A stretch of DNA of 37,024 bases from Patescibacteria group bacterium (lineage in GTDB: Bacteria; Patescibacteriota; Patescibacteriia; Magasanikbacterales; GWA2-37-8), in NCBI GenBank assembly GCA_018812905.1, contig JAHJCN010000103.1, positions 1 to 37,024 on the forward strand. Direction: 5' to 3'. Of the stretch, positions 1-37,024 are shown in pieces. The notes below the pieces were generated by a model. The model was given only the letters and a program-made list of their open reading frames with translations, searched no databases and was not told the DNA's origin. The translations under genes were made by a program, and so were the position numbers. Position 1 is the stretch's first letter. Every line of letters starts with the position of its first letter.

Positions 1-774
1 GGCCAAGCCACGGAAAATATTGAAAAATATAATTTTTCTTTCACCGGCGAATTATTGCGCGATTTTACCTGGAATGATTTGGCTGACTGGTATCTTGAAA
101 CAGCTAAGGTGGAAGGCGATAAAGAAGAAATTTTGAATTATATTCTAAACACCATTTTGAAACTGTGGCATCCGTATATGCCATTTGTGACAGAGGCTAT
201 CTGGCAGGAAGTGTATGGAAAGAGCAGTTTCTTGATGGTGCAGAGATGGCCAATATTTTTATCCAAAGAAACTTATAGCGAAGAAGAAAGCGCGGCGCAC
301 CAAATCGGAGCGGATGATTTTGAACAGATCAGGAATTTAATTACGAGCGTGCGCGCGCTTCGGGCGGATTACAAAATTGAGCCGGCGAAGAAATTGAGTG
401 TCTTAATTGTGGCTGGAGATAGAACAAAATTGCTGGAACAAAATGTTGATCTCATTCGGCATCTGGCGCGTTTGGACAAAGTGGAAATTGAAAGTAAGGC
501 AAAAAAGCCGGAAGATTCAATTGGTTGCGTGAGTGGAGTTATGGAGATTTTTATATACGCCAAAGGAATAGTTGACTTTGCCAAAGAAAAAGCCAGGCTG
601 GAAAAAGAGATTGAAGATATCAACAGGTATACAGATGGGCTGGAAAAGAAACTTTCCAATTCCGAATTCGCGCAAAATGCTCCGGCCGAAGTAGTTGAAA
701 AAGAAAAGTTAAAGTTAAGCGAGGCATCGGAAAAAATCACAAAATTATCAAAACAACTTGATAGCTTAAAATAA
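1..774 (+). CDS. valS: Valyl-tRNA synthetase, C-terminal part (5' end outside window)
   Basis: Only the last 257 codons are present; the frame is open from base 1 to TAA at 772. The encoded piece begins inside the anticodon-binding helical domain (WYLETAK, then LWHPYMPFVTEAIWQ, the usual class I Val/Ile/Leu tail motif). It ends in a charged coiled coil of about 60 residues (EKARLEKEIEDINRY onward), the tRNA-binding arm typical of bacterial ValRS. The enzyme charges tRNA-Val in the cytoplasm. The catalytic HIGH and KMSKS regions lie outside the window. The next gene starts one base after the stop, which suggests co-transcription. LeuRS and IleRS lack this C-terminal coiled coil, so ValRS is the best reading. 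Confidence 0.93.
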   Translation, partial: GQATENIEKYNFSFTGELLRDFTWNDLADWYLETAKVEGDKEEILNYILNTILKLWHPYMPFVTEAIWQEVYGKSSFLMVQRWPIFLSKETYSEEESAAHQIGADDFEQIRNLITSVRALRADYKIEPAKKLSVLIVAGDRTKLLEQNVDLIRHLARLDKVEIESKAKKPEDSIGCVSGVMEIFIYAKGIVDFAKEKARLEKEIEDINRYTDGLEKKLSNSEFAQNAPAEVVEKEKLKLSEASEKITKLSKQLDSLK

Positions 775-775
775 T

Positions 776-2032
776 ATGGGTGAAATTGGGGGTGTAAAAG
801 AACAAGGTCCGTCTAAAGAAAAGAAGTCAATTGAGATAATTTGTCGGGGCATTCTTAATGATATCCGTGAATTTAGCGCGATTGATTTTGCAAATTTTAA
901 TCCCGATGATCGGGAAGGAGTCGATAGGCTAATAGGCAAGATTCTTTCTAGTCCCGTATTTGATGCCGCTGTCTACAGAGATCTTAAAGAAGACAGCCCG
1001 TATCTTTGTAAATTTATGGGGCATGATCTGGGCAACTTAGCCACTGTTACAACCGGGAACGTCGGTTCGCTAAGAAAAAAAGAATCGACTGAAGGTAAAA
1101 TTAGAATTCTGGAAAATGTTATCCAGAGTTGGCCGGCGTATTCTCTAATTTTGGAAGATATTTGCCTTCGAGGCCTTGATAAAAGATATATTGATAAGAA
1201 ATTTTACAGAGATTTTAGCATCGAGGGTTTGGACGCTGCGCTTGATTATGTGCGTAAAAGGATTGAAGCGAATCTCGAAATTAAAAAATATAGATCTGAA
1301 AAATCAGAAGTGTTAAAAAAAAGCCCCGCATCTCATCTGGTAAGCGGTCGAGAGAGAGCTGATGTGTCGATTTTGCTGAAAAGAGTTTGCATTCCGACTG
1401 GCGGACGATTGGCGCTTGAGTCAAATGAAAAATTGATTGGCGTTCCTGGTGTGATTGTGAATGCCGTCTGTAACATAACCAGAAATGCCGCGGGTGAGTA
1501 TATCAAGCAGATTGTAAACGAAAATGGCGAGGTGATTGGTGAAGAGGAAAACGGCGCGAAAAATGTTGTGGTTGAGCAGATGATTAGGGAGGACGAGGAA
1601 TGGCAAAGATATATTGTTTTTAGAATTATTGACGATGGCCGGGGAATGAGTCCGGATTATCTGCAACCCGGCACAAAAAATTATATTTTTTTTGATGGCA
1701 GAAGTCACAGATTTAGCAGTGGTTATGGTTTGACGAATATGCCCGACCGCTTGCATTCCACAGAAGCCAAGTTACGTGTGTGGACTTTCGAACGTGATAA
1801 GGAGGCTTCAAAGCCGGCTTTTTATGATAGCTCTGGCGCCATGGAAAGAGCATGGCTTGAAGAGGCGACAAAAAAAGTGGGAATGGCCGAAGGTGACATA
1901 CGGGCCGAAGCTACTAGATTGCGTGAAGAATGGATAACAAAAGAAAGAGTGGAGCTCGAAGAACAACTTGGTTTTAGGCCCTCAACCGTTTTTGAAGTGT
2001 GGGGGCCAAAAATTTTGGAAAATAAAGAATAA
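776..2032 (+). CDS. Soluble histidine-kinase-like ATPase (HATPase_c), role unknown
   Basis: The 418-residue protein has no membrane segment or signal peptide. The C-terminal half carries a GHKL ATPase fold: an N-box-like stretch around residues 227-241 (VCNITRNAAGEY), a G1 box IIDDGRGM at 284-291 and a G2 box SSGYGLTNM at 314-322. About 145 residues earlier is GHDLGN (His83), which resembles the phospho-acceptor H-box of a dimerisation domain, so it may be a cytoplasmic sensor kinase. There is no receiver domain and no response regulator beside it. A roughly 80-residue charged tail follows the ATPase domain. It sits between valS and tyrS, starting one base after the valS stop and lacking a Shine-Dalgarno. 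The ATPase fold is well supported; the kinase role is inference, and a GHKL protein of another kind is possible. Confidence 0.7.
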   Translation: MGEIGGVKEQGPSKEKKSIEIICRGILNDIREFSAIDFANFNPDDREGVDRLIGKILSSPVFDAAVYRDLKEDSPYLCKFMGHDLGNLATVTTGNVGSLRKKESTEGKIRILENVIQSWPAYSLILEDICLRGLDKRYIDKKFYRDFSIEGLDAALDYVRKRIEANLEIKKYRSEKSEVLKKSPASHLVSGRERADVSILLKRVCIPTGGRLALESNEKLIGVPGVIVNAVCNITRNAAGEYIKQIVNENGEVIGEEENGAKNVVVEQMIREDEEWQRYIVFRIIDDGRGMSPDYLQPGTKNYIFFDGRSHRFSSGYGLTNMPDRLHSTEAKLRVWTFERDKEASKPAFYDSSGAMERAWLEEATKKVGMAEGDIRAEATRLREEWITKERVELEEQLGFRPSTVFEVWGPKILENKE

Positions 2033-2045
2033 TTTTTTATTTAAT

Positions 2046-3245
2046 ATGAAAACAAACACGGATACCAAAAAAATCGAAGAATTACTTAGCCGAGGTGTGG
2101 AAAATATTTATCCCAATGTTGATTTTTTGCGGGAAAGATTGCGGTCCGGCAAACAACTGACTCTTTACACCGGCTATGATCCTACAGCCAACACATTGCA
2201 TGTTGGCAATGGAATCACCATTCTAAAATTAAGACAATTTCAGGAATTGGGCCACAAAATTATTTTGCTCATCGGAGATTTCACCGGCATGATTGGCGAT
2301 CCAAGCGACAAAATGGCCGCGCGCAAAAAATTAACTCGCGAACAAGTTTTGGAAAACTGTAAAAATTACAGGGAACAGGCTTCTATCGTTCTGGATTTTC
2401 AGGGTGACAATCCCGTAGAAATTAAATACAACAGCGAATGGCTGGGCAAAATGAATTTTGGTGATGTGTTGGAATTAGCCAGTCATTTTACGGTACAAAG
2501 AATGATGGAGCGCGATATGTTTCAGCGCCGTCAAGAGGAAGACAAGCCGATCTATGTGCATGAATTTATGTACCCCATGATGCAAGCCTATGATTCCGTC
2601 GCTATGGACATTGATGGCGAAATCGGAGGCAATGACCAAACTTTCAACATGCTGGCGGGACGGGATTTGATGAAATCTTTAAAAAATAAAGAAAAATTTG
2701 TTTTGACCATGAAACTGCTCGCCGATGTCTCCGGCAAAAAAATGGGCAAGAGCGAGGGAAACATGGTGGCTTTTTCCGATGCTCCGGAAGATATGTTTGG
2801 AAAAGTAATGAGTTGGACCGATGATATGATAATAAGCGGTCTTGAACTATGCACGCGAATGCCGATGGGTGAAATTGCGACAATGGAAAATAAAATGAAG
2901 AAAGGCGCCAATCCGCGCGACATGAAATTGCTGTTGGCTTATGAAATTGTAAAAACATTTATTGGAGAAGAACAAGCCAAGCAAGCGCAAGAATATTTTG
3001 TCCACACATTCAGCAAAAAAGAAACCCCCGCGGAAATGCCGGAAGTCAAGCCGAGCGTTTATGACGTTGTGGCGGTTTTAGTTGAAGCAAAAATTTGCAA
3101 AAGCAAAACCGAAGCCAGGCACAATATTGATCAGGGGGGCGTAAAAATTAATGAGGAAAAAGTATCCGCCGAGAATTATACAGCCATAGTAAAACCGGGC
3201 GATGTTGTTCAAAAAGGCAGTAGGTTTTTTGCTCGAGTCAAATAA
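2046..3245 (+). CDS. tyrS: Tyrosyl-tRNA synthetase
   Basis: The 399-residue class I synthetase charges tRNA-Tyr. The HIGH equivalent is HVGN at residues 52-55 after YTGYDPTANT. The tyrosine-pocket segment YPMMQAYDSVAMD lies near 176-189, GGNDQ at 194-198, and the KMSKS equivalent KMGKS at 232-236. An S4 RNA-binding domain occupies roughly residues 335-395 (ICKSKTEARHNIDQGGVKIN). I chose ATG 2046 because the synthetase homology begins there. An in-frame start at 1968 would overlap the preceding gene by 65 bases and add 26 residues without family similarity. The leader just before the ATG is AT-rich without a Shine-Dalgarno. argS follows six bases after the stop. Confidence 0.96.
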   Translation: MKTNTDTKKIEELLSRGVENIYPNVDFLRERLRSGKQLTLYTGYDPTANTLHVGNGITILKLRQFQELGHKIILLIGDFTGMIGDPSDKMAARKKLTREQVLENCKNYREQASIVLDFQGDNPVEIKYNSEWLGKMNFGDVLELASHFTVQRMMERDMFQRRQEEDKPIYVHEFMYPMMQAYDSVAMDIDGEIGGNDQTFNMLAGRDLMKSLKNKEKFVLTMKLLADVSGKKMGKSEGNMVAFSDAPEDMFGKVMSWTDDMIISGLELCTRMPMGEIATMENKMKKGANPRDMKLLLAYEIVKTFIGEEQAKQAQEYFVHTFSKKETPAEMPEVKPSVYDVVAVLVEAKICKSKTEARHNIDQGGVKINEEKVSAENYTAIVKPGDVVQKGSRFFARVK

Positions 3246-3251
3246 TTTTTT

Positions 3252-4952
3252 ATGCTTAAAGAAAAAATAATCAATATCTTACGGGCTAACGGCATAATGG
3301 GCGAAGCTGAATTCGCGATTCCTCCGAAACCGGAAATGGGCGATTTGTCGCTTGTTTGTTTTGGCTTGGCTAAAGAGCAAAAGACAAGCCCGATAATACT
3401 CGCGAAAGATTTGGCACAAAAAATATCCGAAGTGGCTGACATACAAGGGGATATCGTGGAAAGAGTTGAGGCTGTCGGACCATACTTGAATTTCTTCATA
3501 AATCCTAAATTTTTGGCTGATTTTGTTTTTAAAGAGATTGGAAATAAAGAATTCGGGAAAAATGAAATGGGAAAAAGCAAAAAAATTATGGTTGAATATG
3601 CTCAACCCAATACTCACAAGGCATTTCATATCGGCCACTTGCGCAACATTATCACCGGAGAAAGCCTTGCCAGAATTTTTGAAAATAGCGGATACAAAGT
3701 CATTCGTACGAATTTTCAGGGTGATGTTGGTTTGCATATTGCCAAATGTTTGTGGGGCATCCAACAATCAATGCCCGAGTATGAAGCGGTGAAGAAAGAA
3801 AAAATTCAGGAAAAGGTTCTGTATTTGGGTCGCGTCTATGCCAAAGGCGGAATTGCCTACGAAGAAGATGAAAACGCAAAAAAAGAAATAGTTGAAATTA
3901 ATGAAAAAATTTACAATAAAGACAATGGATTGTTTAAAATTTACAAAGAAACCAGAAAGTGGAGTTTGGAATATTTTGATATAATATATGCGATGGTTGG
4001 AGCCAAATTCGATCGCCTATATTTTGAATCCGAAACTTTTGATGAAGGAAAAAAATTGGTATTGGAAAATTTGAAAAAAGGCATATTCAAAGAAAGTGAA
4101 GGAGCTGTTATTTTTGAAGGAGAAAAATACGGTCTGCATAATCGAGTTTTTTTGAACAGCAAGGGTCTTCCAACTTACGAAGCCAAAGATTTGGCTTTGG
4201 CTGAGATGCAATTGAAAGAGTATAACCCGGATGCCATTTTTCATGTGGTGGGCAAAGAACAAACCGAATATTTTAAGGTTTTATTCAAAGCCATTGAACA
4301 AGTGTTTCCTCAAAGCGTCGGAAAAGAAAACCATTTGATGTATGGCTGGGTGAGTTTGAAAGAAGGAAAAATGAGTTCGCGCACCGGCAATGTTGTGCTG
4401 GCCGAATGGCTTATTGAAGAAACGAAAAAGGCTGTTGCTGACGCGATGGTTGATCACGAGGTAAACGATAAGAAAAAAACAATTGAAAAAGTGGCTTTAG
4501 CCGCCATTAAATATTCTTTTTTGCGCACCGGCGCTCAAAATGATATTTTGTTTGATATAAAGGAATCAATAAGTTTAACCGGAGACAGTGGACCTTATTT
4601 GTTATATATTGTGGCACGCATAAATAGCATCTTGAAAAAAGCAAAAATGAAATTTAACAAATTTGAGCTGAAGAACATCTCTGAAATCCATCAGACTGAA
4701 AAAAAGTTATTGTTGGATATCGCCAATTACGCTGAAACGGCAAGAGGAGCCGCTGTAAAACATGATCCGTCAAAAATATCGCATTATCTGCTTAATCTGG
4801 CGCAAGATTTTAACGCGTTTTATGGTTCGTGTCCGGTCATAAAAGCAGAAGGAGATTTATTGTTTTTCCGACTCAATCTTATACGCGCCACGGCGAAAGC
4901 GATGACTGATGGTTTGAATCTTTTGGGTATTGATGTGGTGGGTGCGATGTAA
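3252..4952 (+). CDS. argS: Arginyl-tRNA synthetase
   Basis: The 566-residue class I synthetase charges tRNA-Arg. An N-terminal additional domain covers about residues 1-85 and includes PPKPEMGDLSL and VGPYLNFFIN. The HIGH motif is exact at 126-129 within QPNTHKAFHIGHLRNI. A KMSKS-like loop reads EGKMSSRTGNVV near residue 375. The DALR anticodon-binding domain forms the C terminus, ending in TAKAMTDGLNLLGID as in most bacterial ArgRS. Length is normal. It follows tyrS by six bases and belongs to a three-synthetase run with valS. The ATG is preceded by a T-rich tract and no Shine-Dalgarno. Confidence 0.97.
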   Translation: MLKEKIINILRANGIMGEAEFAIPPKPEMGDLSLVCFGLAKEQKTSPIILAKDLAQKISEVADIQGDIVERVEAVGPYLNFFINPKFLADFVFKEIGNKEFGKNEMGKSKKIMVEYAQPNTHKAFHIGHLRNIITGESLARIFENSGYKVIRTNFQGDVGLHIAKCLWGIQQSMPEYEAVKKEKIQEKVLYLGRVYAKGGIAYEEDENAKKEIVEINEKIYNKDNGLFKIYKETRKWSLEYFDIIYAMVGAKFDRLYFESETFDEGKKLVLENLKKGIFKESEGAVIFEGEKYGLHNRVFLNSKGLPTYEAKDLALAEMQLKEYNPDAIFHVVGKEQTEYFKVLFKAIEQVFPQSVGKENHLMYGWVSLKEGKMSSRTGNVVLAEWLIEETKKAVADAMVDHEVNDKKKTIEKVALAAIKYSFLRTGAQNDILFDIKESISLTGDSGPYLLYIVARINSILKKAKMKFNKFELKNISEIHQTEKKLLLDIANYAETARGAAVKHDPSKISHYLLNLAQDFNAFYGSCPVIKAEGDLLFFRLNLIRATAKAMTDGLNLLGIDVVGAM

Positions 4953-4970
4953 AATCTGCATTGTTAGGTT

Positions 4971-4976
4971 GGAGGT
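4971..4976 (+). promoter_or_regulatory. Shine-Dalgarno-like GGAGGT touching the start codon
   Basis: GGAGGT lies directly against ATG 4977 with no spacer, whereas effective sites normally leave about 5-9 bases. An in-frame TAG at 4965 rules out an upstream start. The element may be fortuitous or only weakly active. Confidence 0.35.
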
Positions 4977-6278
4977 ATGAGGATATATTATCAATCGGAA
5001 ACAAAAAAAGCTTTGCGAAATTTTTCCGCCAGCGGTGTCGGTTTTTCTTTGCTTTGGGCGAAAAATATAGCTTTGGTTAAAAAAGAAGCCGCCCGTGTAA
5101 ATGTTGAACTGGGTTATTTGGATAAACAGATTGGAAATGCAATTAAAATAGCAGCACGAGAACTGATGAGGGGAAAATTTAATGATCAAATCGTTGTTGA
5201 TATGATTCAGGGAGGCGCCGGCACGTCAATGAATATGAATATTAACGAGGTGTTGGCTTCGCGAGCAACAGAGATTATGAAAAGAAGAAATAATGTACAT
5301 CCGCTGGAGCATGTAAATTTATCTCAGTCTACCAATGATGTGCTCCCCACTGCTCTGCGTATTACACTTCTCAAAATGTTGGATGATTTACTGGATTCTT
5401 TGTGGAAATATCGCAAAGAAATGGAATTGAAAGCCGATAGATTTAAGGATATAATAAAAGTTGGAAGAACTCATCTGCAGGATGCTGTTCCGATAAGTTT
5501 GGGGAGAGAGTTCGGCGCACAAGCCAGCGCCATAAAGGAAGATATAAAAAGATTAAATCTCATAAAGCGAGAGTTGTGTCGTGTTAATATCGGCGGGACG
5601 GCAGTCGGCACGATGGTCAATTCTTCTTCAAGGTATGCGGATACAATTGTTGGCAGATTGGCAAAATCCACTCGGTTTCCTTTGCGTCTCGATCAGGACA
5701 TGGTTTATTCCACGCAATACGCTGATTCCTTTTTTCACCTCAGTTCATTGCTTGCGATTCTAAGTTCAAATTTAATTAAATTTTTGAGCGACTTGCGTCT
5801 TCTTGCCTCCGGACCGCAAGCCGGAATAGGGGAGATAGCCTTTCCAACGTGCCAAAAAGGATCTTCGATTATGCCCGGAAAAGTGAACCCGGTGATGGCA
5901 GAGATGTTGTCTCAAATTGCTTATCAAGTGGCAGGCAATAATGTTACCGTTTTTTTAGCTGTTCAGGCCGGTCAGTTGGAATTAAATGTCATGATTCCGA
6001 TTATCGCGAAAAATTTATTTGAATCTTTAAAACTGCTTTCTAATGGTATAAATTTATTCACAAAATTTGGTCTGAGAGGAATCAAAGCCAACGGAGAGCG
6101 TTGTGAAGAACTGTTGTCAAAAAGCAAAGTTGGCATCACCGCGTTGTCCAAAAAAATAGGCTACGACAAGGCTGAAAAATTACTGCATGTTTCGGCCGTG
6201 GAAAAAATTGATTTAGACGAGTTAGTGGAAAGGGAGGGGCTTATGAGCCGTCAAGATTTTCTTAAATTATTACGATAA
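4977..6278 (+). CDS. aspA: Aspartate ammonia-lyase-like enzyme (fumarase/aspartase superfamily)
   Basis: The 433-residue protein belongs to the class II fumarase/aspartase superfamily. The motifs follow aspartase more than fumarase: QGGAGTSMNMNINEV at residues 78-92 (fumarases read GSGTQSNMN), NLSQSTND at 114-121, GRTHLQDAVPISLG at 163-176 (fumarases have THTQDA) and the signature GSSIMPGKVNPV at 295-306. The usual C-terminal domain is present (GITALSKKIGY to the end). Expected activity is reversible deamination of aspartate to fumarate and ammonia. The N terminus is about 20 residues shorter than in typical aspartases, starting at the segment that normally reads YYGxQT (here YYQSET). An in-frame stop upstream fixes ATG 4977. 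It opens the unusual metabolic run that continues to 13009. A related lyase with another substrate cannot be excluded. Confidence 0.8.
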   Translation: MRIYYQSETKKALRNFSASGVGFSLLWAKNIALVKKEAARVNVELGYLDKQIGNAIKIAARELMRGKFNDQIVVDMIQGGAGTSMNMNINEVLASRATEIMKRRNNVHPLEHVNLSQSTNDVLPTALRITLLKMLDDLLDSLWKYRKEMELKADRFKDIIKVGRTHLQDAVPISLGREFGAQASAIKEDIKRLNLIKRELCRVNIGGTAVGTMVNSSSRYADTIVGRLAKSTRFPLRLDQDMVYSTQYADSFFHLSSLLAILSSNLIKFLSDLRLLASGPQAGIGEIAFPTCQKGSSIMPGKVNPVMAEMLSQIAYQVAGNNVTVFLAVQAGQLELNVMIPIIAKNLFESLKLLSNGINLFTKFGLRGIKANGERCEELLSKSKVGITALSKKIGYDKAEKLLHVSAVEKIDLDELVEREGLMSRQDFLKLLR

Positions 6279-6280
6279 AT

Positions 6281-7378
6281 GTGTTATACAAAAAAATATT
6301 AAGGCCGATTGCTTTTAAAATTGACCCGGAGACAATTCATGACGTGGTTATCCAAAGTTTGCGCCATGCTTCTTCTGTTCCAATTTTCCCTTTTTTAATT
6401 AGGCGGTTTTCGCTTGTGCGTGATGAAAGCCTTAAGACAAGAATCGGCAATTTGGAATTTTTGAATCCGGTTGGTTTGGCGGCCGGCTTTGATAAGTTTA
6501 TCACAGCTCCCCAAGCCTATTCTATGTTCGGTTTTGGCTTTGCCGAACTTGGATCCATAACATGCAGTCCCTTATCAGGCAATCCGAAACCAAGACTCTG
6601 GAGGATACCTGATGACGAGGGGCTGATTGTATATCATGGCCTGGCCAACGGTGGTTCCGAACATGCTTTGAATAAAATGAGCGTTTTGGGAAAGCACAAC
6701 ATACCGTTGGGAATCAGCATCGCGCCGACAACAGGTTTGGAATTAAAAGATATGTCTGGTGATTATTTAAAAACTTTTTTGCGTCTCCATTCCTATGCCG
6801 ACTATATCACTCTAAATGTCAGTTGCCCCAATGTGGCATCGTGCGAAAAATTTGCGCAAGTTTCTTTCATTAAAGAATTGGCTGAAAAAATGCGTAAATT
6901 AACAAAAGAGCGTGGGATAAAAAAAGATATATTTATAAAAATAGGACCTGAATTTAATGATGATGACCTGGAACGAATAGTTGAATGCTGTGTGTCAAAT
7001 GAAATTACCGGGATTATAGCCATAAATTTGATTAAAGACAGAAATATCATCACGCCAAAAAGTTCAGTTGAAAAAATGAATCATCCCGGCGGGTTATCTG
7101 GCGGTCTTTTGCGCAAAAAAAGTAATGAGGTAATTAAAAAGATATATTGTTTGGCCGGCGATAAATTGAAAATTATCGGACTTGGTGGAATATTCACCGC
7201 TGAAGACGCGTATGAAAAGATAAAATGCGGAGCGTCAATTGTGCAAATAATTACCGGTTGGATTTACGGAGGACCGTTTCAGGCGAAAAAAATCAATTTG
7301 GGATTAGCGAATCTCATCAAGAAAGATGGTTATAAAAATATTACCGAGGCCGTTGGGTCAAGTTCTAAAATTTGTTAA
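6281..7378 (+). CDS. pyrD: Class 2 dihydroorotate dehydrogenase-like flavoprotein with altered active site
   Basis: The 365-residue protein has the layout of membrane-associated class 2 DHODH: N-terminal LRPIAFKIDPETIHD, then NPVGLAAGFDK at 62-72, GNPKPRLWRIPDDE at 100-113, NVSCPN at 179-184, FIKIGPEFNDDDL at 218-230, GGLSGGLLRK at 270-279 and GASIVQIITGWIYGGP at 317-332. These support FMN binding in a TIM barrel. The substrate site differs. The catalytic base position, Ser in class 2, is Cys182 as in class 1. The first Asn of the GFNN motif is Ala122, and the Thr of the ATNTT segment is Leu250. It starts at GTG 6281, two bases after the lyase stop; the overlapping ATG at 6279 is out of frame and soon hits a stop. 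Pyrimidine synthesis is possible, but another substrate is quite possible. Confidence 0.75.
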   Translation: MLYKKILRPIAFKIDPETIHDVVIQSLRHASSVPIFPFLIRRFSLVRDESLKTRIGNLEFLNPVGLAAGFDKFITAPQAYSMFGFGFAELGSITCSPLSGNPKPRLWRIPDDEGLIVYHGLANGGSEHALNKMSVLGKHNIPLGISIAPTTGLELKDMSGDYLKTFLRLHSYADYITLNVSCPNVASCEKFAQVSFIKELAEKMRKLTKERGIKKDIFIKIGPEFNDDDLERIVECCVSNEITGIIAINLIKDRNIITPKSSVEKMNHPGGLSGGLLRKKSNEVIKKIYCLAGDKLKIIGLGGIFTAEDAYEKIKCGASIVQIITGWIYGGPFQAKKINLGLANLIKKDGYKNITEAVGSSSKIC

Positions 7379-7387
7379 AATAAATAT

Positions 7388-8392
7388 ATGAAGTCCAATT
7401 TCAAAGCTTGGGAAATTAAAGTGGAAGACTTCCCGTTTAAAGGTAGTTTTAAAGATAAATTATTTTTTTTAATCGGGTTTGGAATCTTGGCCCCCTCAAC
7501 ACACAATACTCAACCCTGGAGATTCCGGGTAAAAGATGATAAGGTTTTAATATATGCCAATTCGGAAAGAGAATTGCCCGTGGGAGACAGAGACAAGCGT
7601 TTTCTGTATTTTAGTCTTGGAGCGGCAATGGAAAATATTTTAATTGCCGGCAAACATTATAATTTTTTATTTGAAACGAGCTATCCAAAGTCGTTGGGCG
7701 AGCCGATTGTTTTAACCGCCAAAATCGGCGACATCGTTGACAGCGAAGAGCTAATATATCATATCGTCAATCGTATCTCCAATAGGCATATTTTCAAAGA
7801 TATCTTGCCCGAAGAAAGAGTATTGAAGTTGGTGGGTGATATGAGAGAAGAGGGTGCGCGCGTGGATATTGTGATGGGCGGTGAACAAAAAGAAAGATTG
7901 GTGGATTTGATAAAACGTACAACCCATAGCGTGATGAGCGAACCGAGTTTTAGAAAAGAACTTGCCGGTTATGTAAAGACAAATATCACCGGTTCTAAGT
8001 TTGGTATGCCGGCGTATGTTATGGGGGTTCCCACGGTAATTTCTTTGCTTGTTCCGACCGTTTTGAAATACGTTGATGTTGAAAGTTTTAAGACAAAAAA
8101 ACAAGAAGGAGCAATGAATGCTCCTGTGTTTGGCGTTATAAGCACCGAAGAAGATGAGTTAAAAGATTGGGTAAAAGCGGGGCAATTATTCCAGAAAATT
8201 GCATTATTGGCAACAAAATACGGCCTGTCCACTCATCCAATGGCCGCGCCCTTGCATACCGAAACTGGCTATAGAGAATTACAGTCAATTATAAACACAA
8301 ATTTTCGGCCGCAATTTTTATTTCGTTTGGGGTATGGGACGGAAAAGGCGTGGCATGGTCCGAGAATGACAGTTGAAGATTGTGCCTATTAA
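7388..8392 (+). CDS. Acg-type nitroreductase-family flavoprotein
   Basis: The 334-residue protein resembles the Acg (Rv2032) branch of the nitroreductase fold. ILAPSTHNTQPWRF lies at residues 33-46, followed by SERELPVGDRDKR and a GAAMENILIA helix. RISNRHIFKD lies mid-protein and the C-terminal half contains GLSTHPMAAPLH, where the second flavin-contact region is expected. Family members bind FMN and reduce diverse substrates, although some Acg proteins have lost nitroreductase activity. It is encoded nine bases after the DHODH-like gene and ten bases before the fusion gene. The same type of domain is joined to a ThiF domain in Mycobacterium Rv1355c-like proteins; here the ThiF part is carried by the next gene. 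The true substrate is unknown. Confidence 0.8.
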   Translation: MKSNFKAWEIKVEDFPFKGSFKDKLFFLIGFGILAPSTHNTQPWRFRVKDDKVLIYANSERELPVGDRDKRFLYFSLGAAMENILIAGKHYNFLFETSYPKSLGEPIVLTAKIGDIVDSEELIYHIVNRISNRHIFKDILPEERVLKLVGDMREEGARVDIVMGGEQKERLVDLIKRTTHSVMSEPSFRKELAGYVKTNITGSKFGMPAYVMGVPTVISLLVPTVLKYVDVESFKTKKQEGAMNAPVFGVISTEEDELKDWVKAGQLFQKIALLATKYGLSTHPMAAPLHTETGYRELQSIINTNFRPQFLFRLGYGTEKAWHGPRMTVEDCAY

Positions 8393-8402
8393 TATTTATT
8401 TT

Positions 8403-11400
8403 ATGAAAAATTTTGAGTTTTATACGGAGTTCGACGACCATGATTTGGTAGTTGAAATTGATGAGCCAAAAGCAGGTTTAAAGGGCTTTATAGCGATTCA
8501 TAGAATTAATGAAAATTATCCGGCGTTGGGGGCTACAAGATTGTGGAAATATAATTGCGAGGAAGATGCTCTTCGTGATGCTCTGAGATTATCAAGGCTG
8601 ATGAGTTACAAGTCTGCGGCTGCCGGCTTGCCCTATACCGGTGCCAAGGCCGCTCTAATGGCTGATCCCGCCGGACTGGAGAATCGGGAATTATTTTTTA
8701 GAACTTACATTGAAAAAGTCAATGAACTGGGCGGAAAATTTGTTACAGGCACGGATGTAGGGTTGAGCGACGATGATCTCAAAGTAATGTCCGATCATTC
8801 TGCTTTTGTTATCGGTTATGGTGTTCCGGCCGCATATTACACTGCCTTAAGCGTGTTAAGTGGTGTGAAGGCGGGTTTGAGGGAAGTGTTTGGAAACGAT
8901 GACCTTTCGGTCAGACGCTTTGCGATTCAGGGTTTGGGTAAAACAGGTTTCGATTTGCTTAAATTGTTGCACTCATCCGGCGCGAAAATTTTTGTGGCCG
9001 ATATAAACGAAACTATTTTGGAACGAGTTAAGAAAGAATTTCCAAGTATTTTAATTGTAAATCAGAACGACATACACAAACAACAGGTGGATGTTTTTTG
9101 TCCTTGCGCGCTTTCCGGCTCAATAAATAATGCGACAATCAAAGAGCTTAATTGTAAAATTATAGCTGGCGCCGCCAATAATCAGCTTCAAGATAAGAAA
9201 TTGGGATGGGAATTGTTAGAAAGAAATATTTTGTATGCGCCGGATTACATTTGCAATGCCGGTGGAATAATTAGCGTTGTGGATCAGTTTGAAAACAAGA
9301 TTCATGATAATGATCGAATATTGAAGAAAATTGATGGCTTAAAGAAGAGCTTAGTGTCGGTCTTTGGAGAGGGAAAACAAAAAAGACAGCCAACCTGCAT
9401 GGTGGCAGACGCCTCATTTGAGACCATCGTTTCATCAAAGCGAAACGCATCAAATTTCATGCGTCCTTTCGAGCAATTGGAAGAAGTATATTACAAATGC
9501 CGCAAAAATCAGCCAGAGCTTAACAAACGCATGCTGGAAGCATATCATTCCGTGGACGGAGAAGAGGTGGCGAATATTTATCAAAATGCCGTGGAGCTTA
9601 AACTTATTGAAAAAGCAGAAAAAAAGTTTTTAAAATATTTTCATTTTATAGCGGAAAGAGTTCCGGCATATAAAGATTTTTTGAAAAAGAATAAAATCGA
9701 TCATGAAAAAATATTAACTCCATCGGATTTTCATCATATTCCGTGGATTGATAAAAAGAACTACTTAGAACATTATCCCTTTTCTTCGTTGTGTGTTGAT
9801 GGGCGCATGGAAGAGAATCAGATTGTTTCCGTCAGTTCCGGTTCAACAGGGAAACCTCATTTTTGGCCTCGAGGAACTTTGCAGGAAATTGAAACAACAA
9901 TGACTTTTGAAACGGCCTTTCAATCCATTTTGGGGTTAAATAGAAAAAAACGCACGCTTTTGATTCAATGTTTCGCGCAAGGAATGTATATCGGAGGTAT
10001 TTTCACAATAAATGCCGGCATGCGTATCGCATGCAAGGGATACAAATTGATATTGGCCACGCCGGGAAATCATAAAGGGGAAATTTTGCGCATTCTTACG
10101 GAATTGAGATCTGAGTTTAGCCAGATAATTATTGCGGGGTACTCGCCATTAATAAAAGATGTGGTTGACCTGGCTGCCGATGCCAGCTTTCCGTTCTCCA
10201 GCACAAACATAAAATTTATGTTTTCCGGCGAGCTTGTGTCTGAATCTTGGCGTGACATGATGTGCGAAGCCATCAGCGCGGACAATGTCCATACCTTCGC
10301 TTTTAATGCCTATGGCACGGCTGATGCCGCTCTGTTGGCACACGAAACTCCAGCTTCGATATTTGTAAAAAGATTTTGTTTAAGTCATCCCGACGTATTA
10401 GATACAATATTACCGCACAGAGATTTTTCCTTGGTCCAATATAATCCTTATCTAAGATACTTTGAAGTCGACGAAGGAGAATTGATATTCAGCGTTATGA
10501 GCGGGACTCCCATGATACGCTATAACATCCATGATATCGGCGGTATAATTCCATATTCTCAAACCATCTCATTATTCGCCGATCGCGGTCTTGATTTGGA
10601 TAAGGAAGTGCTTGATCAAACGCTGCAAAAGCCATGGCATCTTCCTTTCTTATATATTTATGGACGCAGTGATCACACCATTGTACTGCATGGCGCCAAT
10701 ATTTACCCGGAAAATATTAAATACGCGCTGGAAAATTCCGCGCTTGCCGATTATGCTTCCGGTAAATTTGTAATGCAAAAAATTGAAGACAAGAATTTGA
10801 AACCGATTTTCGATTTGCATTTGGAATTAAAAAATAACATAGAGCCGAGCGACGAATTAAATAAAAAATTTCGTTCTATAATTACGGAAAATCTGCGAAA
10901 AATAAATAGGGAATATAATGTTATCTATGAATATGGAGATGAAGTCGTTGGTCCGCATATAACTCTTTATCCTTTTGGCGACAAAAAACATTTCAGCGAC
11001 GACATAAAACAACGATGGGTTCCGCGCAAAACCTTATCAAAACAAAATAACGCGAATGAGTGTAAGCCGACTATTTTTTTTGAAGGAACCTACACCGCGG
11101 AAGATGTTCTTCGTTTTCAGGCAGATAACAGTATCAAAGAAGTTAGAGATATCTACGGGCAACAGATGAGTGAATTGTTTGAAATCCGCAATCCTTCTTT
11201 GCGGCACACGGCTCAATACCAAGGGGAGCTGGAAAAATTTCTTTGCGCGAGACAGACTTGCGGCAGTTCTGGCAACTGGATATATTTCCCTTGGAATGGA
11301 ATTTTTGTACATACATTGACTAAAGATGATTATTTTCGACTGCGAACCAATCGAAATAAAAATTTGATCACGGAGGAGGAGCAAACCGCTTTGTCTCAAA

Positions 11401-12131
11401 GTACCGTGGCCATAGCCGGTCTATCGGTTGGAAGCGGTATAGCTGTTAATTTGGCCTATGCGGGCATTGCCAGCACTTTGCGCCTGGCGGAGTTTGATAA
11501 TCTTGAAACTACAAATTTAAATCGCGTGCGAGCAGGATTAGCTGACGTGGGAAAATCGAAATCGTCAATTACCGCCCATCAGGTTTTTGAAATAGATCCC
11601 TATTTGAATGTTCAGTCTTTTAACGAAGGGTTAACAGGCCAAAATTTATCACAATTTATTCTATCCGAACCGCGTCCCAAAGTAATTTTTGAAATAATTG
11701 ACAGTTTTGAGATTAAAATAAAAATGCGCCTTATGGCAAGAGAAGCGGGGATTCCCGTGATCATGCTCGCGAATTTGGGAGATAGTTTATTGGTGGACAT
11801 TGAACGTTTCGATTTGAATAGGAATCTGTCGCTGTTTAACGGCGTGATAGGTGATACCCCGGAAAACATTCTTCGAAATCCGGATATTACGGAAGCGGAT
11901 AAACATAAATACGCAGTGGAATTGGTGGGAATAGAGAATGTTCCTTCTCGTGCTCTGGCCTCGGTGAGAGAAATTAACAATACTCTAGTCGGTCGGCCGC
12001 AATTAATGAGTACTGTTGCCGTTGGCGGTGGAATCGGCGCGTATTTGGCCAGGAAAATAATCTTGGGAGAAACACTAAAAAGCGGGCGAAAAATAATGCG
12101 GTTTGACGATTTGTTTTGTAATAATTCATAA
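8403..12131 (+). CDS. Three-module fusion: Leu/Phe-type amino-acid dehydrogenase, PaaK-like adenylating ligase, ThiF/E1-like domain
   Basis: One uninterrupted 1242-residue frame holds three enzymes. Residues 1 to about 300 resemble leucine/phenylalanine dehydrogenases: AGLKGFIAIH, catalytic lysines in MSYKSAAAGL (Lys70) and TGAK (Lys82), TGTDVG (Asp118), the nucleotide loop GLGKTG at 177-182 and CNAGGIISV at 284-292. Residues about 405-880 resemble phenylacetate-CoA ligases: RVPAYKDFL, the phosphate loop VSSGSTGKP at 477-485, NAYGTAD at 635-641 and YGRSDHTIVLHGANIYPENI at 753-772. Residues about 890-1242 resemble the ThiF half of Rv1355c-like proteins: WIYFPWNGIFVHTL, the nucleotide loop GLSVGSG at 1006-1012 and LAEFDNLETTNLNRV at 1028-1042. 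No zinc CxxC pairs are evident there. Expected steps are redox deamination or amination, acyl adenylation and a second adenylylation. ATG 8403 is preferred over 8373, which overlaps the previous gene and adds ten unrelated residues. Each module is clear; the joint function is unknown. Confidence 0.85.
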   Translation: MKNFEFYTEFDDHDLVVEIDEPKAGLKGFIAIHRINENYPALGATRLWKYNCEEDALRDALRLSRLMSYKSAAAGLPYTGAKAALMADPAGLENRELFFRTYIEKVNELGGKFVTGTDVGLSDDDLKVMSDHSAFVIGYGVPAAYYTALSVLSGVKAGLREVFGNDDLSVRRFAIQGLGKTGFDLLKLLHSSGAKIFVADINETILERVKKEFPSILIVNQNDIHKQQVDVFCPCALSGSINNATIKELNCKIIAGAANNQLQDKKLGWELLERNILYAPDYICNAGGIISVVDQFENKIHDNDRILKKIDGLKKSLVSVFGEGKQKRQPTCMVADASFETIVSSKRNASNFMRPFEQLEEVYYKCRKNQPELNKRMLEAYHSVDGEEVANIYQNAVELKLIEKAEKKFLKYFHFIAERVPAYKDFLKKNKIDHEKILTPSDFHHIPWIDKKNYLEHYPFSSLCVDGRMEENQIVSVSSGSTGKPHFWPRGTLQEIETTMTFETAFQSILGLNRKKRTLLIQCFAQGMYIGGIFTINAGMRIACKGYKLILATPGNHKGEILRILTELRSEFSQIIIAGYSPLIKDVVDLAADASFPFSSTNIKFMFSGELVSESWRDMMCEAISADNVHTFAFNAYGTADAALLAHETPASIFVKRFCLSHPDVLDTILPHRDFSLVQYNPYLRYFEVDEGELIFSVMSGTPMIRYNIHDIGGIIPYSQTISLFADRGLDLDKEVLDQTLQKPWHLPFLYIYGRSDHTIVLHGANIYPENIKYALENSALADYASGKFVMQKIEDKNLKPIFDLHLELKNNIEPSDELNKKFRSIITENLRKINREYNVIYEYGDEVVGPHITLYPFGDKKHFSDDIKQRWVPRKTLSKQNNANECKPTIFFEGTYTAEDVLRFQADNSIKEVRDIYGQQMSELFEIRNPSLRHTAQYQGELEKFLCARQTCGSSGNWIYFPWNGIFVHTLTKDDYFRLRTNRNKNLITEEEQTALSQSTVAIAGLSVGSGIAVNLAYAGIASTLRLAEFDNLETTNLNRVRAGLADVGKSKSSITAHQVFEIDPYLNVQSFNEGLTGQNLSQFILSEPRPKVIFEIIDSFEIKIKMRLMAREAGIPVIMLANLGDSLLVDIERFDLNRNLSLFNGVIGDTPENILRNPDITEADKHKYAVELVGIENVPSRALASVREINNTLVGRPQLMSTVAVGGGIGAYLARKIILGETLKSGRKIMRFDDLFCNNS

Positions 12132-12133
12132 TC

Positions 12134-13009
12134 ATGCGCGATGCTGAAAAAAAGTTGTTAAAATCCATTGGCGTTCGCGGTGTTGCCCCGCGAACGGCAC
12201 GAATTTGGAAATACAACCTAAATTATGTTATAATAGGTTCAGGTCCGGCATTATTGCTATTACATGGAGCAAATATAGGATGGGGAATGTGGTATAGAAA
12301 TATCGTGGAATTAGCGCGATATTTCACTGTGATTGCCGTGGATTTGCCCGGCTCCGGATATTCATCGCATATAAATTTTTTTGAAACGAAAATAGAAGAG
12401 GATTTTGCCAGAGCTTTTGAGAAGTTTATAAAAAAAGTGGGTTTGGAAATTCCTTTTGTGGCGGGGCATTCCTTTGGCGGTTGGTTGGCAGCCAAATTAT
12501 TTCTAAATGGAAAAAAATTTAAAAAATTAGTATTTATTGATTCCGTGGGGTTCAGCGGATTTGTGCCACCGCAGTATCGTTTGATCAGTTTTAAGCCCTT
12601 CGCTCTTTTTCTATCCAAATTCGCCGTTAAACCAACGCGAGAAAACATGAAAGAATTTTTGTCCAGTGTTTTATCTGACAAGACAAAACTCGCCGATGAA
12701 TTGGTGGATTACTATTTTGAAGGGCTGTGTTTCGAAACGGTTTCTCATCCTCTTTTATTTATGCATGCAATGACATCAAAAGGAGCCATTAAGAAAAGTT
12801 TTTTATTGAACAAGAGCGAATTAAAAAGCATGCCCCCGACCCTCACTATTTGGGGCGATAATGATTCGTTAATGCCTCTGCGTAAAAGTCTTGAAATGAT
12901 CAACTGTATGCCGAACAGGCAATTGGAAATTTGTTCTGCCGGGCATGTGCCTCCCCTGGAACAAGCGGATTTTGTAAATAAACGAATAATTTTATTTTTG
13001 TTAAAATAA
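12134..13009 (+). CDS. Alpha/beta hydrolase
   Basis: The 291-residue protein has a complete alpha/beta-hydrolase signature: the oxyanion region LLLLHGANIGWGMW near residues 37-50, DLPGSGYSS, the nucleophile elbow GHSFGGW near residue 116, an acid position in TIWGDNDSLMP, and the catalytic His in SAGHVPPLEQ near the C terminus. A lid of about 90 residues lies between the nucleophile and the acid. No signal peptide is visible. It starts two bases after the fusion gene stop, so it probably belongs to the same transcript and could release or hydrolyse an ester, thioester or lactone made by that enzyme. That role is inference; the family is too broad to predict a substrate. Confidence 0.85.
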   Translation: MRDAEKKLLKSIGVRGVAPRTARIWKYNLNYVIIGSGPALLLLHGANIGWGMWYRNIVELARYFTVIAVDLPGSGYSSHINFFETKIEEDFARAFEKFIKKVGLEIPFVAGHSFGGWLAAKLFLNGKKFKKLVFIDSVGFSGFVPPQYRLISFKPFALFLSKFAVKPTRENMKEFLSSVLSDKTKLADELVDYYFEGLCFETVSHPLLFMHAMTSKGAIKKSFLLNKSELKSMPPTLTIWGDNDSLMPLRKSLEMINCMPNRQLEICSAGHVPPLEQADFVNKRIILFLLK

Positions 13010-13021
13010 GGAGAAATAATT

Positions 13022-13027
13022 AAGGAG
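13022..13027 (+). promoter_or_regulatory. Ribosome binding site of the sensor kinase gene
   Basis: AAGGAG lies four bases before ATG 13032, with another AAGGAG about 14 bases upstream overlapping the preceding stop. Good Shine-Dalgarno sites are rare in this window, so this gene may be translated more independently of its upstream neighbours. Confidence 0.6.
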
Positions 13028-13031
13028 AATT

Positions 13032-14639
13032 ATGGGTATTTTTTCTCAATTTCAATTGCCCATTCTTTTGATATGCGTCGGTTTGAATTCTCTTTTGGCC
13101 ATTTTGGTTTTAAGAAGCAATAGGCGCAGTCACACAAATATTATCTTCGCTTCATTGAGTTTGATAATTTCCATTTGGCTGGTGATTATGTATCTGGCTA
13201 TCAACCCAAGACTTGATTTGTATTGGGCTAGGGCCAGTATTATTGTCGCTACACCAATGAGTGTCTGCTTTTTTTTATTTTCCTATGCTTTGCCGGCCAC
13301 AAGATTGGTTTTAAAAAAATGGCATTTACTAGCCATATTTATTCTAATTGAAGTAGTTGCTGTTATAAATTCTTCCTCCTTAGCTTTTAGGGGAATTGAA
13401 ATTATTGGCGGTAAAGCGCAGATTGTGGCCGGGCCGGGCATGATGCCGTTCATGATAGTCACTACCTTTTTTAGTGTCGCCGCCATTTTCTTTTTGTTTA
13501 AAAAGTCCATATCAGGAGGAAGAAAAGCAAAGAATCAAATACGATTGATTTTATTTGGCATGTTTGTAATGTTGGCTTTAATAATTATATCCATACCTCT
13601 TCCCATAATTTTATTTAAAAACAGTTCATTTGTTCCGCTTGCGCCTTTTTATACCCTAATTTTCTTGACAACCACAGCTGTTTCAATTCTTAAATATAAT
13701 TTGTTCGACATCAGAATATTAGCCACCGAAATGTTGGTGGCCGTATTGGTTTTTATTCTTTTAATTGAAGGAATTTTTTCAAAATCTATTGTTTTTATCG
13801 CGTTAAAGATATTTTTTGCCATTATCTTGGGTATCCTTGGTGATTTGTTGGTAAAAAGTGTAAATAATGAGATAAAAAGACGCAGGGAAATTTCACATTT
13901 ACTGCGTTCTCTTGAGTTGGCTAATACGCGTCTGAAAAAAATGGATAAACAAAAGTCCGAATTTCTTTCCATAGCCGCACATCAGTTGCGCACGCCTCTT
14001 TCGATAGCTAAGGGTTTCATTGAGCTTATCAAAGACAAAGCTTACGGTAAAACAACAAAAGAGATGGACAAAACTCTGGATAAAATGAACCAGAGCAACG
14101 AGCGTTTAATAAATTTAGTGGATGAATTTTTAGATATTTCAAGGATAGAACAGGGTCGTAATGGCATTAAAGCGGCGAAGATTGATCTTGGCAAGATTGT
14201 GGACGATGTTGTCGAAGAGTTTAAAGGTGAAGCCCGAAGCAAAGATATCAAGCTGTCGCGAGACGACAGTTCAAAACTGCCTTTAGTTGAAGCAGATATT
14301 GATAAAATTCGCCATGTGTTATTTAATTATTTGGACAATGCGGTGAAGTATAACAGTGGCAACATAATTCAAGTGAAGGCGTCAATCAAAGGTCCGGGAG
14401 TCTCTTTGGTTGTAAAAGATAATGGAATCGGTTTTGCAAAAGACGAAACACACAACCTGTTTGATAAATTTTATCGGGCTTCTAATGTTAGAGGTATCAA
14501 TGTTAACGGCACCGGTCTGGGGCTCTATGTTTGTAAAAAATTTGTTGAAGCCCACAGTGGACGAGTTTGGGCGAAAAGTCGCGGCATCAACAAAGGCAGT
14601 GAGTTTGGCTTTTGGATTCCTTTTAAGCACAGGAAATAG
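13032..14639 (+). CDS. Membrane sensor histidine kinase with N-terminal 7TM-like region
   Basis: The 535-residue protein starts with about eight hydrophobic segments over residues 8-275, resembling the 7TM sensor region of some histidine kinases. A short coiled linker (290-310) leads to the dimerisation domain with FLSIAAHQLRTPLS, giving His317 as phospho-acceptor. The ATPase domain has an N-box (NYLDNAVKYN), G1 (VKDNGIGF) and G2 (GTGLGLYVCKKFVEAHSG). It has no receiver domain and no response regulator is encoded nearby, so its partner is elsewhere or absent. It is the last gene of the unusual run, has its own Shine-Dalgarno and ends just before the bactofilin promoter. Sensing a product of the upstream genes is possible but unproven. 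Confidence 0.9.
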   Translation: MGIFSQFQLPILLICVGLNSLLAILVLRSNRRSHTNIIFASLSLIISIWLVIMYLAINPRLDLYWARASIIVATPMSVCFFLFSYALPATRLVLKKWHLLAIFILIEVVAVINSSSLAFRGIEIIGGKAQIVAGPGMMPFMIVTTFFSVAAIFFLFKKSISGGRKAKNQIRLILFGMFVMLALIIISIPLPIILFKNSSFVPLAPFYTLIFLTTTAVSILKYNLFDIRILATEMLVAVLVFILLIEGIFSKSIVFIALKIFFAIILGILGDLLVKSVNNEIKRRREISHLLRSLELANTRLKKMDKQKSEFLSIAAHQLRTPLSIAKGFIELIKDKAYGKTTKEMDKTLDKMNQSNERLINLVDEFLDISRIEQGRNGIKAAKIDLGKIVDDVVEEFKGEARSKDIKLSRDDSSKLPLVEADIDKIRHVLFNYLDNAVKYNSGNIIQVKASIKGPGVSLVVKDNGIGFAKDETHNLFDKFYRASNVRGINVNGTGLGLYVCKKFVEAHSGRVWAKSRGINKGSEFGFWIPFKHRK

Positions 14640-14649
14640 TCCCCATCCT

Positions 14650-14677
14650 TTGCAAAGAGCCATTTTTTTTGTATAAT
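14650..14677 (+). promoter_or_regulatory. Sigma70-type promoter before the bactofilin gene
   Basis: TTGCAA (14650-14655), a 16-base spacer and a perfect TATAAT (14672-14677) lie about 31 bases before ATG 14708, just after the sensor kinase stop. Confidence 0.65.
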
Positions 14678-14707
14678 ACATATATCTTCAAAAATAAATG
14701 ATAAATT

Positions 14708-15199
14708 ATGTTATTTAGAAAATCTTCTCGCGCGGTTATAGACAACATTGAAGAAATGCCGGATGAAGAAATGATGATGGAACAAACAGATGATGTGGAT
14801 ACCGTAGTCGGTCCATCTGTGAGCGTTGAAGGGGATTTTGCGTCTGAAGGAAACATTATTGTAAAAGGCACTGTCACTGGCAGTGTGCACACCAGCAAAT
14901 TTCTTTTGGTGGAACCGGGAGCGAAGATAGTGGCTAATATTCGCGCCGGAAATGCGCAAATAAGCGGAGAGGTAAAAGGCAACATTAAAGTGAAGGAATC
15001 TTTAGAAATCGGATCTACGGCCAAAATATTGGGTGATATTGAGGCGCAGTCTTTGGCAATAGAAGCCGGCGCCATATTGTATGGCCGTGTGGTGATGCCC
15101 GGTATGAATTTGGAAGAGGGGCGCAAGCGAGGAAGAGGAAGAAGGGCCGCGGTAGTTGAAGAAATTGCTGAGGAAGACGATGAAGCTTTGAATGAATAG
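14708..15199 (+). CDS. Bactofilin-family cytoskeletal protein
   Basis: The 163-residue protein has an acidic, Met-rich N-terminal segment, a central right-handed beta-helix-like repeat region and a basic/acidic tail. The repeat region (about residues 32-135) shows the bactofilin pattern: VGPSVSVEGDF, GNIIVKGTVTGSV, LLVEPGAKIVANIRAG, AQISGEVKGNI, LEIGSTAKILGDIEAQSLAIEAGAILYG. Bactofilins self-assemble into filaments that organise cell-wall or shape machinery. It has its own promoter. The tail (KRGRGRRAAVVEE) is charged and probably unstructured. The stop overlaps a possible upstream start of the next gene. Confidence 0.9.
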   Translation: MLFRKSSRAVIDNIEEMPDEEMMMEQTDDVDTVVGPSVSVEGDFASEGNIIVKGTVTGSVHTSKFLLVEPGAKIVANIRAGNAQISGEVKGNIKVKESLEIGSTAKILGDIEAQSLAIEAGAILYGRVVMPGMNLEEGRKRGRGRRAAVVEEIAEEDDEALNE

Positions 15200-15227
15200 C
15201 GGATTTGCTGTAAATGGAATAGTTATT

Positions 15228-15992
15228 ATGTACGTCTACATATACGATAATTTTGTTCGTGATCGGAAATACAATTCACTTATAAAAGCGCTTGAAATCC
15301 GGCTAACCGACTATGGCATTGCCGGAAAAATTTTATATTTGCACAACTACATAGATTCTAAGGCAATCATTGACGAAGAGATGAGGCGGGGAGCCAGTAC
15401 TATAGTTATTGTTGGCAATGATAGAACTTTTGGGCAGGTGCTTTCTCGTAGCGCTGGGTGCGAATGTGTTTTTGGTTTTATTCCGGTTGGTCCGGAAAAT
15501 ACAATCGCGGATATTTTGGGTATTCCAATCGGTTTAGAGGCGGCCGATGTTTTAGCGAGACGTCGAAAAGAAAAATTGGACGTGGGTTGGGTGAACGGCA
15601 GATATTTTGTTACTCAATTACATGTAATGCCGGCAAAAATCAGCGTGCTGTATGATGAAAAATTTAAAGTTTCGTCCACCGGGCTTATGGAAATGGTGGT
15701 ATGTAATTTCAAGCCGTTTTATTTCAAAAGATCCAAACGAGACAATGATTACCAGGTTGTTCACCCCCAAGACGGCAAGTTGGAGGCTTTTTTACGGCCA
15801 TTGACAAAAAAGGGTTGGCGGGGGTATAGCTATGAAGAGCCAAGCATTTTTCCATTTGAAGAAATGGAAATATCAGGCGACGAAGCTTTCTCCGTGGAGG
15901 CTGATGGAAAAGTGACAAAGGAAGTTAAAATTACAATAAAATTGGCCAGGAATAAGATTAATATGGTGGTTGGTAGGAACAGGAAGTTTTAA
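15228..15992 (+). CDS. Diacylglycerol-kinase/NAD-kinase-fold protein, divergent
   Basis: The 254-residue protein resembles the catalytic domain of lipid kinases (DAGK/YegS/LCB5). A beta-strand start (MYVYIYDNFV) is followed by RGASTIVIVGNDRTFGQVL, where the family normally has GGDGT, and then by GFIPVGPENTIADILGIP, matching the usual IPLGTGNDFARxLGIP. The substrate-side beta-sandwich follows (VGWVNGRYFVTQ, EFLRPL-like and ISGDEAFSVEADG). The nucleotide loop is altered (GND for GGD), so activity is uncertain. I prefer ATG 15228 because the fold begins there; ATG 15192 would add 12 residues and overlap the bactofilin gene by eight bases. A strong terminator overlaps its stop codon. Confidence 0.65.
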   Translation: MYVYIYDNFVRDRKYNSLIKALEIRLTDYGIAGKILYLHNYIDSKAIIDEEMRRGASTIVIVGNDRTFGQVLSRSAGCECVFGFIPVGPENTIADILGIPIGLEAADVLARRRKEKLDVGWVNGRYFVTQLHVMPAKISVLYDEKFKVSSTGLMEMVVCNFKPFYFKRSKRDNDYQVVHPQDGKLEAFLRPLTKKGWRGYSYEEPSIFPFEEMEISGDEAFSVEADGKVTKEVKITIKLARNKINMVVGRNRKF

Positions 15993-16008
15993 TTTAACTT
16001 CCTTTTTT
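15981..16008 (+). terminator. Intrinsic terminator after the DAG-kinase-like gene
   Basis: A perfect 8-bp stem, AGGAAGTT with AACTTCCT, encloses a 7-base loop and is followed by a run of six T. It overlaps the stop codon at 15990. Confidence 0.85.
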
Positions 16009-16016
16009 GTTATAAT
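16008..16016 (+). promoter_or_regulatory. Extended -10 promoter for the LAGLIDADG gene and tRNA-Leu
   Basis: TGTTATAAT is a perfect extended -10 element, placed 25 bases before ATG 16042 and just after the terminator. No convincing -35 is seen, which is usual for extended -10 promoters. It could drive both the endonuclease remnant and the tRNA. Confidence 0.55.
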
Positions 16017-16041
16017 AGGTTTACGCATACAATTTGAGAAT

Positions 16042-16716
16042 ATGAAGCCGCTGGGAAAAGTCAAAGTTAAATGGTCGCCAAATTTTGCCTATTCAATCGG
16101 ATTAATTGCAACTGATGGTAATTTGTCTTCTGACGGACGGCATATAGTTTTTGTTTCTAAAGACAGAGAGCAAGTAGATAACTTTCAGGAGGGTTTGCAA
16201 GTAAATTTACATGTGGGTATAAAAGCAAATGGGATAAATAGAAAAGATAAGAAGTATTATGTAGTGTAGATTGGAGATGTCCGGTTTTATAAGTTTTTGA
16301 ATAAAATAGGGCTGACAACTAAAAAATCTAAAACCATCGAAGAAATAAAAGTGCCTAAAAAATATTTTTTTGATTTCTTGCGCGGTCATTTCGATGGAGA
16401 TGGTTCGTTTTACTCATACTGGGATCCGCGTTGGAAAACCAGCTTTATGTTTTATACCGCTTTTGTTTCGGCGAGTAAATTGCATATTTTTTGGCCTCAG
16501 CAATCTGTTTATGATCTTTTGGGCATTAGAGGCCATATTACAAAAGCCGCAAACCACGCTTGTTATCAGCTAAAATATGCCAAAGCAGAATCTCTGGTTT
16601 TGTTGAAGAAAATATATTATTCTAATAAAAATCTACGATTAACACGGAAGTACTTGAAAATAATCAAAACATTGGCTATAATGAAGAAGAATTACGCGCG
16701 GGTGGCGAAACGGTAG
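16042..16716 (+). pseudogene. LAGLIDADG homing endonuclease interrupted by an in-frame TAG
   Basis: Read through one TAG at 16267-16269, a single frame encodes about 224 residues with two LAGLIDADG motifs: YSIGLIATDGNL near residue 18 and FFDFLRGHFDGDGSF near residue 110. The second half includes SYWDPRWKTSFMFYT, seen in free-standing LAGLIDADG proteins of Patescibacteria. No frameshift is needed, so a single substitution explains the break. A second in-frame ATG at 16297 could produce a C-terminal half alone. Intact members cut long DNA targets and copy themselves into them. The 3' end runs 21 bases into the tRNA-Leu gene and stops inside its D-arm. TAG ends many genes here, so recoding is unlikely. 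Most probably an inactivated mobile gene. Confidence 0.85.
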
Positions 16717-16776
16717 ACGCACCATTTTGAGGTGATGGCGCCGCAAGGCATGGAGGTTCAACTCCTCTCCCGCGCA
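16696..16776 (+). tRNA. tRNA-Leu (anticodon GAG)
   Basis: The acceptor stem GCGCGGG (16696-16702) pairs with CCCGCGC (16769-16775), followed by discriminator A. The D-arm starts with GCG and ends with CGC. The anticodon stem CCATT pairs with GATGG around loop TTGAGGT, giving anticodon GAG for CUC/CUU leucine codons. The long variable arm is a GCC-GCAA-GGC hairpin, as expected for Leu. The T-arm GGAGG-TTCAACT-CCTCT is complete. CCA is not encoded (the bases after the discriminator are CGA). The 5' end is overlapped by the LAGLIDADG reading frame. Confidence 0.95.
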
Positions 16777-16800
16777 CGAAATTTTTTTTATTACAAACAT

Positions 16801-16973
16801 ATGGACAAAAGGAAATCTGCAAAAATGAGGCAGTGGTATTGATAATTGTATTGGCCGGGGTACTTGGGTATGCAGTTTTTGTTAGAATGCCTAAATTGAC
16901 GGAGCAGAATCCTTCGACAACGCAAAGCACGCAGAATGTTCAACTGCCATTAACAGAAAATAATGCGTCATAA
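16801..16973 (+). pseudogene. Frameshifted small single-pass membrane protein
   Basis: ATG 16801 encodes MDKRKSAK and then fails within five codons (TGA). In the frame one base over, the sequence continues as NEAVVLIIVLAGVLGYAVF followed by a Thr/Gln/Ser-rich tail to TAA at 16971. Adding one A to the A5 run at 16821-16825 would join the two into a protein of about 57 residues with a basic N terminus and one membrane helix. After the TAA the same frame continues with coding-like residues (NTSFGDTASIDFICENWSQ) to 17034, suggesting further decay. The product is not recognised. It may be a dead gene, a sequencing error, or a gene needing slippage. Starts at GTG 16833 or TTG 16839 could give a short protein without a shift. 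Confidence 0.45.
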
Positions 16974-17051
16974 AAAAATACATCTTTTGGTGATACTGCA
17001 TCTATAGATTTTATCTGTGAAAATTGGTCTCAATAATAGAATTGAAATGTT

Positions 17052-17294
17052 ATGCAATTCATAATTGGCATTTTATTAGCAATTCTCGGCGCCGCATTAA
17101 TAATCAAATCCGAATGGTTTCTTCAGAATTTTGGTTCCATTGCTTGGGCCGAGGAAAATTTGGGCACAAGTGGGGGTAGTCGCCTGCTCTATAAATTAGT
17201 CGGATTGGTTTTTATTTTTATCGGCTTTATTTTGGCAACTGGAATGTGGGAAAGTTTTTTGATGGCCACTGTTGGTAAAATATTCATTCGTTAA
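17052..17294 (+). CDS. Small two-helix membrane protein, unknown function
   Basis: The 80-residue protein has two hydrophobic helices, residues about 2-20 (FIIGILLAILGAALII) and 48-66 (LYKLVGLVFIFIGFILATG). A polar loop between them is rich in Gly/Ser and contains WAEENLGTSGGSRLLYKL. I do not recognise a named family, though small proteins of this build are common in Patescibacteria. It starts after the decayed region following tRNA-Leu, has no Shine-Dalgarno, and is followed eight bases later by the methyltransferase gene. Co-transcription with that gene is likely. Confidence 0.7.
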   Translation: MQFIIGILLAILGAALIIKSEWFLQNFGSIAWAEENLGTSGGSRLLYKLVGLVFIFIGFILATGMWESFLMATVGKIFIR

Positions 17295-17302
17295 ATATTC
17301 AT

Positions 17303-17854
17303 ATGGAGGAAACGCATGCCGGCAAGGCTTTAATTGATCCATACAAAGTAATTAGTAAAATGGGTTTGAAATCAGGCATGCGCGTGGCCGATATGGGTTG
17401 CGGTCGTACCGGTCATTTTATTTTTTCCATTTCTAAAATCATTGGTGAAACGGGTATTATCTACGCAGTGGATATTATGAAGGATGTATTGGAAAGCATA
17501 AAGGGTCGTGTCCGCTCAGAAGGTTATGAAAACATACAAACTATTTGGTCTAACGTGGAGAAACCGGGTGCCACGCCCATTCCGGCCGACAGCCTTGACG
17601 TTTGCATGTTCATCAATGTATTGTTTGGAGTAAAAGAAAAAGATAAGGCAATATCGGAAGCCCTGCGTCTGCTGAATGATGGCGGTTTGCTGGTGGTGAT
17701 AGATTGGATAAGAAGATTGGGCCCGCTCGGCCCGAGTGCCGAAAAAATCATCAAACCAAACGTGTTCATTGATCTGGCCGCCGAAAAAGGCTTGAAATTA
17801 GTGCAAAATTTCGCGGCCGGAGATTATCATTTTTGTTTAATATTTAAGAAATAG
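17303..17854 (+). CDS. Class I SAM-dependent methyltransferase
   Basis: The 183-residue protein has a Rossmann-type methyltransferase fold. Motif I is VADMGCGRTGHF near residues 28-39, an acidic residue ending strand 2 follows (YAVDIMKDVL), and a UbiE/Methyltransf_11-like segment reads ADSLDVCMFINVLFGV. A post-motif region follows, LRLLNDGGLLVVIDW. It ends with a strand pair typical of small UbiE-like enzymes (GDYHFCLIFKK). The substrate is unknown. It lies between two small membrane-protein genes, one base before the next start, so a membrane-linked substrate is conceivable but unsupported. Confidence 0.85.
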   Translation: MEETHAGKALIDPYKVISKMGLKSGMRVADMGCGRTGHFIFSISKIIGETGIIYAVDIMKDVLESIKGRVRSEGYENIQTIWSNVEKPGATPIPADSLDVCMFINVLFGVKEKDKAISEALRLLNDGGLLVVIDWIRRLGPLGPSAEKIIKPNVFIDLAAEKGLKLVQNFAAGDYHFCLIFKK

Positions 17855-17855
17855 T

Positions 17856-18260
17856 ATGTCTGTACTTAATCTCTTTTATTGGTCCTATTGGTTCAACCAG
17901 CCGTATATAGCTCGAGGTTGGGTGATGTGGGTTTGGGTCGGCGGTTTTCTGGGTTTGGTGCTGACCGGTATTATTATGCGGATGATGAGCCAGATTAAGG
18001 AAGATAATTTAATAAAAGAGGTTTTTCGCCGTTTTAGTAATTTGGGCGTAGTTATGGGCGTTTGCGGTTTGGTCTGGCTGTTTTTGCGCCAGCAAAGAGT
18101 GCCGTTTTTAGCTTGGAGATTTTGGCTTTTGTTTTGGTTGATTATTCTCATTTGGTGGCTGGTGAAAGTTTTAAGATATTCTATTAAAAGAATTCCGGAA
18201 ATAAAAAGGGAGCAGACTGAAAGAATGGCCAAAGAAAAATATCTTCCCAAGAAAAAATAG
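17856..18260 (+). CDS. Small membrane protein with three helices, unknown function
   Basis: The 134-residue, Trp-rich protein has three predicted membrane helices at about residues 22-42 (VMWVWVGGFLGLVLTGIIM), 62-78 (LGVVMGVCGLVWLFL) and 85-106 (FLAWRFWLLFWLIILIWWLV). A basic C-terminal cytoplasmic tail follows (EIKREQTERMAKEKYLPKKK). I recognise no family. Its ATG follows the methyltransferase stop by one base, and yraN begins two bases after its own stop, so the three genes are probably translated from one message. Confidence 0.75.
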   Translation: MSVLNLFYWSYWFNQPYIARGWVMWVWVGGFLGLVLTGIIMRMMSQIKEDNLIKEVFRRFSNLGVVMGVCGLVWLFLRQQRVPFLAWRFWLLFWLIILIWWLVKVLRYSIKRIPEIKREQTERMAKEKYLPKKK

Positions 18261-18262
18261 TT

Positions 18263-18616
18263 ATGACTAGGAGGAAAGAAGTGGGAATTTGGGGTGAAAA
18301 AATGGCGTGCGAATTTTTGTTGCGAAAGGGTTTTGTGGTCGTAGAGAAAAACTATTTTGCCACCGTAGGTGAAATTGATATCGTCGCCAAACATGGCGGC
18401 GATTATTATTTTATTGAAGTAAAAACCAGGAGAGCGGGGGATATGGCCAATGATTTGGCAATTACCTTGAATAAAAAGATGAAACTGGAAAAAACCATTC
18501 GGCATTATTGCTATCATCGAAATATTGGCGATGTGGGTAAGATTTTGGCCGGTTTGATGGTGGTATATAACGAGCAAAGTAAGACTGTAAAATTTAAAAT
18601 GGCCACGATTTTTTGA
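18263..18616 (+). CDS. yraN: YraN/UPF0102 endonuclease-like protein
   Basis: The 117-residue protein matches the YraN family: GIWGEKMACEFLLRKGF near the N terminus, then the nuclease-fold core NYFATVGEIDIVAKHGGDYYFIEVKTR. The Glu-x-Asp and Glu-Val-Lys there correspond to the catalytic residues of the restriction-endonuclease-like fold. Its biological role is poorly defined; a link to DNA processing has been suggested from neighbours in other genomes. Two starts are plausible: ATG 18263 directly after the preceding stop, and GTG 18281, which has an ideal AGGAGG six bases upstream. I list the longer form because the genome usually starts genes at an ATG just after a stop. Confidence 0.9.
   Translation: MTRRKEVGIWGEKMACEFLLRKGFVVVEKNYFATVGEIDIVAKHGGDYYFIEVKTRRAGDMANDLAITLNKKMKLEKTIRHYCYHRNIGDVGKILAGLMVVYNEQSKTVKFKMATIF
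18269..18274 (+). promoter_or_regulatory. AGGAGG inside the 5' end of yraN, pointing to an alternative GTG start
   Basis: The perfect AGGAGG is six bases before in-frame GTG 18281. If used, YraN would begin VGIWGEK and lose its first six residues. Confidence 0.5.
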
Positions 18617-18628
18617 TTTTCGTATCCG

Positions 18629-18657
18629 TTGACAATTTAGACATCTTTCAGTAGACT
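18629..18657 (+). promoter_or_regulatory. Sigma70-type promoter before ndk
   Basis: A perfect TTGACA (18629-18634), a 17-base spacer and TAGACT (18652-18657, four of six matches) lie about 35 bases before the ndk start. Confidence 0.6.
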
Positions 18658-18693
18658 AATGTCAAAGCGTTTTTAAATATTAATTTAATGTGT

Positions 18694-19272
18694 ATGAATT
18701 TCAAAAACGAGAGAACATATGTCATGATTAAACCGGATGGTGTGAAAAAAGGTTTGACAGGAGAAATTATCAGCCGTTTTGAACAACGTGACTTAAAAAT
18801 CGTGGCTCTAGAGATGTTCCAGCCTACAAAAGAGCAAATTAACGATCATTATCCCAAAGACGAAGCTTGGATTAGCCGTTTGGGTCAAAAAACATTGGGT
18901 ACTTATGCCAAATATGGACTAGATCCCGTGCAAGCTTTGGGCACCGGTGACGAATTGGAAATAGGTAAAATGGTGAGGGAATGGTTGGTAGACTACATGA
19001 CATCCGCCCCGCTCGTGCGCATGGTGGTGGAAGGCGTGCATGCTGTGGATATGGTGAGAAAAATTTGCGGAGCTACGTTGCCGTATTTGGCCGACATGGG
19101 CACTATCAGAGGTGATTATTCCGCCGATTCTCCGGCAGTGGCCAACACCGAAAGGCGTGCCGTGATGAACTTAGTGCACGCTTCCGAAACGCCATCCGAA
19201 GCCCTGCATGAAATCGAGCATTGGTTTGGCAATCGCGATGTAATATTTTCATACGGACGCTTTGGAGAATAA
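18694..19272 (+). CDS. ndk: Nucleoside diphosphate kinase, long form
   Basis: The 192-residue protein aligns with NDK: ERTYVMIKPDGVKKGLTGEI at 6-25, REWLVDYMTSAPLVRMVVEG at about 95-114, VRKICGAT at 121-128, GTIRGDYS at 136-143 and the active-site NLVHASET with His162. It transfers the gamma phosphate between nucleotides through phospho-His. Typical bacterial NDK has about 140-150 residues. The extra length is mainly an insertion at about residues 56-95 (AWISRLGQKTLGTYAKYG and what follows), plus about ten residues before the His motif. ATG 18688 would add two residues and is equally possible. It has its own promoter and a bidirectional terminator. Confidence 0.93.
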   Translation: MNFKNERTYVMIKPDGVKKGLTGEIISRFEQRDLKIVALEMFQPTKEQINDHYPKDEAWISRLGQKTLGTYAKYGLDPVQALGTGDELEIGKMVREWLVDYMTSAPLVRMVVEGVHAVDMVRKICGATLPYLADMGTIRGDYSADSPAVANTERRAVMNLVHASETPSEALHEIEHWFGNRDVIFSYGRFGE

Positions 19273-19280
19273 AAAAAAGA

Positions 19281-19313
19281 AAAAAACCACCGGTGTTCAA
19301 ACCGGTGGTTTTT
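19281..19313. terminator. Bidirectional terminator between ndk and the thioredoxin-like gene
   Basis: The 9-bp stem ACCACCGGT/ACCGGTGGT (19286-19294 with 19301-19309) has a 6-base loop, an A-run upstream and a T-run downstream, so it can serve both converging genes. Confidence 0.88.
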
Positions 19314-19328
19314 GTTTATATGATAGAG

Positions 19329-19706
19329 TTATTTTGTCGCAACCACGCCGTTCAAATAATTAATGATATCGTCCGTGCCGATGAAACATGTTTTTCCATC
19401 CCAGAGCATGGGCACGCCCATTACCTCTTCCGGAATTTCGCAGATGGCGGCTTTGTCCATAAACAACAAGGCGTTTTCTTCAATGTGCACTTCTTTTTTG
19501 ATGAATTTTACTTGTTCCTCAATTTTATTTTGGTTGATATACGCTTCCACTTCTTGGCAATGCGGGCAATCGTAGCGGCTAAAAAGCAAAATGTCGGCGC
19601 TTTCCGCTCCGGGCGTTTGCGCCACTTCTTTAGGTTTGAAAATTAGAAATATTGCCAAAATTACGACAATAACCAACGCTATATATCCTAAAATTTTTTT
19701 GTTCAT
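19329..19706 (-). CDS. Membrane-anchored thioredoxin/glutaredoxin-like protein with CPHC
   Basis: The 125-residue protein has an N-terminal anchor (KILGYIALVIVVILAIFLIF, residues about 4-23). After a short linker a small thioredoxin-fold domain begins with ILLFSRYDCPHCQEVEAYI. The CPHC motif at about residues 47-50 is the redox centre, and the cis-Pro region reads EVMGVPMLWDGKTCFIG. The anchor implies that the domain faces outside the cytoplasm, where it would reduce or oxidise surface disulfides. A third Cys (AAICEIP) and a fourth (KTCF) are present. It lies alone on the minus strand, ends at the shared terminator, and has no Shine-Dalgarno. Confidence 0.85.
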   Translation of the reverse strand: MNKKILGYIALVIVVILAIFLIFKPKEVAQTPGAESADILLFSRYDCPHCQEVEAYINQNKIEEQVKFIKKEVHIEENALLFMDKAAICEIPEEVMGVPMLWDGKTCFIGTDDIINYLNGVVATK

Positions 19707-19727
19707 AGAATTCTATTTATTTTGTCT

Positions 19728-19802
19728 CGCCCGCCATAGCCTTGGCGAAGGCAGGTCATTCCTGTGGGCATGGGATTCCACATGTTGTTCTAAAAAACAA
19801 CA
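19728..19802. repeat. Intergenic palindromic sequence
   Basis: The gap between the thioredoxin-like gene and rpmB contains a GCCTT-GGCG-AAGGC hairpin within a CCCGCC...GGC context and a second hairpin, TGTTGTT (19783-19789) with AACAACA (19796-19802). No gene is visible here. The first part resembles dispersed palindromes seen in Patescibacteria and other bacteria, but copy number cannot be judged from this window. Confidence 0.35.
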
Positions 19803-19834
19803 CGAATATCTTACCATGTCGCCAAAAAAATGGC

Positions 19835-19863
19835 AAAAAAATCGTCCCGCAATACGGGACGAT
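19835..19863 (-). terminator. Intrinsic terminator of rpmB
   Basis: A 9-bp stem ATCGTCCCG/CGGGACGAT with loop CAATA is followed on the minus strand by a run of six T. It lies just downstream of the rpmB stop. Confidence 0.88.
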
Positions 19864-19868
19864 GAAAT

Positions 19869-20042
19869 CTAGGTCGATTTCTTCAGTGTGCGGCGACAGG
19901 TAGAGCAAACCTTGGCGCTGGCCCCGCTCAATTTCACGGATTGCAAGTTTGGTTTTTGTCGACGTGGCACCTTGACATTGGAATGGCTCACGTGGTTGGC
20001 GCGAACCGAAGATTTTCCGCATAGTTGGCACATTCTGCTCAT
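19869..20042 (-). CDS. rpmB: 50S ribosomal protein L28
   Basis: The short minus-strand gene encodes 57 residues: MSRMCQLCGKSSVRANHVSH, then VPRRQKPNLQSVKL and VCSTCRRTLKKS. This is the L28 pattern, with a zinc-type CxxC pair at each end (CQLC near residue 5, CSTC near 47). It is a basic component of the large ribosomal subunit. The start could be the first ATG (20042) or the second (20033); the first keeps the usual MSRxC opening. It has a predicted minus-strand promoter and a clear terminator. A larger overlapping minus-strand frame in this place is only a shadow. Confidence 0.93.
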   Translation of the reverse strand: MSRMCQLCGKSSVRANHVSHSNVKVPRRQKPNLQSVKLSGASAKVCSTCRRTLKKST

Positions 20043-20056
20043 ACGATGAAAATTTA

Positions 20057-20085
20057 TTGATAATTTAGAACAATTAAGCTATAAT
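20057..20085 (+). promoter_or_regulatory. Promoter of the M50 protease gene
   Basis: TTGATA (20057-20062), a 17-base spacer and a perfect TATAAT (20080-20085) lie 36 bases before ATG 20122. It overlaps the start region of the divergent rpmB promoter. Confidence 0.75.
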
Positions 20086-20091
20086 TCAATA

Positions 20092-20120
20092 ATATTACCT
20101 TAATTTATCGATTTTGTCAA
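20092..20120 (-). promoter_or_regulatory. Promoter of rpmB (minus strand)
   Basis: On the minus strand a perfect TTGACA (plus positions 20115-20120), a 17-base spacer and TAATAT (20092-20097) point towards rpmB. The -35 box ends one base before the ATG of the divergent protease gene. Confidence 0.6.
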
Positions 20121-20121
20121 T

Positions 20122-20733
20122 ATGAATCCAGTTTTTCTTCTTTTTTACTTCTTCATAGTTATCCCTTCAGCTATAATTCACGAATACGCCCATGGCTGGA
20201 TGGCCGACCGTTTGGGAGATCCTACTGCTCGTTATGCCGGCCGACTAACCCTTAACCCCAAGGCTCACATTGATCTTTGGGGCACTATTTTGATGCCTAT
20301 GATATTGGCTGCGGTAAGCGGAGGAACTTTCATCTTCGCCTATGCCAAACCGGTGCCGTACAATCCCTATAATTTAAAAGATCAAAAATGGGGTCCGGCT
20401 CTAGTGGGTTTGGCTGGTCCTTTATCCAATTTGATGCTTGCTTTGTGTTTTGCTCTTTTTTTACGCATGGGAATCGCAAGTGTTAACGAATCTCTCGCCA
20501 TGCTTTTTTATGTGATTGTCCAAATTAATATCATTTTATTGGTTTTCAATCTTTTGCCCATCCCTCCACTTGATGGCTCAAAAGTTTTATACGCCCTTTT
20601 GCCGGACTCGGCTCGCAACATTCAATTGTTCATGGAAAGATATGGCTTGATTCTTTTGTTTATATTCATTTTTTTCTTGTTTGATTTGCTATATCCCGTA
20701 ATAAATTTATTTATGAAATTATTAGTTGGATAA
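20122..20733 (+). CDS. Site-2-protease-type (M50) intramembrane metalloprotease
   Basis: The 203-residue integral membrane protein has the zinc motif HEYAH at residues 20-24 in its first helix and the partner motif NLLPIPPLDGSK at about 143-154, where Asp151 is the third zinc ligand. FAYAKPVPYNPYNLKD and GLAGPLSNL lie between them, as in compact S2P-like proteases without PDZ domains. Such enzymes cut membrane-anchored substrates such as anti-sigma factors; the substrate here is unknown. The C-terminal helix is strongly hydrophobic (LILLFIFIFFLFDLL). A good promoter precedes it, and the next gene starts one base after the stop. Confidence 0.93.
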   Translation: MNPVFLLFYFFIVIPSAIIHEYAHGWMADRLGDPTARYAGRLTLNPKAHIDLWGTILMPMILAAVSGGTFIFAYAKPVPYNPYNLKDQKWGPALVGLAGPLSNLMLALCFALFLRMGIASVNESLAMLFYVIVQINIILLVFNLLPIPPLDGSKVLYALLPDSARNIQLFMERYGLILLFIFIFFLFDLLYPVINLFMKLLVG

Positions 20734-20734
20734 T

Positions 20735-21079
20735 ATGAAACTGCTTCTCCGTTGGCTCATTAGCGCCGTCGCGCTTCTAATCATCGCGAATTACATTCCA
20801 GGCATTAAAATCATTGGTGTGTATCCGGCTTTGGTCGCTGCTTTGATTTTGGGTCTAATTAACGCTCTCATTCGTCCCTTGGCTGTTGTTCTAACTTTGC
20901 CCATCACCATCATTACTTTGGGTTTGTTTACCTTGGTTATTAACGGACTTATGTTCTGGTTTGCGTCAACGATCGTTAAGGGATTTTATGTGAGCGGTTT
21001 TATGCCCGCTTTTTGGGGAGCGCTTATCATGTCTTTGGTCGGATGGGGAACAAACATGATGCTGAAAAAAACATACTAG
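20735..21079 (+). CDS. Phage-holin-4 superfamily (YvlD-like) membrane protein
   Basis: The 114-residue protein has four hydrophobic segments: LISAVALLIIANYIPGI, YPALVAALILGLINALIRPL, LTLPITIITLGLFTLVINGLMFW and FWGALIMSLVGW. The motif ALILGLINALIRP followed by LTLPITIITLGLFTLVIN is the hallmark of this DUF/YvlD family. Despite the superfamily name most bacterial members are not phage holins, and their function is unknown. I chose ATG 20735; a start at 20726 would overlap the protease gene and adds three residues. It sits in a likely operon with the protease, a tiny basic protein and pyrH. Confidence 0.88.
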   Translation: MKLLLRWLISAVALLIIANYIPGIKIIGVYPALVAALILGLINALIRPLAVVLTLPITIITLGLFTLVINGLMFWFASTIVKGFYVSGFMPAFWGALIMSLVGWGTNMMLKKTY

Positions 21080-21081
21080 CT

Positions 21082-21246
21082 ATGAAAAATTATTCGTCTA
21101 ATCGCGCGCAAAAAGGCAAAACAGCCTATCGCACGCCAAGTCGATTTAAAGTGCAAAAGTCGCAATTAGATTCGCGCCAGCGCGATAATTTGTTTAATCA
21201 AAAATTTTCCATCAAAAAAACCGACAATTTTTATGACAAACAATAA
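21082..21246 (+). CDS. Small basic protein, unknown function
   Basis: The frame of 54 residues opens two bases after the preceding stop and overlaps pyrH by 14 bases. The product is basic and polar (MKNYSSNRAQKGKTAYRTPS, then FKVQKSQLDSRQRDNLFNQK), without hydrophobic segments, and is likely unstructured or nucleic-acid binding. I recognise no family. Support comes from operon-like spacing and the ATG directly after a stop; the short length keeps confidence moderate. Confidence 0.5.
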   Translation: MKNYSSNRAQKGKTAYRTPSRFKVQKSQLDSRQRDNLFNQKFSIKKTDNFYDKQ

Positions 21247-21922
21247 ATTGACAGTGATTTCGCTGGGAGGATCACTCATTGCGCCAAAGGAAGGTTTTGA
21301 TATTGAATTTCTAAAAAATTTTAGGGATCTGATCGTAAAATTTATTAAAAATGGGCATAAATTTATTATTGTGTGCGGAGGCGGACAAACAGCCAGAAAT
21401 TATCAATCTGCCGCACGGGGAGCGGGTGAGCTTCAAGCAGATGATATCGATTGGATGGGAATTCATGCCACGCGTTTGAACGCGCATTTGATGAAAACAA
21501 TTCTGCGCGATTACGCCCATCCCATTGTGATTAAAAATCCCACTCTAAAAACAGAATGGGATGAACAAGTGCTTTTGGCCGGCGGTTGGAAACCGGGCTG
21601 GTCCACGGATTATGATGCCGTAAAATTGGCCGAACTCTATGGCGCCAAAACGCTCATTAATATGTCGAATATCAGTTATGTATATGACGATGATCCGCGC
21701 GCGAATCCCGAAGCCAAAAAAATTGAAAATATTTCCTGGTCGGATTTTAGAAAAATAGTGGGGGATGAGTGGAGTCCGGGCGCCAACACACCTTTTGATC
21801 CGGTGGCGAGCAAAGAAGCCGAAAAATTGGGGTTAAAAGTGATTTTTGTGAAAGGAACTGAATTGTCGGAGGTGAAAAAAGCGATTTTAGGCAAGGATTA
21901 CTTGGGGACGACGATTGAGTGA
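21233..21922 (+). CDS. pyrH: UMP kinase, archaeal-type
   Basis: The 229-residue amino-acid-kinase-fold protein phosphorylates UMP to UDP. Visible motifs are VISLGGSLIAP near residue 8, IIVCGGGQTARNYQ near 45, GIHATRLNAHLM near 77 and KPGWSTDYDAVKLAELYGA near 119, followed by INMSNISYVYDDDPRANPEAKK. It ends with TPFDPVASKEAEKLGLKVIF. The GGGQTARNYQ and PGWSTDYDAV segments and the length just under 230 fit the archaeal-style PyrH that is frequent in Patescibacteria. It overlaps the preceding small gene. TGA ends it, one indication of the standard genetic code. Confidence 0.9.
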   Translation: MTNNKLTVISLGGSLIAPKEGFDIEFLKNFRDLIVKFIKNGHKFIIVCGGGQTARNYQSAARGAGELQADDIDWMGIHATRLNAHLMKTILRDYAHPIVIKNPTLKTEWDEQVLLAGGWKPGWSTDYDAVKLAELYGAKTLINMSNISYVYDDDPRANPEAKKIENISWSDFRKIVGDEWSPGANTPFDPVASKEAEKLGLKVIFVKGTELSEVKKAILGKDYLGTTIE

Positions 21923-21938
21923 AGATAGAAGGGGACTA

Positions 21939-21967
21939 TTGACAAAAATTCGATCTTCGCATATAAT
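21939..21967 (+). promoter_or_regulatory. Consensus promoter of the rplJ-rplL operon
   Basis: A perfect TTGACA (21939-21944), an exact 17-base spacer and a perfect TATAAT (21962-21967). It is the strongest promoter in the window and lies before the L10 leader. Confidence 0.92.
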
Positions 21968-21974
21968 GGTTTCA

Positions 21975-22065
21975 ACCATAGACAGTAGGTGCCTAGCCAA
22001 AAACGGGCTTAATTTCCTGCCGAGGTGCAAAACTATTTTTTAGTAAAGTCGATTTGCGCTAGTAG
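21975..22065 (+). ncRNA. Ribosomal protein L10 leader
   Basis: The transcript leader shows the L10-leader pattern: GTAGG (21985-21989) pairs with CCTGC (22016-22020), AGCC (21995-21998) pairs with GGCT (22006-22009), and the unpaired GTGCCT / TTAATTT sides form the kink-turn-like internal loop. The trailing CCTGCCGAGGTGCAAAA is typical of the family. In other bacteria the L10-L12 complex binds this RNA and represses its own operon. It lies between the consensus promoter and an intrinsic terminator, which points to attenuation. Confidence 0.85.
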
Positions 22066-22089
22066 TCTGTGGAAACACAGATTTTTTTT
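22066..22089 (+). terminator. Intrinsic attenuator in the rplJ leader
   Basis: A perfect 6-bp stem TCTGTG/CACAGA with a GAAA tetraloop is followed by eight T. It lies about 90 bases before rplJ, downstream of the L10 leader, so it would stop transcription unless disrupted. Confidence 0.88.
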
Positions 22090-22166
22090 GTTAACGAGCT
22101 AAATTTACGAACCTCGAATGGGGTGAGATAAATTTAGAGTCAGTTAACAATCCGCCTTTGGCGGAT
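22090..22166 (+). other. Two further hairpins between the attenuator and rplJ
   Basis: GTTAAC plus CTAAATTTA (from 22090) pair with TAAATTTAG plus GTTAAC (to 22148), with an asymmetric internal loop and an inner ACCTC-GAAT-GGGGT stem. A second hairpin, ATCCGCC-TTT-GGCGGAT (22150-22166), ends 11 bases before ATG 22178. Neither has a T-run, so they may act on RNA stability or translation. No Shine-Dalgarno is visible. Confidence 0.6.
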
Positions 22167-22177
22167 GTGTAAATTTT

Positions 22178-22699
22178 ATGCCAAAATCAAAACTACAAAA
22201 ACAAGAGACATTGCAAACTTTGGAAAGCGGGCTAAAAACGGCTAAATCGGCTGTATTTGCCAATTTTCAGGGTTTGACAGTGGCTCAAATGGAAGAATTG
22301 CGCGGGGAATGCCGTAAGGAAAATGTGGGTGTGTTGGTTGCCAAGAAAACCTTGGTGAAACGCGCCTTCGATGCGCTTGGAATCACCAGCGCTGATCCGG
22401 CTTCTTTTCAGGGCGGAATTGCCACCTTCACTGGTAGTGATGAAGTCACCCCTGCCAAAATCGTTAGTAATTTTGCCAAAAAATTTGAGGTTACCTCGGT
22501 TTATGGCGGAATGCTTGAAGGAAAATATGTGGATGCCGCCATGGTGAAGAGTCTGGCCAGCTTGCCCGGCAAGCAGGAGCTTCTCTCCAAATTGGTTGGC
22601 ACGATCAATGCGCCAGTCTCGGGCTTTGTCAATGTCCTGGCCGGCAATTTACGCAATTTAGTTGGCGTTTTGAATAACATAAAAAACGCGAAAGCTTAA
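22178..22699 (+). CDS. rplJ: 50S ribosomal protein L10
   Basis: The 173-residue protein matches L10: KLQKQETLQTLESGLKTAKS at the start, FANFQGLTVAQMEELRGECR, then VLVAKKTLVKRAFDALGI. The C-terminal helix that carries L7/L12 dimers ends NLVGVLNNIKNA. L10 anchors the stalk at the base of the large ribosomal subunit and represses its operon by binding the leader RNA. Length is normal. Translation starts at ATG 22178 after a hairpin-rich leader. rplL follows 20 bases later. Confidence 0.96.
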   Translation: MPKSKLQKQETLQTLESGLKTAKSAVFANFQGLTVAQMEELRGECRKENVGVLVAKKTLVKRAFDALGITSADPASFQGGIATFTGSDEVTPAKIVSNFAKKFEVTSVYGGMLEGKYVDAAMVKSLASLPGKQELLSKLVGTINAPVSGFVNVLAGNLRNLVGVLNNIKNAKA

Positions 22700-22719
22700 T
22701 AATTTAACCTATTATTCAT

Positions 22720-23124
22720 ATGACTGACGAGAAGAAAGTCGTTGAGGTGCCGGAGAAATTCAAGGCCCTCGTGGAAGAAATCGAAAAGATGTCCGTTTTG
22801 GATCTTTCCGAATTGGTGAAAGTTTTGGAGGAAAAGTTCGGCGTTTCCGCCGCCGCTCCGGCCATGATGATGGCTGCTCCGGCTGCCGGTGGTGCCGCTG
22901 CCGTGGAAGAGAAAACCGAGTTCAATGTTGAACTTACCGAGGTTGGTGCCAACAAGATCAATGTGATCAAGGCTGTGAAAGAAATCACAGGTTTGGGCTT
23001 GGCCGATGCCAAGGCTTTGGTGGACGGCGCTCCGAAAGTGTTGAAAGAAGGCGTTAAAAAGGAAGATGCCGAGGCCATGAAAAAGAAAATCGAAGAAGCC
23101 GGCGGTAAAGTAACCTTGAAATAA
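22720..23124 (+). CDS. rplL: 50S ribosomal protein L7/L12
   Basis: The 134-residue protein has the three expected parts. An N-terminal dimerisation domain reads [20 protein letters not shown]. An Ala/Gly/Met-rich hinge follows (about residues 45-65). The C-terminal factor-binding domain contains [37 protein letters not shown] and EAGGKVTLK. It forms the flexible stalk that recruits translation factors. It is slightly longer than the usual 120-125 residues because of an acidic N-terminal extension. A terminator follows 21 bases after the stop. Confidence 0.97.
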
Positions 23125-23145
23125 CAAAATTGGCAGTTTCTAGCC

Positions 23146-23175
23146 AAAAAAGACCCCCCGTTGGGGGGTCTTTTA
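23146..23175 (+). terminator. Intrinsic terminator of the rplJ-rplL operon
   Basis: AGACCCCCC (23151-23159), loop GTT and GGGGGGTCT (23163-23171), flanked by an A-run and a T-run, form a very strong GC stem. Confidence 0.93.
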
Positions 23176-23481
23176 TTGTTTACGGAAAGAACAAGGGAGA
23201 TTGGTTTGCGTAAAGCCATTGGCGCCAAAAGAGAAGATATTAGCACGCAGTTTTTGATTGAATCCATCGCTCTGACATTCAGCGGGGGTGTAATTGGATT
23301 AATTTTAGGCTGGACGGTTTCATATGTTATTACAAGTTTGGGTTTATTGCAAACCAAAGTTACTTTGTCATCGGTGCTCTTGGCTTTCGGTGTTTCAGCC
23401 GCGATTGGAATTGTTTTTGGCTATTATCCGGCCAAGTGGGCGGCTAGTTTGAACCCCATTAATGCATTGCGTTTTGAATAA
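23161..23481 (+). pseudogene. C-terminal fragment of an FtsX/MacB-type ABC transporter permease
   Basis: The open stretch encodes only the last ~100 residues of a MacB-like permease: TERTREIGLRKAIGAKRED, two membrane helices (SIALTFSGGVIGLILGWTVS and a second one) and the usual ending YYPAKWAASLNPINALRFE. Intact permeases have about 400 residues, with an N-terminal helix and a large extracytoplasmic domain that are missing here. Recognisable homology begins right at the T-run of the rplL terminator, and no start codon or promoter is visible. A deletion or rearrangement that joined the tail of an ABC operon to the ribosomal-protein operon is the simplest explanation. Confidence 0.82.
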
Positions 23482-23486
23482 TTTAA

Positions 23487-23510
23487 CCCGATTTTCGGGA
23501 TTATTTATTA
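23487..23510 (+). terminator. Weak terminator-like hairpin after the permease fragment
   Basis: CCCGA-TTT-TCGGG (23487-23499) is followed by an AT-rich rather than pure T tract. It may be what remains of the permease operon terminator. Confidence 0.35.
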
Positions 23511-23521
23511 ATTTTATGGAT

Positions 23522-23967
23522 ATGAAAAAAATATCATAATCATAGCGGTCATCGGATTGGCTATCGGAGTCGTGGCATTTTTTGGCGGTATGAAATACGC
23601 TACAGCTAAAGCGAGTCAAAATGCTCAAGCGCAGAGACAACAAAGAATGGGAGCCGGTTTTGATCCAACCGCCGCCGGTCGAACGCAAATAACCGGTGGG
23701 CGCGCTGGCGGGGGTTTCGTGAGTGGTGAGATTATTGGTAGGGATGACAAAAGTTTGACCCTAAAACTGACCGATGGCGGTTCAAAAATTGTTTTCTTTG
23801 CCGACAGTACGGAAATTGGTATATTTGAAAAAGGCGAGATCGCAGATTTGGAAAATGGCAAAGCAGTGACAGTTAGCGGAAGTCCAAATGAAGATGGAAG
23901 CGTGATTGCGCAATCCATTCAAATTCGTCCATTGGGCATGATGACGCCATCAACCAGCACGCGCTAG
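23522..23967 (+). CDS. DUF5666-type membrane-anchored protein, frameshifted at its start
   Basis: ATG 23522 is followed by seven A and hits a stop after five codons (MKKIS). With eight A the frame would read MKKNIIIIAVIGLAIGVVAF, a basic start and membrane helix, and continue without a break to 23967 (about 148 residues). The C-terminal part, SGEIIGRDDKSLTLKLTDGG to VIAQSIQIRP, is a DUF5666 beta-barrel-like domain of unknown function. The middle is Gln/Gly-rich. Without a shift, the only starts are TTG 23557 or ATG 23590, which lose the anchor. The cause may be a sequencing error in the homopolymer, real decay, or slippage. A strong terminator follows. Confidence 0.7.
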
Positions 23968-23976
23968 GTATTGTTT

Positions 23977-24011
23977 AAAAGACCTCGATCGTTCGATCGA
24001 GGTCTTTTTTT
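23977..24011. terminator. Bidirectional terminator
   Basis: A stem of up to 15 bp, AAAAGACCTCGATCG with CGATCGAGGTCTTTT, has a short TT loop and T-runs on both strands. It serves the DUF5666 gene and, on the other strand, the 760-residue gene whose stop it touches. Confidence 0.92.
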
Positions 24012-26292
24012 ATGGAAGAGTAATTTTATATAATTTGTTGCTGTCCAGTATATAGGCGGTTTTGGTTTCTTCATCTATGATCATGCCGACGGGAGCCGCA
24101 AATTCTTTGGCCATAATTTGGGTCTTTAATTTGCCATCTTTTTCCAAAATTACTAAACGTTTTTCTAGAGTGTCTAAAATATATAGATATTTTAAGTCAT
24201 TATACGACCAAATTTTGGCCGGTGACGTAAGAGCGGGATCAAGTTCTATTATATCAAATGGCTGGCTGACACCTTTGGTTAATTTGATCACCTTACCATT
24301 CGCTTTTGCCACAAATACATCGCCCTCAATGGTGAAATCCACACTATTTTTTAAGTCAACGCTTGAATCGTTTAGCCATTCTTTGCCCAACCCAAATCCG
24401 GTTTTTATACTGTCGTGTTTGTAAATCTGGCCATTTTGCGCGTCCAGGCTGTAAAGGCGTCGATTATAAACCACCAAACCTTTAATATCCGCCCCGCGCA
24501 TTGGATAGCCCGCCTCAATTTTTTCAATGGAATTGTCATCCGGATTGTATTTATACAAATCTTGTTTGCCATATAACAAAACAGCATAATCATTTTCTTT
24601 GGGAACCGAACCCAAAACAAAACCGCCGGCCAGCCCGCTATTCAAATCTGTGCTTTGTTTGGTCAGAAAATTATACACGGCAATGGTTGAACTGCTATTG
24701 CCAAAAGCCAAAATTTTATTTCCGATTTTGACAGTATTTTTTAAATCAGTTTCAAAGGCGCTCCAATCCGCAATTAGTTCCGGCCGCGCGTATGTAATCT
24801 TGCGCAATTTATTGGAAATTTCCATGGTCCTGTTTTCCATGTTTTGACAAACTGTTTTTTCATCCTTGGACTCGCATGGGAGTTGTTCCATGGCGCCTCT
24901 TGCCGCGTTCAATTCTTTTAAAGATCCGGCATTATCATTATATATAAGAGCGCTTTCAGCGGCGTCAATTTGGGTGGTTATGGATTTAACCAGCGCGTCA
25001 TAGGCCAATTTTGCCGATGATTCCCTCTTTTGCATGTTTGTGTATGAAATTCCCCCCACCAACGAAATGGCTGCCAGCAAAAATAACACAACTAATATTT
25101 TTGTCATGCGCGATAGGTGCGTGAAGGTTTGAGTAAAATTGTGCCAAGCCAATTTGGCGCCATCCAGAACCGGCTTTCTTTGGTTCCTGAAATTGGTAAT
25201 GAGATAGAAGAAAATGACAAAAATATGCAAAAACCCTTTTAGTAAGTTGAAAAAAACAACCAACAGCCAGAGTAGGGAGTTGAGAATGAATTTCACTCCC
25301 GCCCAGAGACCTTTTCCCACGGTGGCTGCAAATTGCGGTGCGGAGCCATTTGCAGAGGTCGGACGGCGTGATGGAAAGTGCGGTTTGATGTGAGCCGACT
25401 CAATGGCGGTTTTGTGGGTTGTGCCGGATCCGTGTTTGGTGACAGTGGTGTTTGGATTGGGAGCCAAATTTGACTGCCAATTTTTGATCTTGCTGTTGAT
25501 GCTGTTGAAAAGCGATGGAGAAAGTGTGTCCGCCGTATTTTGGGCTGTCGCGTAGAGGTCGGGTACGGATTTTCCCGGGTTTGCCGCTTTTTCCGAGCAT
25601 GCTTCAGATGTGGCTTTAAAATCTCCCTCGAGACGCACGATGAGCCCTCCAAAAGACAGGCCGTTTTTAAGTTCGTTTAAAACCTTTTCTAAATGTTTGG
25701 CGCTTTGGCCGGTTGTTCTGGTTGTTAAAATTTTAAGCAGTCGGTCATGGTTAAAATATTCAATTAGATGGGGAGTGCTAATTAGCAGATAGTCGTTTGA
25801 GCCTATCTTACCCTGAATGATTTGAGAGAAGATATGATCCGATTCTTCGCCGACTTCTTCTTGGTTGTTTTTCACCAAATCCATTTTATGATAAGATCCA
25901 TCGCTTTTACGAAAGAAAAGGACGGCCTGAGGATTGTTGTAGTAGGAGAAGATAATTTCGGGAGCGCGAATAGCGCCAACAATGCAGTGGAAATCACTAT
26001 TTTCGTCGAACAAAGAAATGCCTTGTTGATTGGCTTTTTCAAATATCGGCTCCAAAACGTTCTCGCCCTTTGCCTCCGGGGTGTCGTAATACTCATTTTC
26101 AATCTCATCAATGATGCCCTGGAGCTTCAAAATGAAATTACTGTCCGCTCCGCTAGTTTCGCAAATAGCAAAAAAATATCCCTTCTTTTTTTCTTCTTCC
26201 GTAGATGGCTCGGTAATGTGCAAAAGCACATGGGATTTGGCTTGGTCGCCGCCCTCAATGAAGAACTCGTTTAGATGAAGAGTTGGTTCCAT
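24010..26292 (-). CDS. PP2C-like domain, membrane segments and beta-propeller-like domain, unknown function
   Basis: The 760-residue protein has three parts. Residues about 15-225 resemble a degenerate PP2C phosphatase fold (KKKGYFFAICETSGADSNF, and DYLLISTPHLIEYF in the position of the usual LLxxTDGL), without the classical DGMGGH metal motif. A low-complexity linker follows (about 230-325). Hydrophobic stretches at about 331-367 (NSLLWLLVVFFNLLKGF) and 398-418 (KILVVLFLLAAISLVGG) cross the membrane. Residues 430-490 look helical, and residues about 500-760 form repeated strands like an NHL/WD propeller (LYKYNPDDNSIEKIEAGYP, RLYSLDAQNGQIYKHD, KYLYILDTLEKRLVIL, TAYILDSNKLYKITL). This build suggests a cytoplasmic regulatory head and an external sensor. 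Similar proteins are widespread in Patescibacteria without known function. Confidence 0.75.
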   Translation of the reverse strand: MEPTLHLNEFFIEGGDQAKSHVLLHITEPSTEEEKKKGYFFAICETSGADSNFILKLQGIIDEIENEYYDTPEAKGENVLEPIFEKANQQGISLFDENSDFHCIVGAIRAPEIIFSYYNNPQAVLFFRKSDGSYHKMDLVKNNQEEVGEESDHIFSQIIQGKIGSNDYLLISTPHLIEYFNHDRLLKILTTRTTGQSAKHLEKVLNELKNGLSFGGLIVRLEGDFKATSEACSEKAANPGKSVPDLYATAQNTADTLSPSLFNSINSKIKNWQSNLAPNPNTTVTKHGSGTTHKTAIESAHIKPHFPSRRPTSANGSAPQFAATVGKGLWAGVKFILNSLLWLLVVFFNLLKGFLHIFVIFFYLITNFRNQRKPVLDGAKLAWHNFTQTFTHLSRMTKILVVLFLLAAISLVGGISYTNMQKRESSAKLAYDALVKSITTQIDAAESALIYNDNAGSLKELNAARGAMEQLPCESKDEKTVCQNMENRTMEISNKLRKITYARPELIADWSAFETDLKNTVKIGNKILAFGNSSSTIAVYNFLTKQSTDLNSGLAGGFVLGSVPKENDYAVLLYGKQDLYKYNPDDNSIEKIEAGYPMRGADIKGLVVYNRRLYSLDAQNGQIYKHDSIKTGFGLGKEWLNDSSVDLKNSVDFTIEGDVFVAKANGKVIKLTKGVSQPFDIIELDPALTSPAKIWSYNDLKYLYILDTLEKRLVILEKDGKLKTQIMAKEFAAPVGMIIDEETKTAYILDSNKLYKITLP

Positions 26293-26316
26293 ACTTTGAC
26301 TTTTTAGCGTGTAATT

Positions 26317-26345
26317 ATTATACTATACTTTGATGGAAAAATCAA
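26317..26345 (-). promoter_or_regulatory. Promoter of the 760-residue gene (minus strand)
   Basis: On the minus strand TTGATT (plus positions 26340-26345), a 17-base spacer and a perfect TATAAT (26317-26322) lie 25 bases before the start codon at 26292. Confidence 0.75.
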
Positions 26346-26355
26346 AATATGAAAC

Positions 26356-26445
26356 GAAATATGAAAGGCGCGAAAGTACGAAAAAACAATATTTACGAAA
26401 TTTCGTATTTTCGTATTTCGTACGTATTGTGGAAACACGAAATTA
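26356..26445. repeat. AT-rich region of TTTCGTA/TACGAAA repeats, copy 1
   Basis: Short direct and inverted copies of TTTCGTA and its complement fill the gap before the regulator gene. The 20-mer TTTCGTATTTCGTACGTATT at 26409-26428 occurs again exactly at 33610-33629. Half-sites TACGAAAT and ATTTCGTA form several palindromes. It may be a dispersed extragenic repeat or a regulator binding region. Confidence 0.7.
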
Positions 26446-26463
26446 CATATATCGTAACTTCCT

Positions 26464-27060
26464 ATGCTTGAACACCTGATTGGTTCAAAGACTCGTTTGA
26501 AGCTTTTGCAGCTTTTTTATCGCTCACAGGATCGGTCTTTTTATGTGCGCGAATTGGCAAGGTTGATCGGTGTCCAATTGAATGCAGTGCGCCGCGAATT
26601 GGCAAATCTGGAAAGGCTATGTATCATCACCCACGTGCCGGCCGGCACATCAAAAATTGAGGAAGCGGGTACGGAGCGTTCAAAGTATTTCAAACTTAAT
26701 TCCAATTTTTTGCTGTACAATGAATTAAAAAACCTTTTGTTTAAAAGCCAGGAACTGGAAGAGCAAATACTGGTGGAAGACTTGAAGAAAAAAGGAGGTA
26801 AAATCAAATTTTTGCTACTCACCGGTTTGTTCACAGGCGACGCTGAAGCGGGCACCGACATCTTGATTGTGGGTGAAATTAAGGCCATGACAGTATCGCG
26901 TCTGGTCAAAGAGTTTGAGCAATTATTCGGCAAGTCTATTCGCTACACTATTATGGACGATAAAGAATTTACGGATCGGCATGAAATCGGCGATAGGTTT
27001 TTATATGGAGTTTTTGAGTGCAAAAACATGGTCGTTGTTGATGAATTTAACATCCGCTGA
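26464..27060 (+). CDS. Winged-helix regulator with nucleotidyltransferase-like C-terminal domain
   Basis: The 198-residue protein begins with a winged helix: LIGSKTRLKLLQLFYRS, then the recognition part SFYVRELARLIGVQLNAVRR and the wing LERLCIITHVPAGTSKIEEA (residues about 1-85). The second half (about 110-190) resembles the minimal nucleotidyltransferase fold seen in HTH-NTase proteins. LLLTGLFTGDAEAGTDILIVGE stands where the family has GSxARGE...SDIDLLV, with the GS replaced and one acidic residue lost (TDILIVG), so catalysis is doubtful. It is probably a DNA-binding regulator. It opens the TsaB-GT2-DUF4012-MreB-GT4 run, and the TTTCGTA repeats just upstream are possible targets. Confidence 0.8.
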   Translation: MLEHLIGSKTRLKLLQLFYRSQDRSFYVRELARLIGVQLNAVRRELANLERLCIITHVPAGTSKIEEAGTERSKYFKLNSNFLLYNELKNLLFKSQELEEQILVEDLKKKGGKIKFLLLTGLFTGDAEAGTDILIVGEIKAMTVSRLVKEFEQLFGKSIRYTIMDDKEFTDRHEIGDRFLYGVFECKNMVVVDEFNIR

Positions 27061-27062
27061 TT

Positions 27063-27443
27063 ATGTATTTAATCATTGATAATTCAATTGACGATAAAAT
27101 TTCTTTGCATTATAGCTTGAACACAAAATGGGTTCAACGTGATTTTGCAGTCGACGAAGGAATGAATATTCTTTCCTCGCTCCAACAGGTGCTTGATGAA
27201 GAGGGGGAGGATCTTGCTGATCTGAATGGTCTGGGTGCAGTGGTGGGGATAGGGCGCTTCACGGCCACTCGTGTGGCGGTTACGGCGGGCAATACTTTGG
27301 CCTATGCCTTAAAGATACCGATCATTGGCATTACGAATATTGATTATGAAGATTTTTCGCGTAAATTAAAAGATGTGCCAATCGGCCAATACGTAAGCGC
27401 GAAATACAGCGGAGAAGCAAACATTGGAAAGAAGAAAATTTAG
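27063..27443 (+). CDS. tsaB: TsaB-like protein, N-terminal domain only
   Basis: The 126-residue protein matches the N-terminal ASKHA domain of TsaB, which partners TsaD in making N6-threonylcarbamoyladenosine on tRNAs. Visible features are MYLIIDNSIDDKISLHY at the start, LNGLGAVVGIGRFTATRVAV (family VxxGPGSFTGLRIG, residues about 55-74) and NTLAYALKIPIIGITNID (77-94). Typical TsaB has about 220-240 residues, so the second domain is missing. The GPGS loop is changed to GIGR. Short forms occur in reduced genomes. It lies two bases after the regulator gene and three before the glycosyltransferase gene. Confidence 0.8.
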   Translation: MYLIIDNSIDDKISLHYSLNTKWVQRDFAVDEGMNILSSLQQVLDEEGEDLADLNGLGAVVGIGRFTATRVAVTAGNTLAYALKIPIIGITNIDYEDFSRKLKDVPIGQYVSAKYSGEANIGKKKI

Positions 27444-27446
27444 TAT

Positions 27447-28937
27447 ATGTTATCCGATTACCATCGCTATAGATTATACGAAATTTTGCCCGGACTAAGC
27501 ATCTGGCTGACTTTGGTTTTGTGCGTTGTGCTTTCTTTTGTTAGACCCATTTGGATGATATATGTCATTATTGTTTTTGATATCTATTGGGTGTTGCGCG
27601 TGGGATATTTTTCAGTTTATCTTATTCTATCGTGGACTAGGTTCATGCGCGCCATCAAGAAAAATTGGTTTGAATTTTTACAAAAGGATTTTCCAAAATG
27701 GGAAGAGAAAAAGAATGTGGTTTTTTTGCCTATATATAATGAATCGTTCACCGTTTTAAAAGAAACCCTCAACGCTTTGCAAAGATCCAGTTACCCGGCC
27801 GAAAAAATAACCGTGGTTATTGCCGGTGAAGAGCGAAAAAAAGAACATTTTGATGATATTAAAGAAAAGGTAAAAGAGGTATTTGAGGACAAGTTTGCCG
27901 ACTTATTGTTTTATTCGCATCCCGAAGACCTACCGGGAGAAATACCCGGCAAGGGATCCAACATTCATCACGCCGAATTTGAATTCAAAAAATACGCCGA
28001 CAAGAAAAATTGGGCATACGAGGATATTATAATGTCTGTTTTTGATGTGGACACGGTAGTACATCCGGAATACTTCGCGCATCTGACATGCATGTATTGC
28101 CGTCATCCAAATCCCACGCGCAGTTCTTTCCAGCCGGTTACATTATACAATAACAATCTCTGGGAATCTCCGGCCATCCTGCGCATCATGGCATTTGGTA
28201 CCAGTTTTTGGATGCTGTTCAGCTTGGCTCGTTTGGATAATTTGGTGACGTTTTCCTCCCATAGCATGAGCTTCAAGGCGGCAATGGATTGCGGAGGCCA
28301 CGCCAAAGACATTGTGAGTGAGGATTCACGTATTTTCTTTCAATGTTGGTTAAGGTATAATGGTCAATATGAAGTCACGCCGCTATATATTCCCGTTTCC
28401 ATGGACACTGTCACGGATCATAATATTTTGGTAAGTTTGAAGAATTTATATTTGCAACAGCGCCGTTGGGCGTGGGGCGCGGAAAATATTCCGTATTTAT
28501 TGTGGAATTTCAGAAAAAAGAAGGAAATTGATTGGTGGAAAAAGGCGACCATTTTGTTTCATGAATGGGAAGGCAAATGGAGTTGGGCCGTGGTCGCGAT
28601 TCTGGTTACAGTTCTTGGTCGTTTGCCTTTGTGGTTCGCAAGCGGTGAGGTGAGGCAAAGCACCATTTTTTTTAACACTCCGTATGTTCTGGAAACTTTG
28701 ATGACCATGGCCATGGCCGGTTTGTTCATATCCGCCATCATGAGCATGTTGATACTTCCGCCCCGACCCAGGCACTATGGCCACCATCGATATTTGCTCA
28801 TGGTCGCGCAATGGATTTTAGTGCCACTTTCTTTAATTTTCTTTTCCGCCATTCCTTGTATTGATGCCGTGACGCATTTGATGTTTGGCGATTACCTTGG
28901 TTTTAATGTATCCACTAAAAAAAGATTAGCCAAATAA
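27447..28937 (+). CDS. Membrane glycosyltransferase family 2 (cellulose-synthase-like)
   Basis: The 496-residue protein has two N-terminal membrane helices (IWLTLVLCVVLSFVRP and IYVIIVFDIYWVLRVGYF). A GT-A catalytic domain follows: VVFLPIYNESFTVLKETLNAL, the UDP-sugar site, the DxD-type motif VFDVDTVVHPEYF, the acceptor-side SEDSRIFFQCW, and the processive-type QQRRWAWG. Three or four C-terminal helices end the protein. It would polymerise or transfer sugars at the cytoplasmic face and may move the chain through the membrane. The presence of D, D, ED and QxxRW motifs matches cellulose-synthase-type enzymes. The neighbours (DUF4012, MreB, GT4) suggest a cell-envelope product. Confidence 0.88.
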   Translation: MLSDYHRYRLYEILPGLSIWLTLVLCVVLSFVRPIWMIYVIIVFDIYWVLRVGYFSVYLILSWTRFMRAIKKNWFEFLQKDFPKWEEKKNVVFLPIYNESFTVLKETLNALQRSSYPAEKITVVIAGEERKKEHFDDIKEKVKEVFEDKFADLLFYSHPEDLPGEIPGKGSNIHHAEFEFKKYADKKNWAYEDIIMSVFDVDTVVHPEYFAHLTCMYCRHPNPTRSSFQPVTLYNNNLWESPAILRIMAFGTSFWMLFSLARLDNLVTFSSHSMSFKAAMDCGGHAKDIVSEDSRIFFQCWLRYNGQYEVTPLYIPVSMDTVTDHNILVSLKNLYLQQRRWAWGAENIPYLLWNFRKKKEIDWWKKATILFHEWEGKWSWAVVAILVTVLGRLPLWFASGEVRQSTIFFNTPYVLETLMTMAMAGLFISAIMSMLILPPRPRHYGHHRYLLMVAQWILVPLSLIFFSAIPCIDAVTHLMFGDYLGFNVSTKKRLAK

Positions 28938-28939
28938 AT

Positions 28940-30403
28940 ATGCTCAAAAAATTTTTAATCACGTTGGCAGTTATTATTTTTTTGGCCGCGGTTGCCGTTG
29001 GAGTTCTTTGGTACACTTTTCATTCCGGCCAGCTACAGGAACAAGTTATTGAACAAGTTGGAAAGCGACTGGACGCCAAACCGGAAGATATTAATTTCTT
29101 TGAAAAAGTCTTGGGATTATCCTCGCCCCAAACTTATCTCGTCCTTTTTCTAAACAACACGGAATTGCGTCCCGCCGGCGGGTTTATCGGTTCATACGCG
29201 GTGGTGAGGTTTGATAAAGGTATTCCCACCCTATTAAAGGTGGACGGAACGGAAATTTTGGACAACACAGCGCCGGATTTTGAATCCGTTCCGCCAGAAC
29301 CGATGGCAAAATATTTAAAAATTCAAAAATGGAGTTTTCGCGATAGCAATTGGTCGCCAGATTTTAGTATTGCCGCCACTAAGGCTTTGGAGTTGTACAA
29401 AAAAGAAAACGGAACGGAAGCGAATAATATAAATGGCATAGTGGCTTTCACTCCAACCTGCCTTGAAGAAATATTAAAAATTACCGGCCCGATCACTGTT
29501 AATGGAATGACTTTTGATTCGCAGAATTTTACGGAAAAATTGGAATATGAAGTTGAATATGGATACGCGAATAGGGGAATCAGTTTTGACGAGAGAAAGC
29601 AAATGTTGAAAGACTTGACGGGCGTAATGCTCGCCAAGATGCGAGAAGATATCATAGATAACTGGTCAAAATATTTGACGCTCGTAGAAAAAATGGCGAA
29701 TGAAAAACAGTTGATGGCCTATTCACTGGAACCGGAAATACAAACTTTTTTGTCGAATAAAAATTGGGCCGGCAGGATGACACGGCTGGCAAGAGGTGAT
29801 TATCTGATGTGGGTGGACGCTAATTTGGGAGCCTTAAAGACCGATGCCGCGATAAAAAGGGAATTAACGGTGCGTGTGGATTCCAAAGAAGAAAAAAATA
29901 TGGTCAATACCGTGAAAATGAAATATATTCATGGCGGAAAATTTGATTGGCGTACCAGCCGTTATCAAACCTACGCGCGCATATTCGTGACGGAAGGCAG
30001 TCGTCTGGTTGGTATTTCCGGCATTGATGTGCCGGAGCCGGAAAAAGGCAAACCGAAAATTAATCCCTTAACCCTAGTGGATCAGGGGGTTGAAAACGGT
30101 TTTCAATGGTTTGGTGTTTTTTTCACGGTTGAACCGGGGCAAACAAAAGAATTAACCTTTACATATGTTCCTCCTATCAAGGTCTCGCAACAGTTAAACG
30201 GTTTGATATATCGCATGCGTGTTCAAAAACAGCCTGGTTTGGTGAATGCCACCATATCGGCTAATATGGGATTCAGCAAAAAAATTATGTGGGCGACACC
30301 CGGTTCTCACAATAATAATTACGGTGAAGACAGATACATCATGAGCTTTGATTTTAATAATGATACGGATTTTGAGGTGGAAGTTTCGCCGATTTTCAAA
30401 TAA
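28940..30403 (+). CDS. DUF4012 extracytoplasmic protein
   Basis: The 487-residue protein has one N-terminal membrane anchor (FLITLAVIIFLAAVAVGVLW) and a large external part. The DUF4012 core is clear: TYLVLFLNNTELRPAGGFIG near residue 60, NINGIVAFTPTCLEEILKIT near 165, ITVNGMTFDSQNFTEKLEYE, then a C-terminal beta-rich region with FTVEPGQTKELTFTYVPP. The family is common in Patescibacteria and Actinobacteria next to polysaccharide genes, but its function is unknown. It lies two bases after the GT2 gene and a dozen before mreB, so a joint role in envelope assembly is likely. Confidence 0.9.
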   Translation: MLKKFLITLAVIIFLAAVAVGVLWYTFHSGQLQEQVIEQVGKRLDAKPEDINFFEKVLGLSSPQTYLVLFLNNTELRPAGGFIGSYAVVRFDKGIPTLLKVDGTEILDNTAPDFESVPPEPMAKYLKIQKWSFRDSNWSPDFSIAATKALELYKKENGTEANNINGIVAFTPTCLEEILKITGPITVNGMTFDSQNFTEKLEYEVEYGYANRGISFDERKQMLKDLTGVMLAKMREDIIDNWSKYLTLVEKMANEKQLMAYSLEPEIQTFLSNKNWAGRMTRLARGDYLMWVDANLGALKTDAAIKRELTVRVDSKEEKNMVNTVKMKYIHGGKFDWRTSRYQTYARIFVTEGSRLVGISGIDVPEPEKGKPKINPLTLVDQGVENGFQWFGVFFTVEPGQTKELTFTYVPPIKVSQQLNGLIYRMRVQKQPGLVNATISANMGFSKKIMWATPGSHNNNYGEDRYIMSFDFNNDTDFEVEVSPIFK

Positions 30404-30415
30404 GCGAATTTGTCT

Positions 30416-31423
30416 ATGTTCATAAAAAAAATTGGAGTTGATCTTGGCACCAACAATGTGCGTGTATATGTTCCAAAAAAGGGGATTCTGATTAACGAAC
30501 CCTCTGTAGTGGCTATTTCCAAAACAGATGGAAAAATTTTGGCTGTGGGCATGGAAGCTAAAGACATGTTGGGTCGAACGCCCGATACGATTGTGGCCGA
30601 ACATCCTTTAAAAGAAGGCGTGATTGCCAATTATCGCACCACCGAAGCCATGCTTCGGTATTTCATCAACAAAGCCTTGGGCGGTGTGCATTTGTTTCGT
30701 CCGGAAGTTATGGTGGCCGTGCCGGCCGGCATCACCTCCACCGAACGTCGCGCGGTGATTGACGCCACGCTGGCCGCCGGAGCGCGTGCCGCTTATATTA
30801 TCAAAGCGCCGATTGTGGCCGCTATCGGAGCAGACATCCCCATTGGCGCGGCCTCGGGTCATATGGTGATAGACGTTGGCGCCGGCACATCCGAAATTGC
30901 AGTCATTTCGCTCGGCGGGATTGTTACTTGCGGATCTGTGCGCATTGGCGGCAACAAGTTTGACGAAGCAATTGCCGAGTATATCAGGCATAAATATAAT
31001 CTGGCTATCGGGGTGCACACGGCCGAAGAGATAAAAAACAAGGTGGGTTCGGCCATGTTTATGGCTCAACCCTTATCCTCGGAATTTAAAGGGCGCGACA
31101 CTGTCACCGGTTTGCCTAGAATTCTGACCATCAATTCGGACGACACCACCGAAGCTTTGCAACATGAATTAAATCTTTTGATTGAAGCGATAAAAAGTGT
31201 TTTGAACGATACTCCACCGGAACTCTCGGCAGATGTGATGGATAAGGGTATAATTTTAACCGGCGGTTCGGCTTCTTTGGCGAATTTAAATGAATTGATT
31301 ACTCAAGAAACCGGCGTGCCAACCTATGTGGCCGAAGAGCCTCTGTTTTGCGCGGCTAAAGGCACGGGCATTGCCTTGGAAAATATTGAAAGCTATAAAC
31401 GAAGTATATTAGCAACCAGATAG
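30416..31423 (+). CDS. mreB: MreB rod-shape-determining actin homologue
   Basis: The 335-residue protein has the actin-fold motifs of MreB: phosphate 1 KKIGVDLGTNNVRVYVPKKG at residues 4-23, NEPSVVAI, the HPLKEGVIANY segment, VAVPAGITSTERRAV, phosphate 2 IDVGAGTSEIAVISLGG and the adenosine motif ILTGGSASLANLNELI. It would form membrane-bound filaments that guide wall synthesis. Length fits the family (330-350). ATG 30416 is preferred; TTG 30410 would add two residues. Context with two glycosyltransferases and DUF4012 is coherent. Together with bactofilin the window holds two cytoskeletal proteins. Confidence 0.96.
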   Translation: MFIKKIGVDLGTNNVRVYVPKKGILINEPSVVAISKTDGKILAVGMEAKDMLGRTPDTIVAEHPLKEGVIANYRTTEAMLRYFINKALGGVHLFRPEVMVAVPAGITSTERRAVIDATLAAGARAAYIIKAPIVAAIGADIPIGAASGHMVIDVGAGTSEIAVISLGGIVTCGSVRIGGNKFDEAIAEYIRHKYNLAIGVHTAEEIKNKVGSAMFMAQPLSSEFKGRDTVTGLPRILTINSDDTTEALQHELNLLIEAIKSVLNDTPPELSADVMDKGIILTGGSASLANLNELITQETGVPTYVAEEPLFCAAKGTGIALENIESYKRSILATR

Positions 31424-31424
31424 T

Positions 31425-32543
31425 ATGATAATCGGAATTGAAGCCGCACACGCTAACAAAATTCAACGCACCGGAGTGGAAAATGTCTGTTTTGCTCTGA
31501 TTCAAGGATTAAAACAAGTCATACCCTCAGACGTGAGGGTGGTTTTATATTCCAACACCCAGCTCCAAGGCGGATTGGAAAATCTTCCATCCAATTGGCA
31601 AGCCAAAATATTATCGTGGCCGCTTGGAAAATTGTGGAGCCAAATTCGCCTCTCTTTTGAATTATTACTCCATCCGCCCGATATTTTTATCGCGCCCGGA
31701 CAATTGATTCCATTTTTTACTCCTCACCGCACCGTTTCCATAGTGCATGACAGCGCTTTTTTGGTATATCCAGCAGTGTACAATTTTTGGGGACGCCAGT
31801 ATTTAAAATGGATGAATCGACGTGTTGTCGGGGCATCGGAATTGATCATTACCCCCTCGGAGTTCAGCAAATCGGAATTAATAAAATTTTATAAAATCAA
31901 TCCGGAAAAAATCAAGGTAATTCCTTTGGGATATAACAAGGAGTTGTTTAGAGTCCTGTCGGATGAAGAAAAGAAAAGCACGCCGGCTATTTTGCGAAAA
32001 CTCAACATTTCAGAGCCGTATGTGTTGTCCATAAATCGCTTGGAAGAAAAAAAGAACACCTTGGGGATTGTGCGAGCTTTTAATTTGTTGCGCAAAGAAA
32101 TTGACTGCCAGCTTGTTTTGGTGGGAAAGCCCGGAGTGGGATATGGCGCAATCAAACAAGCAATGGACGAATCTGAATTTACCGCGGATATCATTGAACC
32201 GGGTTGGGTGGAAGACAGTGAACTACCTCATCTTCTGGGCGCGGCCAAAGTTTTTTTGGTGCCATCGCTCTACGAGGGGTTTGGCTTGCCTGTTTTACAG
32301 GCTTTTGCCGTCGGCTGTCCGGTAGTGGCTTCTGATCGGACTTCTTTGCCCGAAGTGAGCCAAAATGCAGCCATGCTCGTGGAACCGGAAAATGTCAACG
32401 AAATCGCATCTGCGACCAAAAAATTCATCAATGACGAGCCTTTTAGGCATGAAAAGATAGCGGCCGGCTTGGAAATTGCGAAGAATTATTCCTGGGATAA
32501 GTTTTGCTCCGAATTTTACTCGGTGATTGCCAAAAATGCCTAG
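31425..32543 (+). CDS. Glycosyltransferase family 4 (GT-B)
   Basis: The 372-residue GT-B protein has an N-terminal acceptor domain (GIEAAHANKIQRTGVENVCF, HDSAFLVYPAVYNFWGRQYL) and a C-terminal nucleotide-sugar domain. The latter includes YVLSINRLEEKKNTLGIVRA, LVLVGKPGVG and the E-x7-E motif YEGFGLPVLQAFAVGCPVVA, followed by TSLPEV and the C-terminal helix ending YSWDKFC. It would transfer an activated sugar to an acceptor in the cytoplasm; donor and acceptor are unknown. The gene begins one base after mreB ends and is the last member of the envelope run. A new promoter follows its stop. Confidence 0.93.
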   Translation: MIIGIEAAHANKIQRTGVENVCFALIQGLKQVIPSDVRVVLYSNTQLQGGLENLPSNWQAKILSWPLGKLWSQIRLSFELLLHPPDIFIAPGQLIPFFTPHRTVSIVHDSAFLVYPAVYNFWGRQYLKWMNRRVVGASELIITPSEFSKSELIKFYKINPEKIKVIPLGYNKELFRVLSDEEKKSTPAILRKLNISEPYVLSINRLEEKKNTLGIVRAFNLLRKEIDCQLVLVGKPGVGYGAIKQAMDESEFTADIIEPGWVEDSELPHLLGAAKVFLVPSLYEGFGLPVLQAFAVGCPVVASDRTSLPEVSQNAAMLVEPENVNEIASATKKFINDEPFRHEKIAAGLEIAKNYSWDKFCSEFYSVIAKNA

Positions 32544-32555
32544 TTTTGATATAAT
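32527..32555 (+). promoter_or_regulatory. Promoter of holB
   Basis: TTGCCA (32527-32532), a 17-base spacer and TATAAT (32550-32555) with an extended TG at 32547-32548 lie about 15 bases before ATG 32571; the -35 box is inside the preceding gene. Confidence 0.75.
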
Positions 32556-32570
32556 TTAAACAGACTGAAC

Positions 32571-33533
32571 ATGCTGATAGGACACGCCAAAATTTTGGAA
32601 TTTTTTGAAAATGCTATAAAAAGCGGATGTTTATCGCATGCCTATTGCCTTGTCGGACAAGAGCAGGTTGGAAAACGCACATTGGCGAAAATTTTAGCAA
32701 GCCAAATTTTGGATACGAACATTTCCAAATTAACCAGCCATCCGGATTATTACTATCTGGAGCGCATGGAAGATGAGAAAACCGGGAAGTTGAAGAAAGA
32801 AATTTCCATTGCCCAAGCACGCGACCTGAAAACGCATTTGATCGGAAAATCATGGACTGGGGGATACAAAGTGGTGGTTGCGGACGAAGCCGAGCTGTTG
32901 AACGAAGAATCATCCAATGCTTTGCTAAAAACATTGGAAGAACCCAAAGCCAAAACGATTTTCTTTTTACTGACGGAAAATGACGCAGGCATGATTGCTA
33001 CTATAAAATCACGCTGTGAAATTTTTTATCTGAATCTTGTCGCGCCAAGCGAAATACAAACGGCGCTGGAACAAGCGGGTGCGTCTTCGGGTGACGCCAA
33101 AAAAATTGCGTCCATTGCATGGGGCAGACCCGGACGAGCGCTAAATTTTTTACGTGACGATGAAACTCGGAATAAATATATTCAAGAAGTAGCGCGCTGG
33201 GAGAAAATAATCGGCAGGCCATTTCACGAAAAATTAAAAAACATTGAGAATTTATTTGGTAATAAAACAGATCATACCGACCATACGCGCGAGCGAGGAA
33301 AATTGCAAAAGATTTTGGATATTTGGATGATGTTGTGGCGTGACGCCCTGCTTTACAAAACCGGTTCGGAACATATGACACATAGTGGCATGGTGGATTT
33401 TGAAGGGAAAATTAAAAACATGCCCGCGGAAAAAATTTTGGAAATCATAGAAGGGCTACAAGAAGCAAGAAAATTGCTTGGCCAAAATATTCACACAAAA
33501 ATATTAATCGAACAAAATATATTAATTATGTAA
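32571..33533 (+). CDS. holB: DNA polymerase III delta' subunit (clamp-loader AAA+)
   Basis: The 320-residue protein has the clamp-loader opening IGHAKILEFFENAIKSGCLSHAYCLVGQEQVGKRTL with a P-loop-like GQEQVGKRT at residues 29-37. It also has VVVADEAELLNEESSNALLKTLEEP, the Walker B/sensor 1 region with the conserved NALLKTLEEP, and TIKSRCEIFYLN, the SRC motif for the trans-acting Arg. The zinc module of DnaX and delta' is not visible. It would act in loading the sliding clamp. The C-terminal third is divergent, as usual. It has its own promoter and a very short leader. Confidence 0.92.
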   Translation: MLIGHAKILEFFENAIKSGCLSHAYCLVGQEQVGKRTLAKILASQILDTNISKLTSHPDYYYLERMEDEKTGKLKKEISIAQARDLKTHLIGKSWTGGYKVVVADEAELLNEESSNALLKTLEEPKAKTIFFLLTENDAGMIATIKSRCEIFYLNLVAPSEIQTALEQAGASSGDAKKIASIAWGRPGRALNFLRDDETRNKYIQEVARWEKIIGRPFHEKLKNIENLFGNKTDHTDHTRERGKLQKILDIWMMLWRDALLYKTGSEHMTHSGMVDFEGKIKNMPAEKILEIIEGLQEARKLLGQNIHTKILIEQNILIM

Positions 33534-33589
33534 TGAAAAACAAAGTGCGATGAAAAGTGAGATGTGCGAAAAAAATAAAAAATATTTCG

Positions 33590-33630
33590 CAATTTCGTAA
33601 TTTCGTATCTTTCGTATTTCGTACGTATTT
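33590..33630. repeat. TTTCGTA repeat region, copy 2
   Basis: Several TTTCGTA units lie in the 109-base gap after holB. The exact 20-mer shared with 26409-26428 is at 33610-33629, ending 13 bases before the next ATG. Confidence 0.7.
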
Positions 33631-33642
33631 CACAATATCCAT

Positions 33643-34743
33643 ATGTTTAGGAGATTAACTTTCATTTCTTTTGTCGTGGCGGCCGTCCTGCTCACCGGCG
33701 CGTCCTGCATCACTACTAAAACCGCCTCGGGGCCGGTTGGCATGTTTCGTTCGCTGGATAAGGGTGAAACCTGGAAGCAAATTTCGGCCATGCCCACGCC
33801 CACGGGAGTGCAAAGCATCGGAAGTCTGAATATTTTTCGCATTTACGATGATCCAAACGATGTTAACGCCATGTACATTGGCACGCGCGGTCAGGGTCTC
33901 TATTATACCTATGACAATGGCGACGCGTGGAGAGTTGCGCCGGCTTTGGCCGGAAAATTTATTTACGGTCTTGTAGTTGATCCTTATGATAAATGCAATG
34001 TCTATGTGAGCGACGGTCCGCATATTTACAAGACTGAAGATTGTACGCGCACATGGAATTTGGTATACACGGAAGAGAGGCCGGCCGAACGGCTTGTTTC
34101 TTTAACAATGGATTTTAAAGATCGCAATGTGCTTTATGGCGCGGAGGTTGGCGGTGATATTTTGAAATCCGAAGATGGCGGGCGAAATTGGAGAGTAATT
34201 AAACGTTTTGGTTTTAATTTGCAATATATAATTGCCGATCCCAATGTTCCGGATCGCGTGTATGTGGCTTCGTACAGGAATGGGTTGTACCGAACGGACA
34301 ATGGTGGACAGAATTGGCTGGAATTAAACGCGGGTTTGGATACCTTTAGCGGAAGCAAGAATTTTTCTCGCTTGGTGTTGAATCCAGCGCAAAGAGACAG
34401 TCTGTTCTGGATCAGCAAATATGGCATTCTGCGCTCCGATGATGCCGGCGCGTCTTGGAAAGAAATACCGCTCATCACGCCTCCGGGTAGCGTAAACATC
34501 TATGGTTTCGCCATTAACCCCAAAAATCAAAAGGAAATATATTACACGGCCACCATTTTGGGAGATAAAAATGTGCACGTGCGTTCCACTTTTTATATCA
34601 CCACCGATGGCGGATCTTCTTGGGTGACCAAAAAGCTCCCCACCAATACAATACCCACGGCCATTCGCATGCACCCGGAAGAGAACAATGTGCTTTTTAT
34701 GGGTTTCACGGATTTACAACAACAAGCGGCTACAACATTATAA
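33643..34743 (+). CDS. BNR/Ycf48-like beta-propeller lipoprotein
   Basis: The 366-residue protein begins with a signal peptide (RRLTFISFVVAAVLLTGAS) ending in a lipobox-like Cys at residue 23, so it is probably lipid-anchored outside the cell. The rest is a propeller with repeated Asp-box units: FRSLDKGETWKQI, YYTYDNGDAWRV, YKTEDCTRTWNLV, LKSEDGGRNWRVI, YRTDNGGQNWLEL, LRSDDAGASWKEI and YITTDGGSSWVTK. These SxDxGxxW-type motifs are found in sialidases, VPS10 domains and the photosystem factor Ycf48. Catalytic sialidase residues are not evident, so a binding or assembly role is more likely. The lipobox is imperfect at -3. frr follows 15 bases later. Confidence 0.85.
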   Translation: MFRRLTFISFVVAAVLLTGASCITTKTASGPVGMFRSLDKGETWKQISAMPTPTGVQSIGSLNIFRIYDDPNDVNAMYIGTRGQGLYYTYDNGDAWRVAPALAGKFIYGLVVDPYDKCNVYVSDGPHIYKTEDCTRTWNLVYTEERPAERLVSLTMDFKDRNVLYGAEVGGDILKSEDGGRNWRVIKRFGFNLQYIIADPNVPDRVYVASYRNGLYRTDNGGQNWLELNAGLDTFSGSKNFSRLVLNPAQRDSLFWISKYGILRSDDAGASWKEIPLITPPGSVNIYGFAINPKNQKEIYYTATILGDKNVHVRSTFYITTDGGSSWVTKKLPTNTIPTAIRMHPEENNVLFMGFTDLQQQAATTL

Positions 34744-34758
34744 AGTTAATTTAGATAT

Positions 34759-35307
34759 ATGAACATCAAAGATTATAAGGAGAATTTTGACAAGATCGTG
34801 GAATTTTTTAAGGAAGATATTTCCGGCTTGCGTACCGGGCGTGCTTCCACGGCCATGGTGGAGGGTGTAATGGTTGAAGCCTATGGCAGCCGCCAGCCCC
34901 TTAAGGCCGTGGCATCAATTTCCGTGGCAGACGCAAAGACTCTGAATATTGATCCGTGGGACAAAAGTTTGACATCGGCCGTGGAAAAGGGTATTCGCGA
35001 ATCCGGACTTGGCATCAATCCGGTGAATGATGGGAAATTAATTCGTTTATCACTGCCCGAATTAACCACCGAACGCCGACAAGAACTCATCAAAGTATTG
35101 CATCAAAAATTGGAACAAGCCAAAATTTCCGCGCGCAAAGTGCGTGAAGAGGTGCGCACCGTGATTGGCACCGAAGAAAAAGCCAAAAGCATTACCGAGG
35201 ATGATAAATTTCGTTTGCAGGAAGAGTTGGATAAAATGGTGAAAGAATACACGGACAAAGTCGTGGAAATAGGGGAACAAAAGGAGAAGGAGATCAATAC
35301 GGTGTAA
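34759..35307 (+). CDS. frr: Ribosome recycling factor
   Basis: The 182-residue protein matches RRF throughout: NFDKIVEFFKEDISGLRTGRASTAMVEG, then IDPWDKSLTSAVEKGIRESG, LGINPVNDGKLIRLSLPELT, ERRQELIKVLHQKLEQAKIS and the helical ending KMVKEYTDKVVEIGEQKEKE. Together with EF-G it splits post-termination ribosomes. Length is standard (about 185). It follows the propeller lipoprotein gene by 15 bases with no Shine-Dalgarno. Confidence 0.97.
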   Translation: MNIKDYKENFDKIVEFFKEDISGLRTGRASTAMVEGVMVEAYGSRQPLKAVASISVADAKTLNIDPWDKSLTSAVEKGIRESGLGINPVNDGKLIRLSLPELTTERRQELIKVLHQKLEQAKISARKVREEVRTVIGTEEKAKSITEDDKFRLQEELDKMVKEYTDKVVEIGEQKEKEINTV

Positions 35308-35311
35308 ATTT

Positions 35312-35332
35312 GTGCCGTGCTGAGCACGGCAC
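35312..35332 (+). terminator. Hairpin after frr, possible terminator
   Basis: A perfect 9-bp stem GTGCCGTGC/GCACGGCAC with loop TGA begins five bases after the frr stop. The T-run comes only about 13 bases later, so it may be a stability element or a dispersed palindrome instead. Confidence 0.4.
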
Positions 35333-35407
35333 TCGGGTCAATGATATTTTTTAGATCGAAATAAACTCGCTTCGCCTGCGGGCGACCGGCCACATCCTTC
35401 GCCCATT

Positions 35408-35440
35408 GTCATTGCGAGGAGCGTAGCGACGAAGCAATCC
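35408..35440. repeat. REP-like extragenic palindrome
   Basis: The sequence starts GTCATTGCGAGGAGCG and ends GACGAAGCAATCC; the ends pair (ATTGC with GCAAT) and the centre holds GCG-TA-GCG. Similar palindromes (TCATTGCGAG...GAAGCAATC) are dispersed in many bacterial genomes. It lies in the frr-glyS gap, which otherwise shows no gene. Confidence 0.6.
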
Positions 35441-35548
35441 CATCATATTTCAGATGCAATAATAATCAATGGCTCAGGATATGGCCTAGCTCAGACAATT
35501 TTTCACTCAAAAACATCATTGGCCCTCGGCCTTAATCTACTAAACCTT

Positions 35549-36874
35549 ATGGCAAACACAGATCTAATGGAAAAAATAATTTCTCTTTGCAAACGCCGTG
35601 GCTTTGTTTTTCCCGGCTCGGAAATTTACGGTGGTTTGGCCAATAGCTGGGATTATGCCCCGCTTGGCCATTTGCTCAAACAAAACATCAAGAAAGCCTG
35701 GTGGAAATTTTTTGTGCAAGAACGTGGCGACATGGTGCCTATGGACACCGCAATCATTATGAATCCGAAAGTGTGGGAGGCGTCCGGCCATCTGCAGAAT
35801 TTTTCCGACCAATTGGTGGAATGCAAAAAATGCCATCAGCGTTTTCGCGAGGATCTACTCGAAGAAAAAAAATGTCCGGAATGCGATGGGGGATTAACAG
35901 AACCAAAAAGCTTCAATTTAATGTTCAAAACTTTTTTGGGTACAACCGATGACAATTCAACCACGGCGTACTTGCGTCCTGAAACCGCCGGTGGTATGTT
36001 TGTGAATTTTAAAAATGTTTTGAATGTCACCAGACGCCGTTTGCCGTTTGGTATTGCCCAAATCGGCAAATGTTTCCGCAATGAAATCACTCCGGGCAAT
36101 TTCATTTTCCGCACGCGCGAATTTGAAATCGGTGAATTTGAATATTTCATCAACCCCAAAGATTGGGAGCAAGTTTTTGAAATGTGGCTCGGTGAAATCA
36201 AGCGTTGGTGGAAAGATATCATGCAAATAAACATGGAAAATTTGGTTTGGCACGAGATTCCGGATGGCGAACGAGCCCACTACAGCAAGCGCACTGTGGA
36301 TATTGAATACAAATATCCTTTTGGAGTAAAAGAATTGCATGGCATTGCCTATCGCACGGATTTTGACATGAAGCGCCACCAAGAAGTGAGTGGCCAAGAT
36401 TTAACCTATGTTGATCCGGAGACTGGTGAAAAATATTTACCCCATGTGGTGGAGCCCACCTTTGGCATTGACCGAATGCTTCTCGTGAGTTTGCTTGAGG
36501 CCTATAACGAAGAAGATGTTCCGGCCGGCAAAGAAGGGGAAACCGAAATTCGCGTAGTGATGAAATTTCCCAAAAATTTGGCGCCAATCCAAGTGGCTGT
36601 TTTGCCTTTGTCCAAAAAAGAAGAATTATCCAAAGTGGCGAAGCCCCTCGCTGATGAATTGCGCAAGAATTTTTCCGTGGAATACGACGAAACCCAAAGC
36701 ATTGGCAAGCGCTATCGCAGACAGGATGAGATTGGAACTCCGTATTGCGTGACTGTGGATTTTGATTCTCTTGAAGATAAAAAAGTAACGGTGCGGGACA
36801 GGGATACGATGAAGCAAGAGAGAATCGCAATCGATGATTTGAATGATTATCTAAAGAATAAATTTTCCGTTTAA
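35549..36874 (+). CDS. glyS: Glycyl-tRNA synthetase, dimeric (alpha2) type
   Basis: The 441-residue class II synthetase charges tRNA-Gly. Features are MEKIISLCKRRGFVFPGSEI, GGLANSWDYAPLGHLLKQNI, a zinc-ribbon insertion with CKKCHQRF and KKCPEC near residues 92-111, motif 2 GIAQIGKCFRNEITP with FRTREFEIGEFEYF, and motif 3 VVEPTFGIDRMLL. The C-terminal anticodon-binding domain starts near PIQVAVLPLS. It is the archaeal/eukaryal-like dimer, not the GlyQ/GlyS tetramer. I chose ATG 35549, where homology begins; TTG 35519 would add ten unrelated residues. Confidence 0.96.
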   Translation: MANTDLMEKIISLCKRRGFVFPGSEIYGGLANSWDYAPLGHLLKQNIKKAWWKFFVQERGDMVPMDTAIIMNPKVWEASGHLQNFSDQLVECKKCHQRFREDLLEEKKCPECDGGLTEPKSFNLMFKTFLGTTDDNSTTAYLRPETAGGMFVNFKNVLNVTRRRLPFGIAQIGKCFRNEITPGNFIFRTREFEIGEFEYFINPKDWEQVFEMWLGEIKRWWKDIMQINMENLVWHEIPDGERAHYSKRTVDIEYKYPFGVKELHGIAYRTDFDMKRHQEVSGQDLTYVDPETGEKYLPHVVEPTFGIDRMLLVSLLEAYNEEDVPAGKEGETEIRVVMKFPKNLAPIQVAVLPLSKKEELSKVAKPLADELRKNFSVEYDETQSIGKRYRRQDEIGTPYCVTVDFDSLEDKKVTVRDRDTMKQERIAIDDLNDYLKNKFSV

Positions 36875-37024
36875 TTTTCAATTTACAATTTTTAATTTTC
36901 AATCAATTTACAATTATCAATTAACAATGAACAGTTTTCGCCATAGGAGGATCGGCTTCTAGCCGAAACGACTCATAAATTAAACAGATTTGCATTTAAA
37001 ATTGAAGTATTGGAAATTCAATGA
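36875..37024. other. AT-rich intergenic end of window
   Basis: No gene is visible. The first 55 bases repeat CAATTTACAATT-like units. TCGGCT-TCT-AGCCGA (about 36951-36965) is a small hairpin, preceded by AGGAGG. The last bases read like another AT-rich repeat (AATTGAAGTATTGGAAATTC). Confidence 0.45.

Follow-up and report, generated by a model that had tools for sequence, protein, structure and literature searches.

A three-enzyme fusion protein within a candidate oxazolone-type synthesis and receptor-kinase operon of Patescibacteria

The window (the whole 37,024-nucleotide stretch analyzed here, which is contig 68 of a Patescibacteria assembly of 0.99 Mb, 96% complete) encodes a protein of 1242 amino acids (8403..12131, + strand) in which a dehydrogenase, a PaaK-like ligase and a ThiF-type cyclase are joined in this order, and the locus thus raises the question of whether such a protein is real and what its three enzymes might do together. 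An earlier note, made from the sequence alone, had described a single continuous frame of 1242 residues, the identity and order of the modules, and their key residues and motifs. All of this was borne out: the frame opens with an ATG at 8403 and contains no internal stops, family searches returned the same three modules in the same order, and the SSGSTG, GLSVGSG and NLNR motifs are all present and are kept in relatives. An alternative TTG start lies 30 bases 5' of the ATG and overlaps the preceding gene.

The first piece of information on the nature of the fusion came from five relatives (L045, L046, L059, L230 and L231), in which the same order of nitroreductase, dehydrogenase, ligase, ThiF, alpha/beta hydrolase and histidine kinase is found as separate genes, spaced by small gaps or overlaps. 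The earlier note had taken homologues that are always separate genes as evidence against its reading, and separate is mostly how they occur: no second three-way fusion was found in the relatives' loci, in which these genes lie side by side, but only a dehydrogenase–ligase fusion, in L079. Other neighboring genes of the operon are fused elsewhere, namely ThiF with nitroreductase in L068, nitroreductase with hydrolase in L069 and an acyltransferase with ThiF in L208, and these repeated fusions fit with the enzymes belonging to one pathway. Three further candidates suggested by the genome search (G368, G638 and G661) were discarded, the DNA revealing stops or separate genes. The uniqueness of the three-way fusion could also mean that the frame arose by chimeric assembly or accidental fusion, the remainder being ordinary amino-acid metabolism, and the modules do differ in their affinities: the nearest relative of the ligase module is a Wirthbacteria ligase (L056; 43% vs. 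36%), whereas the dehydrogenase and the ThiF module are closest to L045/L046 (50–60%), as is the neighboring nitroreductase. However, because five relatives keep the exact gene order as separate genes, chance or a simple assembly chimera is unlikely; two in-frame chimeric joins would be improbable, and the pairwise fusions of L079 and L068 exist in other genomes. We therefore find this explanation barely credible, and the differing affinities can rather be read as a sign of module exchange within the fused protein. The three-part protein is real; it unites three enzymes that one Patescibacteria operon usually encodes in separate genes. The fusion in itself is a local curiosity of minor weight; the operon is the finding.

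This operon consists of an FMN nitroreductase, a deaminase, the ligase, ThiF, in some cases a hydrolase, and a histidine kinase with a seven-transmembrane (7TM) sensor, and it occurs across Patescibacteria. Of 380 genomes of the phylum, 80 gave a match to a ligase–ThiF query, and 61 loci (the window and 60 others) were read. The ligase is present in 55 of the 61, 46 of these 55 have a ThiF gene at most five genes away on the same strand, and the 7TM kinase then follows in 44 of the 48 testable ligase loci, so that synthesis genes regularly stand beside a membrane kinase. In the window, the fused gene is followed by a cassette-specific alpha/beta hydrolase (12134..13009, + strand), also found in L045, L046, L059, L079, L230 and L231 and, as part of the fusion mentioned above, in L069. 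The insertion site is fixed in the family, with tyrS and argS (1968..4952, + strand) on the left flank and the bactofilin and diacylglycerol-kinase-like genes (14708..15992, + strand) on the right. The earlier interpretation was thus supported in part, but it had missed this conserved operon with its FMN nitroreductase and 7TM histidine kinase. No description of the system in Patescibacteria was found in the literature. As judged from sequence, the window probably holds a signaling cassette of six functions, three of them fused, in which the ligase branch would build an oxazolone-like signal and the 7TM kinase would sense it.

A key clue to the chemistry was derived from the third module (11055..12131, + strand; aa 885–1242), a member of the ThiF superfamily. 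Residues 880–1237 match the first half of the Rv1355c family (NF005901) with E=5e-87, which places the module in the TrzS group; the score of the whole protein does not reach the family cut-off, as a separate gene encodes the second half. Indeed, the adjoining FMN nitroreductase (7388..8392, + strand), which belongs to the Acg/Rv3131 family and is a presumed desaturase related to the flavin-oxidase half of TrzS, matches both the second half of NF005901 and the Acg family, thus setting a flavin oxidase beside ThiF. This pair, whose significance the earlier note had also overlooked, is a characterized one: ThiF proteins and nitroreductase-family flavin oxidases cyclize and desaturate N-acyl amino acids, turning them into oxazolones, as reported for OxzB in P. 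rubra and for TyzB/TyzC and TrzS (= Rv1355c) in mycobacteria (PMC10404671, PMC12856293). The module has its ATP site in common with the Rv1355c proteins of Mycolicibacterium and Rhodococcus plasmids and, beyond that site, shares with them W959, W964, R984-N985, D1132/E1134/R1135/D1137 and P1199-L1201, including the motifs VDIERFD and PQL common to TrzS. K1053, D1100, K1105 and R1109 are likewise shared with TrzS homologues, and D1100 matches by motif the Asp that is essential in TrzS. The nitroreductase shares APSxxNxQPW; Arg540 and Gln651 of TrzS appear not to be conserved in it, the numbering being approximate.

Membership of the ThiF superfamily would also suit an E1-like enzyme that activates a small protein modifier, in which case the fusion would be a protein-conjugation device. 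However, Rv1355c/TrzS is the best family by a wide margin over MoeB, ThiF and UbaA, no conserved Cys of the kind that binds zinc or acts in catalysis in canonical ThiF/MoeB E1 enzymes was found in the columns of the CPR ThiF set that are at least 85% conserved, and no modifier gene was recognized among the operon genes scanned, which makes this role very improbable. Returning to the oxazolone-type reading, the operon resembles OxzAB, TyzACB and TrzAS (Rv1356c-Rv1355c) in that a homologous ThiF cyclase and an FMN nitroreductase-family desaturase adjoin each other, but it differs from them in the fusion of three genes, in the added 7TM histidine kinase and in the source of the acyl group. In place of a GNAT-type acyltransferase it has a PaaK-fold ligase and a deaminase: no N-acyltransferase of the OxzA/TyzA/TrzA type was found among those genes of the window's operon that were scanned, and a FeeM-type acyltransferase model gave no matches in any ligase locus. 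The acyltransferase's position is taken by the ligase together with an exchangeable deaminase of the dehydrogenase, aromatic ammonia-lyase or aminotransferase type.

In the window, the deaminase is the first module (8403..9437, + strand; aa 1–345), which resembles Leu, Phe and Trp dehydrogenases. It scores above the cut-off for Pfam ELFV_dehydrog_N and ELFV_dehydrog, matches a leucine dehydrogenase of the PDB with E=2e-72, and its K70, K82 and D118 fall at the catalytic Lys/Lys/Asp positions in an alignment with leucine dehydrogenases, being the two lysines and the aspartate expected of an ELFV enzyme. Fold and catalytic residues are those of leucine dehydrogenases and of the tryptophan dehydrogenase ScyB. 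In contrast to these, module 1 carries Gly116, is fused here to a ligase and, with 263 bits against NF035922, falls below the ScyB family cut-off. Gly116 is present in 17 of 17 CPR dehydrogenases aligned, where leucine dehydrogenases have Ala; this suggests a larger substrate pocket, the neighboring pocket positions being mixed as to the amino acid that would be used. Among the 46 loci with ligase and ThiF, the deaminase is a dehydrogenase in 20, an aromatic ammonia-lyase (PF00221) in eight and a class I aminotransferase in three, and no recognized deaminase lies nearby in the other 15. A dehydrogenase and an ammonia-lyase never occur together. The lyases carry NGDNQD/ADNQD, in which the specificity motif has Gln, together with an SH motif; both features speak for Tyr or Phe, and against histidine, as the substrate of a lyase or aminomutase.

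The ligase module (9600..11042, + strand; aa ~400–880) has its nearest relatives outside its own family, unlike the other modules. It matches TIGR02155 with E=6e-13, but not any Pfam model. In a structure prediction, as recommended in the earlier note, an AlphaFold model (pLDDT 90, from 55 sequences) finds its best PDB folds in PaaK2/PaaK1 (E=1e-22), followed by 2-hydroxyisobutyryl-CoA ligase, ClxA and the amide synthetase McbA, and the module thus combines the ANL fold with a P-loop-like motif, as PaaK does. The predicted fold and the adenylation motif are common to PaaK, ClxA and McbA; the module differs from them in its ~15% identity to solved members, in its operon with ThiF and in the amide formation that would be its task. 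With 13 ligases as queries against named genomes, relatives were found to be common in cyanobacteria, but without an adjoining ThiF, nitroreductase or 7TM kinase. The main reason to think that the ligase activates the deaminated acid is that its tree tracks the type of deaminase. Two changes suffice to split dehydrogenase from lyase loci on the ligase tree, whereas 2000 shuffles needed 7.1 on average and never fewer than 4, and although four families hold both deaminase types, the ligases cluster by deaminase type. The ligase therefore follows the enzyme that would supply its substrate.

These features could be integrated in the following model. The dehydrogenase would strip the amino group from an amino acid to give a 2-oxo acid, which the ligase would adenylate and move onto the amino group of a second amino acid, its presumed acceptor, yielding an N-acyl amino acid without CoA. 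By analogy with the characterized relatives, the ThiF module would then adenylate the carboxylate of this compound and close the oxazolone ring, and the FMN nitroreductase would desaturate it. The hydrolase might trim or inactivate the product, and the 7TM histidine kinase would sense it and signal via the receiver-only regulators that lie near many loci. The exact product, the ligase acceptor and the action of the product as a diffusible signal are all points that we infer. The joint chemistry proposed in the earlier note (deamination, acyl adenylation and a second adenylation of a carboxylate) is thus plausible, but the single polypeptide is not essential to it. TrzS needs O2 for desaturation, and known oxazolone desaturases use O2; O2 may be lacking in some CPR habitats, a point that counts against oxazolone desaturation as in the known enzymes.

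An acyl group made from an amino acid agrees with what the host genome contains. No ketoacyl synthase matched in it (14 of 14 control genomes were positive) and no CoaE either (10 of 10 bacterial controls positive); the host is therefore unlikely to supply itself with fatty acyl-CoA. The missing CoaE also argues, although not decisively, against a CoA thioester as the ligase product. This bears on a reading in which the product is still a signal but a different one, with the ligase yielding a CoA or amide derivative of an aryl or 2-oxo acid and with a ThiF substrate that is not an N-acyl amino acid. In its fold the ligase stands just as near to CoA ligases, and 2-oxo acids from the dehydrogenase or aryl acrylates from the ammonia-lyase differ from the fatty acyl groups that known oxazolones carry; moreover, some loci carry ligase and kinase without ThiF, so not every product would be an oxazolone of this kind and the product class is broader. 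However, ThiF keeps the residues listed above that it shares with TrzS beyond the ATP site, and the nitroreductase accompanies it in 28 of 28 loci carrying a dehydrogenase or an ammonia-lyase. In view of this, a product of another kind appears decidedly unlikely, and we rate the operon as a variant of oxazolone biosynthesis combined with synthase/receptor-kinase signaling. It is a conserved and undescribed combination, in which a deaminase and a ligase replace acyl-CoA in an oxazolone-type ring formation wired to a 7TM receptor kinase.

The kinase, a presumed receptor (13032..14639, + strand), was assigned by family match and model. It is made of an N-terminal 7TM sensor half of the PF16927 type (13032..13766, + strand), modeled as seven long helices with pLDDT 92, and a HisKA/HATPase half (13929..14639, + strand). 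The similarity of the sensor to GPCR 7TM bundles is weak (best E=5e-4) and was not taken as homology. In the 380 genomes, a PF16927 kinase is present in 46 of 54 with the ligase and in 119 of 326 without it (p=1e-11). Those of the latter 119 genomes that were examined have other or unknown genes before the kinase. In lineages without the ligase the kinase comes after other synthesis genes, namely a shorter ThiF with a FeeM/LuxI-type acyltransferase (eight loci), such an acyltransferase alone (two), ThiF with a methyltransferase (four) and a Methyltransf_20-like gene. LuxI-type PF00765 occurs in six of the 380 genomes, and in five of the six it adjoins the 7TM kinase or the ThiF gene preceding it.

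A second key observation was that the two halves of the kinase behave in opposite ways. In nearest-neighbor tests on 87 kinases, with related sequences counted as independent, the nearest relative shared the cassette in 54 of 68 cases by the sensor half vs. 32 of 68 by the kinase half (p=2e-4), or in 44 vs. 22 of 50 when the unassigned class was left out (p=3e-6). Conversely, it shared the host family in 20 of 58 cases by the sensor half vs. 46 of 58 by the kinase half (p=9e-7). Relatedness alone would hardly make the two parts of a single protein behave in such opposite ways, and the result indicates, indirectly, that the sensor halves track the cassette and the kinase halves the host.

Biosynthetic operons often have their own two-component regulators. 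The cassette product might thus be an oxazolone-like antimicrobial, a host-directed metabolite or an envelope component, with the kinase sensing its effect or another cue and regulating production. Known tryptazolones are mainly cell-associated, and the characterizing group calls the role of bacterial oxazolones a major unresolved question (PMC12856293). Against such a non-signal product, sensor and synthase are swapped together, with the kinase half and the flanks staying, and LuxI/FeeM-type synthases sit at the same place before the same kinase; we consider it unlikely. If the product is instead a signal, as we prefer to think, it would belong to a system of chemical communication that has not been described before, in bacteria whose genomes are very small. 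In its widest form, this proposal, whose chances we judge to be evenly balanced, holds that many Patescibacteria have a chemical communication locus with one 7TM kinase, exchangeable cassettes and matching sensor halves, one major branch of which would make oxazolone signals with amino acids as the sole starting material, so that fatty acids and CoA could both be dispensed with. Patescibacteria, for the most part uncultured, are tiny cells with little biosynthesis, and built-in signaling would put communication among the functions that they have kept. A receptor kinase encoded and exchanged with an oxazolone-type synthase would offer a direct route to testing a signaling role, and the sensor halves that follow their cassettes would be ready-made ligand/receptor pairs for laboratory hosts.

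Similar arrangements are known from CqsA/CqsS, agr and ComQXPA, in which the synthesis genes adjoin a multi-pass membrane histidine kinase whose sensor half varies with them, as here. In contrast, the present enzymes are unrelated to those, the sensor is of the PF16927 7TM type, receiver-only regulators lie nearby and the diffusible signal is a presumed one. The exchange can be seen within one genus by comparing L046 and L226. Their flanks (tyrosyl- and arginyl-tRNA synthetase, bactofilin and diacylglycerol-kinase-like genes) are conserved at 72–94%, and their kinase halves are mostly 78–95% identical, but their sensor halves are only 15–33% identical, and a single gene of 346 aa stands in L226 in place of the nitroreductase–dehydrogenase–ligase–ThiF–hydrolase cassette, a pattern that looks like that of allelic signal/receptor systems.

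In eight of the compared loci (L190, L192, L194-L198 and L201), the 7TM kinase, the presumed receptor, is accompanied by a FeeM/LuxI-like acyltransferase and a shorter ThiF protein (260-386 aa), and no nitroreductase was evident in them. These loci represent a branch of the same synthase plus 7TM kinase theme that resembles OxzA, the acyltransferase of known oxazolone pathways. A single 7TM kinase in L233 (genome G423) is preceded by a tandem of two ligase-ThiF pairs, and lone ligase genes, 36-40% identical to the ligase module of the window, are common in cyanobacteria (L112-L184), where many are oriented divergently to a conserved pair of genes, roughly 560 and 720 aa in length.

At L226 (G022), the entire cassette ahead of the 7TM kinase is swapped for one 346-aa gene (6881-7921), and a gene resembling this one also stands before the L229 kinase. 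The L226 gene, with its weak semialdehyde-dehydrogenase-like NAD-domain match, is possibly another putative signal synthase. Candidates for additional synthases are the DUF362 protein of L211 (3257-4393) and the Methyltransf_20-like proteins of L216 (6777-7727), L220, L222 and L227, all encoded immediately before 7TM kinases.

Between argS and the cassette, the window encodes a lyase of the aspartase/fumarase family as well as a class 2 dihydroorotate dehydrogenase (4977-7378), both absent from the same site in the relatives L045 and L046. Elsewhere in the window, a 760-aa protein (24010-26292, minus strand), with weak propeller-like matches only, and a Sortilin/BNR-repeat protein (33643-34743, plus strand) are possibly surface proteins.
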